From assembly GCA_004292595.1 (NCBI GenBank), contig RDXM01000104.1, positions 1 to 40,048 of the forward strand: a stretch of 40,048 nucleotides of DNA, given 5' to 3'. Numbering within the stretch: position 1 is the stretch's first letter; the number at the start of each line of letters is the position of its first letter. The notes under the pieces were generated by a model that was not told where the DNA came from, did not search any database, and saw only the letters and a program-made list of their open reading frames with translations. A program made the translations under genes and the position numbers. The DNA comes from Candidatus Kapaibacterium sp. (GTDB lineage: Bacteria; Bacteroidota; Ignavibacteria; Kapaibacteriales; UBA4661). Shown here piece by piece: positions 1 to 40,048 of this stretch.

Positions 1-93
1 TCGATTGTAAAATGAATAGTTTCAATTCTCCGAAACAAGGCAGCATGCTGCCTTGCTCAAATCAAAGTATTCAAAATACAGTCAAAACGGTAT
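1..93 (+). repeat. Left copy of 93-bp inverted end repeat
   Basis: Bases 1-93 are the exact reverse complement of 39953-40045, with no mismatch by eye. The repeat contains a perfect 20-bp palindrome at 36-55 (CAAGGCAGCATGCTGCCTTG). No plausible gene lies in it. The sensor-kinase reading frame that begins just inside it has lost its start, so the repeat marks either an insertion point or a place where an assembler stopped on a dispersed repeat. The three bases beyond the right copy and the unrelated inner flanks show that the match ends sharply. Confidence 0.9.
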
Positions 94-186
94 AAGTAGT
101 TTTTTATCCCTGCTCTGAACGCACAAACCGCACCAAATCTTGTCTTTGAGCAATTTTCCACAAATCATGGACTTCCGCAAAATTCT

Positions 187-3100
187 GTGTATGCTCTTCT
201 TCAAGACAAACGCGGCTTTCTTTGGATGGGAACGCAAGATGGGCTGTGCCGCTTCGATGGCTATGAGTTTGTCGTGTATCGTCGTCAGCATCGTGTAAAA
301 AACACACTTTCAAGTAATTTCATCAGTAGTCTTGCCGAAGATAACGAAGGCAATATCTGGGTAGGAACACAAAATCGCGGATTGAACCGCCTCAATACAC
401 GCACCGGAAGCATTTCCGTTTTTGAGAATGATTCGACAAATCCGAAAAGCATGAGCAACAATGTGATTTGGACACTCATGCGCGATGCCAAGGGACGCAT
501 TTGGGCGGGAACAAGTCAAGGAGTGAATATTTTTGTGCCTCAAAGCGGCACATTTACAAGAATTATCCACAATCCACAGGATTCCACAAGCCTCAACCAC
601 AACCAAGTACGAGCGTTTGCCGAAGCAAAGGATGGCACGGTGTGGATTGGCACACAAAACGGCTTGAATTGCTATAATCCTCAAACCCGCTCCATTACTC
701 GTTTTTCGCTTCCTCTTTCCGATGAAATGCCTACCAATAATTTTATCACGGCTCTTTTTCTGGATGCAAACGGCATTCTCTGGATTGGCACCGATGCTGG
801 TGTTCTCAATCGTTTCGACACGAAAAAGCACGTATTTACGACATTTCGCTGCAATCACGGTGAAAATCTTGCTGATAATTATGTACGAGCAATCAAGCAA
901 GATGCTCAGGAACGCCTCTGGATTGGCACAAATACGGGTGGTCTGCTCTGTTTTCATCCACAAACAAGCACCATGACCGCCTGCAAGCGCGAAGCACATA
1001 CTATCAAAAGTCTGCCAGAAAACACAGTAATTTCCTTGCTTGTCGAACCGTCAGGAACGCTCTGGGTCGGCACAAACAATGGCGGCGTATGCCGGACACT
1101 GCCCTATCCACAACGCTTTACGAGCATCGGAGAACAACGCGCCGTTGCGCTGCACCCCGCCTCTGAGGCGCTCCAAAGCACGATTATACGAGCGTTGCGC
1201 GAAGATAGAAATGGTAATCTCTGGGTTGGCACACGTGGTGGCGGTTTGTATTGGTTCTCGCCCCGCGAGATGCGCATTGAGCGTATTGCATTGCCCTTCA
1301 AGAAATTACAGCCTTCGTCGAATGCTCTACCTCAAAGCAGTAATCAAGCGAGTAATCAAGCGACAAGTCAGCCCACAGAGCGTGTTTGGTCAATTTTGCA
1401 AACTCGCGCTGGTACGCTGTGGATTGGCACAGACAACGGCGTGTACGTGCTGGACGCTACGACTAAGCGCGTTCAATGGACATTCAACAATACTCCCAAT
1501 GACAGCACCAGCCTGAGTTCTAATCTTGTCCGTTCTTTGCTGGAAGATGCAGACGGGAATATTTGGATTGGCACACGCAACGAAGGCGTAAATCGCTACA
1601 ACCCTCAAACCCGCACCAATACTATTTTCAAACATAATCCCACCAATCCCAATTCCTTACCAGCAAACAACGTGTGGTCGCTCTTGCAAGACCGTTCGGG
1701 AACGATATGGCTCGGAACAGTAGCGGGCGGATTAGCAAGATTTGATGCGGCTCGCAGCGTTTTTACATCGTTTCGCACCAATACGGAGGATTCCAGCTCT
1801 ATTATCAACGATATTGTGTGGTCGCTCGCCGAAGACCGCACTGGTACTCTCTGGGCAGGAACAAACGGCGGTTTAGCGCGATTCGATGCGGCAACGCAAA
1901 CATTTTCCAATTTTACTCGCGCTCACGGATTGCCGAATGATGTGATGTATGGTGTCGTCGAAGGCAGCGACGGCTATTTGTGGCTCAGTACCAATGGTGG
2001 ACTCTCGAAATTTCATCCACACACAGGCGAAGTTCGCAACTATGAGGTAAGTAGCGGTCTGCAAGGCAATGAATTTAATGGAAATGCGTGTTGTCGTGGC
2101 GCGAGCGGAAAGCTCTACTTTGGCGGCTCGCAAGGCTGGACTATGTTTTATCCCGATAGCATCCGCGATAAACATTTTCAGCCGCCTCTGGCAATTACCA
2201 ATCTTCGGCGTACAACCTCGAAAGGCGCACAGGAAGAAACCTTGTTTTCTTCAGAGGAAATCACCGTTTTGCCAAATACATATGCGCTGTCATTGGACAT
2301 TGCGGCATTTGATTTTACTGCTCCGGAAAAAATACGCTATCGCTATATGCTACGAGGCTTTGATGAAAATTGGAGCATCACCGACGCACAGCACCGACGC
2401 ATCACGTACACAAATCTTCCTGCGGGCGAATACACGCTCATCGCACAAGCAACCAATAGCGACGGTATTTGGAGCAAGCACAGCCAACAGGTGCGTATTA
2501 TCGTCATTCCGCCATGGTGGCAAACGTGGTGGTTTCGCCTAAGTATGATTCTTGTGTGCGGAATGAGTATTGCTGGCGGAGTGCAATGGAGATTATATGC
2601 CGCCAAGCGCGACAACCAAAAACTCACTGCTCTTGTCAAAGAGCGCACCAATGCACTTGCAGAAGCAAATCAGGAAATGGAAATTGTCAATCAAACGCTG
2701 CACGAACAAAATCAGGAATTGAAAGCCTTGAACGCGGAAAAAAATGAGTTTTTGGGCATCGTCTCCCACGACCTAAAAAATCCCCTTTCGGCGGTGCGTG
2801 GCATGGCAGAGATTTTGGCAGAATCCGATAGCGCAGACGCATCAGTGCTTTTGAAAGCAATCGTAAATACAAGCGATAGAATGCTGGATTTAGTCAAAAA
2901 TTTGCTCGATGTGAATAGAATGGAAACGCAAGGGATTCAGCTATTCTGCGTAGAGCTTCCCGCCGTCGCTGCACTCGAAATGAAAGTAGAAGAATATTCA
3001 GGAGCAGCATCAGAAAAAAACATTCAATTTCACCTTGATTATTCCGATGCTTCGACAACCGCTTTCGCAGATGAGCAAGCATTCATGCAGGTTTTAGACA

Positions 3101-3438
3101 ACCTTCTCTCTAATGCCGTAAAATACTCTCCTCATGGGAAAAACATTTGGGTTTCGTGTGAAGCGCAGGCAAAGACGACACAAGTCCGCATCAAAGACGA
3201 AGGACAAGGCATGACCGAAGATGATTTGAAGCAGCTGTTTGGAAAATTTGCCAAACTCTCTGCCCGCCCAACAGACGGCGAACACTCAACAGGGCTTGGG
3301 TTGAGCATTGTCAAAAAATTGGTTGAAAGTATGAATGGCAAGATTTGGTGCGAATCTGAATACGGAAAAGGAGCAACGTTTATTCTGGAGTTGCCACACA
3401 ACGCACCGCACAACACACCGCTTACGCTTCAAGCCTAA
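187..3438 (+). CDS. Propeller-type sensor histidine kinase, 5' end missing
   Basis: Periplasmic-sensing histidine kinase of the two-component-regulator-propeller type. About thirteen W-x-G-T blades (the last reading WLST) fill residues ~5-640, fitting two seven-bladed propellers. A Y_Y_Y domain follows at ~695-770, one membrane helix at ~780-800, a short coiled coil, HisKA with the phospho-acceptor His861 (SHDLKNPL), and a HATPase with an N box (DNLLSNAVKYS) and G boxes (DEGQGM, GLGLSIV). There is no receiver or AraC domain, so the partner regulator is elsewhere. The GTG at 187 is only a formal start: the frame is open back to 100 and reads like the end of a signal peptide plus mature start (PALNAQTAPNLVFEQF), but a TAG at 97 next to the end repeat closes it. 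The real start is therefore missing, through truncation, insertion or a frameshift in the T-run at 100-105. It converges with permease 1. Confidence 0.88.
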   Translation: MYALLQDKRGFLWMGTQDGLCRFDGYEFVVYRRQHRVKNTLSSNFISSLAEDNEGNIWVGTQNRGLNRLNTRTGSISVFENDSTNPKSMSNNVIWTLMRDAKGRIWAGTSQGVNIFVPQSGTFTRIIHNPQDSTSLNHNQVRAFAEAKDGTVWIGTQNGLNCYNPQTRSITRFSLPLSDEMPTNNFITALFLDANGILWIGTDAGVLNRFDTKKHVFTTFRCNHGENLADNYVRAIKQDAQERLWIGTNTGGLLCFHPQTSTMTACKREAHTIKSLPENTVISLLVEPSGTLWVGTNNGGVCRTLPYPQRFTSIGEQRAVALHPASEALQSTIIRALREDRNGNLWVGTRGGGLYWFSPREMRIERIALPFKKLQPSSNALPQSSNQASNQATSQPTERVWSILQTRAGTLWIGTDNGVYVLDATTKRVQWTFNNTPNDSTSLSSNLVRSLLEDADGNIWIGTRNEGVNRYNPQTRTNTIFKHNPTNPNSLPANNVWSLLQDRSGTIWLGTVAGGLARFDAARSVFTSFRTNTEDSSSIINDIVWSLAEDRTGTLWAGTNGGLARFDAATQTFSNFTRAHGLPNDVMYGVVEGSDGYLWLSTNGGLSKFHPHTGEVRNYEVSSGLQGNEFNGNACCRGASGKLYFGGSQGWTMFYPDSIRDKHFQPPLAITNLRRTTSKGAQEETLFSSEEITVLPNTYALSLDIAAFDFTAPEKIRYRYMLRGFDENWSITDAQHRRITYTNLPAGEYTLIAQATNSDGIWSKHSQQVRIIVIPPWWQTWWFRLSMILVCGMSIAGGVQWRLYAAKRDNQKLTALVKERTNALAEANQEMEIVNQTLHEQNQELKALNAEKNEFLGIVSHDLKNPLSAVRGMAEILAESDSADASVLLKAIVNTSDRMLDLVKNLLDVNRMETQGIQLFCVELPAVAALEMKVEEYSGAASEKNIQFHLDYSDASTTAFADEQAFMQVLDNLLSNAVKYSPHGKNIWVSCEAQAKTTQVRIKDEGQGMTEDDLKQLFGKFAKLSARPTDGEHSTGLGLSIVKKLVESMNGKIWCESEYGKGATFILELPHNAPHNTPLTLQA

Positions 3439-3459
3439 CGACTTCGCCGCGCAAACCCC

Positions 3460-3498
3460 GTCGGACGGCTAGTGCCCTAGCGATACCAGCCGTCCGAC
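3460..3498. repeat. Hairpin in convergent gap (terminator or REP-like)
   Basis: Perfect 11-bp arms GTCGGACGGCT (3460-3470) and AGCCGTCCGAC (3488-3498) around a 17-base loop. It sits between the converging ends of the sensor kinase (3438) and permease 1 (3540). It is followed by AAAAAT on the plus strand, not by a T-run, so it fits a REP-like element or a weak bidirectional terminator better than a classic intrinsic terminator. Confidence 0.6.
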
Positions 3499-3539
3499 AA
3501 AAATCCAGAGAACGGAAATGTGCGTAGCTGCACAAAACG

Positions 3540-5921
3540 TTACTCGCTCCGAAGCGATTGCACGGGATTCGCCTCCGCTGCCCGCCACGACTGCCCTGCA
3601 ACGGTCAAAAATGCTATCGCCACTGCAGCCGCGCCCGCGCTGGCAAATACCCACCACGACAATTCCACACGATACGCAAAATCCTGAAGCCATTTGCCAG
3701 CAGCCCAGTATGCAAGGGGTGTTGCGAGGACGATGGCAATGCCAACCAATTTCAAAAAGTCTTTCGAGAGAAGCGCGATAATACTTGCCACCGACGCGCC
3801 TAGAACCTTGCGGATGCCAATTTCTTTCGTGCGTCGCTCCGCCGCAAATGCAGCCAATCCGAACAGTCCTAACGACGCAATGACGATTGCTACAATCGTT
3901 ATCGCCATCAGCGTTTGTGCGAGGTTCTCGTCGTCAGCATACAGTTTTGCAAACTCCGCATCAAGAAATTTCAATTCAAGCGGAAACTCAGGTTTGAAGC
4001 TCGAATAGAGTTTTTCGATTGAGGAAATTGTTTGCGAAATATTTTCTGTTTTGAGGCGCAAAAGCATGATAGGAGCGCGGCGATTGAGGCGATATATCAC
4101 GGGCAAAATTGAGGAATGAAGCGACTTGGCGTGAATATCACCGACGACACCAATCACCACTCCAGTCATTTCTCCAGTGTCCAAGGTAAAGCGCACAGTC
4201 TGACCAATCGGGTTCTCCCAACCCATTGCTTTTGCAAACGAGGCATTCACAACAAAACTATTGGCGGAATCACGTCCGCGCTCAAAAAATCGTCCTTCGA
4301 TAAGAGGGATTTGCATTACTTTTGCGAAATCAAAGCTCGTAAAATGCACATCGGACGAGATTGTACGCGCTTCTTTCTGAACAGCACTACTGACGTTCAC
4401 GGACGCTGCGCCTGTCCACAATACAGGACATTGCATCGTCGCACCAGCATCTTCTACGCCTGGAAGCCGCTTCATTTCGTTTAAAATCGCTTCTTGTTTG
4501 TCAAAAAGGCTGTTGAAATGTGCCGAGACAAGTTGCTGTTTGTTGAAGCCTAGCGAAGCAGTATTCATGTAGCGCAACTGGGCGTTGATGACCAGAACAC
4601 CGATAATCAGTGCCGTTGAAATGACGAACTGCCCTACCACCAATATCCGCCGCACATTGCCACGCCGACCGCTTGAAATCGTGCGCGACGTAAGTGCTTC
4701 AGAAGGACGAAACGACGACAACACCAACGCAGCATATCCGCCACTTGAAAACACGGTAACGAGAAAAATACCCGCAGCAACAGCAAAGAAGCGGACTTGA
4801 AAGACATCGGGTCGAATAAATTGTTTGCCTGAAAGCGTATTGAAAAGTGGCAACGCAATTTCAACCAACACGATTGCAAGCAAAAACGCCACAAACACTA
4901 CTCCCAGAGCCTCTCCGAAGAATTGGAGCATTACTTGGAATCGTGTCGCGCCAAAGGTTTTTCGCACCCCGACCTCGCGCGAACGCAGCATGGAGCGGGC
5001 TGTGGAGAGATTTGCATAGTTGATACACGCTAAAAGCAAGACCAATATGCCCACCAAACCAAAGATTTGTACACGTTTTGCCGTGCCTTTTTCGCTCGTG
5101 AGATTCGAGTGCAAGCGGATGTCGGTGAGCGGCTGTAATTCTTGCTTATAGCTCCATGCCGCATTGTATTTCCGAAATGCAGGTGAGATTATTTTTTCCC
5201 CCATTGCAACGACTTTTTCATTCATGGAGTGCCAATTCGTACCACTTTTCAGCATAATATATGTTGTGAGGATGTTGGATTCCCAATGCTCATGATTTGG
5301 TTGATGCTCAAGCGGGATTGCGAAAGCAAAATTGAGGTGAGAATTGCGCGGAATATCCTGCAAAATAGCCACGACGGTGCAAGGAGTTTTCATCACTTCA
5401 ATCGTCTGCCCGATTGCTTTTTCGAGATGATTTTCACCAAAAAGTGAAATCGCCACAGAGCGCGTCAGAACTATGCTGGTAGGCGATTTTTCAAGTGCAA
5501 CAGGATTGCCAAAAAGTATCGGAAACGAAAACATTTTGAAAAACGAAGCATCTGCTGAAATGCCCGCATTTGCCTCATTTGGTTGAATCACAACCGTACC
5601 CCGCTTTAATTCTACCACTGCCGTTAAAAAACGCGCTGTCATTTCAACCTCGTTGTGGTTTTCCTTGAGATATGAGGCTAATTTTGGTGGAGTCAAATTT
5701 GCACGAAACATCTGGGTTTGATTGTTATCCAAGCCGCTAATGATGCGATAAATACGGTCTTTGTTTGCATGAAAGCCATCATAACTGAGTTCATCGGTAA
5801 CATAGAGTGCAATCAGCAGGCACGTCGCCAGCCCTAAAGCCAAGCCAATGATGTTGATAGCGGAGTAGCCTTTTTGCCGCGCAAGATTACGAAGAGCTAT
5901 TTTGAGATAGTTCTGAAACAT
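3540..5921 (-). CDS. MacB/FtsX-type ABC permease, paralog 1
   Basis: Inner-membrane permease of the MacB/FtsX class, 793 residues. These act with a separate ATPase as mechanotransmission complexes that work on periplasmic substrates. Visible order: N-terminal amphipathic stretch (MFQNYLKIALRN), first helix (~21-42), a periplasmic MacB-PCD domain, three helices with the conserved ACINYANLSTAR and REVGVRKTFGA stretch (~290-420), one further helix, a second periplasmic domain, and a C-terminal FtsX domain with the coupling motif RTKEIGIRKVLGAS, ending in ANPVQSLRSE. The start at 5921 matches the conserved N terminus of the paralogs; the frame is open to 6005, but that stretch is the conserved upstream promoter DNA. 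In the usual YPALVLS motif it has YAALVLS. No ATPase lies nearby, and the substrate is unknown. Confidence 0.92.
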   Translation of the reverse strand: MFQNYLKIALRNLARQKGYSAINIIGLALGLATCLLIALYVTDELSYDGFHANKDRIYRIISGLDNNQTQMFRANLTPPKLASYLKENHNEVEMTARFLTAVVELKRGTVVIQPNEANAGISADASFFKMFSFPILFGNPVALEKSPTSIVLTRSVAISLFGENHLEKAIGQTIEVMKTPCTVVAILQDIPRNSHLNFAFAIPLEHQPNHEHWESNILTTYIMLKSGTNWHSMNEKVVAMGEKIISPAFRKYNAAWSYKQELQPLTDIRLHSNLTSEKGTAKRVQIFGLVGILVLLLACINYANLSTARSMLRSREVGVRKTFGATRFQVMLQFFGEALGVVFVAFLLAIVLVEIALPLFNTLSGKQFIRPDVFQVRFFAVAAGIFLVTVFSSGGYAALVLSSFRPSEALTSRTISSGRRGNVRRILVVGQFVISTALIIGVLVINAQLRYMNTASLGFNKQQLVSAHFNSLFDKQEAILNEMKRLPGVEDAGATMQCPVLWTGAASVNVSSAVQKEARTISSDVHFTSFDFAKVMQIPLIEGRFFERGRDSANSFVVNASFAKAMGWENPIGQTVRFTLDTGEMTGVVIGVVGDIHAKSLHSSILPVIYRLNRRAPIMLLRLKTENISQTISSIEKLYSSFKPEFPLELKFLDAEFAKLYADDENLAQTLMAITIVAIVIASLGLFGLAAFAAERRTKEIGIRKVLGASVASIIALLSKDFLKLVGIAIVLATPLAYWAAGKWLQDFAYRVELSWWVFASAGAAAVAIAFLTVAGQSWRAAEANPVQSLRSE

Positions 5922-5928
5922 AGCAATT

Positions 5929-5958
5929 TTGAAAAATGGGTGTGAAAGTGTAGATTTG
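5929..5958 (+). promoter_or_regulatory. Bacteroidota-type promoter, copy 1 (HEPN/MNT)
   Basis: TTG at 5929-5931, a 19-base spacer, and TAGATTTG at 5951-5958. This is a full match to the Bacteroidota consensus (TTG then TAnnTTTG). It points at the HEPN gene starting at 6016. The surrounding ~50 bases recur in front of permeases 2 and 4. Confidence 0.65.
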
Positions 5959-6015
5959 AAAATATGTACAACTATTTCTATCGAAATTATTATTGCTTCT
6001 TTCATACAGCAAACT

Positions 6016-6438
6016 ATGCCCGAACACCAGGAAATACGACGCTCTCAAGAACGATTCTCAGAATTTATCAAAGCATTCGCCACACTGGAACACGCATTTT
6101 CGCTCATGGAAGAGCAAGAGCGTGAACTGACCGACCTTGAGCGCGACGGCGTGTTGCAACGATTTGAATTTACCGTCGAACTTGCATGGAAAGTTCTTCA
6201 AGATGTTCTTTCTGAGCGGGGATATTCCGATGTCAAAGGACCCAAACCCGTGATAAAACAAGCCTTTCAAGATGGTCTCATTAAGGACGGTCATACATGG
6301 ATACAGATGATAACGAGCCGCAATGAAACATCGCATTTGTATAGCGAAGAACGCAGCGCAATCATTTTTCACCGCATTCAGACAGAATACATCCAGCTTT
6401 TGCGGGATTTTAAGGCTGATTTTTCTACAAACCTTTGA
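6016..6438 (+). CDS. HEPN-domain protein (HI0074-like, nucleotidyltransferase partner)
   Basis: 140-residue all-helical protein of the 'nucleotidyltransferase substrate-binding' HI0074 family, a HEPN-fold group. The HEPN signature R-x4-H is seen as R102-N-E-T-S-H107. Family members pair with a minimal nucleotidyltransferase, and many such pairs act as toxin-antitoxin modules in which the HEPN protein is an RNase silenced by nucleotidylation. Here the stop overlaps the start of the next gene, the MNT partner, so the two are translationally coupled. ATG 6016 is chosen because the frame further upstream runs through the conserved promoter block. Toxin function is inferred from family knowledge, not seen. 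Confidence 0.85.
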   Translation: MPEHQEIRRSQERFSEFIKAFATLEHAFSLMEEQERELTDLERDGVLQRFEFTVELAWKVLQDVLSERGYSDVKGPKPVIKQAFQDGLIKDGHTWIQMITSRNETSHLYSEERSAIIFHRIQTEYIQLLRDFKADFSTNL

Positions 6439-6794
6439 GAAACAAACTCGTGAACACCGCACAAATCTTGGGTTTATCGCCAAACGACTTGCACTTGATT
6501 GTGGAAACACTTCGGCAATTTTCCACGATTGAACGTGCTTGTGTTTTTGGCTCGCGGGCGCGTGGCACTGCGGCGTACAACGCGGATATTGACATTGCCA
6601 TTTTTGGAGCTTCATGCACCGCAGAAACCGCACAAAACCTGAAATTTGAGCTTGATGAAGAATTGCCTTTGCCATATAAATTCGACGTTCTTCACGCTGA
6701 AAGCCTTACCAATACTGCCTTGCGAAGCAATATTGCCCGCGATGCCGTTGAAATCTACTCTTCCGTACAAACCTCATCATTACTCGCTGCGTAA
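6435..6794 (+). CDS. Minimal nucleotidyltransferase (MNT, HI0073-like)
   Basis: 119-residue nucleotidyltransferase. It has the fold signature G39-S-R-A-R-G followed by D51-I-D53 (metal-binding acids) and a third acid at about D84 (KFDVLH). It is the expected antitoxin/modifying partner of the HEPN protein directly upstream. The TTG at 6435 overlaps the HEPN stop codon (TTGA); a GTG at 6450 is an alternative start. The last 15 bases overlap, antisense, the last codons of permease 2, so the two converging genes share 6780-6794 and leave no room for a terminator. Confidence 0.85.
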   Translation: MRNKLVNTAQILGLSPNDLHLIVETLRQFSTIERACVFGSRARGTAAYNADIDIAIFGASCTAETAQNLKFELDEELPLPYKFDVLHAESLTNTALRSNIARDAVEIYSSVQTSSLLAA

Positions 6795-9182
6795 AGATTG
6801 CACGGGATTCGCCTCCGCTGCCCGCCACGACTGCCCTGCAACGGTCAAAAATGCTACCACAATCGCAACACTTCCCGCCAACACAAACACGCCCGCACCA
6901 AGGTCAATTTTGTACGCAAAATCTTCCAGCCACTTACTTGAAACCCAGTATGCAAGCGGTGTTGCAAGCACAATCGCAATCCCAACAAGTTTCAGAAAAT
7001 CTTTCGTGAGCAGCCCGATAATACTTGCCACCGACGCGCCCAACACCTTGCGAATACCGATTTCCTTCGTGCGCTGCTCGGCAGTGAACGCCGCCAAACC
7101 AAGCAAACCCAAACAAGAAATCGCAATCGCAATCGCTGCAAAAACCGCAACCACTGACCGTAGCTGCTGTTCACGCTTGTAAGCGTTGTTAAATTCATCA
7201 TCCAAAAACGTGTATTCAAACGGGCGATTCGGAACGGCTTGTTTCCATGCGCGTTCTAGCGAAGCAAGTATTTGTGCGGGGTTGCCAGCACTGAGTTTAA
7301 TACTCATCGTTCCCATAAAATTAGGGTAATAGTGGATAAGCAAAGGTTCTATACTGCTTCGGAGCGTCCCAACGTTGAAATCCTTCACCACGCCCAGCAC
7401 ACGTCCTGTTTTTTCAATATGCCAGCCGCTCGCCTTTTCACCGATATTATAGCCGATTTCCTTACCCACAGCAGTACCATTTTCCCATTTCAATTTTTTT
7501 GCGGCGGCTTCATTTATCAAAAAGCCGCTTTGCTTGTCTGTCTCGGAAGAATTGAAATTACGCCCTTCTTTTATGGAAATTCCATAGTGCGTGAGGAAAT
7601 GTTCATCAATGCAGAGCCATTTCATGCTAGGGTCTTTATCGCCCGACGCAAGATACTTCAACTCAATCGGCATCTGGACTAACACATCGCTTTTGCCTGG
7701 AATGGAGCTGGACATCGAAACGCCCTGCACCCCAGAGACCGCACGAAAACTACTCTTCAAGACTTCTTGCTGCTCGGCATCGTCCTTGCCGCGCAGTTTG
7801 ACAATGAGCATCTGCTCGCGGTCGAAGCCCACATTCTTGGAAACGATGTATTGAAGCTGGTTCTGGACGACGAGCGTTCCGATAATCATAGCGATTGACA
7901 AGGAAAATTGCACCACGACCAACACCGAGCGCAAAGAGATACTACCCGCCCGCCCCTGAAAGCGCGATGCAGCCTTGCTTTTCAAGGCTTCCACAGGCTT
8001 AAAATTCGACAACATCAGTGCTGGATACACACCCGCAAACACGCTCACTATCAGCAATAATGCCGCAAGCACACACCCCACGAGAGCAAGATTGAATGAA
8101 CTAGCACCAAACAGTGATAAATGCTTGCCTGTGAGAGTATTAAAGGATGGCAAGAGCAATTCTACCGCCAGAAGCGAGACGGCAAGTGCGATTGCGGTTA
8201 GTATCACCGATTCGCCCCAAAACTGCACGGCAAGTTGTCCGCGTTTTGCGCCGAGTGTTTTTCGCACACCAACTTCCCGCGCACGGTTGCTGTACCGTGC
8301 CGTTGCGAGGTTTGTGTAATTGATACACGCCAAGCCCAAAATAATTGCCAAAACCACCGCGAGAAAATTCACGGACGATTGCGCACCTTCATCCACAAGG
8401 TGAATGCTTGAGAGCGGGTGCAGTGCGAGGCTGACGGGAATGTCCTTTGCAAGTTTGTTTTTGAGCAATGCAACCTGTGTTTGTGCGGCTTCTGCGGATG
8501 TTCCTTCTTTCAAAAGAATATATGTTAAGAATGGATTCCAAAACAGGCTTTGAAAGGCGTTCGGAAGAGCAAATTCGCGCTTGACGGTCTCCATTGAACC
8601 GAGAATTTCAAATTGTAAATGCGAAGCAGCATGTACATCGCGCATGACACCAGTAATTTTCATATCAAACTTATTGTCCACGCGAATGACCTTGCCTATT
8701 GCGTATGTTGTGCCGAAATACCGCGTGGCTGCTGTTTCGGAAATCACCGCAGAATAAGGCTCTACGAGCGCAGTCCGCATATTTCCTTGTACGAGCGGGA
8801 AATCAAAAATTTCAAACACATTTGCATCAGCAAATTTCACGGTTTTGTCATAGACTTGGGTTGTGCCAACTGTCAGCAATATTTCCCCAAAATGCTCATA
8901 CAATCTTGTTCCAGCCTGAATGTGTGGAATATCTGTCGTCAGGGATTCCAACCAGCCGGGCGCGGTATTAGCAGGGACTTGATGTGTTTTGTCCCACTGC
9001 GTGAAGCGGTAGATTCTATCAGCCTTTGAGTGGAATTTGTCAAACGAAATATCATCGGCAATGTGTAAGCCCAGAAGAATCGTACACGTCAGACCCAGAG
9101 CTAGTCCGATGATGTTGATGGCGGTATAGGATTTTTGCCGAAGAAGGCTTCGGAGCGCGATTTTGAGGTAGTTTTGGAACAT
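6780..9182 (-). CDS. MacB/FtsX-type ABC permease, paralog 2
   Basis: 800-residue paralog with the same layout as its neighbours: N-terminal MFQNYLKIALRSLLRQKSY, first helix, periplasmic domain, three-helix block with GLACINYTNLATAR and REVGVRKTLGA, a further helix, a second periplasmic domain, and a C-terminal FtsX domain with RTKEIGIRKVLGAS and ANPVQSLRSE. The YPALMLS motif is intact. The start at 9182 lines up with the other paralogs; a longer frame to 9299 would read through the promoter of the divergent Uma2-like gene. Its 3' end overlaps the MNT gene by 15 bases. The C-terminal domain is much closer to the other copies than the periplasmic domains are, as expected if the coupling part is constrained or homogenised while the sensing part diverges. 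Confidence 0.92.
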   Translation of the reverse strand: MFQNYLKIALRSLLRQKSYTAINIIGLALGLTCTILLGLHIADDISFDKFHSKADRIYRFTQWDKTHQVPANTAPGWLESLTTDIPHIQAGTRLYEHFGEILLTVGTTQVYDKTVKFADANVFEIFDFPLVQGNMRTALVEPYSAVISETAATRYFGTTYAIGKVIRVDNKFDMKITGVMRDVHAASHLQFEILGSMETVKREFALPNAFQSLFWNPFLTYILLKEGTSAEAAQTQVALLKNKLAKDIPVSLALHPLSSIHLVDEGAQSSVNFLAVVLAIILGLACINYTNLATARYSNRAREVGVRKTLGAKRGQLAVQFWGESVILTAIALAVSLLAVELLLPSFNTLTGKHLSLFGASSFNLALVGCVLAALLLIVSVFAGVYPALMLSNFKPVEALKSKAASRFQGRAGSISLRSVLVVVQFSLSIAMIIGTLVVQNQLQYIVSKNVGFDREQMLIVKLRGKDDAEQQEVLKSSFRAVSGVQGVSMSSSIPGKSDVLVQMPIELKYLASGDKDPSMKWLCIDEHFLTHYGISIKEGRNFNSSETDKQSGFLINEAAAKKLKWENGTAVGKEIGYNIGEKASGWHIEKTGRVLGVVKDFNVGTLRSSIEPLLIHYYPNFMGTMSIKLSAGNPAQILASLERAWKQAVPNRPFEYTFLDDEFNNAYKREQQLRSVVAVFAAIAIAISCLGLLGLAAFTAEQRTKEIGIRKVLGASVASIIGLLTKDFLKLVGIAIVLATPLAYWVSSKWLEDFAYKIDLGAGVFVLAGSVAIVVAFLTVAGQSWRAAEANPVQSLRSE

Positions 9183-9189
9183 GGCAATT

Positions 9190-9219
9190 TTGAAAAATGG
9201 GTTTGAAAGTGTAGATTTG
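9190..9219 (+). promoter_or_regulatory. Bacteroidota-type promoter, copy 2 (Uma2-like gene)
   Basis: TTG 9190-9192, a 19-base spacer and TAGATTTG 9212-9219, with the same spacing and near-identical flanks as the copies at 5929 and 15865. The downstream gene starts at 9253. Confidence 0.65.
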
Positions 9220-9252
9220 AAGATATGTTCAACCAAATTTTTGGAAAATCCG

Positions 9253-9675
9253 ATGATTACTCGACAAGAGGCATTACTTATGGGTGCAAATTCTCCCAAA
9301 GACCATCAGCGCGTCATTTCAAGGCTTATCGTTGGTCTTGGGAATCTATATTCAATGGGAACGTTGAAATTAGAACCCTTTCCCGAAACACCGCTCATTG
9401 ATGGCGAGCCGAGTCCCGTGCCAGATGTTTCCTTGTTTGATAATGTCCTCTACGAAACACCTGTGATTATCGAAGTCAATCATGCAGGCGGCATTAAATC
9501 TGACTTAAAAAAAATCCAAGCACTGATTGATGAAGAAAGCTACGGAATTGTCGAGGGATTTATTTTTGATTACAAACGCCAAGAATGGCATAAATACAAG
9601 CTCGGCAAAGGAATTATCAAAGAAAATCCTTCATTCTGCGAAGCAATTAACCTCGACCTCGCAACCTTACTCTAA
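9253..9675 (+). CDS. Uma2-like (PD-(D/E)xK fold) protein, copy A
   Basis: 140-residue protein resembling the Uma2/DUF820 family, putative PD-(D/E)xK-fold proteins of unknown role. Seen: P57-D58, then the hydrophobic strand VIIEV with E74, then a D/K-rich helix (SDLKKIQ) and the GFIFDYKRQEWHKY strand. These fit the family's PD...E pattern, but the last residue of the nuclease triad is not a clear lysine, and the protein is shorter than typical members (about 180-200). It is clearly related to copy B at 15925; the last 15 residues (PSFCEAINLDLATLL) are identical. ATG 9253 is preferred because upstream codons lie in the promoter. Confidence 0.65.
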   Translation: MITRQEALLMGANSPKDHQRVISRLIVGLGNLYSMGTLKLEPFPETPLIDGEPSPVPDVSLFDNVLYETPVIIEVNHAGGIKSDLKKIQALIDEESYGIVEGFIFDYKRQEWHKYKLGKGIIKENPSFCEAINLDLATLL

Positions 9676-9747
9676 ACAAATTCGTGCCAGAATCACGAAG
9701 CAAGATTCCATCAGCCTTTCAAGCAATATACCCCTTTGCTCCAAAAT

Positions 9748-9796
9748 AAAAACTGTCCGCAGATGAACGCTCAATGTTCATTTACGGACAGTTTTT
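9748..9796. terminator. Bidirectional terminator-like repeat, copy 1
   Basis: Arms AAAAACTGTCCG (9748-9759) and CGGACAGTTTTT (9785-9796), with an inner pair ATGAAC/GTTCAT (9763-9768, 9776-9781). A-rich on one side and T-rich on the other, so it can terminate in both directions. It lies between the converging ends of Uma2-like copy A and permease 3. A second copy is at 18918-18966, with the left ~45 bases of flank also recognisably related. Confidence 0.75.
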
Positions 9797-9818
9797 GTTT
9801 TGTGGATGAAGCCAATCT

Positions 9819-12200
9819 TTACTCGCTTCTGAGCGATTGTACAGGATTCGCCTCCGCAGCCTGCCACGCTTGGCTTGCAACGGTCAAAGCCGCCGTAGCA
9901 AGAGCAATGCTACCCGCAAGAAGAGCTAGCGATGCGTCAAGCTCTATGCGATAGGCGTAATCTTGTAGCCAATTCCTTGCAGACCAGTATGCAAGCGGTG
10001 TAGCGAGGACAAAGGCAATAGCAACCAATACCAAAAACTCACGCCCAACAAGGCTGATGATATTTGCCACCGACGCACCCAAAACCTTGCGAATACCGAT
10101 TTCCTTCGTGCGTTGCTCGGTTGCAAGCAGCGTCAATCCTAGCAATCCCATGACTGAAATGCCAAGCGCGAAGGCTGAAGCAAGTGCAATCATATTCCGC
10201 CAATGCTCACTATTGCTGTATTGGCGGCGATTTTCTTCATCCAAAAAGGTGTAGTTGAAAGGTCGCAATGGCACAAGTCGGTGGTAAAGATTTTCTATTG
10301 CTGCCAGTGTTTGTGCTTTGTTCACGGGATTGATACGCAGCAACAATTTCCCAAACGGCAATTCTGAACCGTAGATAAAGAGTTGCGGGCGAATGGGATA
10401 TTGCAGCGACTCGTAATGATAATCTTTCACCACGCCAACAACGGTCACGTTTCGCGCTTTGCCATTGAAAAAATCAATGCGCTTGCCAACGGCATCTTGC
10501 CAGCCCGCAGACCGCACAAATGCTTCATTCACGAGAACTGCGTCGGTCGAATCACCACGTAATTCTTGCGAAAAATTACGTCCTGCGGCAAGGCGACAAT
10601 TCATCGTTTTCAGAAAATCATTGTCAATATGCTCGTAGGAAATGGCTATTTCCTTCCCGTTTACTTTTGAGTTTGTTCCAAACCACCATTCTGTGCGGGG
10701 TGTGAGGTTTTCTACGCCTGAAATTTTTGCAAATTCCGCTTTCAACATTGCCTGGCGTGGGAGATTATCCGCCTCTGGCAAAGAAATCGCCACGAGGTTG
10801 CTGCTGTCGTAGCCCAAATCTTTTGTGGTGAGGAAATTAAACTGCTTCGAGAGCGTAATAGTGCCAATGAGAAGGAATATCGTGAGCGCGAACTGCACCA
10901 CAATCAACACACGCGCCACAGCACTTTTGCGCACCAATGGACTTCTCGCACTCAGCGTTTGTGAGGCATCGAAGCGCGAAACCACCAGCGCGGGGTACAC
11001 GCCCGCAGCAAAACCCGTAACAAGAAACAATAGCCCCAACGCAAGTAATAACGGCGCATCCAGCATACTTATTAGCTGAAATTTTTTGCCAGCCACAATG
11101 TTGAACATCGGTAAAATGAGTTCTGCGATGCCAAGCGCGACAACAAATGCAATGCTTGTTTGCAGAAATGATTCCGTAAGAAATTGTGCGATAATCTTGC
11201 TACGAGGACTGCCAATCGTCTTGCGGATGGCGATTTCACGCGCCCGGCGAGATGACTGCGCAATGCTTAAACTCACAAAATTGATGCACGCGAGCAGCAA
11301 AATACCAAGCGCGATTGCACCAAGAACCTTGGAATACAATGGGTTGCCAGCATTAGCGATGCCGATATTGACGTTTGTTGATAAGTGCATTTCGGTGAAA
11401 GGCTGCACCGACCAGATAAACTGCCCATTCCAGCCGTGTTTGCGCTCGCTTTCCATTTCGGTTTTCGCTTTTGTTGCAAAGACTCGCGCCATTATTGCGG
11501 TGATTTCTTGCAAATCTGCCCCCTCACGCAGAAGCAAAAATGTTGGATAGGAAAGCGTCATCCATGTTGGGTCGGGATTTTTTGCAGCAAAGGCAGTGAA
11601 AGACAACACGATGCCAAAGGTGATAGACGAATTCTGTGGCGGATTCTTCGCAACCCCAGAAACCACGTAGGTTTGAAAGCTATTTCGCTCTTCAATTTCT
11701 ATTGATTTTCCCACTACATCGGTTGTGCCAAAATACTTTTGCGCCGTTTCCTCACTCAGCACAACGGAGTACGCGCCTGATAAAACCGTGCTTGGATTAC
11801 CACTAAGAAGCGGAAACGTAAAGACGGTGAAGAAATTATCATCCACCCATGTTGCTTTTTCGTTGAATGTTTTCGCGCCAATTTTCAGCAGAGCATCACG
11901 CTCCCGAACACGCACAAAATCTCGTATTGCGGGGATTTCTTCCTTGAATGCCGGACCTTGCACCATAGAGGCAATGCCCATCGTATGCCCTACTCCTAGC
12001 TTATCTACTGGGCGGCAGGTGATACGGGCAAGGTTCGGTGCATTTTTGTGGAATCGGTCAAAACTCAGTTCGTCTTTGATGAATAGCACAATCACCACAC
12101 AGCACGCCAGCCCAAGACTCAAGCCAACAATGTTGATAGCAGCAAGCATTTTGCGCCGAAGAAGACTGCGCAGAGCGAGAGAAAGATGGTTTTGAAACAT
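9819..12200 (-). CDS. MacB/FtsX-type ABC permease, paralog 3
   Basis: 793-residue permease. The N terminus (MFQNHLSLALRSLLRRKML) and the central block (ACINFVSLSIAQSSRRAREIAIRKTIG) are the most diverged of the five, but the C terminus again has RTKEIGIRKVLGAS and ANPVQSLRSE. Layout: helix 1, first periplasmic domain, three helices, one helix, second periplasmic domain, C-terminal FtsX domain. Unlike paralogs 1, 2 and 4 it lacks the conserved upstream promoter block and has no divergent plus-strand gene; a serine-hydrolase gene on the same strand ends 48 bases upstream (12249), so the two may be co-transcribed. No ATPase partner is in the window. Confidence 0.92.
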   Translation of the reverse strand: MFQNHLSLALRSLLRRKMLAAINIVGLSLGLACCVVIVLFIKDELSFDRFHKNAPNLARITCRPVDKLGVGHTMGIASMVQGPAFKEEIPAIRDFVRVRERDALLKIGAKTFNEKATWVDDNFFTVFTFPLLSGNPSTVLSGAYSVVLSEETAQKYFGTTDVVGKSIEIEERNSFQTYVVSGVAKNPPQNSSITFGIVLSFTAFAAKNPDPTWMTLSYPTFLLLREGADLQEITAIMARVFATKAKTEMESERKHGWNGQFIWSVQPFTEMHLSTNVNIGIANAGNPLYSKVLGAIALGILLLACINFVSLSIAQSSRRAREIAIRKTIGSPRSKIIAQFLTESFLQTSIAFVVALGIAELILPMFNIVAGKKFQLISMLDAPLLLALGLLFLVTGFAAGVYPALVVSRFDASQTLSARSPLVRKSAVARVLIVVQFALTIFLLIGTITLSKQFNFLTTKDLGYDSSNLVAISLPEADNLPRQAMLKAEFAKISGVENLTPRTEWWFGTNSKVNGKEIAISYEHIDNDFLKTMNCRLAAGRNFSQELRGDSTDAVLVNEAFVRSAGWQDAVGKRIDFFNGKARNVTVVGVVKDYHYESLQYPIRPQLFIYGSELPFGKLLLRINPVNKAQTLAAIENLYHRLVPLRPFNYTFLDEENRRQYSNSEHWRNMIALASAFALGISVMGLLGLTLLATEQRTKEIGIRKVLGASVANIISLVGREFLVLVAIAFVLATPLAYWSARNWLQDYAYRIELDASLALLAGSIALATAALTVASQAWQAAEANPVQSLRSE

Positions 12201-12248
12201 AATTTTTTTGGAAAATAGTCGTTGAAAAAGTGCTTGAATAAACGAGAT

Positions 12249-13331
12249 TTACTTATTTGTAGATAAGTAATTCTTTGCAATTTGGTCAATAAAGTATTCA
12301 GGCGATGCCCCTTGCAAATTCGTCAAAACAACTACTGATACATCCTCATTCCGATACACGACCACCGCAGACCGCCCACCGCCTACGGACACAACTGCGG
12401 GGTTATTTGTTCTCAAGGCTGTCAGCCAACCTATACCATACCCATTTAGTACATCCCCAAATCCCGCTGTTTTACCATTCGTTAATCTGGATGGTGTCCA
12501 CATTTCATCAAGTGTTTCCTTCTTTTTTACGATTTCAAGTTTTTGTAAAGCTATCAGCCAGTTTGCTATTTCTATTGCTGTCGATTGCATTCCGGCTGCC
12601 GCTCTCACAAAAGGCGGGAAAATTTCTGGGTGTATATTGGTAAGATTACCATTAACGAAGTACGTATATCCTCTTGCGGCGTGATATGGAATATCGTAAA
12701 AATCACCAAAACCAAATTTTAACGTGCTTTTCATTCCTGCTTTTTCCCATTGTTGTTTTTTAACAACATCTTCAAATGACATTCCGCAAACTTTTTCAAT
12801 AGCTTTTTTTAAGAGAACATAATTCGTTTGGCTATAGCTGAACTGCTCTCCCGCTCGAAATTCATTCGGCAATGTTTTTACTTTCTGCCATGACTCAACT
12901 TCGCCATCAGCGATGAGTTTACCATTTCCATCCATTACATTCGGAATACCCGATATATTGCTTGCCAACTGGCGTATAGTTACATTTTGCCATGAAATTG
13001 GCAAACCATCTACATATTTTGAAATAGGTGCTTGCAGGTCAATTTTTCCTTCCTCTACCAACTGCATAATTGCTACACCCGTGAATGCTTTAGTAATTGA
13101 ATTTATTGTAAATAACGTATTTTGATCAACAGGAATTGAGTCTTGCAAATTTGCATATCCATAATTTCCTGTTTTTACGAGTTTGCCATTTTTCACAACT
13201 GCCAATTGTAAACCAGTAATTTTTCTTGCCGTCATCTCTTTTTGAATGATAGCATCAACGTTGTCATTTGTTTGTGCAAATAAGGATGTACTCATCGCAC
13301 AAAAAAGTATTGTTAGGGGTAATTTTTTCAT
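12249..13331 (-). CDS. Beta-lactamase-fold serine hydrolase with degenerate motifs
   Basis: 360-residue exported protein of the class C beta-lactamase / penicillin-binding-protein-like family (signal peptide ~1-20, cleavage after LFAQ). The nucleophile motif S78-I-T-K81 is present. Other family landmarks are altered: the YxN motif reads Y166-S-Q168, the usual LLxHTSG reads LASNISG, and the usual HxG-G reads SVGGG. Activity may therefore be changed or lost, in contrast to the canonical homolog at 19026. ATG 13331 is chosen over an upstream TTG at 13343. It is on the same strand as permease 3 and ends 48 bases before it. The substrate is unknown; a link to cell-envelope peptides is only inference. 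Confidence 0.82.
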   Translation of the reverse strand: MKKLPLTILFCAMSTSLFAQTNDNVDAIIQKEMTARKITGLQLAVVKNGKLVKTGNYGYANLQDSIPVDQNTLFTINSITKAFTGVAIMQLVEEGKIDLQAPISKYVDGLPISWQNVTIRQLASNISGIPNVMDGNGKLIADGEVESWQKVKTLPNEFRAGEQFSYSQTNYVLLKKAIEKVCGMSFEDVVKKQQWEKAGMKSTLKFGFGDFYDIPYHAARGYTYFVNGNLTNIHPEIFPPFVRAAAGMQSTAIEIANWLIALQKLEIVKKKETLDEMWTPSRLTNGKTAGFGDVLNGYGIGWLTALRTNNPAVVSVGGGRSAVVVYRNEDVSVVVLTNLQGASPEYFIDQIAKNYLSTNK

Positions 13332-13375
13332 GAGGATTTTCAATTGAAATGAATTGGACTTATCGGTTTATTTGT

Positions 13376-13400
13376 ATGGTAAAATGCTTTCATTTACCAT
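13376..13400. other. Imperfect inverted repeat upstream of serine hydrolase 1
   Basis: ATGGTAAAATG (13376-13386) and CATTTACCAT (13391-13400) form a hairpin with one bulged A. It lies between the 3' end of permease 4 and the start of the hydrolase, so it could be an operator for the hydrolase or a terminator for permease 4. No T-run follows. Confidence 0.35.
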
Positions 13401-13415
13401 TTCTGCTTGGAGTGT

Positions 13416-15857
13416 TTACTCGCTTCTGAGCGATTGCACTGGATTCGCCGCCGCCGCCCGCCACGCCTGAGCAGCAACCGTGATAAATGCTATCACCACA
13501 GCTGCCACGCCTGCGCTCGCAAACATCCACCACGTGAGTTCCATGCGATAGACAAAGCCTTGTAACCATTTCCCCGCAGCCCAGTATGCAAGAGGAGTTG
13601 CCAAAACAATAGCAATGCCGACCAACACGAGAAAATCCTTAGAAAGAAGCGCAATAATACTTGCCGCTGACGCGCCCAATACCTTGCGAATACCAAGTTC
13701 CTTTCTCCGAACTTCTACTGCAAACGCAACCAATCCAAACACACCGAGCGAAGCAATAAATATCGCCAAACCCGCGAAAACACTGATGAGCGAAGCCATT
13801 GCTTGCTCGGCTTGGTAGAGTTTGGCAAAGTTTTCATCCAAAAATGAATAGTCGAGCATCCGTTCAGGCAAGTGTTTACGCCATGTTTGTTCGATGTTTT
13901 GTAAAAGTTCGGGTATATTTTGTGCTTGCACTTTCAATAAAAATGACTCGAAATTTGCTTCGCTTGGAGCAATCATCACGATTGCGGGGCGAATACTTCT
14001 GTGCATGGATTCGTAATGAAAATTCTTCACAACACCAATAACGGTCAGGTTTCGACCATTATTTCCACCAAAATTCACCTGCTTGCCAATCGGATTTTCT
14101 TTTCCAAGTCCAAGCGCATTCACCGCCGCTTCGTTCAGCAAACAGGATGCAGTTTTATCGTTCACATTATTTTGGGAAAAGTTTCGTCCCTGCAACATAT
14201 TCATCTGCATTGTTGGCACAAAAGCCGCATCAGTGCTAATTTCCGCGCTAATCACCGTATTCTTTTCTGCTGCACCAATCAGGGTTATTCCGCTTTGACT
14301 TGGCGACGCGCCCGGACTGTAACTTGTGCCGCTCACACTCGAAACACCAGCAACACTGCGCAACGACTGTTGTAAAGCCGCATAGCGAGAAATAGAGGTA
14401 GAATCGCCCGGCAAGGCGAGGCGAATGACTTGCTCGGTGCGCAAACCCAAATCCTTTGAACGCGTGTAATGAAGCTGCATTGCGACAACAATCGTGGCAA
14501 TCATCATCAAAATTGAAATGGTAAATTGCAGAGCAACAAGGCTTTTCCGAACGAGTGCGCCAGAGCGCGAAGTCGTCAAACGCCCCGCCAACACTCGCAC
14601 GGGAGTAAATCCCGACAACGCAAACGCAGGATAGCTGCCAGCAGCAATACCAGTCAAAAGTGCAGCAAATAGCAAGCCCAGTATCAATGCGGGATTCGAG
14701 GCATATCCAACCGACAATTCTTTCCGAACAATGCTATTGAAACTTGGCAGAGCAAGCTCCACCAACACAAGTGCGAGAACAAGCGCGATGCAGCTAATGA
14801 CGACGGCTTCGGTCAGAAACTGCATGATAAGTTGGTTGCGCTGCGCCCCCAATGCCTTGCGCACACCCACTTCCCGCGCTCTACGCTGAGAACGGGCTGT
14901 TGCAAGATTCATAAAATTCATACACGCAATCGCCAAAATAAACACCGCCACACCCGCAAAAACACTGACCGTTGTGCGACTGGATTGAGGCTGAAACTCG
15001 CTTGGCGTGGGGTTGAGGTGAATATCGGTCAAAGGTTGCAAAGGATAATGCACATTTACTTTTAATTCTTTCATAAAGCCCGCCATGTAGCGCGTGAGGA
15101 ATTTCGGCATTTGCGCTTCGATAACGCTCGCATTTACGCCATCTTGCAGCTCCACGTAAGTTGAGGCATCGAGAAATAAGCCCCAAAGATTATTCGGGTC
15201 GGCACCTTGGTCGCGTATCCATTTTTCGATAGAAGCAAAGGAAACAAGCGCGTCGTAGCGAAGGTGGATATTGTGCGGCGCGTCAGTAATGATACCGCTT
15301 ACACGGTGTGGCTCGGTATTTTCGAGAAGAATAGTTTTGCCGAGAAGCTGCTCCAATGGCGTAGAAGTACCAAAATATTTTCGTGCAAGCGATTCCGTCA
15401 AAACCACCGAATACGGCTCTACGAGGGCGGTTGCAGGACTTCCTGCCAGAAACGTGGTTGCAAACATTTTCGGATAATTTTTATCCACCGCAAAAACGCG
15501 CTCTTCGGCAAACATTTTATCGCCATTGCGTACAACCATTTTTTTGTACTTAAACATCCGCACTGCTTGTTTTATGCCCGACAAATCCCGCATCATTGCT
15601 GGCGCGAGAGGGATTTGCGCATTTGCATTTGCCGTGTTCCCTTTTGCTGTATCAAGTCCACGATAAAAGCGTGGCGTTACGCGGTAGATGCTGGCAGCAT
15701 TGCTGTACACGCGGTCGTAGCTGAGTTCGTCCTGCACAAAGAGCAGCATCACAAGGCAACACGCCATGCCGACGGCAAGCCCAATGATGTTGATTGCAGA
15801 ATATGATTTCTGCCGAAGAAGGCTTCGGAGCGCGATTTTGAGGTAGTTCTGGAGCAT
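13416..15857 (-). CDS. MacB/FtsX-type ABC permease, paralog 4
   Basis: 813 residues, starting MLQNYLKIALRSLLRQKSY at 15857; the frame is open to 15953 but that stretch carries the promoter of the divergent gene. Domain order is as in the other paralogs, with ACMNFMNLATARSQRRAREV and RKALGAQ in the central block. The C-terminal coupling motif differs slightly (RRKELGIRKVLGAS in place of RTKEIGIRKVLGAS) and the tail reads RAAAANPVQSLRSE. The first periplasmic domain is somewhat longer than in paralogs 1 and 3. The serine-hydrolase gene lies 84 bases downstream on the same strand. Confidence 0.92.
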   Translation of the reverse strand: MLQNYLKIALRSLLRQKSYSAINIIGLAVGMACCLVMLLFVQDELSYDRVYSNAASIYRVTPRFYRGLDTAKGNTANANAQIPLAPAMMRDLSGIKQAVRMFKYKKMVVRNGDKMFAEERVFAVDKNYPKMFATTFLAGSPATALVEPYSVVLTESLARKYFGTSTPLEQLLGKTILLENTEPHRVSGIITDAPHNIHLRYDALVSFASIEKWIRDQGADPNNLWGLFLDASTYVELQDGVNASVIEAQMPKFLTRYMAGFMKELKVNVHYPLQPLTDIHLNPTPSEFQPQSSRTTVSVFAGVAVFILAIACMNFMNLATARSQRRAREVGVRKALGAQRNQLIMQFLTEAVVISCIALVLALVLVELALPSFNSIVRKELSVGYASNPALILGLLFAALLTGIAAGSYPAFALSGFTPVRVLAGRLTTSRSGALVRKSLVALQFTISILMMIATIVVAMQLHYTRSKDLGLRTEQVIRLALPGDSTSISRYAALQQSLRSVAGVSSVSGTSYSPGASPSQSGITLIGAAEKNTVISAEISTDAAFVPTMQMNMLQGRNFSQNNVNDKTASCLLNEAAVNALGLGKENPIGKQVNFGGNNGRNLTVIGVVKNFHYESMHRSIRPAIVMIAPSEANFESFLLKVQAQNIPELLQNIEQTWRKHLPERMLDYSFLDENFAKLYQAEQAMASLISVFAGLAIFIASLGVFGLVAFAVEVRRKELGIRKVLGASAASIIALLSKDFLVLVGIAIVLATPLAYWAAGKWLQGFVYRMELTWWMFASAGVAAVVIAFITVAAQAWRAAAANPVQSLRSE

Positions 15858-15864
15858 GATAATT

Positions 15865-15894
15865 TTGAAAAATGGGTGTGAAAGTGTAGATTTG
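15865..15894 (+). promoter_or_regulatory. Bacteroidota-type promoter, copy 3 (Uma2-like gene)
   Basis: TTG 15865-15867, a 19-base spacer, TAGATTTG 15887-15894. Same spacing and near-identical flanks as the copies at 5929 and 9190. It drives the Uma2-like gene at 15925. Confidence 0.65.
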
Positions 15895-15924
15895 TGATTA
15901 TGTTCAACCAATTTTTTGAAAACG

Positions 15925-16350
15925 ATGATTACTCTTGAAGAAGCACTTATCATGGGAACAAATGCCCCAAAACCGCATCAGCGCGTCATTATGAGGTTGT
16001 CTGCTGAATTGTTTTTTTTGTATGATAAACAAAAAACAATCGTTTTAGAGCCGCTTTCTGAAACCATGCTGGATGAAGGACAAACCAGCCCGACACCTGA
16101 TATTATCTTGTATGACAACATCGAAATGCAAACACCTGTCATCATTGAAATCACGCACGGCGACGGTGTGAAAAAAGACCTTAAGAAGGTGCGCGAGTTG
16201 ATAGATGCTGATGATTACGGCATCCGCGAAGGTTTTGTCTATGACTACAAGCGCGACAAATGGCATAAATATCAACAAGGAGAAGGTGATATTTCGGACA
16301 AACCTTCTTTTTGCGAAGCAATCAATCTTGATTTAGCTACCTTGCTCTAA
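15925..16350 (+). CDS. Uma2-like (PD-(D/E)xK fold) protein, copy B
   Basis: 141-residue relative of the protein at 9253: same opening (MIT-x-x-EAL-x-MG), same PD and VIIEI strands, same GFVYDYKRDKWHKY strand and identical 15-residue end. Roughly half of the residues agree by eye, so the duplication is not recent at protein level although the promoter block is nearly identical. It ends 9 bases before the converging 3' end of permease 5. Function is unknown; assignment to Uma2/DUF820 rests on the PD...E pattern and is tentative. Confidence 0.65.
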   Translation: MITLEEALIMGTNAPKPHQRVIMRLSAELFFLYDKQKTIVLEPLSETMLDEGQTSPTPDIILYDNIEMQTPVIIEITHGDGVKKDLKKVRELIDADDYGIREGFVYDYKRDKWHKYQQGEGDISDKPSFCEAINLDLATLL

Positions 16351-16359
16351 GCTCCATTA

Positions 16360-18792
16360 TTATTCGCTTCTAAGCGACTGCACGGGATTCGCCTGCGCAG
16401 CCCGCCACGCCTGTCCTGCAACAGTTATAAATGCTATCACGACAGCCATTACACCTGCTGCCGCAAACATCCACCACGTGAGTTCCACGCGATACGCGAA
16501 ATCCTGAAGCCACTTGCCCATACCCCAGTATGCAAGCGGTGTTGCGAGGATAATTGCGATACCAACTAATTTCAAAAAGTCTTTGCTGAGAAGCGCGATA
16601 ATACTTGCCACCGACGCGCCTAATACCTTGCGGATACCGATTTCCTTTGTACGCTGCTCGGCGGTGAAGGCGGCAAGCCCGAATAAACCGAGACAGGCAA
16701 TGACAATCGCAACCGATGTAAAGACGCTCATAATAGAGCCGATGCGCTGTTCGCTACGATAGATTCGGTCAAAGGCATCATCGGCGAATTGATATTCAAA
16801 GGGCTTATTGGGATTGGTGCGTTTCCAAATTTTTTCCACAGAAGCAAGAACTGATGCGGCTGCTGAGGCTTCAAAGCGAATGCTTGTTGCGCCCGTTGTT
16901 TTTCCAAAAAAGAGCGCGAGTGGATTGATATTCTCTCGCAAGGATTCATAATGAAAATCTTTTACAACACCAATAACGGTGAAGGTTTCAAGACCGCTGC
17001 TGAAAAACTGCGTGGTTACTTGCTTTCCAAGCACATCTTTTGTTCCAAAAAGACTGAGCGCAAGTGATTCATTGATGATAACATTCGTGGAATCGCTCAC
17101 GTTTTTCGCATCAAAATTGCGTCCTTGCGCCATTTCCATTGAGAATGTTGGCACATAATCGGCATCCACACTCCATACTTGTATAATTTTTCCTTGCCCT
17201 TGCTGCCCTTTCCCAGCATACATCGGGCTACTGTTGCGACTGCTCCCAACGCTTCCCATCGGGATAAAGTTTGTTACCGTCGCTGTTTGTACGCCTGCAA
17301 GCCGCATCACTTCTTGCTTGAAGCTCACAATGTTTTGCGAAAAGCGTGAATCAGGATTTTTCACAATCAACACCTGTTCGCGCTGAAAACCAAGCTGCTT
17401 TGTTTGAATAAAACGGAGTTGTCGGAAAATAACGAGTGTGCCGATAACTAATGCAACGGAGGCTGTAAACTGCACCACAACAAGTGCCGCACGAAGCCCG
17501 CGATTGCGGCTACCGCTGGATGTATCACCTTTGAGCACCCTCACAGGCTGATACCGCGATAGCACGAGTGCGGGATACATTCCTGCAAGAAGGCTCACCA
17601 TCAGAAACAAACCACCGAACAAACCCAGAAAAAATGAGCTATGCAGCATCTTCCGTGAAAGCTCCTTCCCCGCAAGAGTGTTGAATGTAGGCAGGGCAAT
17701 TTCAATCAAACAAAATGCCACTACAAGTGCGCACAGCACCATCAGACTTGATTCCATGAGAAACTGCACGACAAGATTTTTGCGTTGTCCACCCAATGTT
17801 TTGCGAATACCAACTTCCTTTGCACGGTTCGCCGCCCGCGCCGTTGCAAGATTCATGAAGTTCACACAGGCAATCAGCAGCACACACGCAGCAACCGCCG
17901 AAAACACCCACACGTATTGCATACTGCCATTGGGCGAGAGTTCTCCGACTTTCGCGCCTGCACTCAGGTGAATGCTCGTAAGCGGTACAAGCGAGTATTG
18001 ATAACGGTTTCCAGCTTTTATTAACTCGGTGTAGCTTGTTTGAAATACTTTCTCGGCAAGAGGCGCGACGTACTTTTTCACCATGCTCGCAAATGTTGCC
18101 TCCATGCTGCGCAAAGAAGCCCCTTTTTTGAGGAGAAGATACGTTACATAATTATTCGACAACCAAGCATTGGAGCGGGAATCAGACCACGAAGACATTG
18201 AAATCAAGATATTGAACGGCAAGTGTGTGTTGTGTGGTAAATCTTGCATCACTGCACCAACCGTGTATGTTTGCCCGTCGTCGTTTGTAAGCTGCTTGCC
18301 GACTGGGTTTTCCACACCAAAATATTTTTTTGCTATTGATTCCGAAATAACGACATTCCGAACATCCCTGAGTGCCGCTTCAGCACTGCCTTGCAGCACG
18401 GGAACAGAAAAGACCTTGAAGAAACTTGAATCAGCAAAACCGACATTTTCTTCCCGAAATACCTGATTGTTTCTGCGGAAATTCCACGCACCAACAGCGC
18501 GAAAGCGTACATATTCCTCAACTTCAGGAAGTTCAAGTTTTGAAACTGGTCCAACAGGGTCGCAGGCAACAGCCGTGCTGAATTCTTGCCCTTGAAACTT
18601 GATGTCTCCTTCTACACGATAGATTCTATCAGCGTTTGCGTAGTGTTTGTCAAAGGAAAGCTCATCCACGACATACAAGCAAATAAGCGCACAAACACTG
18701 ATGCCAAGCGCAAGCCCGATGATATTGATGGCAGAATAGCCTTTGTGCCGAAGAAGGCTTCGGAATGTGATTTTGAGGTAATTTGTGAACAT
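16360..18792 (-). CDS. MacB/FtsX-type ABC permease, paralog 5
   Basis: 810 residues, MFTNYLKITFRSLLRHKGY start. The central block has ACVNFMNLATARAANRAKEVGIRKTLGGQ, the YPALVLS motif is present, and the C-terminal domain has RTKEIGIRKVLGAS and RAAQANPVQSLRSE. It is last in the array. Its upstream region lacks the conserved promoter block of paralogs 1, 2 and 4; instead the terminator-like repeat at 18918 separates it from the serine hydrolase upstream, so it is probably transcribed on its own. The substrate is unknown and no ATPase is nearby. Confidence 0.92.
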   Translation of the reverse strand: MFTNYLKITFRSLLRHKGYSAINIIGLALGISVCALICLYVVDELSFDKHYANADRIYRVEGDIKFQGQEFSTAVACDPVGPVSKLELPEVEEYVRFRAVGAWNFRRNNQVFREENVGFADSSFFKVFSVPVLQGSAEAALRDVRNVVISESIAKKYFGVENPVGKQLTNDDGQTYTVGAVMQDLPHNTHLPFNILISMSSWSDSRSNAWLSNNYVTYLLLKKGASLRSMEATFASMVKKYVAPLAEKVFQTSYTELIKAGNRYQYSLVPLTSIHLSAGAKVGELSPNGSMQYVWVFSAVAACVLLIACVNFMNLATARAANRAKEVGIRKTLGGQRKNLVVQFLMESSLMVLCALVVAFCLIEIALPTFNTLAGKELSRKMLHSSFFLGLFGGLFLMVSLLAGMYPALVLSRYQPVRVLKGDTSSGSRNRGLRAALVVVQFTASVALVIGTLVIFRQLRFIQTKQLGFQREQVLIVKNPDSRFSQNIVSFKQEVMRLAGVQTATVTNFIPMGSVGSSRNSSPMYAGKGQQGQGKIIQVWSVDADYVPTFSMEMAQGRNFDAKNVSDSTNVIINESLALSLFGTKDVLGKQVTTQFFSSGLETFTVIGVVKDFHYESLRENINPLALFFGKTTGATSIRFEASAAASVLASVEKIWKRTNPNKPFEYQFADDAFDRIYRSEQRIGSIMSVFTSVAIVIACLGLFGLAAFTAEQRTKEIGIRKVLGASVASIIALLSKDFLKLVGIAIILATPLAYWGMGKWLQDFAYRVELTWWMFAAAGVMAVVIAFITVAGQAWRAAQANPVQSLRSE

Positions 18793-18917
18793 GGCATTTG
18801 TCCAAAAAATGAAAAATGGTGTTGTATTTTTTTTGAATACCCAGCCAAGATGTATGCCAATTTACGAAAGCAAGATTTTATGCGGCTTTTGAGGTATATT
18901 CCTTTTTGCTCAAAAAC

Positions 18918-18966
18918 AAAAACTGTCCGTAGATGAACGCTCAATGTTCATTTACGGACAGTTTTT
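18918..18966. terminator. Bidirectional terminator-like repeat, copy 2
   Basis: Nearly identical to 9748-9796 (one base differs, in the left part of the loop region): arms AAAAACTGTCCG and CGGACAGTTTTT with an inner ATGAAC/GTTCAT pair. It lies downstream of the minus-strand serine hydrolase 2 (which ends at 19026) and upstream of permease 5, consistent with terminating the hydrolase transcript. Confidence 0.7.
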
Positions 18967-19025
18967 TGTTAGCAAACAAAGCGATATGTGCTTGCTTTTT
19001 TCCTTCAATGTACTGGTTATTTTCG

Positions 19026-20183
19026 CTATGGTTTTGCTGCTATCATTTCTTCAATAAAATTAATGATAGGCGTTACTGACCTTTCGTAGTTAGCCAAGAC
19101 AACGACGGTATATCCCGCATCGGGGTAAATGTCTATCTGTGCCCCGACACCTGGCGCACCTCCATTGTGTCCAATAATGCGGGTGTTGTTTTTGTAGAAT
19201 TCTCCAAAACCATAACCATACTGTATTTCTGGTAGCGGCTTCACACCTGGTGGCATTGGCGGTAGCGGCATTTTTACTTTGCCTGTGGTGACGGTTTTCA
19301 TATTTTTTTGAGAGAGTAATTTTCCCGCGAGCAACGCCTGTGAAAATCTGTGCAAATCAAGAGCCGTAGAATACCCACCGCCAGCAGACGTTCCTTTTAC
19401 CTCAATGAATTTTGTGTTTGCTTCCCTGACTATTTTTTCGCCCATTGCTGGCGGTGCTTGTCCTGGCATTGGCGGCGGCGAGGCGTAGCCTATTGCCATG
19501 TTATTATTGGGTTTATCTGTTTCATAGCTGTCAGTATTTTCCATTCCAGCTACGGAAAAAATATTACTTTTTACATAATCGAAATAGCTCATCATTGCTA
19601 TTTTTTCAATGACGGCACCCAATAAAACATAGCCATAATTGCTATACTGAAACTTCGCTCCAGGCTCAAACATCAGAGGTTCGTTGATACCCAATGCGAC
19701 ATAGCTGGCAATCGTTTTGGCGGTATCTTTCATGACCATAAATTGAGGAATTCCGAAAATATCGCCCACTCCAGCAGTGTGGGTGAGTAAGTGTTCAATC
19801 GTGATTTTTCCGAATGTTTGTTTGGGAAGATTGGGTAAATGCTCTACCAGTTTGTCGGAATAGCGGAGTTTGTTTTTTTCTACGAGTTGAGCAATAGCAA
19901 TGCCTGTAAACATTTTGTTTACGGAAGCAAGATTAAATTTGGTATTTATGTCATTCTTGACGTTCCGCTCTTTATCGGCAAGCCCTACTGCTTTTTGATA
20001 GAGAATGGTGTTTCCTTTGGCAATAAGCACTGTTCCTGAAAATCTATCATTATTGGATAAATTTTCGACAAATGTATTGACCTCCGCAATCTGATTTTCA
20101 CTTAGTTGAGAAGTTTGAGCCATGCCTTTTGTTCCAAGAAAAAAGGCGACTAATGCGAGAAGAAGAGAGATATTTTTATTCAT
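19026..20183 (-). CDS. Beta-lactamase-fold serine hydrolase, canonical motifs
   Basis: 385-residue exported serine hydrolase (class C beta-lactamase / PBP-like family). The signal peptide spans ~1-22 (GMAQ). All landmarks are intact: S87-V-N-K90, LLTHTAG at ~132-138, Y180-S-N182, and H339-N-G-G342. A proline/methionine-rich loop (~236-248 and ~305-318) is inserted between the YxN and HNGG motifs. Such proteins act as D-peptidases, esterases or amidases in the envelope; the substrate cannot be told. It is related in fold, but not closely in sequence, to the degenerate hydrolase at 12249. Confidence 0.88.
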   Translation of the reverse strand: MNKNISLLLALVAFFLGTKGMAQTSQLSENQIAEVNTFVENLSNNDRFSGTVLIAKGNTILYQKAVGLADKERNVKNDINTKFNLASVNKMFTGIAIAQLVEKNKLRYSDKLVEHLPNLPKQTFGKITIEHLLTHTAGVGDIFGIPQFMVMKDTAKTIASYVALGINEPLMFEPGAKFQYSNYGYVLLGAVIEKIAMMSYFDYVKSNIFSVAGMENTDSYETDKPNNNMAIGYASPPPMPGQAPPAMGEKIVREANTKFIEVKGTSAGGGYSTALDLHRFSQALLAGKLLSQKNMKTVTTGKVKMPLPPMPPGVKPLPEIQYGYGFGEFYKNNTRIIGHNGGAPGVGAQIDIYPDAGYTVVVLANYERSVTPIINFIEEMIAAKP

Positions 20184-20231
20184 TTTTCAAGTACGGTGAA
20201 TGATTGTTGTTCGATGAGAGGATAATGAAAA

Positions 20232-20286
20232 CTTCGACAAACTCAAGCTAAAGAGTTTGTATCTAATCGTGTTGAGCTTGCCGAAG
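20232..20286. repeat. CTTCGACAA-type palindromic repeat, copy 1
   Basis: CTTCGACAAACTCAAGC on the left pairs imperfectly with GTTGAGCTTGCCGAAG on the right. The same repeat family occurs at 38558-38612. It lies between the retropepsin 3' end and the start of serine hydrolase 2, so it may act as a terminator or mRNA-stabilising hairpin. Confidence 0.6.
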
Positions 20287-20332
20287 ATGTCCAACAAAAC
20301 GTTTGTCTGAACGAATTTTGTTCCAAAAAATC

Positions 20333-21208
20333 CTACGCATTCGGCTCAATGCGCATTCGTTTACTTCGTACGTCAATGCTAATTTTGTTTTTATTGAAAA
20401 AACGGTAGCCAATATTCACTGCAGGAAAATTCGCTGTAACTAGTTCAATTTGCGGGTCTTTCATCGTTACAGAGCCGATAGTTATTGTGCCATCAAACTG
20501 TGCTGCCAAAATATCCATTTCGCCACCAATGGTCATTGCTTTTCCAACAACTCTCGGCTCAGTCTTGAAGGAGCATTTATCCTTCATATTTGTCGGAATG
20601 CTGATGTACGACGGCGCACCGCAATCAAAATTTGCGAGAACAGTTTTCCCATTCAGCATGATGTTCGCTTCCAAAATTGGGCTTTCGTTCAGTACGATGA
20701 TATTCTTTCCTGCTGGTAATGTCCCTTTTGTGAGCAATAATTTCCGCTTGCTGTAATCAATCGTTACGATGTAGCCGTCAAATGCCGCCAAACCAATGAT
20801 TCCAATAGCAGTTGGCGAGAGTATCATTTCCTTTTTTTCGGCAACTGCATCCATAGAAATTGGTAAGGTGTTAAATGACAAGTTATGTACTTTCACTATC
20901 GTCCTGTCGCCCATTTCCTTCCCTTCAGGACTCATCATTTTTGATTTCCCGACTTCTGCGTACCCCTGTTTGCCTACAAATTCTTCGGAGATAACAAATC
21001 CAGCAGCTCCCGTGTCAAAAACAATGTCATATTCCTCTGCACCTTTGCCAGCTTTGGCTTTTAAAACAATCAAGTGCCTATCGAGTGTGAACGGGATTTC
21101 AACTTTGGATGGCTGCTTTGATGCTTTATTTGCGCTTTGTGCCGTTGTCAGTGATGGTACCATTGCCGCAACAATAGTAACGATGAGGACTGTCAATGCG
21201 TTTTTCAT
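20333..21208 (-). CDS. Retropepsin-like aspartic protease, two-lobed
   Basis: 291-residue exported protein (signal peptide ~1-24) of the retropepsin-like aspartyl protease family. The first lobe has F64-D65-T-G-A68 and a later hydrophobic-hydrophobic-G stretch (IGIIGLAAFDGYIVTIDY). The second lobe has F194-D195-C-G-A-P-S200 in the place of the second D-T/S-G, so the two half-sites of a bilobed enzyme are present with an unusual Cys after the second Asp. It starts 4 bases after the MarR stop codon, so the two form an operon and the protease is probably MarR-controlled. The substrate is unknown. Confidence 0.82.
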   Translation of the reverse strand: MKNALTVLIVTIVAAMVPSLTTAQSANKASKQPSKVEIPFTLDRHLIVLKAKAGKGAEEYDIVFDTGAAGFVISEEFVGKQGYAEVGKSKMMSPEGKEMGDRTIVKVHNLSFNTLPISMDAVAEKKEMILSPTAIGIIGLAAFDGYIVTIDYSKRKLLLTKGTLPAGKNIIVLNESPILEANIMLNGKTVLANFDCGAPSYISIPTNMKDKCSFKTEPRVVGKAMTIGGEMDILAAQFDGTITIGSVTMKDPQIELVTANFPAVNIGYRFFNKNKISIDVRSKRMRIEPNA

Positions 21209-21212
21209 AATT

Positions 21213-21641
21213 CTATAAACAATTTTTGGTAAGAATAGTGAGTAGTTTTTGTAATGTCTTTACGTCTTTTTCGGAAAGTGATGTGAGTGCTTGCGCTCTA
21301 TTCTGCTCAATAATTGGCAGAACCTTGTCGATAATTTTTTCTCCTTCCTTGGTAATTGCTAAAGCGAATCGTCGCCTGTCATCATTGTGAAAGCTCCGTG
21401 AAATGTATCCTTTTTTGACAAGGATTTCAATGATCCGTGTGATTGAGGCAACATCCTTGAATACTTTCTCGGCAATAGTCTGCTGTGCAAGATTATCGTT
21501 CTCTTGAATCGTTTTTAATATCAACCACTGGTCAATGGTAATATCGAACCCAGAGCTGGTGATTTGTTTTTGTGCAAATTGACGGTATGTCTTAATGGTA
21601 TTTTCAAGATTGTAAAAAACAAGTTCTTCCAGTTTTTGCAT
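21213..21641 (-). CDS. MarR-family transcriptional regulator
   Basis: 142-residue winged-helix regulator of the MarR family, normally a dimer that binds palindromes and is released by small ligands or oxidants. The helix-turn-helix (LAQQTIAEKVFKDVASITRIIEILVKKG, shown in part) spans ~54-81 and the wing has the family's D-x-R-R motif (NDDRRRFALAITKEG, ~87-101). First gene of a two-gene operon with the retropepsin-like protease. A palindrome lies inside its promoter (21735-21762), suggesting autorepression. Confidence 0.9.
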   Translation of the reverse strand: MQKLEELVFYNLENTIKTYRQFAQKQITSSGFDITIDQWLILKTIQENDNLAQQTIAEKVFKDVASITRIIEILVKKGYISRSFHNDDRRRFALAITKEGEKIIDKVLPIIEQNRAQALTSLSEKDVKTLQKLLTILTKNCL

Positions 21642-21734
21642 AACCTTATGTCAAATATTGTGAGTAAAAACTAAGCATTAGAGCGGAATTCTAGGAATTA
21701 TCGCCTGTATTGATTTGCTTGATTTTATTTGATA

Positions 21735-21762
21735 CAAATATAATTGATATATCAATAATCAA
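21735..21762 (-). promoter_or_regulatory. marR promoter with embedded operator palindrome
   Basis: Read on the minus strand: TTG (21762-21760), a 17-base spacer and TATATTTG (21742-21735), a full Bacteroidota-type promoter. The spacer contains the perfect 12-bp palindrome TTGATATATCAA (21744-21755). A MarR dimer bound there would block RNA polymerase. The expected transcript start lies roughly 85 bases before the marR ATG. Confidence 0.65.
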
Positions 21763-21789
21763 CAAAACAAAGAACCTCCAAAAACGCCA

Positions 21790-21831
21790 AAAGTGTGGAT
21801 AAATGCGTGAATTAACAAATATTCACACTTT
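21790..21831 (-). terminator. Possible terminator of the lipoprotein gene
   Basis: AAAGTGTGGAT (21790-21800) and ATTCACACTTT (21821-21831) pair with one mismatch around a 20-base loop, about 70 bases downstream of the minus-strand lipoprotein gene. On the minus strand a short T-rich stretch follows. Loop length makes this a weak candidate. Confidence 0.3.
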
Positions 21832-21899
21832 CATCCGCACTTTTACTGATCGCTTTCAGGCAGACACGTCTTCCTGACAACATTCCATAATGCTATTTA

Positions 21900-22403
21900 T
21901 TACGGGGCAATCGTCAAACCCCTCACACTATCAGCGTTGTAGAGGTTCAGGCTATCATTTACTTTCCGTCCCAAGTGCCACCACGCAACATGAACGGCAT
22001 CGTTTGCTTCTAAAGAATAGACCGATTGAGCAAAATCTTTCGAGGATTTCGCCGAAACCTTATTCGTCGCGGTGAGCGGATTAACTGTTGTCGTATAGGT
22101 AATTACAGGTAAAAGTCTCACAGGGCAAGCAAAAAAGAACACTTCACGGTCAGTATTATTTGTTACTTTCAAGTTGCTACCACTCTTTACCACTTCTACG
22201 GGTGCTTTCAAGCCTTCACTCGTCACAGGGTTGCCTTCGACTGGCGTACAAGCAAGAGCGAGTGCTGAAAAGGCAGAAACGATTGCAAGCGCTTGGAACA
22301 ACGATGTACGATGAAGCGCGTATTGTTTAAGGCGTGATTGCTGTGCAGTATCAGCTGTATTGTTTGCCATTACTGGGGTTGCAGGTGTTTGAGATCTGTT
22401 CAT
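21900..22403 (-). CDS. Small lipoprotein of unknown function
   Basis: 167-residue protein not recognised as a known family. A ~37-residue polar N-terminal tail precedes a hydrophobic segment (ALAIVSAFSALALAC, ~38-52) ending in a lipobox-like LALAC, so it is probably a lipoprotein anchored at Cys52. The remainder is likely beta-rich (SGSNLKVTNNTDREVFFFACPV) and contains one further Cys. An ATG closer to the hydrophobic segment would give a more usual signal peptide (for example Met12), so the start is uncertain. It is divergent from the methyltransferase-like gene. Confidence 0.6.
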   Translation of the reverse strand: MNRSQTPATPVMANNTADTAQQSRLKQYALHRTSLFQALAIVSAFSALALACTPVEGNPVTSEGLKAPVEVVKSGSNLKVTNNTDREVFFFACPVRLLPVITYTTTVNPLTATNKVSAKSSKDFAQSVYSLEANDAVHVAWWHLGRKVNDSLNLYNADSVRGLTIAP

Positions 22404-22530
22404 TGGTGAAGATAAATGGTGAGTAAATATGAGAGTAAATCAAGCTGAACGAACACTGAACTTGCGCCATATTCAGGAAGTGACGCAGTACAAGAAAAAG
22501 TCACATGATAATGCAGGAATGTCATTGAAC

Positions 22531-22538
22531 TATGTTTG
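22531..22538 (+). promoter_or_regulatory. Possible -7 element upstream of ICMT-like gene
   Basis: TATGTTTG matches TAnnTTTG about 93 bases before the ATG at 22632. No TTG is seen at the expected -33 distance, so support is partial. Confidence 0.3.
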
Positions 22539-22631
22539 CTTTCTGCACAGAATTATGCTAATTTTTCATATTCATTCACCGCATTAACTTTTCAAATCCG
22601 CTCTCAAAATCACACAAATACTACGTTCTTT

Positions 22632-23201
22632 ATGGATTCTTCTTCTTTTTTTTCTCTCAATTTCCCCTTGCTCTTCTGTTTATTTTGCCTCATCGCACAG
22701 CGACTCTTGGAATTGCGCCATGCCGAAAAGAACCGTGCCATAGCCCTCTCACGCGGAGCGAAGGAATATGGCGCGAATCACTACTGGTTGTTTGTCGTTC
22801 TACACACCGCATGGATGCTAGGCTGGCTCATAGAAGGTTGGCGAACAAGCACCGACGCACCCTTGTGGCAATACCCCGCACAAATGCTGCTTTCGCTGGC
22901 GTGTTTGATTTTGCTCGTTGCGACGCAGGGTCTGCGGTATTGGGCGATTCGTAGTCTTGGCGAGGCGTGGAACACAAGAATTCTCGTTGTTCCGGGTGGA
23001 AAGCGCGTGGTTGCTGGTCCGTATCGCTATTTTACGCATCCGAATTACATTGCTGTTGTTATTGAGCTTGTCGCCGTTCCGCTCATGTTTGGTGCGTGGA
23101 AAACTGCGCTGCTTGCAAGCATTGCCAATGCGATTATCCTACTCGCCATTCGCATTCCTGCCGAAAACAAAGCAATGCAAGAACATTTGCATCATCAATA
23201 A
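22632..23201 (+). CDS. Isoprenylcysteine carboxyl methyltransferase-like membrane protein
   Basis: 189-residue integral membrane protein of the ICMT/PEMT-type methyltransferase family. It has about five hydrophobic segments and the family's C-terminal cofactor region, GPYRYFTHPNYIAVVIEL (~128-146), preceded by LGEAWNTRI. Bacterial members transfer methyl groups from S-adenosylmethionine to small or lipid-like acceptors; the acceptor here is unknown. ATG 22632 is used in place of an upstream in-frame TTG at 22536 because the extension is polar and overlaps the possible promoter. The next gene starts 12 bases downstream, so the two are probably co-transcribed. Confidence 0.82.
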   Translation: MDSSSFFSLNFPLLFCLFCLIAQRLLELRHAEKNRAIALSRGAKEYGANHYWLFVVLHTAWMLGWLIEGWRTSTDAPLWQYPAQMLLSLACLILLVATQGLRYWAIRSLGEAWNTRILVVPGGKRVVAGPYRYFTHPNYIAVVIELVAVPLMFGAWKTALLASIANAIILLAIRIPAENKAMQEHLHHQ

Positions 23202-23213
23202 TAACGAGGTTTT

Positions 23214-23525
23214 ATGCGGCTTTTCAGCAATCTTGATGCAGGTTCACTGATATTTTTCCTTGCCTTTGGTTTGTATCTGGCAAATATGCTGGTAGGAATC
23301 GTTGCGCAATTACGCTGGTGGCACTTCGGAAAGGCGCACCACGTCTTGTATTTCGGGGTGTGCGTGAGTACATTTGGGGCTATTATTCTCCATTTTCATC
23401 CAGCACTCATCGTAACGGCAATCGCTCTTGCACTGATGCCGAAAAGTCGTCCTTGGACGTGGAAACATCCTGTGTGCGCGGTGTGTGGGTTGATTGGCTA
23501 CGTCTGGGTTGTGATGTTTTCATAG
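23214..23525 (+). CDS. Small membrane protein, unknown
   Basis: 103 residues with three to four hydrophobic segments (~11-32, ~40-58, ~60-72, ~86-102). Not recognised. It follows the ICMT-like gene after 12 bases, which suggests a joint membrane role. It ends 99 bases before the gene at 23625. Confidence 0.6.
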   Translation: MRLFSNLDAGSLIFFLAFGLYLANMLVGIVAQLRWWHFGKAHHVLYFGVCVSTFGAIILHFHPALIVTAIALALMPKSRPWTWKHPVCAVCGLIGYVWVVMFS

Positions 23526-23554
23526 GACATTTTCTGTTACAAAAAACTTTTTCC

Positions 23555-23583
23555 TTGCAATACTCTCCACTTTTTTATATTTT
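23555..23583 (+). promoter_or_regulatory. Candidate promoter of the His-rich gene / dabAB
   Basis: TTG 23555-23557, an 18-base spacer and TATATTTT 23576-23583. One mismatch to TAnnTTTG. The predicted transcript would start ~30 bases before the ATG at 23625 and could run on into dabA and dabB. Confidence 0.4.
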
Positions 23584-23624
23584 CAGCTAAGAGTGTCTGG
23601 TTACTCATGTAATCTTTTTCGATT

Positions 23625-24062
23625 ATGCGCAAGCGTTTCGCCTACATATTGCCGATGGTGCTTGTTTGCTGTCTTGGAGTTCTCTTCGCAGCAAAAAGTG
23701 GCTCTGTCTCTCGCTTTGGCGGGCAGACACTGGATGCGCTGCGTTTAGGAGAATATCTGAGCGAACATCTTTTCGACCAAGCACATTCCGACGCACTTTT
23801 TGCTGAATCGCAGCATTTTTCCTCGCCGCACGCGAATCACATTTTTCTCGAATTTCTGACCGTCGAAGAAACCGAACTGGAAGAAGAAGACTCTTCCAAG
23901 CATTCGGATTCGCCCACACTCGTCGTTACGACCAAGCAGTCGCTTACCAAGTACACACCTCATTTTTTGCATTTTCTCTCCACTTCTGGCGAAAGTTCTG
24001 TCGCCTACTATGTTCTGCATCATAGCTGGAAGCATTTCCTTTCCTCTGCTCCTGCCGCGTAA
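23625..24062 (+). CDS. Exported His/Glu-rich protein of unknown function, upstream of dabA
   Basis: 145 residues. The N-terminal hydrophobic segment (~6-23) after MRKRF reads as a signal peptide or anchor. The rest contains eleven histidines (for example VLHHSWKHF near the end) and an acidic run (EETELEEEDSS, ~86-96). No family recognised. It lies directly upstream of dabA on the same strand behind a candidate promoter. The composition would suit metal binding, and the product of the next gene is a zinc protein, but that link is inference only. Confidence 0.55.
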   Translation: MRKRFAYILPMVLVCCLGVLFAAKSGSVSRFGGQTLDALRLGEYLSEHLFDQAHSDALFAESQHFSSPHANHIFLEFLTVEETELEEEDSSKHSDSPTLVVTTKQSLTKYTPHFLHFLSTSGESSVAYYVLHHSWKHFLSSAPAA

Positions 24063-24113
24063 ATACTCGCTTTTACGCTTTTTCTCCACTTTCCTTTTTT
24101 GCTTTCTATTTCA

Positions 24114-24143
24114 TTCAACCGAAAACAATCGTTTTCTGTTGAA
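24114..24143 (+). other. Hairpin between the His-rich gene and dabA
   Basis: TTCAAC-C-GAAAAC, a 4-base loop, then GTTTTC-T-GTTGAA: two 6-bp stems separated by one mismatch. No T-run follows, so it is not a standard terminator; it may be a processing or stability element in the transcript leading to dabA. Confidence 0.4.
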
Positions 24144-24229
24144 GTAATCCCTCTATTCCCTACTACGGTTCATTGCTACCGCTCAATTCGTGTATTGATG
24201 CGGCATTGAGCTATTTTCGGGCATTCTTT

Positions 24230-26797
24230 ATGACGACCAAATCTATTCAAAAACACCTTTTCTTGGAAAAAGATATGCTTCACAAACTGCGGCATTATCT
24301 TCCTTCGCAAGCACCTCTGAAGGATTTTATCCATCACAATACGCTGCACGCTTTTCAGGAATTTCCCTTCCATGAGGCTCTCAGCCGTGCATCGGCGATA
24401 TTTGGCTATCGCACCTACCTTCCGCTCAAGGAATATCGCGCTCGTTTCCACAGTGGCAGCATTCATGCGGATATTGTGGAAAGAGTGATTGAAGAAAACA
24501 CCACCACATCTGAAGCCGCAAAAGAGTTGCAATCCCGTATGCTCGAAAAAGACTACGATACGAGCGTAAACGCGAGAATTGGCGCGGTGCGCAAGCATTG
24601 GAAAGACTATGGCATTCACTTGGATAAACTCGTGCATCCCATTCTTTTCCGCCTTTTGGGGTCGTATCTCGACCAAGGCATTTCTGCGTGGCAATTCCCC
24701 ATGCCTGCAAGCGGCTTCGTTGCTTGCTTGCGCGAGATGGAGCGCGTCGCGCCCTTTGGTGGGATTTTCACCACGCCACGCGCAAAAAAGCTCTTCTTAG
24801 ATGAATCCACCACGCTAAAACGCCTTCTCACGCTGCTTGTCGGCGAGGAAGGATTGTTCGAGCATTATTTGTTCGACCAGCAATGCTCTCATGCGGGTTG
24901 GGCGGGCATGGTTGCGTTCTTGGAGGAAAATCCAAACGCGCTTTTGGATGCAAAAACCATTTCCCTGCACGACCTTATTTTTATGGAACTGCTCTTGGAA
25001 ATTGAAATGCTCGACCGCGCTTTTGGTGAGATTTGGTCGCCGATTGGTTACAAAATCGAACAACCCGTCGCGCCACTTTTCGCGCCCACGCACACCGACG
25101 AACTCGACGACGTGCTGCGTCTCTGGCAAGAAGCCTTCGAGTGGAGCTACTACGACCAAGTGTTGGCGGGCTTGCGCTCGGCGCAATCACATAATTCCGC
25201 GAACAATCCTGAACCCAAAACTGCCCGCGAAACCAGCTTTCAAGCGATGTTTTGCATAGACGACCGCGAATGCTCCTTCCGTCGGTATGTGGAGCATCTC
25301 GACCCCAAAAGTCAAACCTTCGGAACGCCTGGATTTTTCAATGTTGAGTTTTATTTTCAGCCAGAGCATAGCAAATTCCACACAAAATCGTGTCCCGCGC
25401 CCGTGTCGCCGAAGTTTTTGATTAAGGAAAAAGAACGGAAAAACGTCCGCAAGTCTGATGCACACTACGCTCGGCACTCGCATTCGCTGTTTCGCGGATG
25501 GCTTATTTCGCAAACGTTGGGATTTTTCTCGGCGGTGAAACTGCTCGAAAGCGTTGTCCGTCCTTCGCTGAACCCCGCATCAGTACACTCGTTCCGCCAT
25601 ACCGATAAACACGCCAGCTTGACGATTGAGCGCGATGAAAACGCACCGATGGAAAACGGCTTGTTTGTGGGCTTTTCGCATGAAGAAATGACCGACCGCG
25701 TGGAGGGATTGCTGAAAAGTACAGGGCTGGTGGAGAATTTCGCACCAATCGTTTATTTGATTGGTCACGGCGCAAGCAGCGCGAACAATACGCACTACGC
25801 GGGCTACGATTGCGGCGCGTGCTGCGGTCGTCCAGGTTCGGTGAATGCTCGCGTGGCGGCGTTTATGGCGAATCATCCGAGCGTCCGTGCGATGCTGCGT
25901 GAGCGCGGCATAACGATTCCCGAAAGCACCCGTTTTGTCGGCGCGTTGCACGACACCACGCGGGATGAACTGGAATTTTTCGACGATGAATACCTCTCAG
26001 CAGCGCACAAAACCTTGCATTCCGCAAACCAAACAACCTTCGGCGAAGCACTCACGCTGAATGCAAAAGAACGCTCGCGCCGCTTTGAACTTTTAGACAC
26101 ACTCAAATCACCCGAAAAGGTGCATGAATCCGTCAAACTCCGCTCGGTATCGCTCTTCGAGCCGCGTCCAGAATTGAACCACGCCACGAACACGCTCTGC
26201 ATCATTGGTCGGCGCGATTTAACCAAACATTTGTTTCTCGACCGCCGAGCGTTTATGAATTCCTACAACTACGCGCTCGACAAGGACGGCAAATACTTGT
26301 TTGGGATAATGAAAGCAGCCGCGCCCGTTTGCGGCGGCATAAACTTGGAATACTATTTTTCTCGCGTGGACAACCAGCGTTTAGGCGCAGGAACAAAGCT
26401 CCCGCACAACGTTATCGGCTTAATCGCGGTGGCAAACGGGGCTGATGGCGACTTGCGTCCAGGCTTGCCGAGCCAGATGATTGAAGTTCACGACCCCACG
26501 CGCCTTATGATGGTGGTGGAGCATTTCCCCGAAGTTGTGCAAAAGGTGATTCAGACAACGCCAGAATTATTTGAATGGTTCAAAAATTCGTGGATTCACC
26601 TCGTCGCATTGCACCCAGTCACAAAAGAATTGTTTGTTTTCAAAGATGAAAAATTTATCCCCTACACACCGCTTAAAAACTCGCTTCTGAAAGCATTAGA
26701 TATGAAAATTCTTGTTGAATCTTCGCAGGAAAACTTGCCTGTGTATGTTTTGGCAGAAGCTCAAAAAACTACCGCAGAAATGGAGGAATTTGTATGA
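24230..26797 (+). CDS. dabA: DabA, inorganic-carbon uptake subunit (DUF2309)
   Basis: 855-residue cytoplasmic, membrane-associated subunit of the DabAB dissolved-inorganic-carbon accumulation system, which is thought to hydrate CO2 to bicarbonate in a one-way manner powered by ion flow through DabB. The beta-carbonic-anhydrase-like zinc site is visible: C342-x-D344 (FCIDDRECSFRR), H513 (LIGHGAS) and C528 (YDCGACCGRPG). The 15-residue gap from His to Cys and the C-x-D pair match the described Halothiobacillus DabA site. ATG 24230 is chosen because an in-frame TTG at 24173 adds 19 residues before the conserved LEKDMLHKLRHYLPSQAPLKDFIHHN region. The stop overlaps the dabB start (ATGA), which is translational coupling. 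Confidence 0.95.
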   Translation: MTTKSIQKHLFLEKDMLHKLRHYLPSQAPLKDFIHHNTLHAFQEFPFHEALSRASAIFGYRTYLPLKEYRARFHSGSIHADIVERVIEENTTTSEAAKELQSRMLEKDYDTSVNARIGAVRKHWKDYGIHLDKLVHPILFRLLGSYLDQGISAWQFPMPASGFVACLREMERVAPFGGIFTTPRAKKLFLDESTTLKRLLTLLVGEEGLFEHYLFDQQCSHAGWAGMVAFLEENPNALLDAKTISLHDLIFMELLLEIEMLDRAFGEIWSPIGYKIEQPVAPLFAPTHTDELDDVLRLWQEAFEWSYYDQVLAGLRSAQSHNSANNPEPKTARETSFQAMFCIDDRECSFRRYVEHLDPKSQTFGTPGFFNVEFYFQPEHSKFHTKSCPAPVSPKFLIKEKERKNVRKSDAHYARHSHSLFRGWLISQTLGFFSAVKLLESVVRPSLNPASVHSFRHTDKHASLTIERDENAPMENGLFVGFSHEEMTDRVEGLLKSTGLVENFAPIVYLIGHGASSANNTHYAGYDCGACCGRPGSVNARVAAFMANHPSVRAMLRERGITIPESTRFVGALHDTTRDELEFFDDEYLSAAHKTLHSANQTTFGEALTLNAKERSRRFELLDTLKSPEKVHESVKLRSVSLFEPRPELNHATNTLCIIGRRDLTKHLFLDRRAFMNSYNYALDKDGKYLFGIMKAAAPVCGGINLEYYFSRVDNQRLGAGTKLPHNVIGLIAVANGADGDLRPGLPSQMIEVHDPTRLMMVVEHFPEVVQKVIQTTPELFEWFKNSWIHLVALHPVTKELFVFKDEKFIPYTPLKNSLLKALDMKILVESSQENLPVYVLAEAQKTTAEMEEFV

Positions 26798-28665
26798 ATT
26801 TCGACATCAATAGCTTTTTACTTATCCCGCTTTTGGGATTTGTTATCAGCCTCATCATTCCTCAGCGCAAGGAGCATTTGCTTTCGCAGGTTGCCTACGG
26901 CACGGCGGCGTTGAACTTCGCGTGTTTTCTGGTATTTGCGGCGTTTTGGCTTGCGGCGGGACATCCCGTTTTGAATGTGAAAGACATTGTGCTGTACCGC
27001 ACGGGTGGCTACGAATTTTTGATTGATATTTACTTCGATAGCGTTACTGCCGTGTACATGATTGTTGGCGCGTTTCTGACCTTCATTATCACGATGTACA
27101 GCCGCGTGTATCTGCACCGCGAGCAAGGCTACAAGCGGTTTTTCAACACTATTTTGCTTTTTTACGTCGGCTACAACATCACGATTTTTTCTGGCAATTT
27201 TGAAACGCTTTTCATTGGCTGGGAAATTCTGGGCTTGTCGTCGTTTTTGCTGATTGCCTTCTACCGCGACCGCTACTTGCCTTCGCGCAATGCGGTGAAA
27301 GTTTTTTCGGTCTATCGCATCGGCGATGTGGGAATTTTACTCGCAATGTGGGCAAGTCACCACTTGTGGCACGAAAACATTACCTTCTTGAAGCTGCATA
27401 ATTACTCGCTTGTCCACGAACATTTGCAAAATCATAGTGCAGTGGGCGCGTTTATTTCGCTGATGTTGGTTGTGGCGGCGGCGGCAAAATCGGCGCAGTT
27501 GCCCTTTTCGTCGTGGCTGCCCCGCGCAATGGAAGGTCCTACGCCGTCCTCAGCGATTTTTTACGGTTCGCTGTCGGTGAATATCGGCGTGTTTTTGCTG
27601 TTGCGCACCTATCCTTTTTGGGAATATCAAACCTCCGTCCGCATCATTATTGGGCTTCTGGGCTTGACAACCGCGATTGTTGCCTCGATGATTGCCCGCG
27701 TACAGTCGTCGGTGAAAAGCCAAATTGGGTATGCTTCGATTGCGCAAATCGGCATTATTTTCATTGAAATTTCGCTCGGTTTGAAACTGCTCGCACTGGC
27801 GCACTTTGCGGGCAATGCGTTCTTGCGCACCTACCAACTTTTGGTCTCGCCGTCGGTAGTGAGCTACCTCATTCACGAGCAGCTTTACAACTTCGTTCCT
27901 AAGCTGCACACCGCAAAACGCTTCTTGCCAAAACGCCTAGAGTACGCACTGTATCTGCTTTCGGTTAAAGAATGGAACTTAGATACGTTTATGAGCCGCC
28001 ACGTTTTTGGCGCGTTCCGCCGCGTAGGACACAGCCTTGATTTTCTTACGCTGCGCAATGTGCTTGTTGTCGTGTTGCCAGTGTTTATCGTGGGTTTGGT
28101 GCTGTTGTTCCAGCAAGCATATTTGCCGCCGTACATCATTCCGTACTTGCCCGTGATATTTTCGTTCATTGGTCTCGGAATGGTCTTGAAAGCCTTTTCG
28201 GAACGCTCTTCCCCGCTTCTTTGCTGGGTGTTGATATTGCTCTACCATGCGTGGATTGCCCTCGCCGTCGCCTTCAACGAGCAGTTCCAACTTATCGACG
28301 TAAGCACGTATCTAAGCGGGATTCTGCTCATGGGCGCAATCGGTTTTTGGGGCTTACGCAAATTGCAAACCGCCGAAATAAAACACTTCTCGCTCGACCG
28401 CTACTACGGGCATAGCTACGAGCATCCGAAGTTCGCCTTTTGGTTTTTGATAGCGTGTCTGGGCATGATGGGCTTCCCGATTTCTCCCACCTTCATCGGC
28501 GAGGATTTGGTCTTTAGCCACATCCGCGAAGAGCAGTTTTTACTAGCATTTTTCAATTCGCTCGGCTTTGTGATTGGCGGTATTGCTATCATTCGGCTCT
28601 ATGCGCGATTGTTTCTGGGCAGCCACGTGAAAACGTACCATGAAGTGCCGTATAAGTCGGCGTAA
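26794..28665 (+). CDS. dabB: DabB, membrane ion-translocating subunit
   Basis: 623-residue polytopic membrane protein of the proton-antiporter/NADH-quinone oxidoreductase subunit L (NuoL/MrpA) superfamily, with about fifteen hydrophobic segments. Conserved family stretches include GWEILGLSSFLLIAFYRDR (~143-161) and the AAAAKSAQLPFSSWLPRAMEGPTPSSA region (~228-254, shown in two parts by its K and P residues). DabB couples proton or sodium entry to DabA catalysis. It overlaps dabA by four bases and no other complex I genes are near, which separates it from a true NuoL. It is followed by a short palindrome (28676-28692) and the repeat at 28704. Confidence 0.93.
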   Translation: MNFDINSFLLIPLLGFVISLIIPQRKEHLLSQVAYGTAALNFACFLVFAAFWLAAGHPVLNVKDIVLYRTGGYEFLIDIYFDSVTAVYMIVGAFLTFIITMYSRVYLHREQGYKRFFNTILLFYVGYNITIFSGNFETLFIGWEILGLSSFLLIAFYRDRYLPSRNAVKVFSVYRIGDVGILLAMWASHHLWHENITFLKLHNYSLVHEHLQNHSAVGAFISLMLVVAAAAKSAQLPFSSWLPRAMEGPTPSSAIFYGSLSVNIGVFLLLRTYPFWEYQTSVRIIIGLLGLTTAIVASMIARVQSSVKSQIGYASIAQIGIIFIEISLGLKLLALAHFAGNAFLRTYQLLVSPSVVSYLIHEQLYNFVPKLHTAKRFLPKRLEYALYLLSVKEWNLDTFMSRHVFGAFRRVGHSLDFLTLRNVLVVVLPVFIVGLVLLFQQAYLPPYIIPYLPVIFSFIGLGMVLKAFSERSSPLLCWVLILLYHAWIALAVAFNEQFQLIDVSTYLSGILLMGAIGFWGLRKLQTAEIKHFSLDRYYGHSYEHPKFAFWFLIACLGMMGFPISPTFIGEDLVFSHIREEQFLLAFFNSLGFVIGGIAIIRLYARLFLGSHVKTYHEVPYKSA

Positions 28666-28703
28666 ATGTTCTGAAATTTTTCGCCGAAAAATCCTCAATA
28701 TTT

Positions 28704-28781
28704 AGTGGCACAGACATTCTTGTCTGTGAGTGTTAGTGCGGTTTTCAGGCGACAAACACAGGCAAGAATGCCTGTGCCACT
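28704..28781 (+). repeat. 78-bp near-palindrome, left of sulP
   Basis: Begins AGTGGCACAGACATTCTTG and ends in CCTGTGCCACT; each half also holds its own small hairpin (CAGACATTCTTGTCTG type). It is the inverted counterpart of 30581-30658, with the same length and about seven differences by eye. No coding capacity. This fits a REP/BIME-like or miniature element. Confidence 0.8.
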
Positions 28782-28837
28782 GTTGAAAAAAATTGCCATG
28801 AACTACAAATATTCTCATCCATTTTGAATCCAAAACT

Positions 28838-30481
28838 ATGAATACTCCAACATCAAACACCCCACACAACCTGCCGCAATCAGGTGTGCAAGGTTTGCTC
28901 GAAAATTGGAAATCGGATATGCTCTCCGGTTTTTTGGTCTTTTTGATTGCCCTTCCGCTTTGCTTGGGAATCTCGATGGCAAGCGGTTTTCCGCCTGTTG
29001 CGGGGATTTTTACCGCGATTATCGGCGGAACGATTGTCAGCTTTTTTGGTGGCTCGAATTTGACCATTAAAGGTCCTGCGGCTGGCTTGATTGTCATTGC
29101 GCTCGGCGCAGTCGAAGAGCTTGGCAAAGGCGATATGCTGCTTGGCTACAAGCTCGCGCTTGCTGCGATTGTGGTTGCGGGTGTAATCCAAATCCTCTTC
29201 GGGCTGTTCAAATCAGGCGTGTTGGGCGATTTCTTCCCCTCAGCCGCCGTTCACGGAATGCTTGCCGCGATAGGAATTATCATTGCTTCCAAGCAAATTC
29301 ATACGCTTGTCGGCGTGAAACCCGCAGGAAAAGAGCCGTTGCATCTGCTCGCGGAAATTCCGCATAGCTTTATGAACATGAATCCTGAAATTGCCATCAT
29401 TGGCGCGATTTCACTGCTTATTTTGTTTACGATGCCACGTGTGAAAAACAAGTATGTGAAAATGCTCCCCGCACCACTTGTGGTTATTTTGGTTGCAATT
29501 CCGCTTGGTTTTTCCTTCGATTTGGCGCATGAACACACGTATTTGTTCTTGCCGCACCACGAATACACGATTGGTCCGAAATACTTGGTTACGCTGCCGC
29601 AAAACCTGCTTGCTGCCATTACGTTTCCCGATTTTTCGCAAGTATTTTCGGGAACGTCCATCAAGTATATCATCATGTTCGCGCTCGTCGGCAGCCTTGA
29701 ATCCTTGCTGAGTTCAAAGGCGATTGACACGCTCGACCCGTTTCACAGAAAATCAAATTGGAATCGTGATTTGCTCGGCGTAGGCGTTGGAAACACGCTT
29801 GCTGGCTTGATTGGCGGGCTTCCGATGATTTCCGAAATCGTGCGCTCCTCAGCAAATATCAACAACGGCGGAAAAACATGGTGGTCGAATGTCTTTCATG
29901 GCGTATTCTTGCTGGTGTTTGTGGCGGCGTTTCCGAATCTCATTCACCAAATTCCGCTTGCAGCGTTGGCTGCAATGCTGATATTTACTGGCTATCGCTT
30001 GGCTTCGCCGAAAGAATTTTACAAAACCTACAAAATTGGCACAGAACAACTTTTCATTTTCCTCATCACCATTGCCGCAACGCTCGCAACCGATTTGCTC
30101 ATCGGCATTGGCTTAGGGATTCTCACCAAATTTGCGATTCACTTTGCTAACGGATTGCCGCCAAAGTACGCATTTAAGCCAATGTTCAGCGTGAACACGA
30201 AAGGCGACACCTACATCGTGGACGTGCAGCATTCGGCGGTCTTCAGCAATTACATCAAACTCAAAAAGTCGCTCGACAGCTTGCCGCGCGGCAAAGAGGT
30301 TGTGATTGATTTCTCCCACGCAATGCTCGTGGACCACACCGTGATGGAAAATCTGCACCAATACCAACACGACTACGAACTAAGCGGCGGAACCTTCACC
30401 GTTACTGGTTTGGAGCAGCATCATCCCGTTTCAAATCACCCGCTTGCGGCGCGAAAATTGAGTGTCTTGAAAGCATTTTAA
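28838..30481 (+). CDS. SulP-family anion transporter (probable bicarbonate transporter)
   Basis: 547-residue SulP/SLC26-type transporter with about 12-14 membrane segments followed by a C-terminal STAS domain (~445-545, with EVVIDFSHAMLVDHTVMENL). The N-terminal core (FLIALPLCLGISMASGFPP, GIFTAIIGG, IKGPAAGLIVIALGA) is the subtype often found with carbonic anhydrase or Dab genes. With dabAB just upstream, bicarbonate (with Na+ or H+) is the most likely substrate; sulfate or another anion cannot be excluded. It has its own gap of 172 bases after dabB and a strong terminator after it, and the 78-bp repeats lie on both sides. Confidence 0.88.
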   Translation: MNTPTSNTPHNLPQSGVQGLLENWKSDMLSGFLVFLIALPLCLGISMASGFPPVAGIFTAIIGGTIVSFFGGSNLTIKGPAAGLIVIALGAVEELGKGDMLLGYKLALAAIVVAGVIQILFGLFKSGVLGDFFPSAAVHGMLAAIGIIIASKQIHTLVGVKPAGKEPLHLLAEIPHSFMNMNPEIAIIGAISLLILFTMPRVKNKYVKMLPAPLVVILVAIPLGFSFDLAHEHTYLFLPHHEYTIGPKYLVTLPQNLLAAITFPDFSQVFSGTSIKYIIMFALVGSLESLLSSKAIDTLDPFHRKSNWNRDLLGVGVGNTLAGLIGGLPMISEIVRSSANINNGGKTWWSNVFHGVFLLVFVAAFPNLIHQIPLAALAAMLIFTGYRLASPKEFYKTYKIGTEQLFIFLITIAATLATDLLIGIGLGILTKFAIHFANGLPPKYAFKPMFSVNTKGDTYIVDVQHSAVFSNYIKLKKSLDSLPRGKEVVIDFSHAMLVDHTVMENLHQYQHDYELSGGTFTVTGLEQHHPVSNHPLAARKLSVLKAF

Positions 30482-30494
30482 AATCGTTCAAGGC

Positions 30495-30538
30495 AAACCC
30501 CCGTAGAGCGCGGCAGAAGCTGGCTCTGCGGGGGTTTT
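30495..30538 (+). terminator. Intrinsic terminator after sulP
   Basis: AAACCCCCGTAGAGC pairs with GCTCTGCGGGGGTTTT around a 13-base loop, 13 bases after the sulP stop. GC-rich stem followed by TTTT. Confidence 0.85.
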
Positions 30539-30580
30539 GTGCTTGTGAATGGTAAAAAAAAACAACCAGTTCAAATCAGT

Positions 30581-30658
30581 AGTGGCACAGACATTCTTGT
30601 CTGTGTTTGTCGCCTGAATCTAGCACTAATACTCACAGACAAGAATGTCTGTGCCACT
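30581..30658 (-). repeat. 78-bp near-palindrome, right of sulP (inverted copy)
   Basis: Reverse-complement copy of 28704-28781 with the same 78-bp length. Outer ends AGTGGCAC/GTGCCACT, internal hairpins CAGACATTCTTGTCTG and CAGACAAGAATGTCTG. The 316-base gap between sulP and the RND operon (30482-30797) holds only the terminator, this repeat and the upstream region of the operon. Confidence 0.8.
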
Positions 30659-30757
30659 AAATATTATTGAAGTTTATCCATTTAATTTTTCTTGTATTGT
30701 GTGGAAAAACTTTACCAAGAGTTGCCTTCACAACATTTCTTCGTTATTTTGGTGGAG

Positions 30758-30765
30758 TATTTTTG
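30758..30765 (+). promoter_or_regulatory. Possible -7 element of the RND efflux operon
   Basis: TATTTTTG matches TAnnTTTG 33 bases before the ATG at 30798. No clear TTG at the expected -33 distance, so support is partial. Confidence 0.35.
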
Positions 30766-30797
30766 AAGAAACGTTGTTTTTGTTTGTGTGATACCTT

Positions 30798-32084
30798 ATG
30801 AACCTCCGATATTTCCTCGTCTTTCTCTGTTGTCTTGGTACGTTTTCTCGTGCTTCGGCGCAATTTTCAACGCAATTTCTTTCGCTAAAAAATCTTGAAG
30901 AACAAGCATTGAAGCGCAATCTGGGACTTCTCTCTGGTAGATTAGATTTTCGCCAAGCAGAAGCCGATATTGTCAGTGCTGGACTGCGCCCTAATCCCGT
31001 TGCCACGCTGAATGCAGATATTCTGCCGCTTCCAGGGGAACGCTTCAGTCCGAATGATAAGCAATATGGTCTGAGTGTTGCTCTGCCGATAGAACTGGGC
31101 AATAAACGGGAGTATCGCCTAGAAACCGCACAGAATCTTGCGTTGGTGCAAAAATCGCAGTTGTACCATGCTGCCCGCCAAACCTTGCTTGCCGTGCGTT
31201 TGGCATTTTTTGATGTGCTGGGAGCGCAAGAACAAGTTGCGATTGCCAGTGCCAACCGAGATACCTATCAAAAGCTCGTTGCATTGAACGGAACCCGCTT
31301 CAAAGCTGCGCAAATCTCGCAAACTGAACTCTCCCGCTCCGAACTCGCCTTCGACCAAGCCGAACTCCAACGCCGCGAAACCGAACTCACGCTCGCAAAG
31401 GCTGAACGCGCCTTGCTTCTAGCGGTTGGCAATGCTGACAATAACGAGCGCATTGTCATTGGCGACCGTTTGCAAGCACTCCAAACTGATACCTTGTGGG
31501 CGCGAGCAACAACGGAAACCTTCCTTAAACGCGCTTTAGAAGCCCGCTACGATGTCCAAACCGCGAAAATGCTCCGTTCTAGCGCGGAGGCAAATCAACG
31601 CTTGCAGGAGGCAAATGCGCTGCCCGATGTCTCGATTGCGCCAGAAATTAGTATGCAGCAAAACGCGGTATTGTACGGTTTCACAGGCGTTGTGCCGCTT
31701 CCCTTCAACAACAGAAACGAAGGCGAGCGGCAAAAAGCACAAGTGCGCATTGAGCAAACTCAGCGTCAAATCTCGCTTGTCGAGTATGCTTTGCGCAACG
31801 AAGTCCAAACAGCCGCCGCCGAATATGAAATGCGCCAGAACGCGCTCCAACGCTACCGTTCCGACGTAAGCGGGCAAAATGGCATTCTCTCAAAAGCAGC
31901 GAATATCAAAAGTGCGTCGGAAATTGCTTACAAAGCAGGCAGTTTATCGCTTCTGGAGCTTTTGGATGCAGTGCGCGTGTACAACGAAGTCTATAAATCC
32001 TACATTGATGCCCTCACGCTCTTCAACAAAAGTGTGGCAACGCTCACCTTTGCTCTTGGGAGCGATGCTGTTTCTATTGAGTAA
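30798..32084 (+). CDS. TolC/CzcC-type outer membrane efflux protein
   Basis: 428-residue outer membrane factor forming the exit duct of a tripartite RND pump. Signal peptide ~1-21 (cleavage after ASA), then two long helical repeats of the OEP family: the first contains LGLLSGRLDFRQAEADIVSAGLRPNP, the second the matching TAKMLRSSAEANQRLQEANALPDVS (each shown in part), with a beta segment GFTGVVPLPFNNRNEGE. Length is usual for the family. First gene of the operon; the adaptor gene follows after 106 bases holding a REP-like hairpin. Confidence 0.9.
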   Translation: MNLRYFLVFLCCLGTFSRASAQFSTQFLSLKNLEEQALKRNLGLLSGRLDFRQAEADIVSAGLRPNPVATLNADILPLPGERFSPNDKQYGLSVALPIELGNKREYRLETAQNLALVQKSQLYHAARQTLLAVRLAFFDVLGAQEQVAIASANRDTYQKLVALNGTRFKAAQISQTELSRSELAFDQAELQRRETELTLAKAERALLLAVGNADNNERIVIGDRLQALQTDTLWARATTETFLKRALEARYDVQTAKMLRSSAEANQRLQEANALPDVSIAPEISMQQNAVLYGFTGVVPLPFNNRNEGERQKAQVRIEQTQRQISLVEYALRNEVQTAAAEYEMRQNALQRYRSDVSGQNGILSKAANIKSASEIAYKAGSLSLLELLDAVRVYNEVYKSYIDALTLFNKSVATLTFALGSDAVSIE

Positions 32085-32139
32085 TGCCAATTTCAGTTGA
32101 GATTTCAGTTGAGAATTGTGCATAACCCGCTCTTCGGTA

Positions 32140-32161
32140 GCGCAGACACTCCTGTCTGCGC
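32140..32161. repeat. REP-like hairpin between efflux genes 1 and 2
   Basis: GCGCAGACA, loop CTCC, TGTCTGCGC: perfect 9-bp arms. Related to the arms of the 78-bp elements and of 36967-37040, flanked by GGTA as in the latter. Confidence 0.75.
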
Positions 32162-32190
32162 CATTCTCACATTCATTTTGACCCCAAAAT

Positions 32191-33201
32191 ATGCTTTTCA
32201 CACAAAAAAAATCATTGTGTAATATTCCTCCGCAAGCCGCACAAAAGCTGCTTCTTATGCTGCTTTCCGTGCTTACACTTTTTGCGCAATCATGTACGAA
32301 AGATGAGCAATCACAAGCAAAACAGCCCACAACCAGTACCAGAACTCACTCCAAAGGCGATTTGCTGATAATGAATCGCAGCGATGCAGATAAATTCCCC
32401 TTGCTCGCCCTGCACGACACAGCGTTTGCGGAAAACCTCAACGTAACGGCGCGGGCTGTGGCGGAGACCGTTTCCGATAGATTGCTTTCTACCCCGCTTG
32501 TAGTCTTTGAGGCGGCGGAAATTGCGCAGATTTATTCCTCCTACACCAAGAGCAAAGCCACGTTTGAGAAAGCGGTCAAGCAGTACGAGCGTGTGCAGGA
32601 GCTTCTTGCGGGCAATGCCGCATCGGGACGGGAGTTGCTGGAAGCGCGGACGGAGCGGAATCAAGCGGAGGCGGAACTGCGCGAGGCAGAAAGCAAGATG
32701 TATCAAAACGAATTTAACCCCGCGAAGCTCGAAGCCATGCGGCTTGGTTCGGTGCTGATGATGTGCGATGTGCCAGAATCTCGCACGGGCGATGTGAGCA
32801 TGGGAGAGCTTGTCGAGCTTGAATTTACCTCGTTTGCGGGCGAAATTTTCAAAGGAAAAGTAACCGACATTGCTAACGCGATTGACCCGCAGACCCGCAC
32901 CGTAAAGGTCAGTATTGAATTGCACAATCCCAAAAACCGCATCAAAATTGGAATGTTTGCAAAAGCCCGCATTGAACGCAACACGATAAAAGCTATCAGC
33001 ATTCCCCACGAAGCCCTTGTCAGTGCCGATGCAAAAAGTTTCGTGTTTGTGCGCTTGAACGATAGCACGTTTGAGCGTCGGCAAATTACGGTTAGCGCGG
33101 ACAATGGCGTGGAATATGCGGTGAAATCTGGCTTGCGCGTTGGGGAGCGGGTTGTGATTGAAAATGCGATTTTACTGAAGGGGTTGAGTTTTAAATATTG
33201 A
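32191..33201 (+). CDS. CzcB/CusB-like periplasmic adaptor, apparently without lipoyl domain
   Basis: 336-residue membrane fusion protein, shorter than the usual 380-520. The N-terminal hydrophobic segment ends in SC (Cys35), so it is probably a lipoprotein. A helical hairpin (~115-171) is clear, as are the beta-barrel landmark IDPQTRTVKVSIELHNPKN (shown by its core) and the membrane-proximal IPHEALVSADAKSFVFV. The lipoyl half-motifs that normally border the hairpin (G-x-V...G-D-x-V...G-Q and APFDG-x-V) are not visible: the sequence passes from the hairpin directly to a barrel-like stretch (~185-205). It bridges the outer membrane factor and the RND pump. The start is uncertain; Met23 is another option but would cut into the signal segment. 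Confidence 0.82.
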   Translation: MLFTQKKSLCNIPPQAAQKLLLMLLSVLTLFAQSCTKDEQSQAKQPTTSTRTHSKGDLLIMNRSDADKFPLLALHDTAFAENLNVTARAVAETVSDRLLSTPLVVFEAAEIAQIYSSYTKSKATFEKAVKQYERVQELLAGNAASGRELLEARTERNQAEAELREAESKMYQNEFNPAKLEAMRLGSVLMMCDVPESRTGDVSMGELVELEFTSFAGEIFKGKVTDIANAIDPQTRTVKVSIELHNPKNRIKIGMFAKARIERNTIKAISIPHEALVSADAKSFVFVRLNDSTFERRQITVSADNGVEYAVKSGLRVGERVVIENAILLKGLSFKY

Positions 33202-33217
33202 TTTCACGCCATTGAAG

Positions 33218-33333
33218 ACCCTCACCCCAACCCTCTCCCAGAGGGAGAGGGCTTCAGAAATACTTGATTTTTCTTGTTTTAGCTCTTGGTCTTAGCTCCT
33301 TCTCCCTTTGGGAGAAGGCGGGGGATGAGGGCT
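33218..33333. repeat. CCCTCACCCC-type nested palindromic repeat
   Basis: Outer arms ACCCTCACCCC and GGGGATGAGGGCT enclose two small hairpins, CCCTCTCCC/GGGAGAGGG and TTCTCCC/GGGAGAA. A repeat of this pattern is common in intergenic DNA of many bacteria. It fills most of the 179-base gap before the pump gene; an open frame through it (from 33264) is not real protein. Confidence 0.75.
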
Positions 33334-33380
33334 TACAATACCTGATTTCCCCCACTCTTCTTCCACCAAACACCGCATCA

Positions 33381-36300
33381 ATGCTGGAAAATATTCTCCG
33401 TTTTGCTCTTCGCCAACGCTACGTTGTGCTTGCAGTGGCGTTTCTCATGGCACTTGTTGGCGCGTGGGCGTGGACGATTTTGCCGATTGTCGCTTATCCC
33501 GACGTGGCGGATACGGAAGTTGCGATTATCACCAAATTCAATGGTCGTCCGGCGGAGGAAGTCGAGCAGCAAATCACGATTCCCGTTGAACGCGCTCTGA
33601 ATGCTGTACCCCGCGTGGTTTCTCGTCGCTCGCGGACAATGTTTGGCTTGTCGGTTGTGCGATTGACCTTCCAAGAAGGCACGGATGACTATTTTGCGCG
33701 GCAGCAAGTGTTGGAAAAATTGAAAGAAGCGGAACTCCCCGAAGGCTCGGAAACAAGTCTGGGACCGCTTTCTACGCCAGTGGGCGAGATTTTACGCTAC
33801 GTGGTGGAATCCACAACAGGAACGCACTCAGCAAGCGAACTCCGCGAACTGCACGACTGGGTGATTACGCCGAAACTCCTGCAAGCAAGCGGTGTTGCGG
33901 ACATTGTGAATTTTGGCGGCATCGTGAAGCAATTCAACGTCATCATCAATCCCACGCAACTTGAGCGATACCGCCTCACGATTCAGCAGCTTTCCGATGC
34001 CATTCAAGCAAATAACGAAAGTACGGGCGGGAATATCATCCAATTTGGCGCGTCGCAGCTTGCCATTCGTAGCGTTGGGCGCATCACGCGGCGCGAGGAC
34101 ATTGAGAAAATCGTGGTTTCCACGCAAAATGGCGTTCCAATTTTCGTGCGCGATGTTGCCAGCGTCGAGCTTGGTTCGCTCGCGCCGAGCGGCGTTCTGG
34201 GCTACACGGACAAACGCCGTCGCACAAGCGAAGACGACGTTATTGACGTGGATAACGGCGTGGAAGGCATAGTGCTGATGCGACGCGGCGAGATTCCAAG
34301 CGATGTTCTGGTGTCGGTGAAAGAAAAAATTGAAGAATTAAACAATGGTAAGCTCCCCAAAGGCGTAAAAATTATCATCATGTACGACCGCAAAGACCTC
34401 GTAGATTCTACGCTGGAGACCGTTGCACATACACTGTTTGAAGGCGTTTCGATTGTGATGATTGTGCTGATTTTCTTTCTCGGCAACGTCCGCGCTGCTA
34501 TTTCCGTTGCAATGACCATCCCGCTCTCGCTGCTCTTTGCTTTTATCGTGATGAATTTTACGGGCATTCCCGCAAATCTTTTGTCGCTCGGCGCAATAGA
34601 TTTTGGCATTATCGTAGATTCTGCGGTGGTGATGGTGGAAGCAATCATGCGGCATCTGGGGCATACGAGCGAAGAGGAGCGGCGCAAAGGCGTGAAAAAG
34701 TTTATTTTCAATGCTGCAAGCGAGGTGCAACGCCAGATTGTGTTCGCCGTTATCATCATCATTTGCGCGTATTTGCCGCTTTTTACCTTGCAGCGCGTCG
34801 AGGGAAAACTCTTCTCGCCGATGGCGTACACGCTTTCCTACGCGATTGGCGGCTCGCTCTTGCTCGCGCTAACGATTGTTCCTGTACTGTGTTCGTTTTT
34901 GCTGGCGAAAAATTTTAGCGAATGGCACAATCCCATCGTTGCGGGCTTGCAAAAGCTCTATCGCCGCTCGGTGATGCTGTCGGTGCGCCGTCCGCTTCCC
35001 TTTGTTGGTGGCGCACTCGCGCTAATCGTTGGAGCAATATTGCTTGCAGGGCGCGTGGGAACGGAGTTTTTGCCAGAATTGGACGAAGGCGGTTTCAACA
35101 TTCGTTGCGTACTGCCCTCCGGCGTGGCACTCAGCGTAGCGCGAGAATATCCGAAAATTATCCGCGAAGAAATTGCCTCATTTGAAGAAGTAAAACTGCT
35201 CCTCTCCCAGCACGGACGCAACGACGACGGCACCGACCCCTTTGGTCCGAACCGCATAGAAACGCTTGTGCAGCTTACGCCCTACTCATCGTGGAAATCG
35301 GGGAAAACCAAGCGCGAATTGCTGAAGGAAATCAAAAGCCGCTTAGAAGCTCGCTTGCCGGGCGCGATGTTCAGTTTTTCGCAGCCCATTTTGGACAACG
35401 TAACCGAAGCCGTCACTGGCTCTGCTGCTGACTTGGCGGTGATTGTCGGCGGCGATGATATTCCTAAAATGCGCGGCGTAGCGGATAGCATTTTGACGAT
35501 TATTCGCGGTGTGCAGGGCGCGTCGGAAAGCGGGATTGAGCAGGAAGGACCGCAAACGCAGCTTGTGGTGCAGATTGACCGCGAAGCCGCCGCGCGGTAC
35601 GGCATCAATGTTCGTGATGTTGATGCAACGATTGAACTCGCCATTGCGGGCAAGCAAATAACGCAGTTGTACGAGGGAGAACGCCGTTTTGGTGTGGCTC
35701 TACGCTATACGCAGCAAGAACGCTCCACGCCCGAAAACATAGCAAATATGCTGATTCTAACCGAGTCGGGCATGAAAATTCCGATGAATCAAGTAGCAAA
35801 CGTGCAGCTTTTGGACGGGCAAACAATTATCGCACGGCAAGATGGGCGGCGGCAAATGATTGTGCGCACCAACATCCGCGAGCGCGACCAAGGTTCGTAT
35901 GTTGCAGAAGCGCAGAAAAACCTAGCACTGGCGCGGGCGGACAAGCGTTTGGTGCTGCCAGAAAAATACACGATTGATTGGGGCGGACAATTTGAAAATC
36001 TCACCCGCGCGAAAAATCGCCTTGTGGTGGTGATTCCAATTACCCTCATCATCATCTTTTTCGTGCTGTATCTGCTCTTCGACAACAGCCCAAAATACGC
36101 GGGAATTGTGATGATGAACGTTCCGTTTGCGCTTGTTGGCGGCATTACTGCACTGTGGCTGCGGCATATCAACATCAGCGTTTCGTCGGGTGTGGGCTTT
36201 GTGTCGCTCTTTGGCGTGGCGGTGATGTCGGGCGTGTTGCTGATTAGCTACATCAATTCGCTCCGCTTTGAAAAAATGATGTGTTTGCGCCGCGCCGTGA

Positions 36301-36563
36301 TAGAAGGCGCAGTTACGCAGTTTCGCCCAATTATGATGATGATGTCCGTCGCGCTCATAGGGCTGATTCCCGCCGCGCTCGCCACCGGCATTGGCTCTGA
36401 CGTGCAGCGTCCCCTCGCAACCGTGATTGTGGGCGGCTTGATTTCAGCACTCATTCTGACCTTGCTTGTCATGCCCGTCATGTATTACCTCATTGAAGCT
36501 CGCAGCGTACGCAAGCGTCAGCAGCTTCAACGCAAGCAAGCATCAGGTGTTCAGGCTGAGTAA
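33381..36563 (+). CDS. czcA: Heavy-metal RND efflux pump (CzcA class)
   Basis: 1060-residue proton-driven inner-membrane pump of the HME-RND family, exporting divalent or monovalent metal ions through the CzcCBA-type tripartite complex. Twelve membrane helices in two repeats with two large periplasmic loops. The proton relay in helix 4 is complete: D407, D413 and E420 in DFGIIVDSAVVMVE, with the same 6- and 7-residue spacing as CzcA D402/D408/E415. ATG 33381 begins the conserved MLENILRFALRQRYVV terminus; longer frames start in the palindromic repeat. D-D-E argues for the Zn/Co/Cd/Ni type over the Cu/Ag type, but the metal cannot be fixed from this alone. Confidence 0.92.
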   Translation: MLENILRFALRQRYVVLAVAFLMALVGAWAWTILPIVAYPDVADTEVAIITKFNGRPAEEVEQQITIPVERALNAVPRVVSRRSRTMFGLSVVRLTFQEGTDDYFARQQVLEKLKEAELPEGSETSLGPLSTPVGEILRYVVESTTGTHSASELRELHDWVITPKLLQASGVADIVNFGGIVKQFNVIINPTQLERYRLTIQQLSDAIQANNESTGGNIIQFGASQLAIRSVGRITRREDIEKIVVSTQNGVPIFVRDVASVELGSLAPSGVLGYTDKRRRTSEDDVIDVDNGVEGIVLMRRGEIPSDVLVSVKEKIEELNNGKLPKGVKIIIMYDRKDLVDSTLETVAHTLFEGVSIVMIVLIFFLGNVRAAISVAMTIPLSLLFAFIVMNFTGIPANLLSLGAIDFGIIVDSAVVMVEAIMRHLGHTSEEERRKGVKKFIFNAASEVQRQIVFAVIIIICAYLPLFTLQRVEGKLFSPMAYTLSYAIGGSLLLALTIVPVLCSFLLAKNFSEWHNPIVAGLQKLYRRSVMLSVRRPLPFVGGALALIVGAILLAGRVGTEFLPELDEGGFNIRCVLPSGVALSVAREYPKIIREEIASFEEVKLLLSQHGRNDDGTDPFGPNRIETLVQLTPYSSWKSGKTKRELLKEIKSRLEARLPGAMFSFSQPILDNVTEAVTGSAADLAVIVGGDDIPKMRGVADSILTIIRGVQGASESGIEQEGPQTQLVVQIDREAAARYGINVRDVDATIELAIAGKQITQLYEGERRFGVALRYTQQERSTPENIANMLILTESGMKIPMNQVANVQLLDGQTIIARQDGRRQMIVRTNIRERDQGSYVAEAQKNLALARADKRLVLPEKYTIDWGGQFENLTRAKNRLVVVIPITLIIIFFVLYLLFDNSPKYAGIVMMNVPFALVGGITALWLRHINISVSSGVGFVSLFGVAVMSGVLLISYINSLRFEKMMCLRRAVIEGAVTQFRPIMMMMSVALIGLIPAALATGIGSDVQRPLATVIVGGLISALILTLLVMPVMYYLIEARSVRKRQQLQRKQASGVQAE

Positions 36564-36617
36564 ATTTTTCAATACTTTCATTCACTTCACATTGCCCAAC
36601 GTATGCGCCTTCACCCA

Positions 36618-36902
36618 ATGAAAAACATTGTCATCATTGCAGAGCAATCTCTGCAAGCGAGTGTTCTTGCCACGTTGGACGACTTGGATGTTCAGCATTT
36701 CACGATATTTGAAGTTCTGGGCAAAGGCGAACATACGTCGCCCGAAACAGCGTACAGCAAGAATATCCGCATAGAATCTATTGTTTCAGCCCATTTGATG
36801 GATGAAATTTTGGAGCGTTTTCAAAGGGAGCATTTTGGCAATAAAGCTATTATTATTTTCGTTCAGGACGTAGAAGTGGTGCGGCATCAGAAGTTTTTGT
36901 AG
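36618..36902 (+). CDS. PII-like protein of the RND operon
   Basis: 94-residue protein with the ferredoxin-like pattern of PII-like proteins found behind CusA/CzcA genes: MKNIVIIAEQSLQASVLATLDDL (strand 1 and helix 1, shown in part), a GKGEHTS loop, and AIIIFVQDVEVV as the last strand. It lacks a clear T-loop uridylylation or ATP-binding signature, so it is not a standard GlnB. It ends the efflux operon, 54 bases after the pump gene, and may sense metal, nucleotide or transport state. ATG 36618 is preferred over ATG 36603 by alignment to the usual start. A role with dabAB/sulP is possible because PII-like proteins also accompany carbon transporters. Confidence 0.7.
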   Translation: MKNIVIIAEQSLQASVLATLDDLDVQHFTIFEVLGKGEHTSPETAYSKNIRIESIVSAHLMDEILERFQREHFGNKAIIIFVQDVEVVRHQKFL

Positions 36903-36912
36903 GCGAAAGGGG

Positions 36913-36938
36913 GCGCAGACAGGAGCGTTACGCGCTAC
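36913..36938. repeat. REP-like single arm after the PII-like gene
   Basis: GCGCAGACAGGAGCGTTACGC followed by GCTAC resembles the right half of the element at 36967-37040. It begins 10 bases after the stop codon of the PII-like gene. Confidence 0.55.
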
Positions 36939-36966
36939 AAAGGAAGAGAAAATTTTAGGGGGCTTC

Positions 36967-37040
36967 GGTAGTGCAGACACTCTTGTCTGCACCTCCTCAA
37001 AGCCGCATCAATACTCGCAGACAGGAGTGTTTGCGCTACC
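36967..37040. repeat. REP-like paired element (74 bp)
   Basis: GGTAG and CTACC at the outer ends, left hairpin GTGCAGACACTCTTGTCTGCAC, right arm CGCAGACAGGAGTGTTTGCG (both described by their cores CAGACA/TGTCTG). Same plan as the 78-bp elements around sulP. It lies between the converging ends of the PII-like gene and the histidine kinase. Confidence 0.75.
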
Positions 37041-37058
37041 AAACAATCAAACGTGATT

Positions 37059-38477
37059 TCAACCAATTGGCAAGCACACCCGAAACGCCGTTCTACCAGC
37101 GCGAGACTCTACTTTTATATCGCCATTGTGCTGCTTAATGATATTCTGAACCGTGTGCAAGCCAAGCCCCGTGCCTTTTCCCATCGGTTTGGTGGTGAAA
37201 AATGGGTCGAAAATATTCGGCAATGCATCTTCAGGAATGCCCGTGCCATTGTCAATGATAAACACCTCAATAAAATCCTCTTTGTACCGCCGCGAGACCA
37301 GTTCCAGCGTGGGTTCTGGCACACCTTCCAGTGCGTCTATCGCATTATCCAGCAAGTTCGTCCAAACTTGATTCAATTCTCCAACAAAAATTTTCACTTC
37401 AGGCAAGCTGTAATCAAGATTCTTCACAACTTTGATGTTCGTTTTTTTGATTTTATGCCCCAAAATCAGGAACGTATTTTTTATGCCCTGATGAATGTCC
37501 GTCCGCTCCATTTCTGCGGCGCGGTCGAGATGAGAATACGATTTTACCGCGCTCACAATCTCGTGGATGCGCTTCGAGGCTTCGCCAATTTCCTGCACAT
37601 AGCGTTCTGTGGTGAGGACGTTATCAAGCCATTGCAAGACCGTGAAAAAATTCTCCTCGCCAATTTGTTCATATACAAATTCCAAATCTGCAATGCCCAA
37701 ACCGTAATCAACAAAATTGCCTGTGATGTGATAGCCGTCATCTACGTTATGGTATTCCAACCATGATAAAAGCTCATCTTCCGCGTCGGCACGCTCTAAA
37801 CTCGTCATGGTGTCTTGTATTCCCGCTTGTGCTTTTTGGAAAACGAGATTATTGCAGACATCAACGGCATCAACGTCCAGTTGCAGCATCATTACTCGCT
37901 TGAAGCGGTCTGGCGTATTGGAAAGATGCTTTTTGAATTCCGCCGCCGAGCGCACAATCGCTGCCGATGGATTGTTCAATTCATGCGCCAATCCCGCCGA
38001 AACCCGCCCCAATGCTGCCATTTTATCGGTTTGTTGCTGCCGCTCAGTCAAAGTGCGGACGCGCGTGGACATCACGTGGACGAGTGCTTCGGTCAGTTCG
38101 TAACATTCGGCAACCATTTTGCGAAAATTATTTTTATGCAGAAATAAAATGCTGACTGCTTCCTGTACAAGCCCGTAACCAGCTGCTTTTGCAGTGCGTG
38201 AAAACGGCAACGTCCCGCTAATATTCCCCGCTCTCAATTCCAACAATTCCCGAAATTGTCCATTTTGTTCAAGGCGAATACTCAGCACACCATTCAGCAC
38301 GATGTACATTTCATCAATCGCATCGCCTTTTTTGAACGTATGCTCACCAAGCTCGTAATGGCGAACTTCGCTGTGATTGATAAGCCAACACAACTGCTCT
38401 TCTGGCACATTTTTGAGGTCGGGAAGCGTTTTTAACTGCGCGGCAAGAGCCGTTGCAAATGGAACAGTAGTATTCAT
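37059..38477 (-). CDS. Soluble histidine kinase with cyclic-nucleotide-binding domain
   Basis: 472-residue cytoplasmic sensor kinase with no membrane segment. Residues ~10-135 form a cNMP-binding (CRP-type) domain with [16 protein letters not shown] and the phosphate-cassette-like [13 protein letters not shown] short helical linker ([22 protein letters not shown]) leads to the phospho-acceptor H165 in AHELNNP, then a HATPase with an N box ([15 protein letters not shown]) and G boxes ([22 protein letters not shown]). No response regulator is in the window, so it is an orphan. ATG 38477 begins the folded domain; a longer frame upstream runs into a repeat and the next gene. The ligand need not be cAMP. 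Confidence 0.88.
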
Positions 38478-38557
38478 GGTGCTTGTAAGACTTTTTGGGG
38501 AAAAATTTAGCTTTGAAAAGGAATAAGGTTGTGGACGTACAAAGATAAAACCAAACC

Positions 38558-38612
38558 CTTCGACAAGCCCAGGGTGAAGAGCGCATAAAAACTCATTCTG
38601 AGCTTGTCGAAG
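38558..38612. repeat. CTTCGACAA-type palindromic repeat, copy 2
   Basis: CTTCGACAAGCCCAGGGTGA and TCATTCTGAGCTTGTCGAAG form a long imperfect hairpin. Same family as 20232-20286. It lies between the glycosylase stop (38644) and the kinase start (38477). Confidence 0.7.
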
Positions 38613-38643
38613 CATCTTGAACACATGACTGTCCATACCCTTA

Positions 38644-39342
38644 TTATCCAATACTCGGTTCATTGTCCAACGACCGCCACAAATACCACGAAGCCACGCT
38701 GCGATACGGCTTCCACGCCTCTGCAAGCTCCAGCATAATTGCACGTTTCGGCATTTCGGGCATATTGTACAACAGCATCATTGCTTTGCGCAAGCCATAG
38801 TCGTCGGTTGCCATCACGTCCAAACGGTTCAGCGAAAAAATCAGAAACATTTCTGCCGTCCACCTGCCAATTCCCTTCACTTGTGTCAGTGTTTTGATAA
38901 GCTCTTCATCCTCCAACGCCACGAGTTTTTTGGGTTTCAGCGTCTTATCGTGGAATTTTTCTGCCAAATCTTTCAAGTATTTCACCTTGGAACTCGAACA
39001 ACCAACCGCCCGCACGATTTCATCTGGCAAGACCAATAATAATGCGGGTTCTGGCTTTTCTTTGGGGAATAGTGCCACAAATCGCTTCATAATTGCCGCC
39101 GCCGCTTTGACCGATATTTGCTGAGAAATAATCGAATCGCAGAGCACAAAAAACGCATCTGCCTGAGGTTTTAAGCGGCATTCGCCGTGCTTGCGGATGA
39201 GTTCTTTCATCACAGGGTCGGCTTTTGCTAGGTGTTCTTCAGCTTTGGAGAATGCTTCCTTGAGCGTGAGTTTTGATGCGGTCTTGGGGGCTTTTTTTAC
39301 AGTTTCTTTTTTCGCGGTTTCTTTTTGGGTCGTTTCTTTCAC
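38644..39342 (-). CDS. DNA-3-methyladenine glycosylase II (HhH-GPD, AlkA type)
   Basis: 232-residue base-excision-repair glycosylase removing alkylated bases. A Lys/Thr-rich tail (~1-25) precedes the HhH-GPD domain: SIISQQISVKAA (~70-81), the helix-hairpin-helix TQVKGIGRWTAEMFLIF (~153-169) and the catalytic Asp181 in DVMATDDYGLRKAM. It lacks the N-terminal TBP-like domain of E. coli AlkA, as short bacterial members do. The start codon is GTG at 39342; the repetitive basic tail (ETTQKETAKKETVKK) looks low-complexity but is common in this family. It follows the DUF2141 gene after 30 bases. Confidence 0.9.
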   Translation of the reverse strand: MKETTQKETAKKETVKKAPKTASKLTLKEAFSKAEEHLAKADPVMKELIRKHGECRLKPQADAFFVLCDSIISQQISVKAAAAIMKRFVALFPKEKPEPALLLVLPDEIVRAVGCSSSKVKYLKDLAEKFHDKTLKPKKLVALEDEELIKTLTQVKGIGRWTAEMFLIFSLNRLDVMATDDYGLRKAMMLLYNMPEMPKRAIMLELAEAWKPYRSVASWYLWRSLDNEPSIG

Positions 39343-39372
39343 GGTTTTCCCACTTCCAGGTGATGGTGAATG

Positions 39373-39855
39373 TTATTTTACCTCAACAATATAGGTTTTA
39401 TGCGGCTCATTGAAAAACGTTTTTGCTTTGTCAAAGCTGGGAGGTCCGATAAGTCCTCGTGCGCCGTTGGAAAAGCCGTAGCGTTCGGTTGGTCCGAAGA
39501 TGCTCAAATCCAGCTTTTCGTTTGCATTTTCATCGTGAAAAACCGAAACAGCGTAAAAGCCAAAAGGAACGTTGTGAAAATCGAATACCGATTCATGGTG
39601 TTGGATGCTCGCTGTTCCGCCAAAAGCAGGTTTCTCACTGAGAAAATCATTTCGCTCGTTATACAGCGCAACCCTCATCACACCTGCGTTAGACGGCATT
39701 CCGCGCATTTTGATTGAAATTGTGCCAGTGCTTGACCCTCCTGTGTGGACGGGAATTCCTTGCGAAAATCCTTGCAACGGCACAAGGATAAAGAGAGCAC
39801 AGAAGTAACATAAATACAGGTCTTGAAGCGATTTTTTTTGTAGAAGATGTAGCAT
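39373..39855 (-). CDS. DUF2141 family exported protein
   Basis: 160-residue exported protein of the DUF2141 family (unknown function, frequent in Bacteroidota). Signal peptide ~12-33 (cleavage after GFSQ). The domain shows the family's beta-sandwich markers: GVMRVALYNERNDFLS, then FHNVPFGFYAVSVFHDENANEKLDLSIFGPTERYGFSN (described by its FGFYAVSVFHDEN core) and a terminal IVEVK strand. Upstream of the DNA glycosylase in a probable two-gene operon. A 9-bp inverted repeat lies just upstream. Confidence 0.85.
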   Translation of the reverse strand: MLHLLQKKSLQDLYLCYFCALFILVPLQGFSQGIPVHTGGSSTGTISIKMRGMPSNAGVMRVALYNERNDFLSEKPAFGGTASIQHHESVFDFHNVPFGFYAVSVFHDENANEKLDLSIFGPTERYGFSNGARGLIGPPSFDKAKTFFNEPHKTYIVEVK

Positions 39856-39883
39856 ACGTTGGAGATTTTTTTCGAGAATATTT

Positions 39884-39907
39884 CTCTTGACATACTGTTG
39901 TCAAGAG
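39884..39907 (-). promoter_or_regulatory. Possible operator upstream of the DUF2141 gene
   Basis: CTCTTGACA (39884-39892) and TGTCAAGAG (39899-39907): perfect 9-bp arms with a 6-base spacer, 29 bases before the ATG at 39855. A TTGACA is contained on each strand. It fits a dimeric repressor or activator site. No T-run follows. Confidence 0.4.
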
Positions 39908-39952
39908 CATTGTCCGAATTTTGTAAGGGGTGATACCTCAAACACCAGCCTA

Positions 39953-40045
39953 ATACCGTTTTGACTGTATTTTGAATACTTTGATTTGAGCAAGGCAGCA
40001 TGCTGCCTTGTTTCGGAGAATTGAAACTATTCATTTTACAATCGA
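39953..40045 (-). repeat. Right copy of 93-bp inverted end repeat
   Basis: Exact reverse complement of 1-93, including the 20-bp palindrome. Three further bases follow it before the window ends. It lies about 45 bases upstream of the inverted repeat in front of the DUF2141 gene and interrupts no visible gene on this side. Confidence 0.9.
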
Positions 40046-40048
40046 AAC

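What the first reader, a model, noticed from the sequence alone, without database searches (positions are those of the whole stretch)
5919..15930. Cloned promoter block linking permeases to swapped plus-strand cargo genes
The ~50 bases just upstream of permeases 1, 2 and 4 are almost identical and contain a full Bacteroidota promoter pointing away from the permease (TTG-N19-TAGATTTG at 5929, 9190, 15865). The cargo differs: HEPN/MNT, Uma2-like A, Uma2-like B. Promoter DNA is more conserved than the cargo proteins, so a permease/promoter landing site seems to have been copied and reloaded with small genes, some of toxin-antitoxin type. I know of no described system with this layout.
Basis: partly seen in the sequence, partly recalled or inferred. 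Interest (0 to 1): 0.62.

Follow-up and report, generated by a model that had tools for sequence, protein, structure and literature searches.

The report
Swappable toxin-gene slot beside permeases
In a little-known group of bacteria, the gap behind several similar transporter genes works like a slot, often with a ready-made promoter at its edge, in which small toxin-type genes have been swapped repeatedly, even between sister species.

Summary
In detail: the block (TTG-N19-TAGATTTG) lies at 5929, 9190 and 15865, behind three of five tandem MacB/FtsX permeases, and nowhere else in this draft genome within 3 mismatches. I compared 66 permease 5' flanks from eight related genomes: 22 hold divergent cargo, namely Uma2-like (17), HepT/MntA (3) or VapBC (2). 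Slot content does not follow the permease tree (23 changes; shuffled mean 23.6). In sister species G005 the permease 4 orthologue (95% identical) keeps the block but carries HEPN/MNT, the orthologue of the window's unit-1 pair, instead of Uma2-like B. UmaA is closer to a gene of another species of the genus (dS 0.59; ribosomal L2 1.75) than to any Uma2-like gene found in the sister species. Some cargo lies between a permease and a sigma54-like element. Best reading: a cassette slot for solo-toxin or toxin-antitoxin genes, exchanged by recombination. Exchange is well supported; mechanism, promoter activity and function are inferred. My paper searches found no description of this layout.

The parts
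3540..5921 (-). permease 1 (MacB_PCD + FtsX); ATG at 5921
5926..5958 (+). block 1: promoter-like TTG-N19-TAGATTTG in the permease 1 leader
6016..6438 (+). HEPN (HepT-like) cargo gene; RX4HXY present as RNETSHLY
6435..6794 (+). MNT (MntA-like) cargo gene with GSX10DXD; overlaps the 3' end of permease 2. TTG start as listed; the G005 homologue starts at a GTG a few codons later
6780..9182 (-). permease 2; ATG at 9182
9187..9219 (+). block 2
9253..9675 (+). Uma2-like A (140 aa); dN/dS 0.04 against the G002 copy
9676..9689 (-). sigma54-like element TGGCACGAATTTGT just beyond the UmaA stop, on the permease strand
   Evidence: pattern match only
9742..9802 (.). hairpin with 27-base arms
9819..12200 (-). 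permease 3, no block
12249..13343 (-). beta-lactamase-family gene (PF00144) behind permease 3, co-directional; G005 has a permease relic, a block and VapBC there
13416..15857 (-). permease 4; G005 orthologue 95% aa identical; ATG at 15857
15862..15894 (+). block 3
15925..16350 (+). Uma2-like B (141 aa), ending about 10 bases from the permease 5 stop
16360..18792 (-). permease 5, no block
18845..18860 (-). sigma54-like element TTGGCATACATCTTGG upstream of permease 5
   Evidence: pattern match only
18918..18966 (.). hairpin with 21-base arms, terminator-like on the + strand

Best explanation
The tandem permeases carry exchangeable cargo slots. The permease leader contains a Bacteroidota-type promoter pointing away from the permease (the block). 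Behind its -7 box sits a small divergent cargo gene in the gap up to the 3' end of the next permease. The usual cargo is a Uma2-like gene; in some slots it is replaced by HepT/MntA, VapBC or a canonical Uma2. Shown by comparison: cargo differs at orthologous slots of sister species, is decoupled from the permease lineage, has relatives across species that are closer than the genome background, and is under purifying selection where tested. Inferred: exchange runs by homologous recombination between paralogous slots (permease 3' ends on one side, leader and promoter on the other) after horizontal entry; the promoter is active; the cargo acts as solo-toxin or toxin-antitoxin modules that persist by addiction or by a stress or defence role. 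Where cargo lies between a permease and a sigma54-like element, a sigma54 transcript would run antisense through the cargo, so permease and cargo could be expressed in opposition (inference only).
For: Permease 4 orthologue in G005: 90.7% over 2524 bp including the block, but with HEPN/MNT, which matches window unit 1 at 82% over 1131 bp, a stretch that includes about 350 bp of the next permease's conserved end. G000:C142 and G005:C12:111928: permeases 94%, Uma2-like genes 52% identical; Mantel of Uma2-like against permease identity r = -0.19, p = 0.95, 14 slots. Slot labels on the tree of 57 permeases: 23 changes, shuffled mean 23.6, as low in 170 of 400; first labelling 19 against 19.1. UmaA dS 0.59 between G000 and G002, L2 dS 1.75. 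Promoter pattern in the first 60 bases of 17 of 22 cargo flanks and 3 of 44 others, Fisher 9e-9; by eye the three others hold Uma2-like remnants. The three closest HEPN matches (100, 84, 61%) are in slots, the other 14 of 17 are 43% or lower; the two closest PIN matches (100, 72%) are in slots. dN/dS 0.04 UmaA, 0.12 HEPN, 0.15 MNT.
Against: No direct trace of recombining arms: HEPN/MNT did not bring the adjacent permease 3' end along, and over 10 bounded slots cargo identity correlates with neither flank (low power). The closest relative of UmaA (95%, with the block) stands in G002:C365 behind an unrelated gene, not a permease start, so block and cargo can also be found together away from the permease start. 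The block at up to 3 mismatches is in only 3 of 21 genomes. 5 of 22 cargo flanks lack the strict promoter pattern in the first 60 bases, among them 1 of 3 HEPN/MNT and both VapBC flanks (one VapBC has the block 116 bases away). Homogenised permease ends are uneven: the last four 30-column bins are 43, 62, 35 and 62% identical at 4-fold sites in the window, 18-47% elsewhere. The tree test had no positive control: species labels needed 43 changes against 37.5 shuffled. Draft, partly metagenome-assembled genomes; no expression data.
Confidence: 0.62

Rival explanations
1. Plain tandem duplication: one permease with its divergent Uma2-like gene was duplicated in place, the shared promoter is simply inherited, and HEPN/MNT is one later replacement.
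For: Uma2-like A and B are 60% identical paralogues, units 2 and 4 share the leader up to the start codon, and 17 of 22 cargo flanks are Uma2-like.
Against: Uma2-like and permease identities are uncorrelated; the 5' slot differs in 4 of 5 close G000/G005 permease pairs, and HEPN/MNT sits behind different permeases in the two.
Confidence: 0.15
2. Homing: the Uma2-like protein, a candidate PD-(D/E)XK-type nuclease, cuts unloaded or foreign slots and is copied in by gene conversion; toxin-antitoxin genes use the same gaps.
For: Fixed position, unloaded junctions of 36-48 bases, deletion scars, turnover independent of permease lineage, close relatives in other species.
Against: No cleavage evidence; Uma2 similarity below Pfam's cut-off and a poor structure model; HepT/MntA and VapBC need another route.
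Confidence: 0.15
3. Functional pair: the cargo acts with or on the adjacent permease (for instance shared envelope stress control), and recombination merely diversifies it.
For: Divergent orientation kept, shared promoter, conserved Uma2-like ends with a more variable middle, sigma54-like elements on the permease strand.
Against: Cargo and permease lineages do not co-vary, and 44 of 66 flanks have no recognised cargo of these families.
Confidence: 0.15

Closest known systems
Type VII HepT/MntA toxin-antitoxin (PMC7641770, passages seen)
   Same: HEPN next to MNT, RX4HXY and GSX10DXD motifs, PF08780 with an NTP-transferase domain
   Different: here it stands behind a promoter block shared with Uma2-like genes, in a permease flank; toxicity untested
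Uma2 / COG4636 solo-toxin candidates (PMC2701414, passages seen)
   Same: small nuclease-like genes without a partner, in many copies; [quoted passage not shown]
   Different: this Uma2-like family is short (about 140-153 aa in the longer copies), below Pfam's cut-off in the window, and tied to permease starts (17 of 20 genes)
Integron cassette arrays and toxin-antitoxin or defence hotspots (recalled)
   Same: promoter at one edge, exchangeable small genes, toxin-antitoxin modules among them
   Different: no recombination site seen by eye, integrase not searched for; each slot has its own permease edge and holds one cargo as a rule
ADOP duplicated permeases (TIGR03434)
   Same: tandem MacB/FtsX permeases, best NCBIfam match for the two tested
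   Different: 319 and 296 bits against a cut-off of 622.3

Membership tests
Type VII HepT/MntA | HEPN protein with RX4HXY next to MNT protein with GSX10DXD | tested here: met
   RNETSHLY and GSRARGTAAYNADID; PF08780 126.3 bits, Polbeta 50.6 bits
Type VII HepT/MntA | NCBIfam HepT and MntA equivalog cut-offs | tested here: not met
   18.7 and 38.9 bits against 60 and 60; HI0074 subfamily 98.8 against 55.8 is met
Type VII HepT/MntA | RNase toxicity relieved by adenylylation | not testable with these tools
   needs bench work
Uma2 (PF05685) | Pfam gathering score | tested here: not met
   UmaB 14.5 bits against 27, UmaA no match at E up to 5; 4 of 10 aligned relatives match at E up to 1, best 2.1e-4
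Uma2 (PF05685) | PD-(D/E)XK-type fold | tested here: inconclusive
   AlphaFold2 mean pLDDT 54.6; D59, E75 and D85 invariant in 10 sequences
ADOP permease (TIGR03434) | curated cut-off 622.3 bits | tested here: not met
   319 and 295.9 bits for the two of five permeases given
VapBC (G005 slot) | PIN toxin with a recognised upstream antitoxin | tested here: inconclusive
   PIN 58.4 bits against 23.6; VapC equivalogs below cut-off; the upstream 72-aa protein matches no family
Integron-like cassette array | integrase and recombination sites | not tested
   no search made; right boundaries only looked at by eye

The most novel reading that the evidence does not exclude
A new kind of self-maintaining cassette locus: the permease leader supplies a promoter that stays in place while the transcribed cargo is exchanged right behind its -7 box, driven by the Uma2-like nuclease homing into slots, with toxin-antitoxin modules as competing occupants and sigma54-driven antisense transcription setting permease against cargo.
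Probability: 0.15. Interest if true: 0.85.

Novelty: new variant of a known kind. Interest (0 to 1): 0.63.

Why it matters
Toxin-antitoxin and solo-toxin genes are known to move, but where and how chromosomal ones are exchanged is rarely seen at the level of a single slot. Here one position and two sister species give before-and-after pairs, so the route of exchange and the reason the cargo persists become testable. It is also a natural setting in which a candidate solo toxin (Uma2-like) and accepted toxin-antitoxin pairs replace each other.

Tried and rejected
Plain duplication was the first expectation; the tree and Mantel tests speak against it. Co-transfer of the neighbouring permease 3' end with HEPN/MNT was tested and not seen. 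Correlations between cargo and flanking permease pieces over 10 bounded slots were not significant; only the permease 3' end and its own body were linked. The AlphaFold2 model of the Uma2-like protein (10 sequences) was too poor to use and no fold search was made. Rfam gave no match in the window. One viral-contig scan with the Uma2-like alignment gave no relative. Paper searches: one search was useless (the term matched 'adopt'). The listings (Uma2; Kapabacteria with toxin-antitoxin; cassette and permease words; orphan permease; Ignavibacteria FtsX; hotspot words) showed me no description of this layout; I read none of those papers except PMC2701414 in passages. PMC7641770 (found) and PMC7366714 were also seen in passages only.

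Rows dropped before counts: the weaker permease matches outside the stretches I took (such as G000:C102, C75, C71, C183 and those of G003) were not fetched; G008 gave no flank; for G007 and G009, not covered, only regions around Uma2-like hits were taken. Of 82 permease-like frames 72 had an assignable start and 66 distinct flanks remained after removal of duplicates. The tree used 57 of 66, those with 600 aa or more. The Mantel test used 14 of 17 Uma2-like flanks. The second labelling of the tree changed 5 rows by hand: four to canonical Uma2, one to remnant. Matches and 49 outside the fetched flanks were not checked for other permeases nearby.
Full report
What is there. The window is a whole 40,048-base contig of a 4.6 Mb draft genome, G000. 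Of nine public loci found with the Uma2-like protein, eight come from contigs named Ignavibacteria or Candidatus Kapaibacterium; the ninth is a 27-residue match in a contig named Helicobacteraceae, not followed. Five MacB_PCD/FtsX permeases lie in tandem on the minus strand from 3540 to 18792. It fits the Bacteroidetes primary-sigma consensus, TAnnTTTG at -7 and TTTG near -33 (PMC7366714, one passage). It occurs three times in the genome at up to 3 mismatches. Behind it come HEPN/MNT, Uma2-like A and Uma2-like B.

The Uma2-like family. A and B are 60% identical. The family matches in 8 of 61 genomes searched, all of this taxonomic family. Its 21 matches are 20 genes if the two pieces at G007:C8:16481-17010 are one. 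17 of 20 start within 270 bases behind a permease start of this family or of a permease fragment. G000:C97 and G002:C365:2630 do not, and G008 was not checked.

Slots compared. I read 66 distinct permease 5' flanks from eight genomes of the family (what was left out is in Tried and rejected). 22 of 66 hold a recognised divergent cargo: 17 Uma2-like (degenerate ones included), 3 HEPN/MNT, 2 VapBC. The pattern TTTG/TTG-N17-21-TAG[AT]TT stands in the first 60 bases of 17 of these 22 and of 3 of the other 44 (Fisher p 9e-9). By eye those three hold remnants: a degenerate Uma2-like start at G002:C29, the first codons at G009:C134:6861, and the last codons at G005:C12:204519. So the promoter marks present or past cargo. 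The five cargo flanks without it are two Uma2-like, one HEPN/MNT (G009) and both VapBC flanks; one VapBC has a block with 3 mismatches farther out. Canonical Uma2 genes stand divergently within 1.5 kb of 6 of the 66 permease starts. Of 32 bounded slots 7 are unloaded junctions of 36-48 bases.

Exchange between sister species. G000 and G005 are close (ribosomal L2 99% identical, dS 0.24). The tree has five close G000/G005 permease pairs, and in four of five the 5' slot differs. Pair 1, permease 4: Uma2-like B in G000, HEPN/MNT in G005, with 90.7% DNA identity over 2524 bp including the block. Pair 2, permease 3: a co-directional beta-lactamase-family gene in G000; in G005 a permease 3'-end relic, a block with 3 mismatches and VapBC. 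Pair 3, permease 2: Uma2-like A in G000; no block but a co-directional small gene in G005. Pair 4, C142: both have Uma2-like genes, 52% identical behind 94% identical permeases. Pair 5, C97 and C12:73188, has a canonical Uma2 in both, with stops in the G000 frame. In pairs 1 and 4, by eye, similarity runs from the permease through the -7 box and falls off behind it.

The HEPN/MNT of G005 is the orthologue of the window's unit-1 pair (85% and 90% aa, dS 0.68 and 0.37; orthologous permeases 2, 3 and 4 have dS 0.71, 0.40 and 0.35). So the same pair sits behind different permeases. Between block and HEPN, G005 keeps a recognisable Uma2-like start with ACG for ATG.

Across slots. Over 14 slots Uma2-like identity does not follow permease identity (r = -0.19, p = 0.95). 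On the tree of 57 permeases slot content needs 23 changes against a shuffled mean of 23.6, as low in 170 of 400 shuffles. There was no positive control: species labels needed 43 against 37.5 shuffled, as expected if each permease clade holds several species. Uma2-like A is 95% identical to a G002 gene with dS 0.59, and the first 38 codons of B match a truncated G002 gene at 100% with dS 0.19, while L2 between these genomes has dS 1.75. The best Uma2-like match between sister species G000 and G005 is 55%. This points to entry from outside and replacement. The three closest HEPN matches are in slots (100, 84, 61%); the other 14 of 17 are 43% or lower. Of 14 HEPN matches in the family 3 are in the fetched slots, where 0.02 are expected by length; for PIN 2 of 13 against 0.02 (62.8 kb of 46.1 Mb).

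Two further layers. On the permease strand, sigma54-like TGGCAY-N-TT elements appear 27 times in 44.5 kb of flanks, against 1 on the other strand and 2 in reversed sequence. Within 150 bases of the start they are in 18 of 44 flanks without cargo and 1 of 22 with cargo; other strand 0 of 66, reversed 1 of 66. In four Uma2-like flanks (G000:9182, G001:C417:17864, G006:50766, G009:C224) such an element lies beyond the Uma2-like stop or remnant, and in a fifth (G009:C134:10843) inside its C-terminal extension, so the cargo stands between it and the permease. Second, 4-fold-degenerate sites in the last four 30-column bins of the permease alignment are 43, 62, 35 and 62% identical within the window (18-47% elsewhere) and 51, 70, 57 and 48% within G005 (22-48% elsewhere), which hints at uneven gene conversion at the permease ends.

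Results against. HEPN/MNT did not bring the adjacent permease end along. No flank correlates with cargo over 10 bounded slots. The closest relative of UmaA stands, with the block, behind an unrelated gene and not behind a permease start. The block at up to 3 mismatches is limited to 3 of 21 genomes. Leaders without cargo resemble it weakly (mean z 1.2 in 41 flanks, 4.6 in 25 with cargo or remnants), so part of its conservation is that of a permease leader. The Uma2-like protein is below Pfam's cut-off and its model is poor. All assemblies are drafts.

Verdict. Exchange is well supported; recombination as its mechanism, promoter activity and toxin function are inferred.

Noticed in passing
window 9742-9802 and 18918-18966; G000:C142:12868-12906; flanks in L040, L053, L055, L060, L070: A hairpin (CTGTCCG..ATGAAC..GTTCAT..CGGACAG) recurs in permease 5' regions, often near the sigma54-like element; 3 places in the own genome at up to 3 mismatches.
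   Followed up: partly
L047 (G002:C365) about 2434-2590: A short element with inverted ends (TAGGGCAATCGC...) and a repeated flank CTCCCACAC lies between an unrelated gene and the block; it looks like a MITE (read by eye).
   Followed up: no
L047 700-987; also in L043, L045, L067, L070: A roughly 95-aa family of unknown function recurs co-directionally in 7 of 66 permease flanks.
   Followed up: partly
ten genomes of the family: Pfam Uma2 matches are numerous: 15-53 in 8 of 10 genomes, 1 in G003, 0 in G008, with tandem clusters such as G005:C44 and G002:C497.
   Followed up: no
window 187-3438: A large sensor kinase (Reg_prop propeller, Y_Y_Y, HisKA, HATPase_c) borders the permease array.
   Followed up: no
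L064 2024-2697 (G005:C12) and L042 8514-8966 (G000:C97): At the 3' side of the close permease pair C97/C12:73188, G005 has VapBC-like genes and G000 a Uma2-like gene, so the 3' gap differs too.
   Followed up: partly
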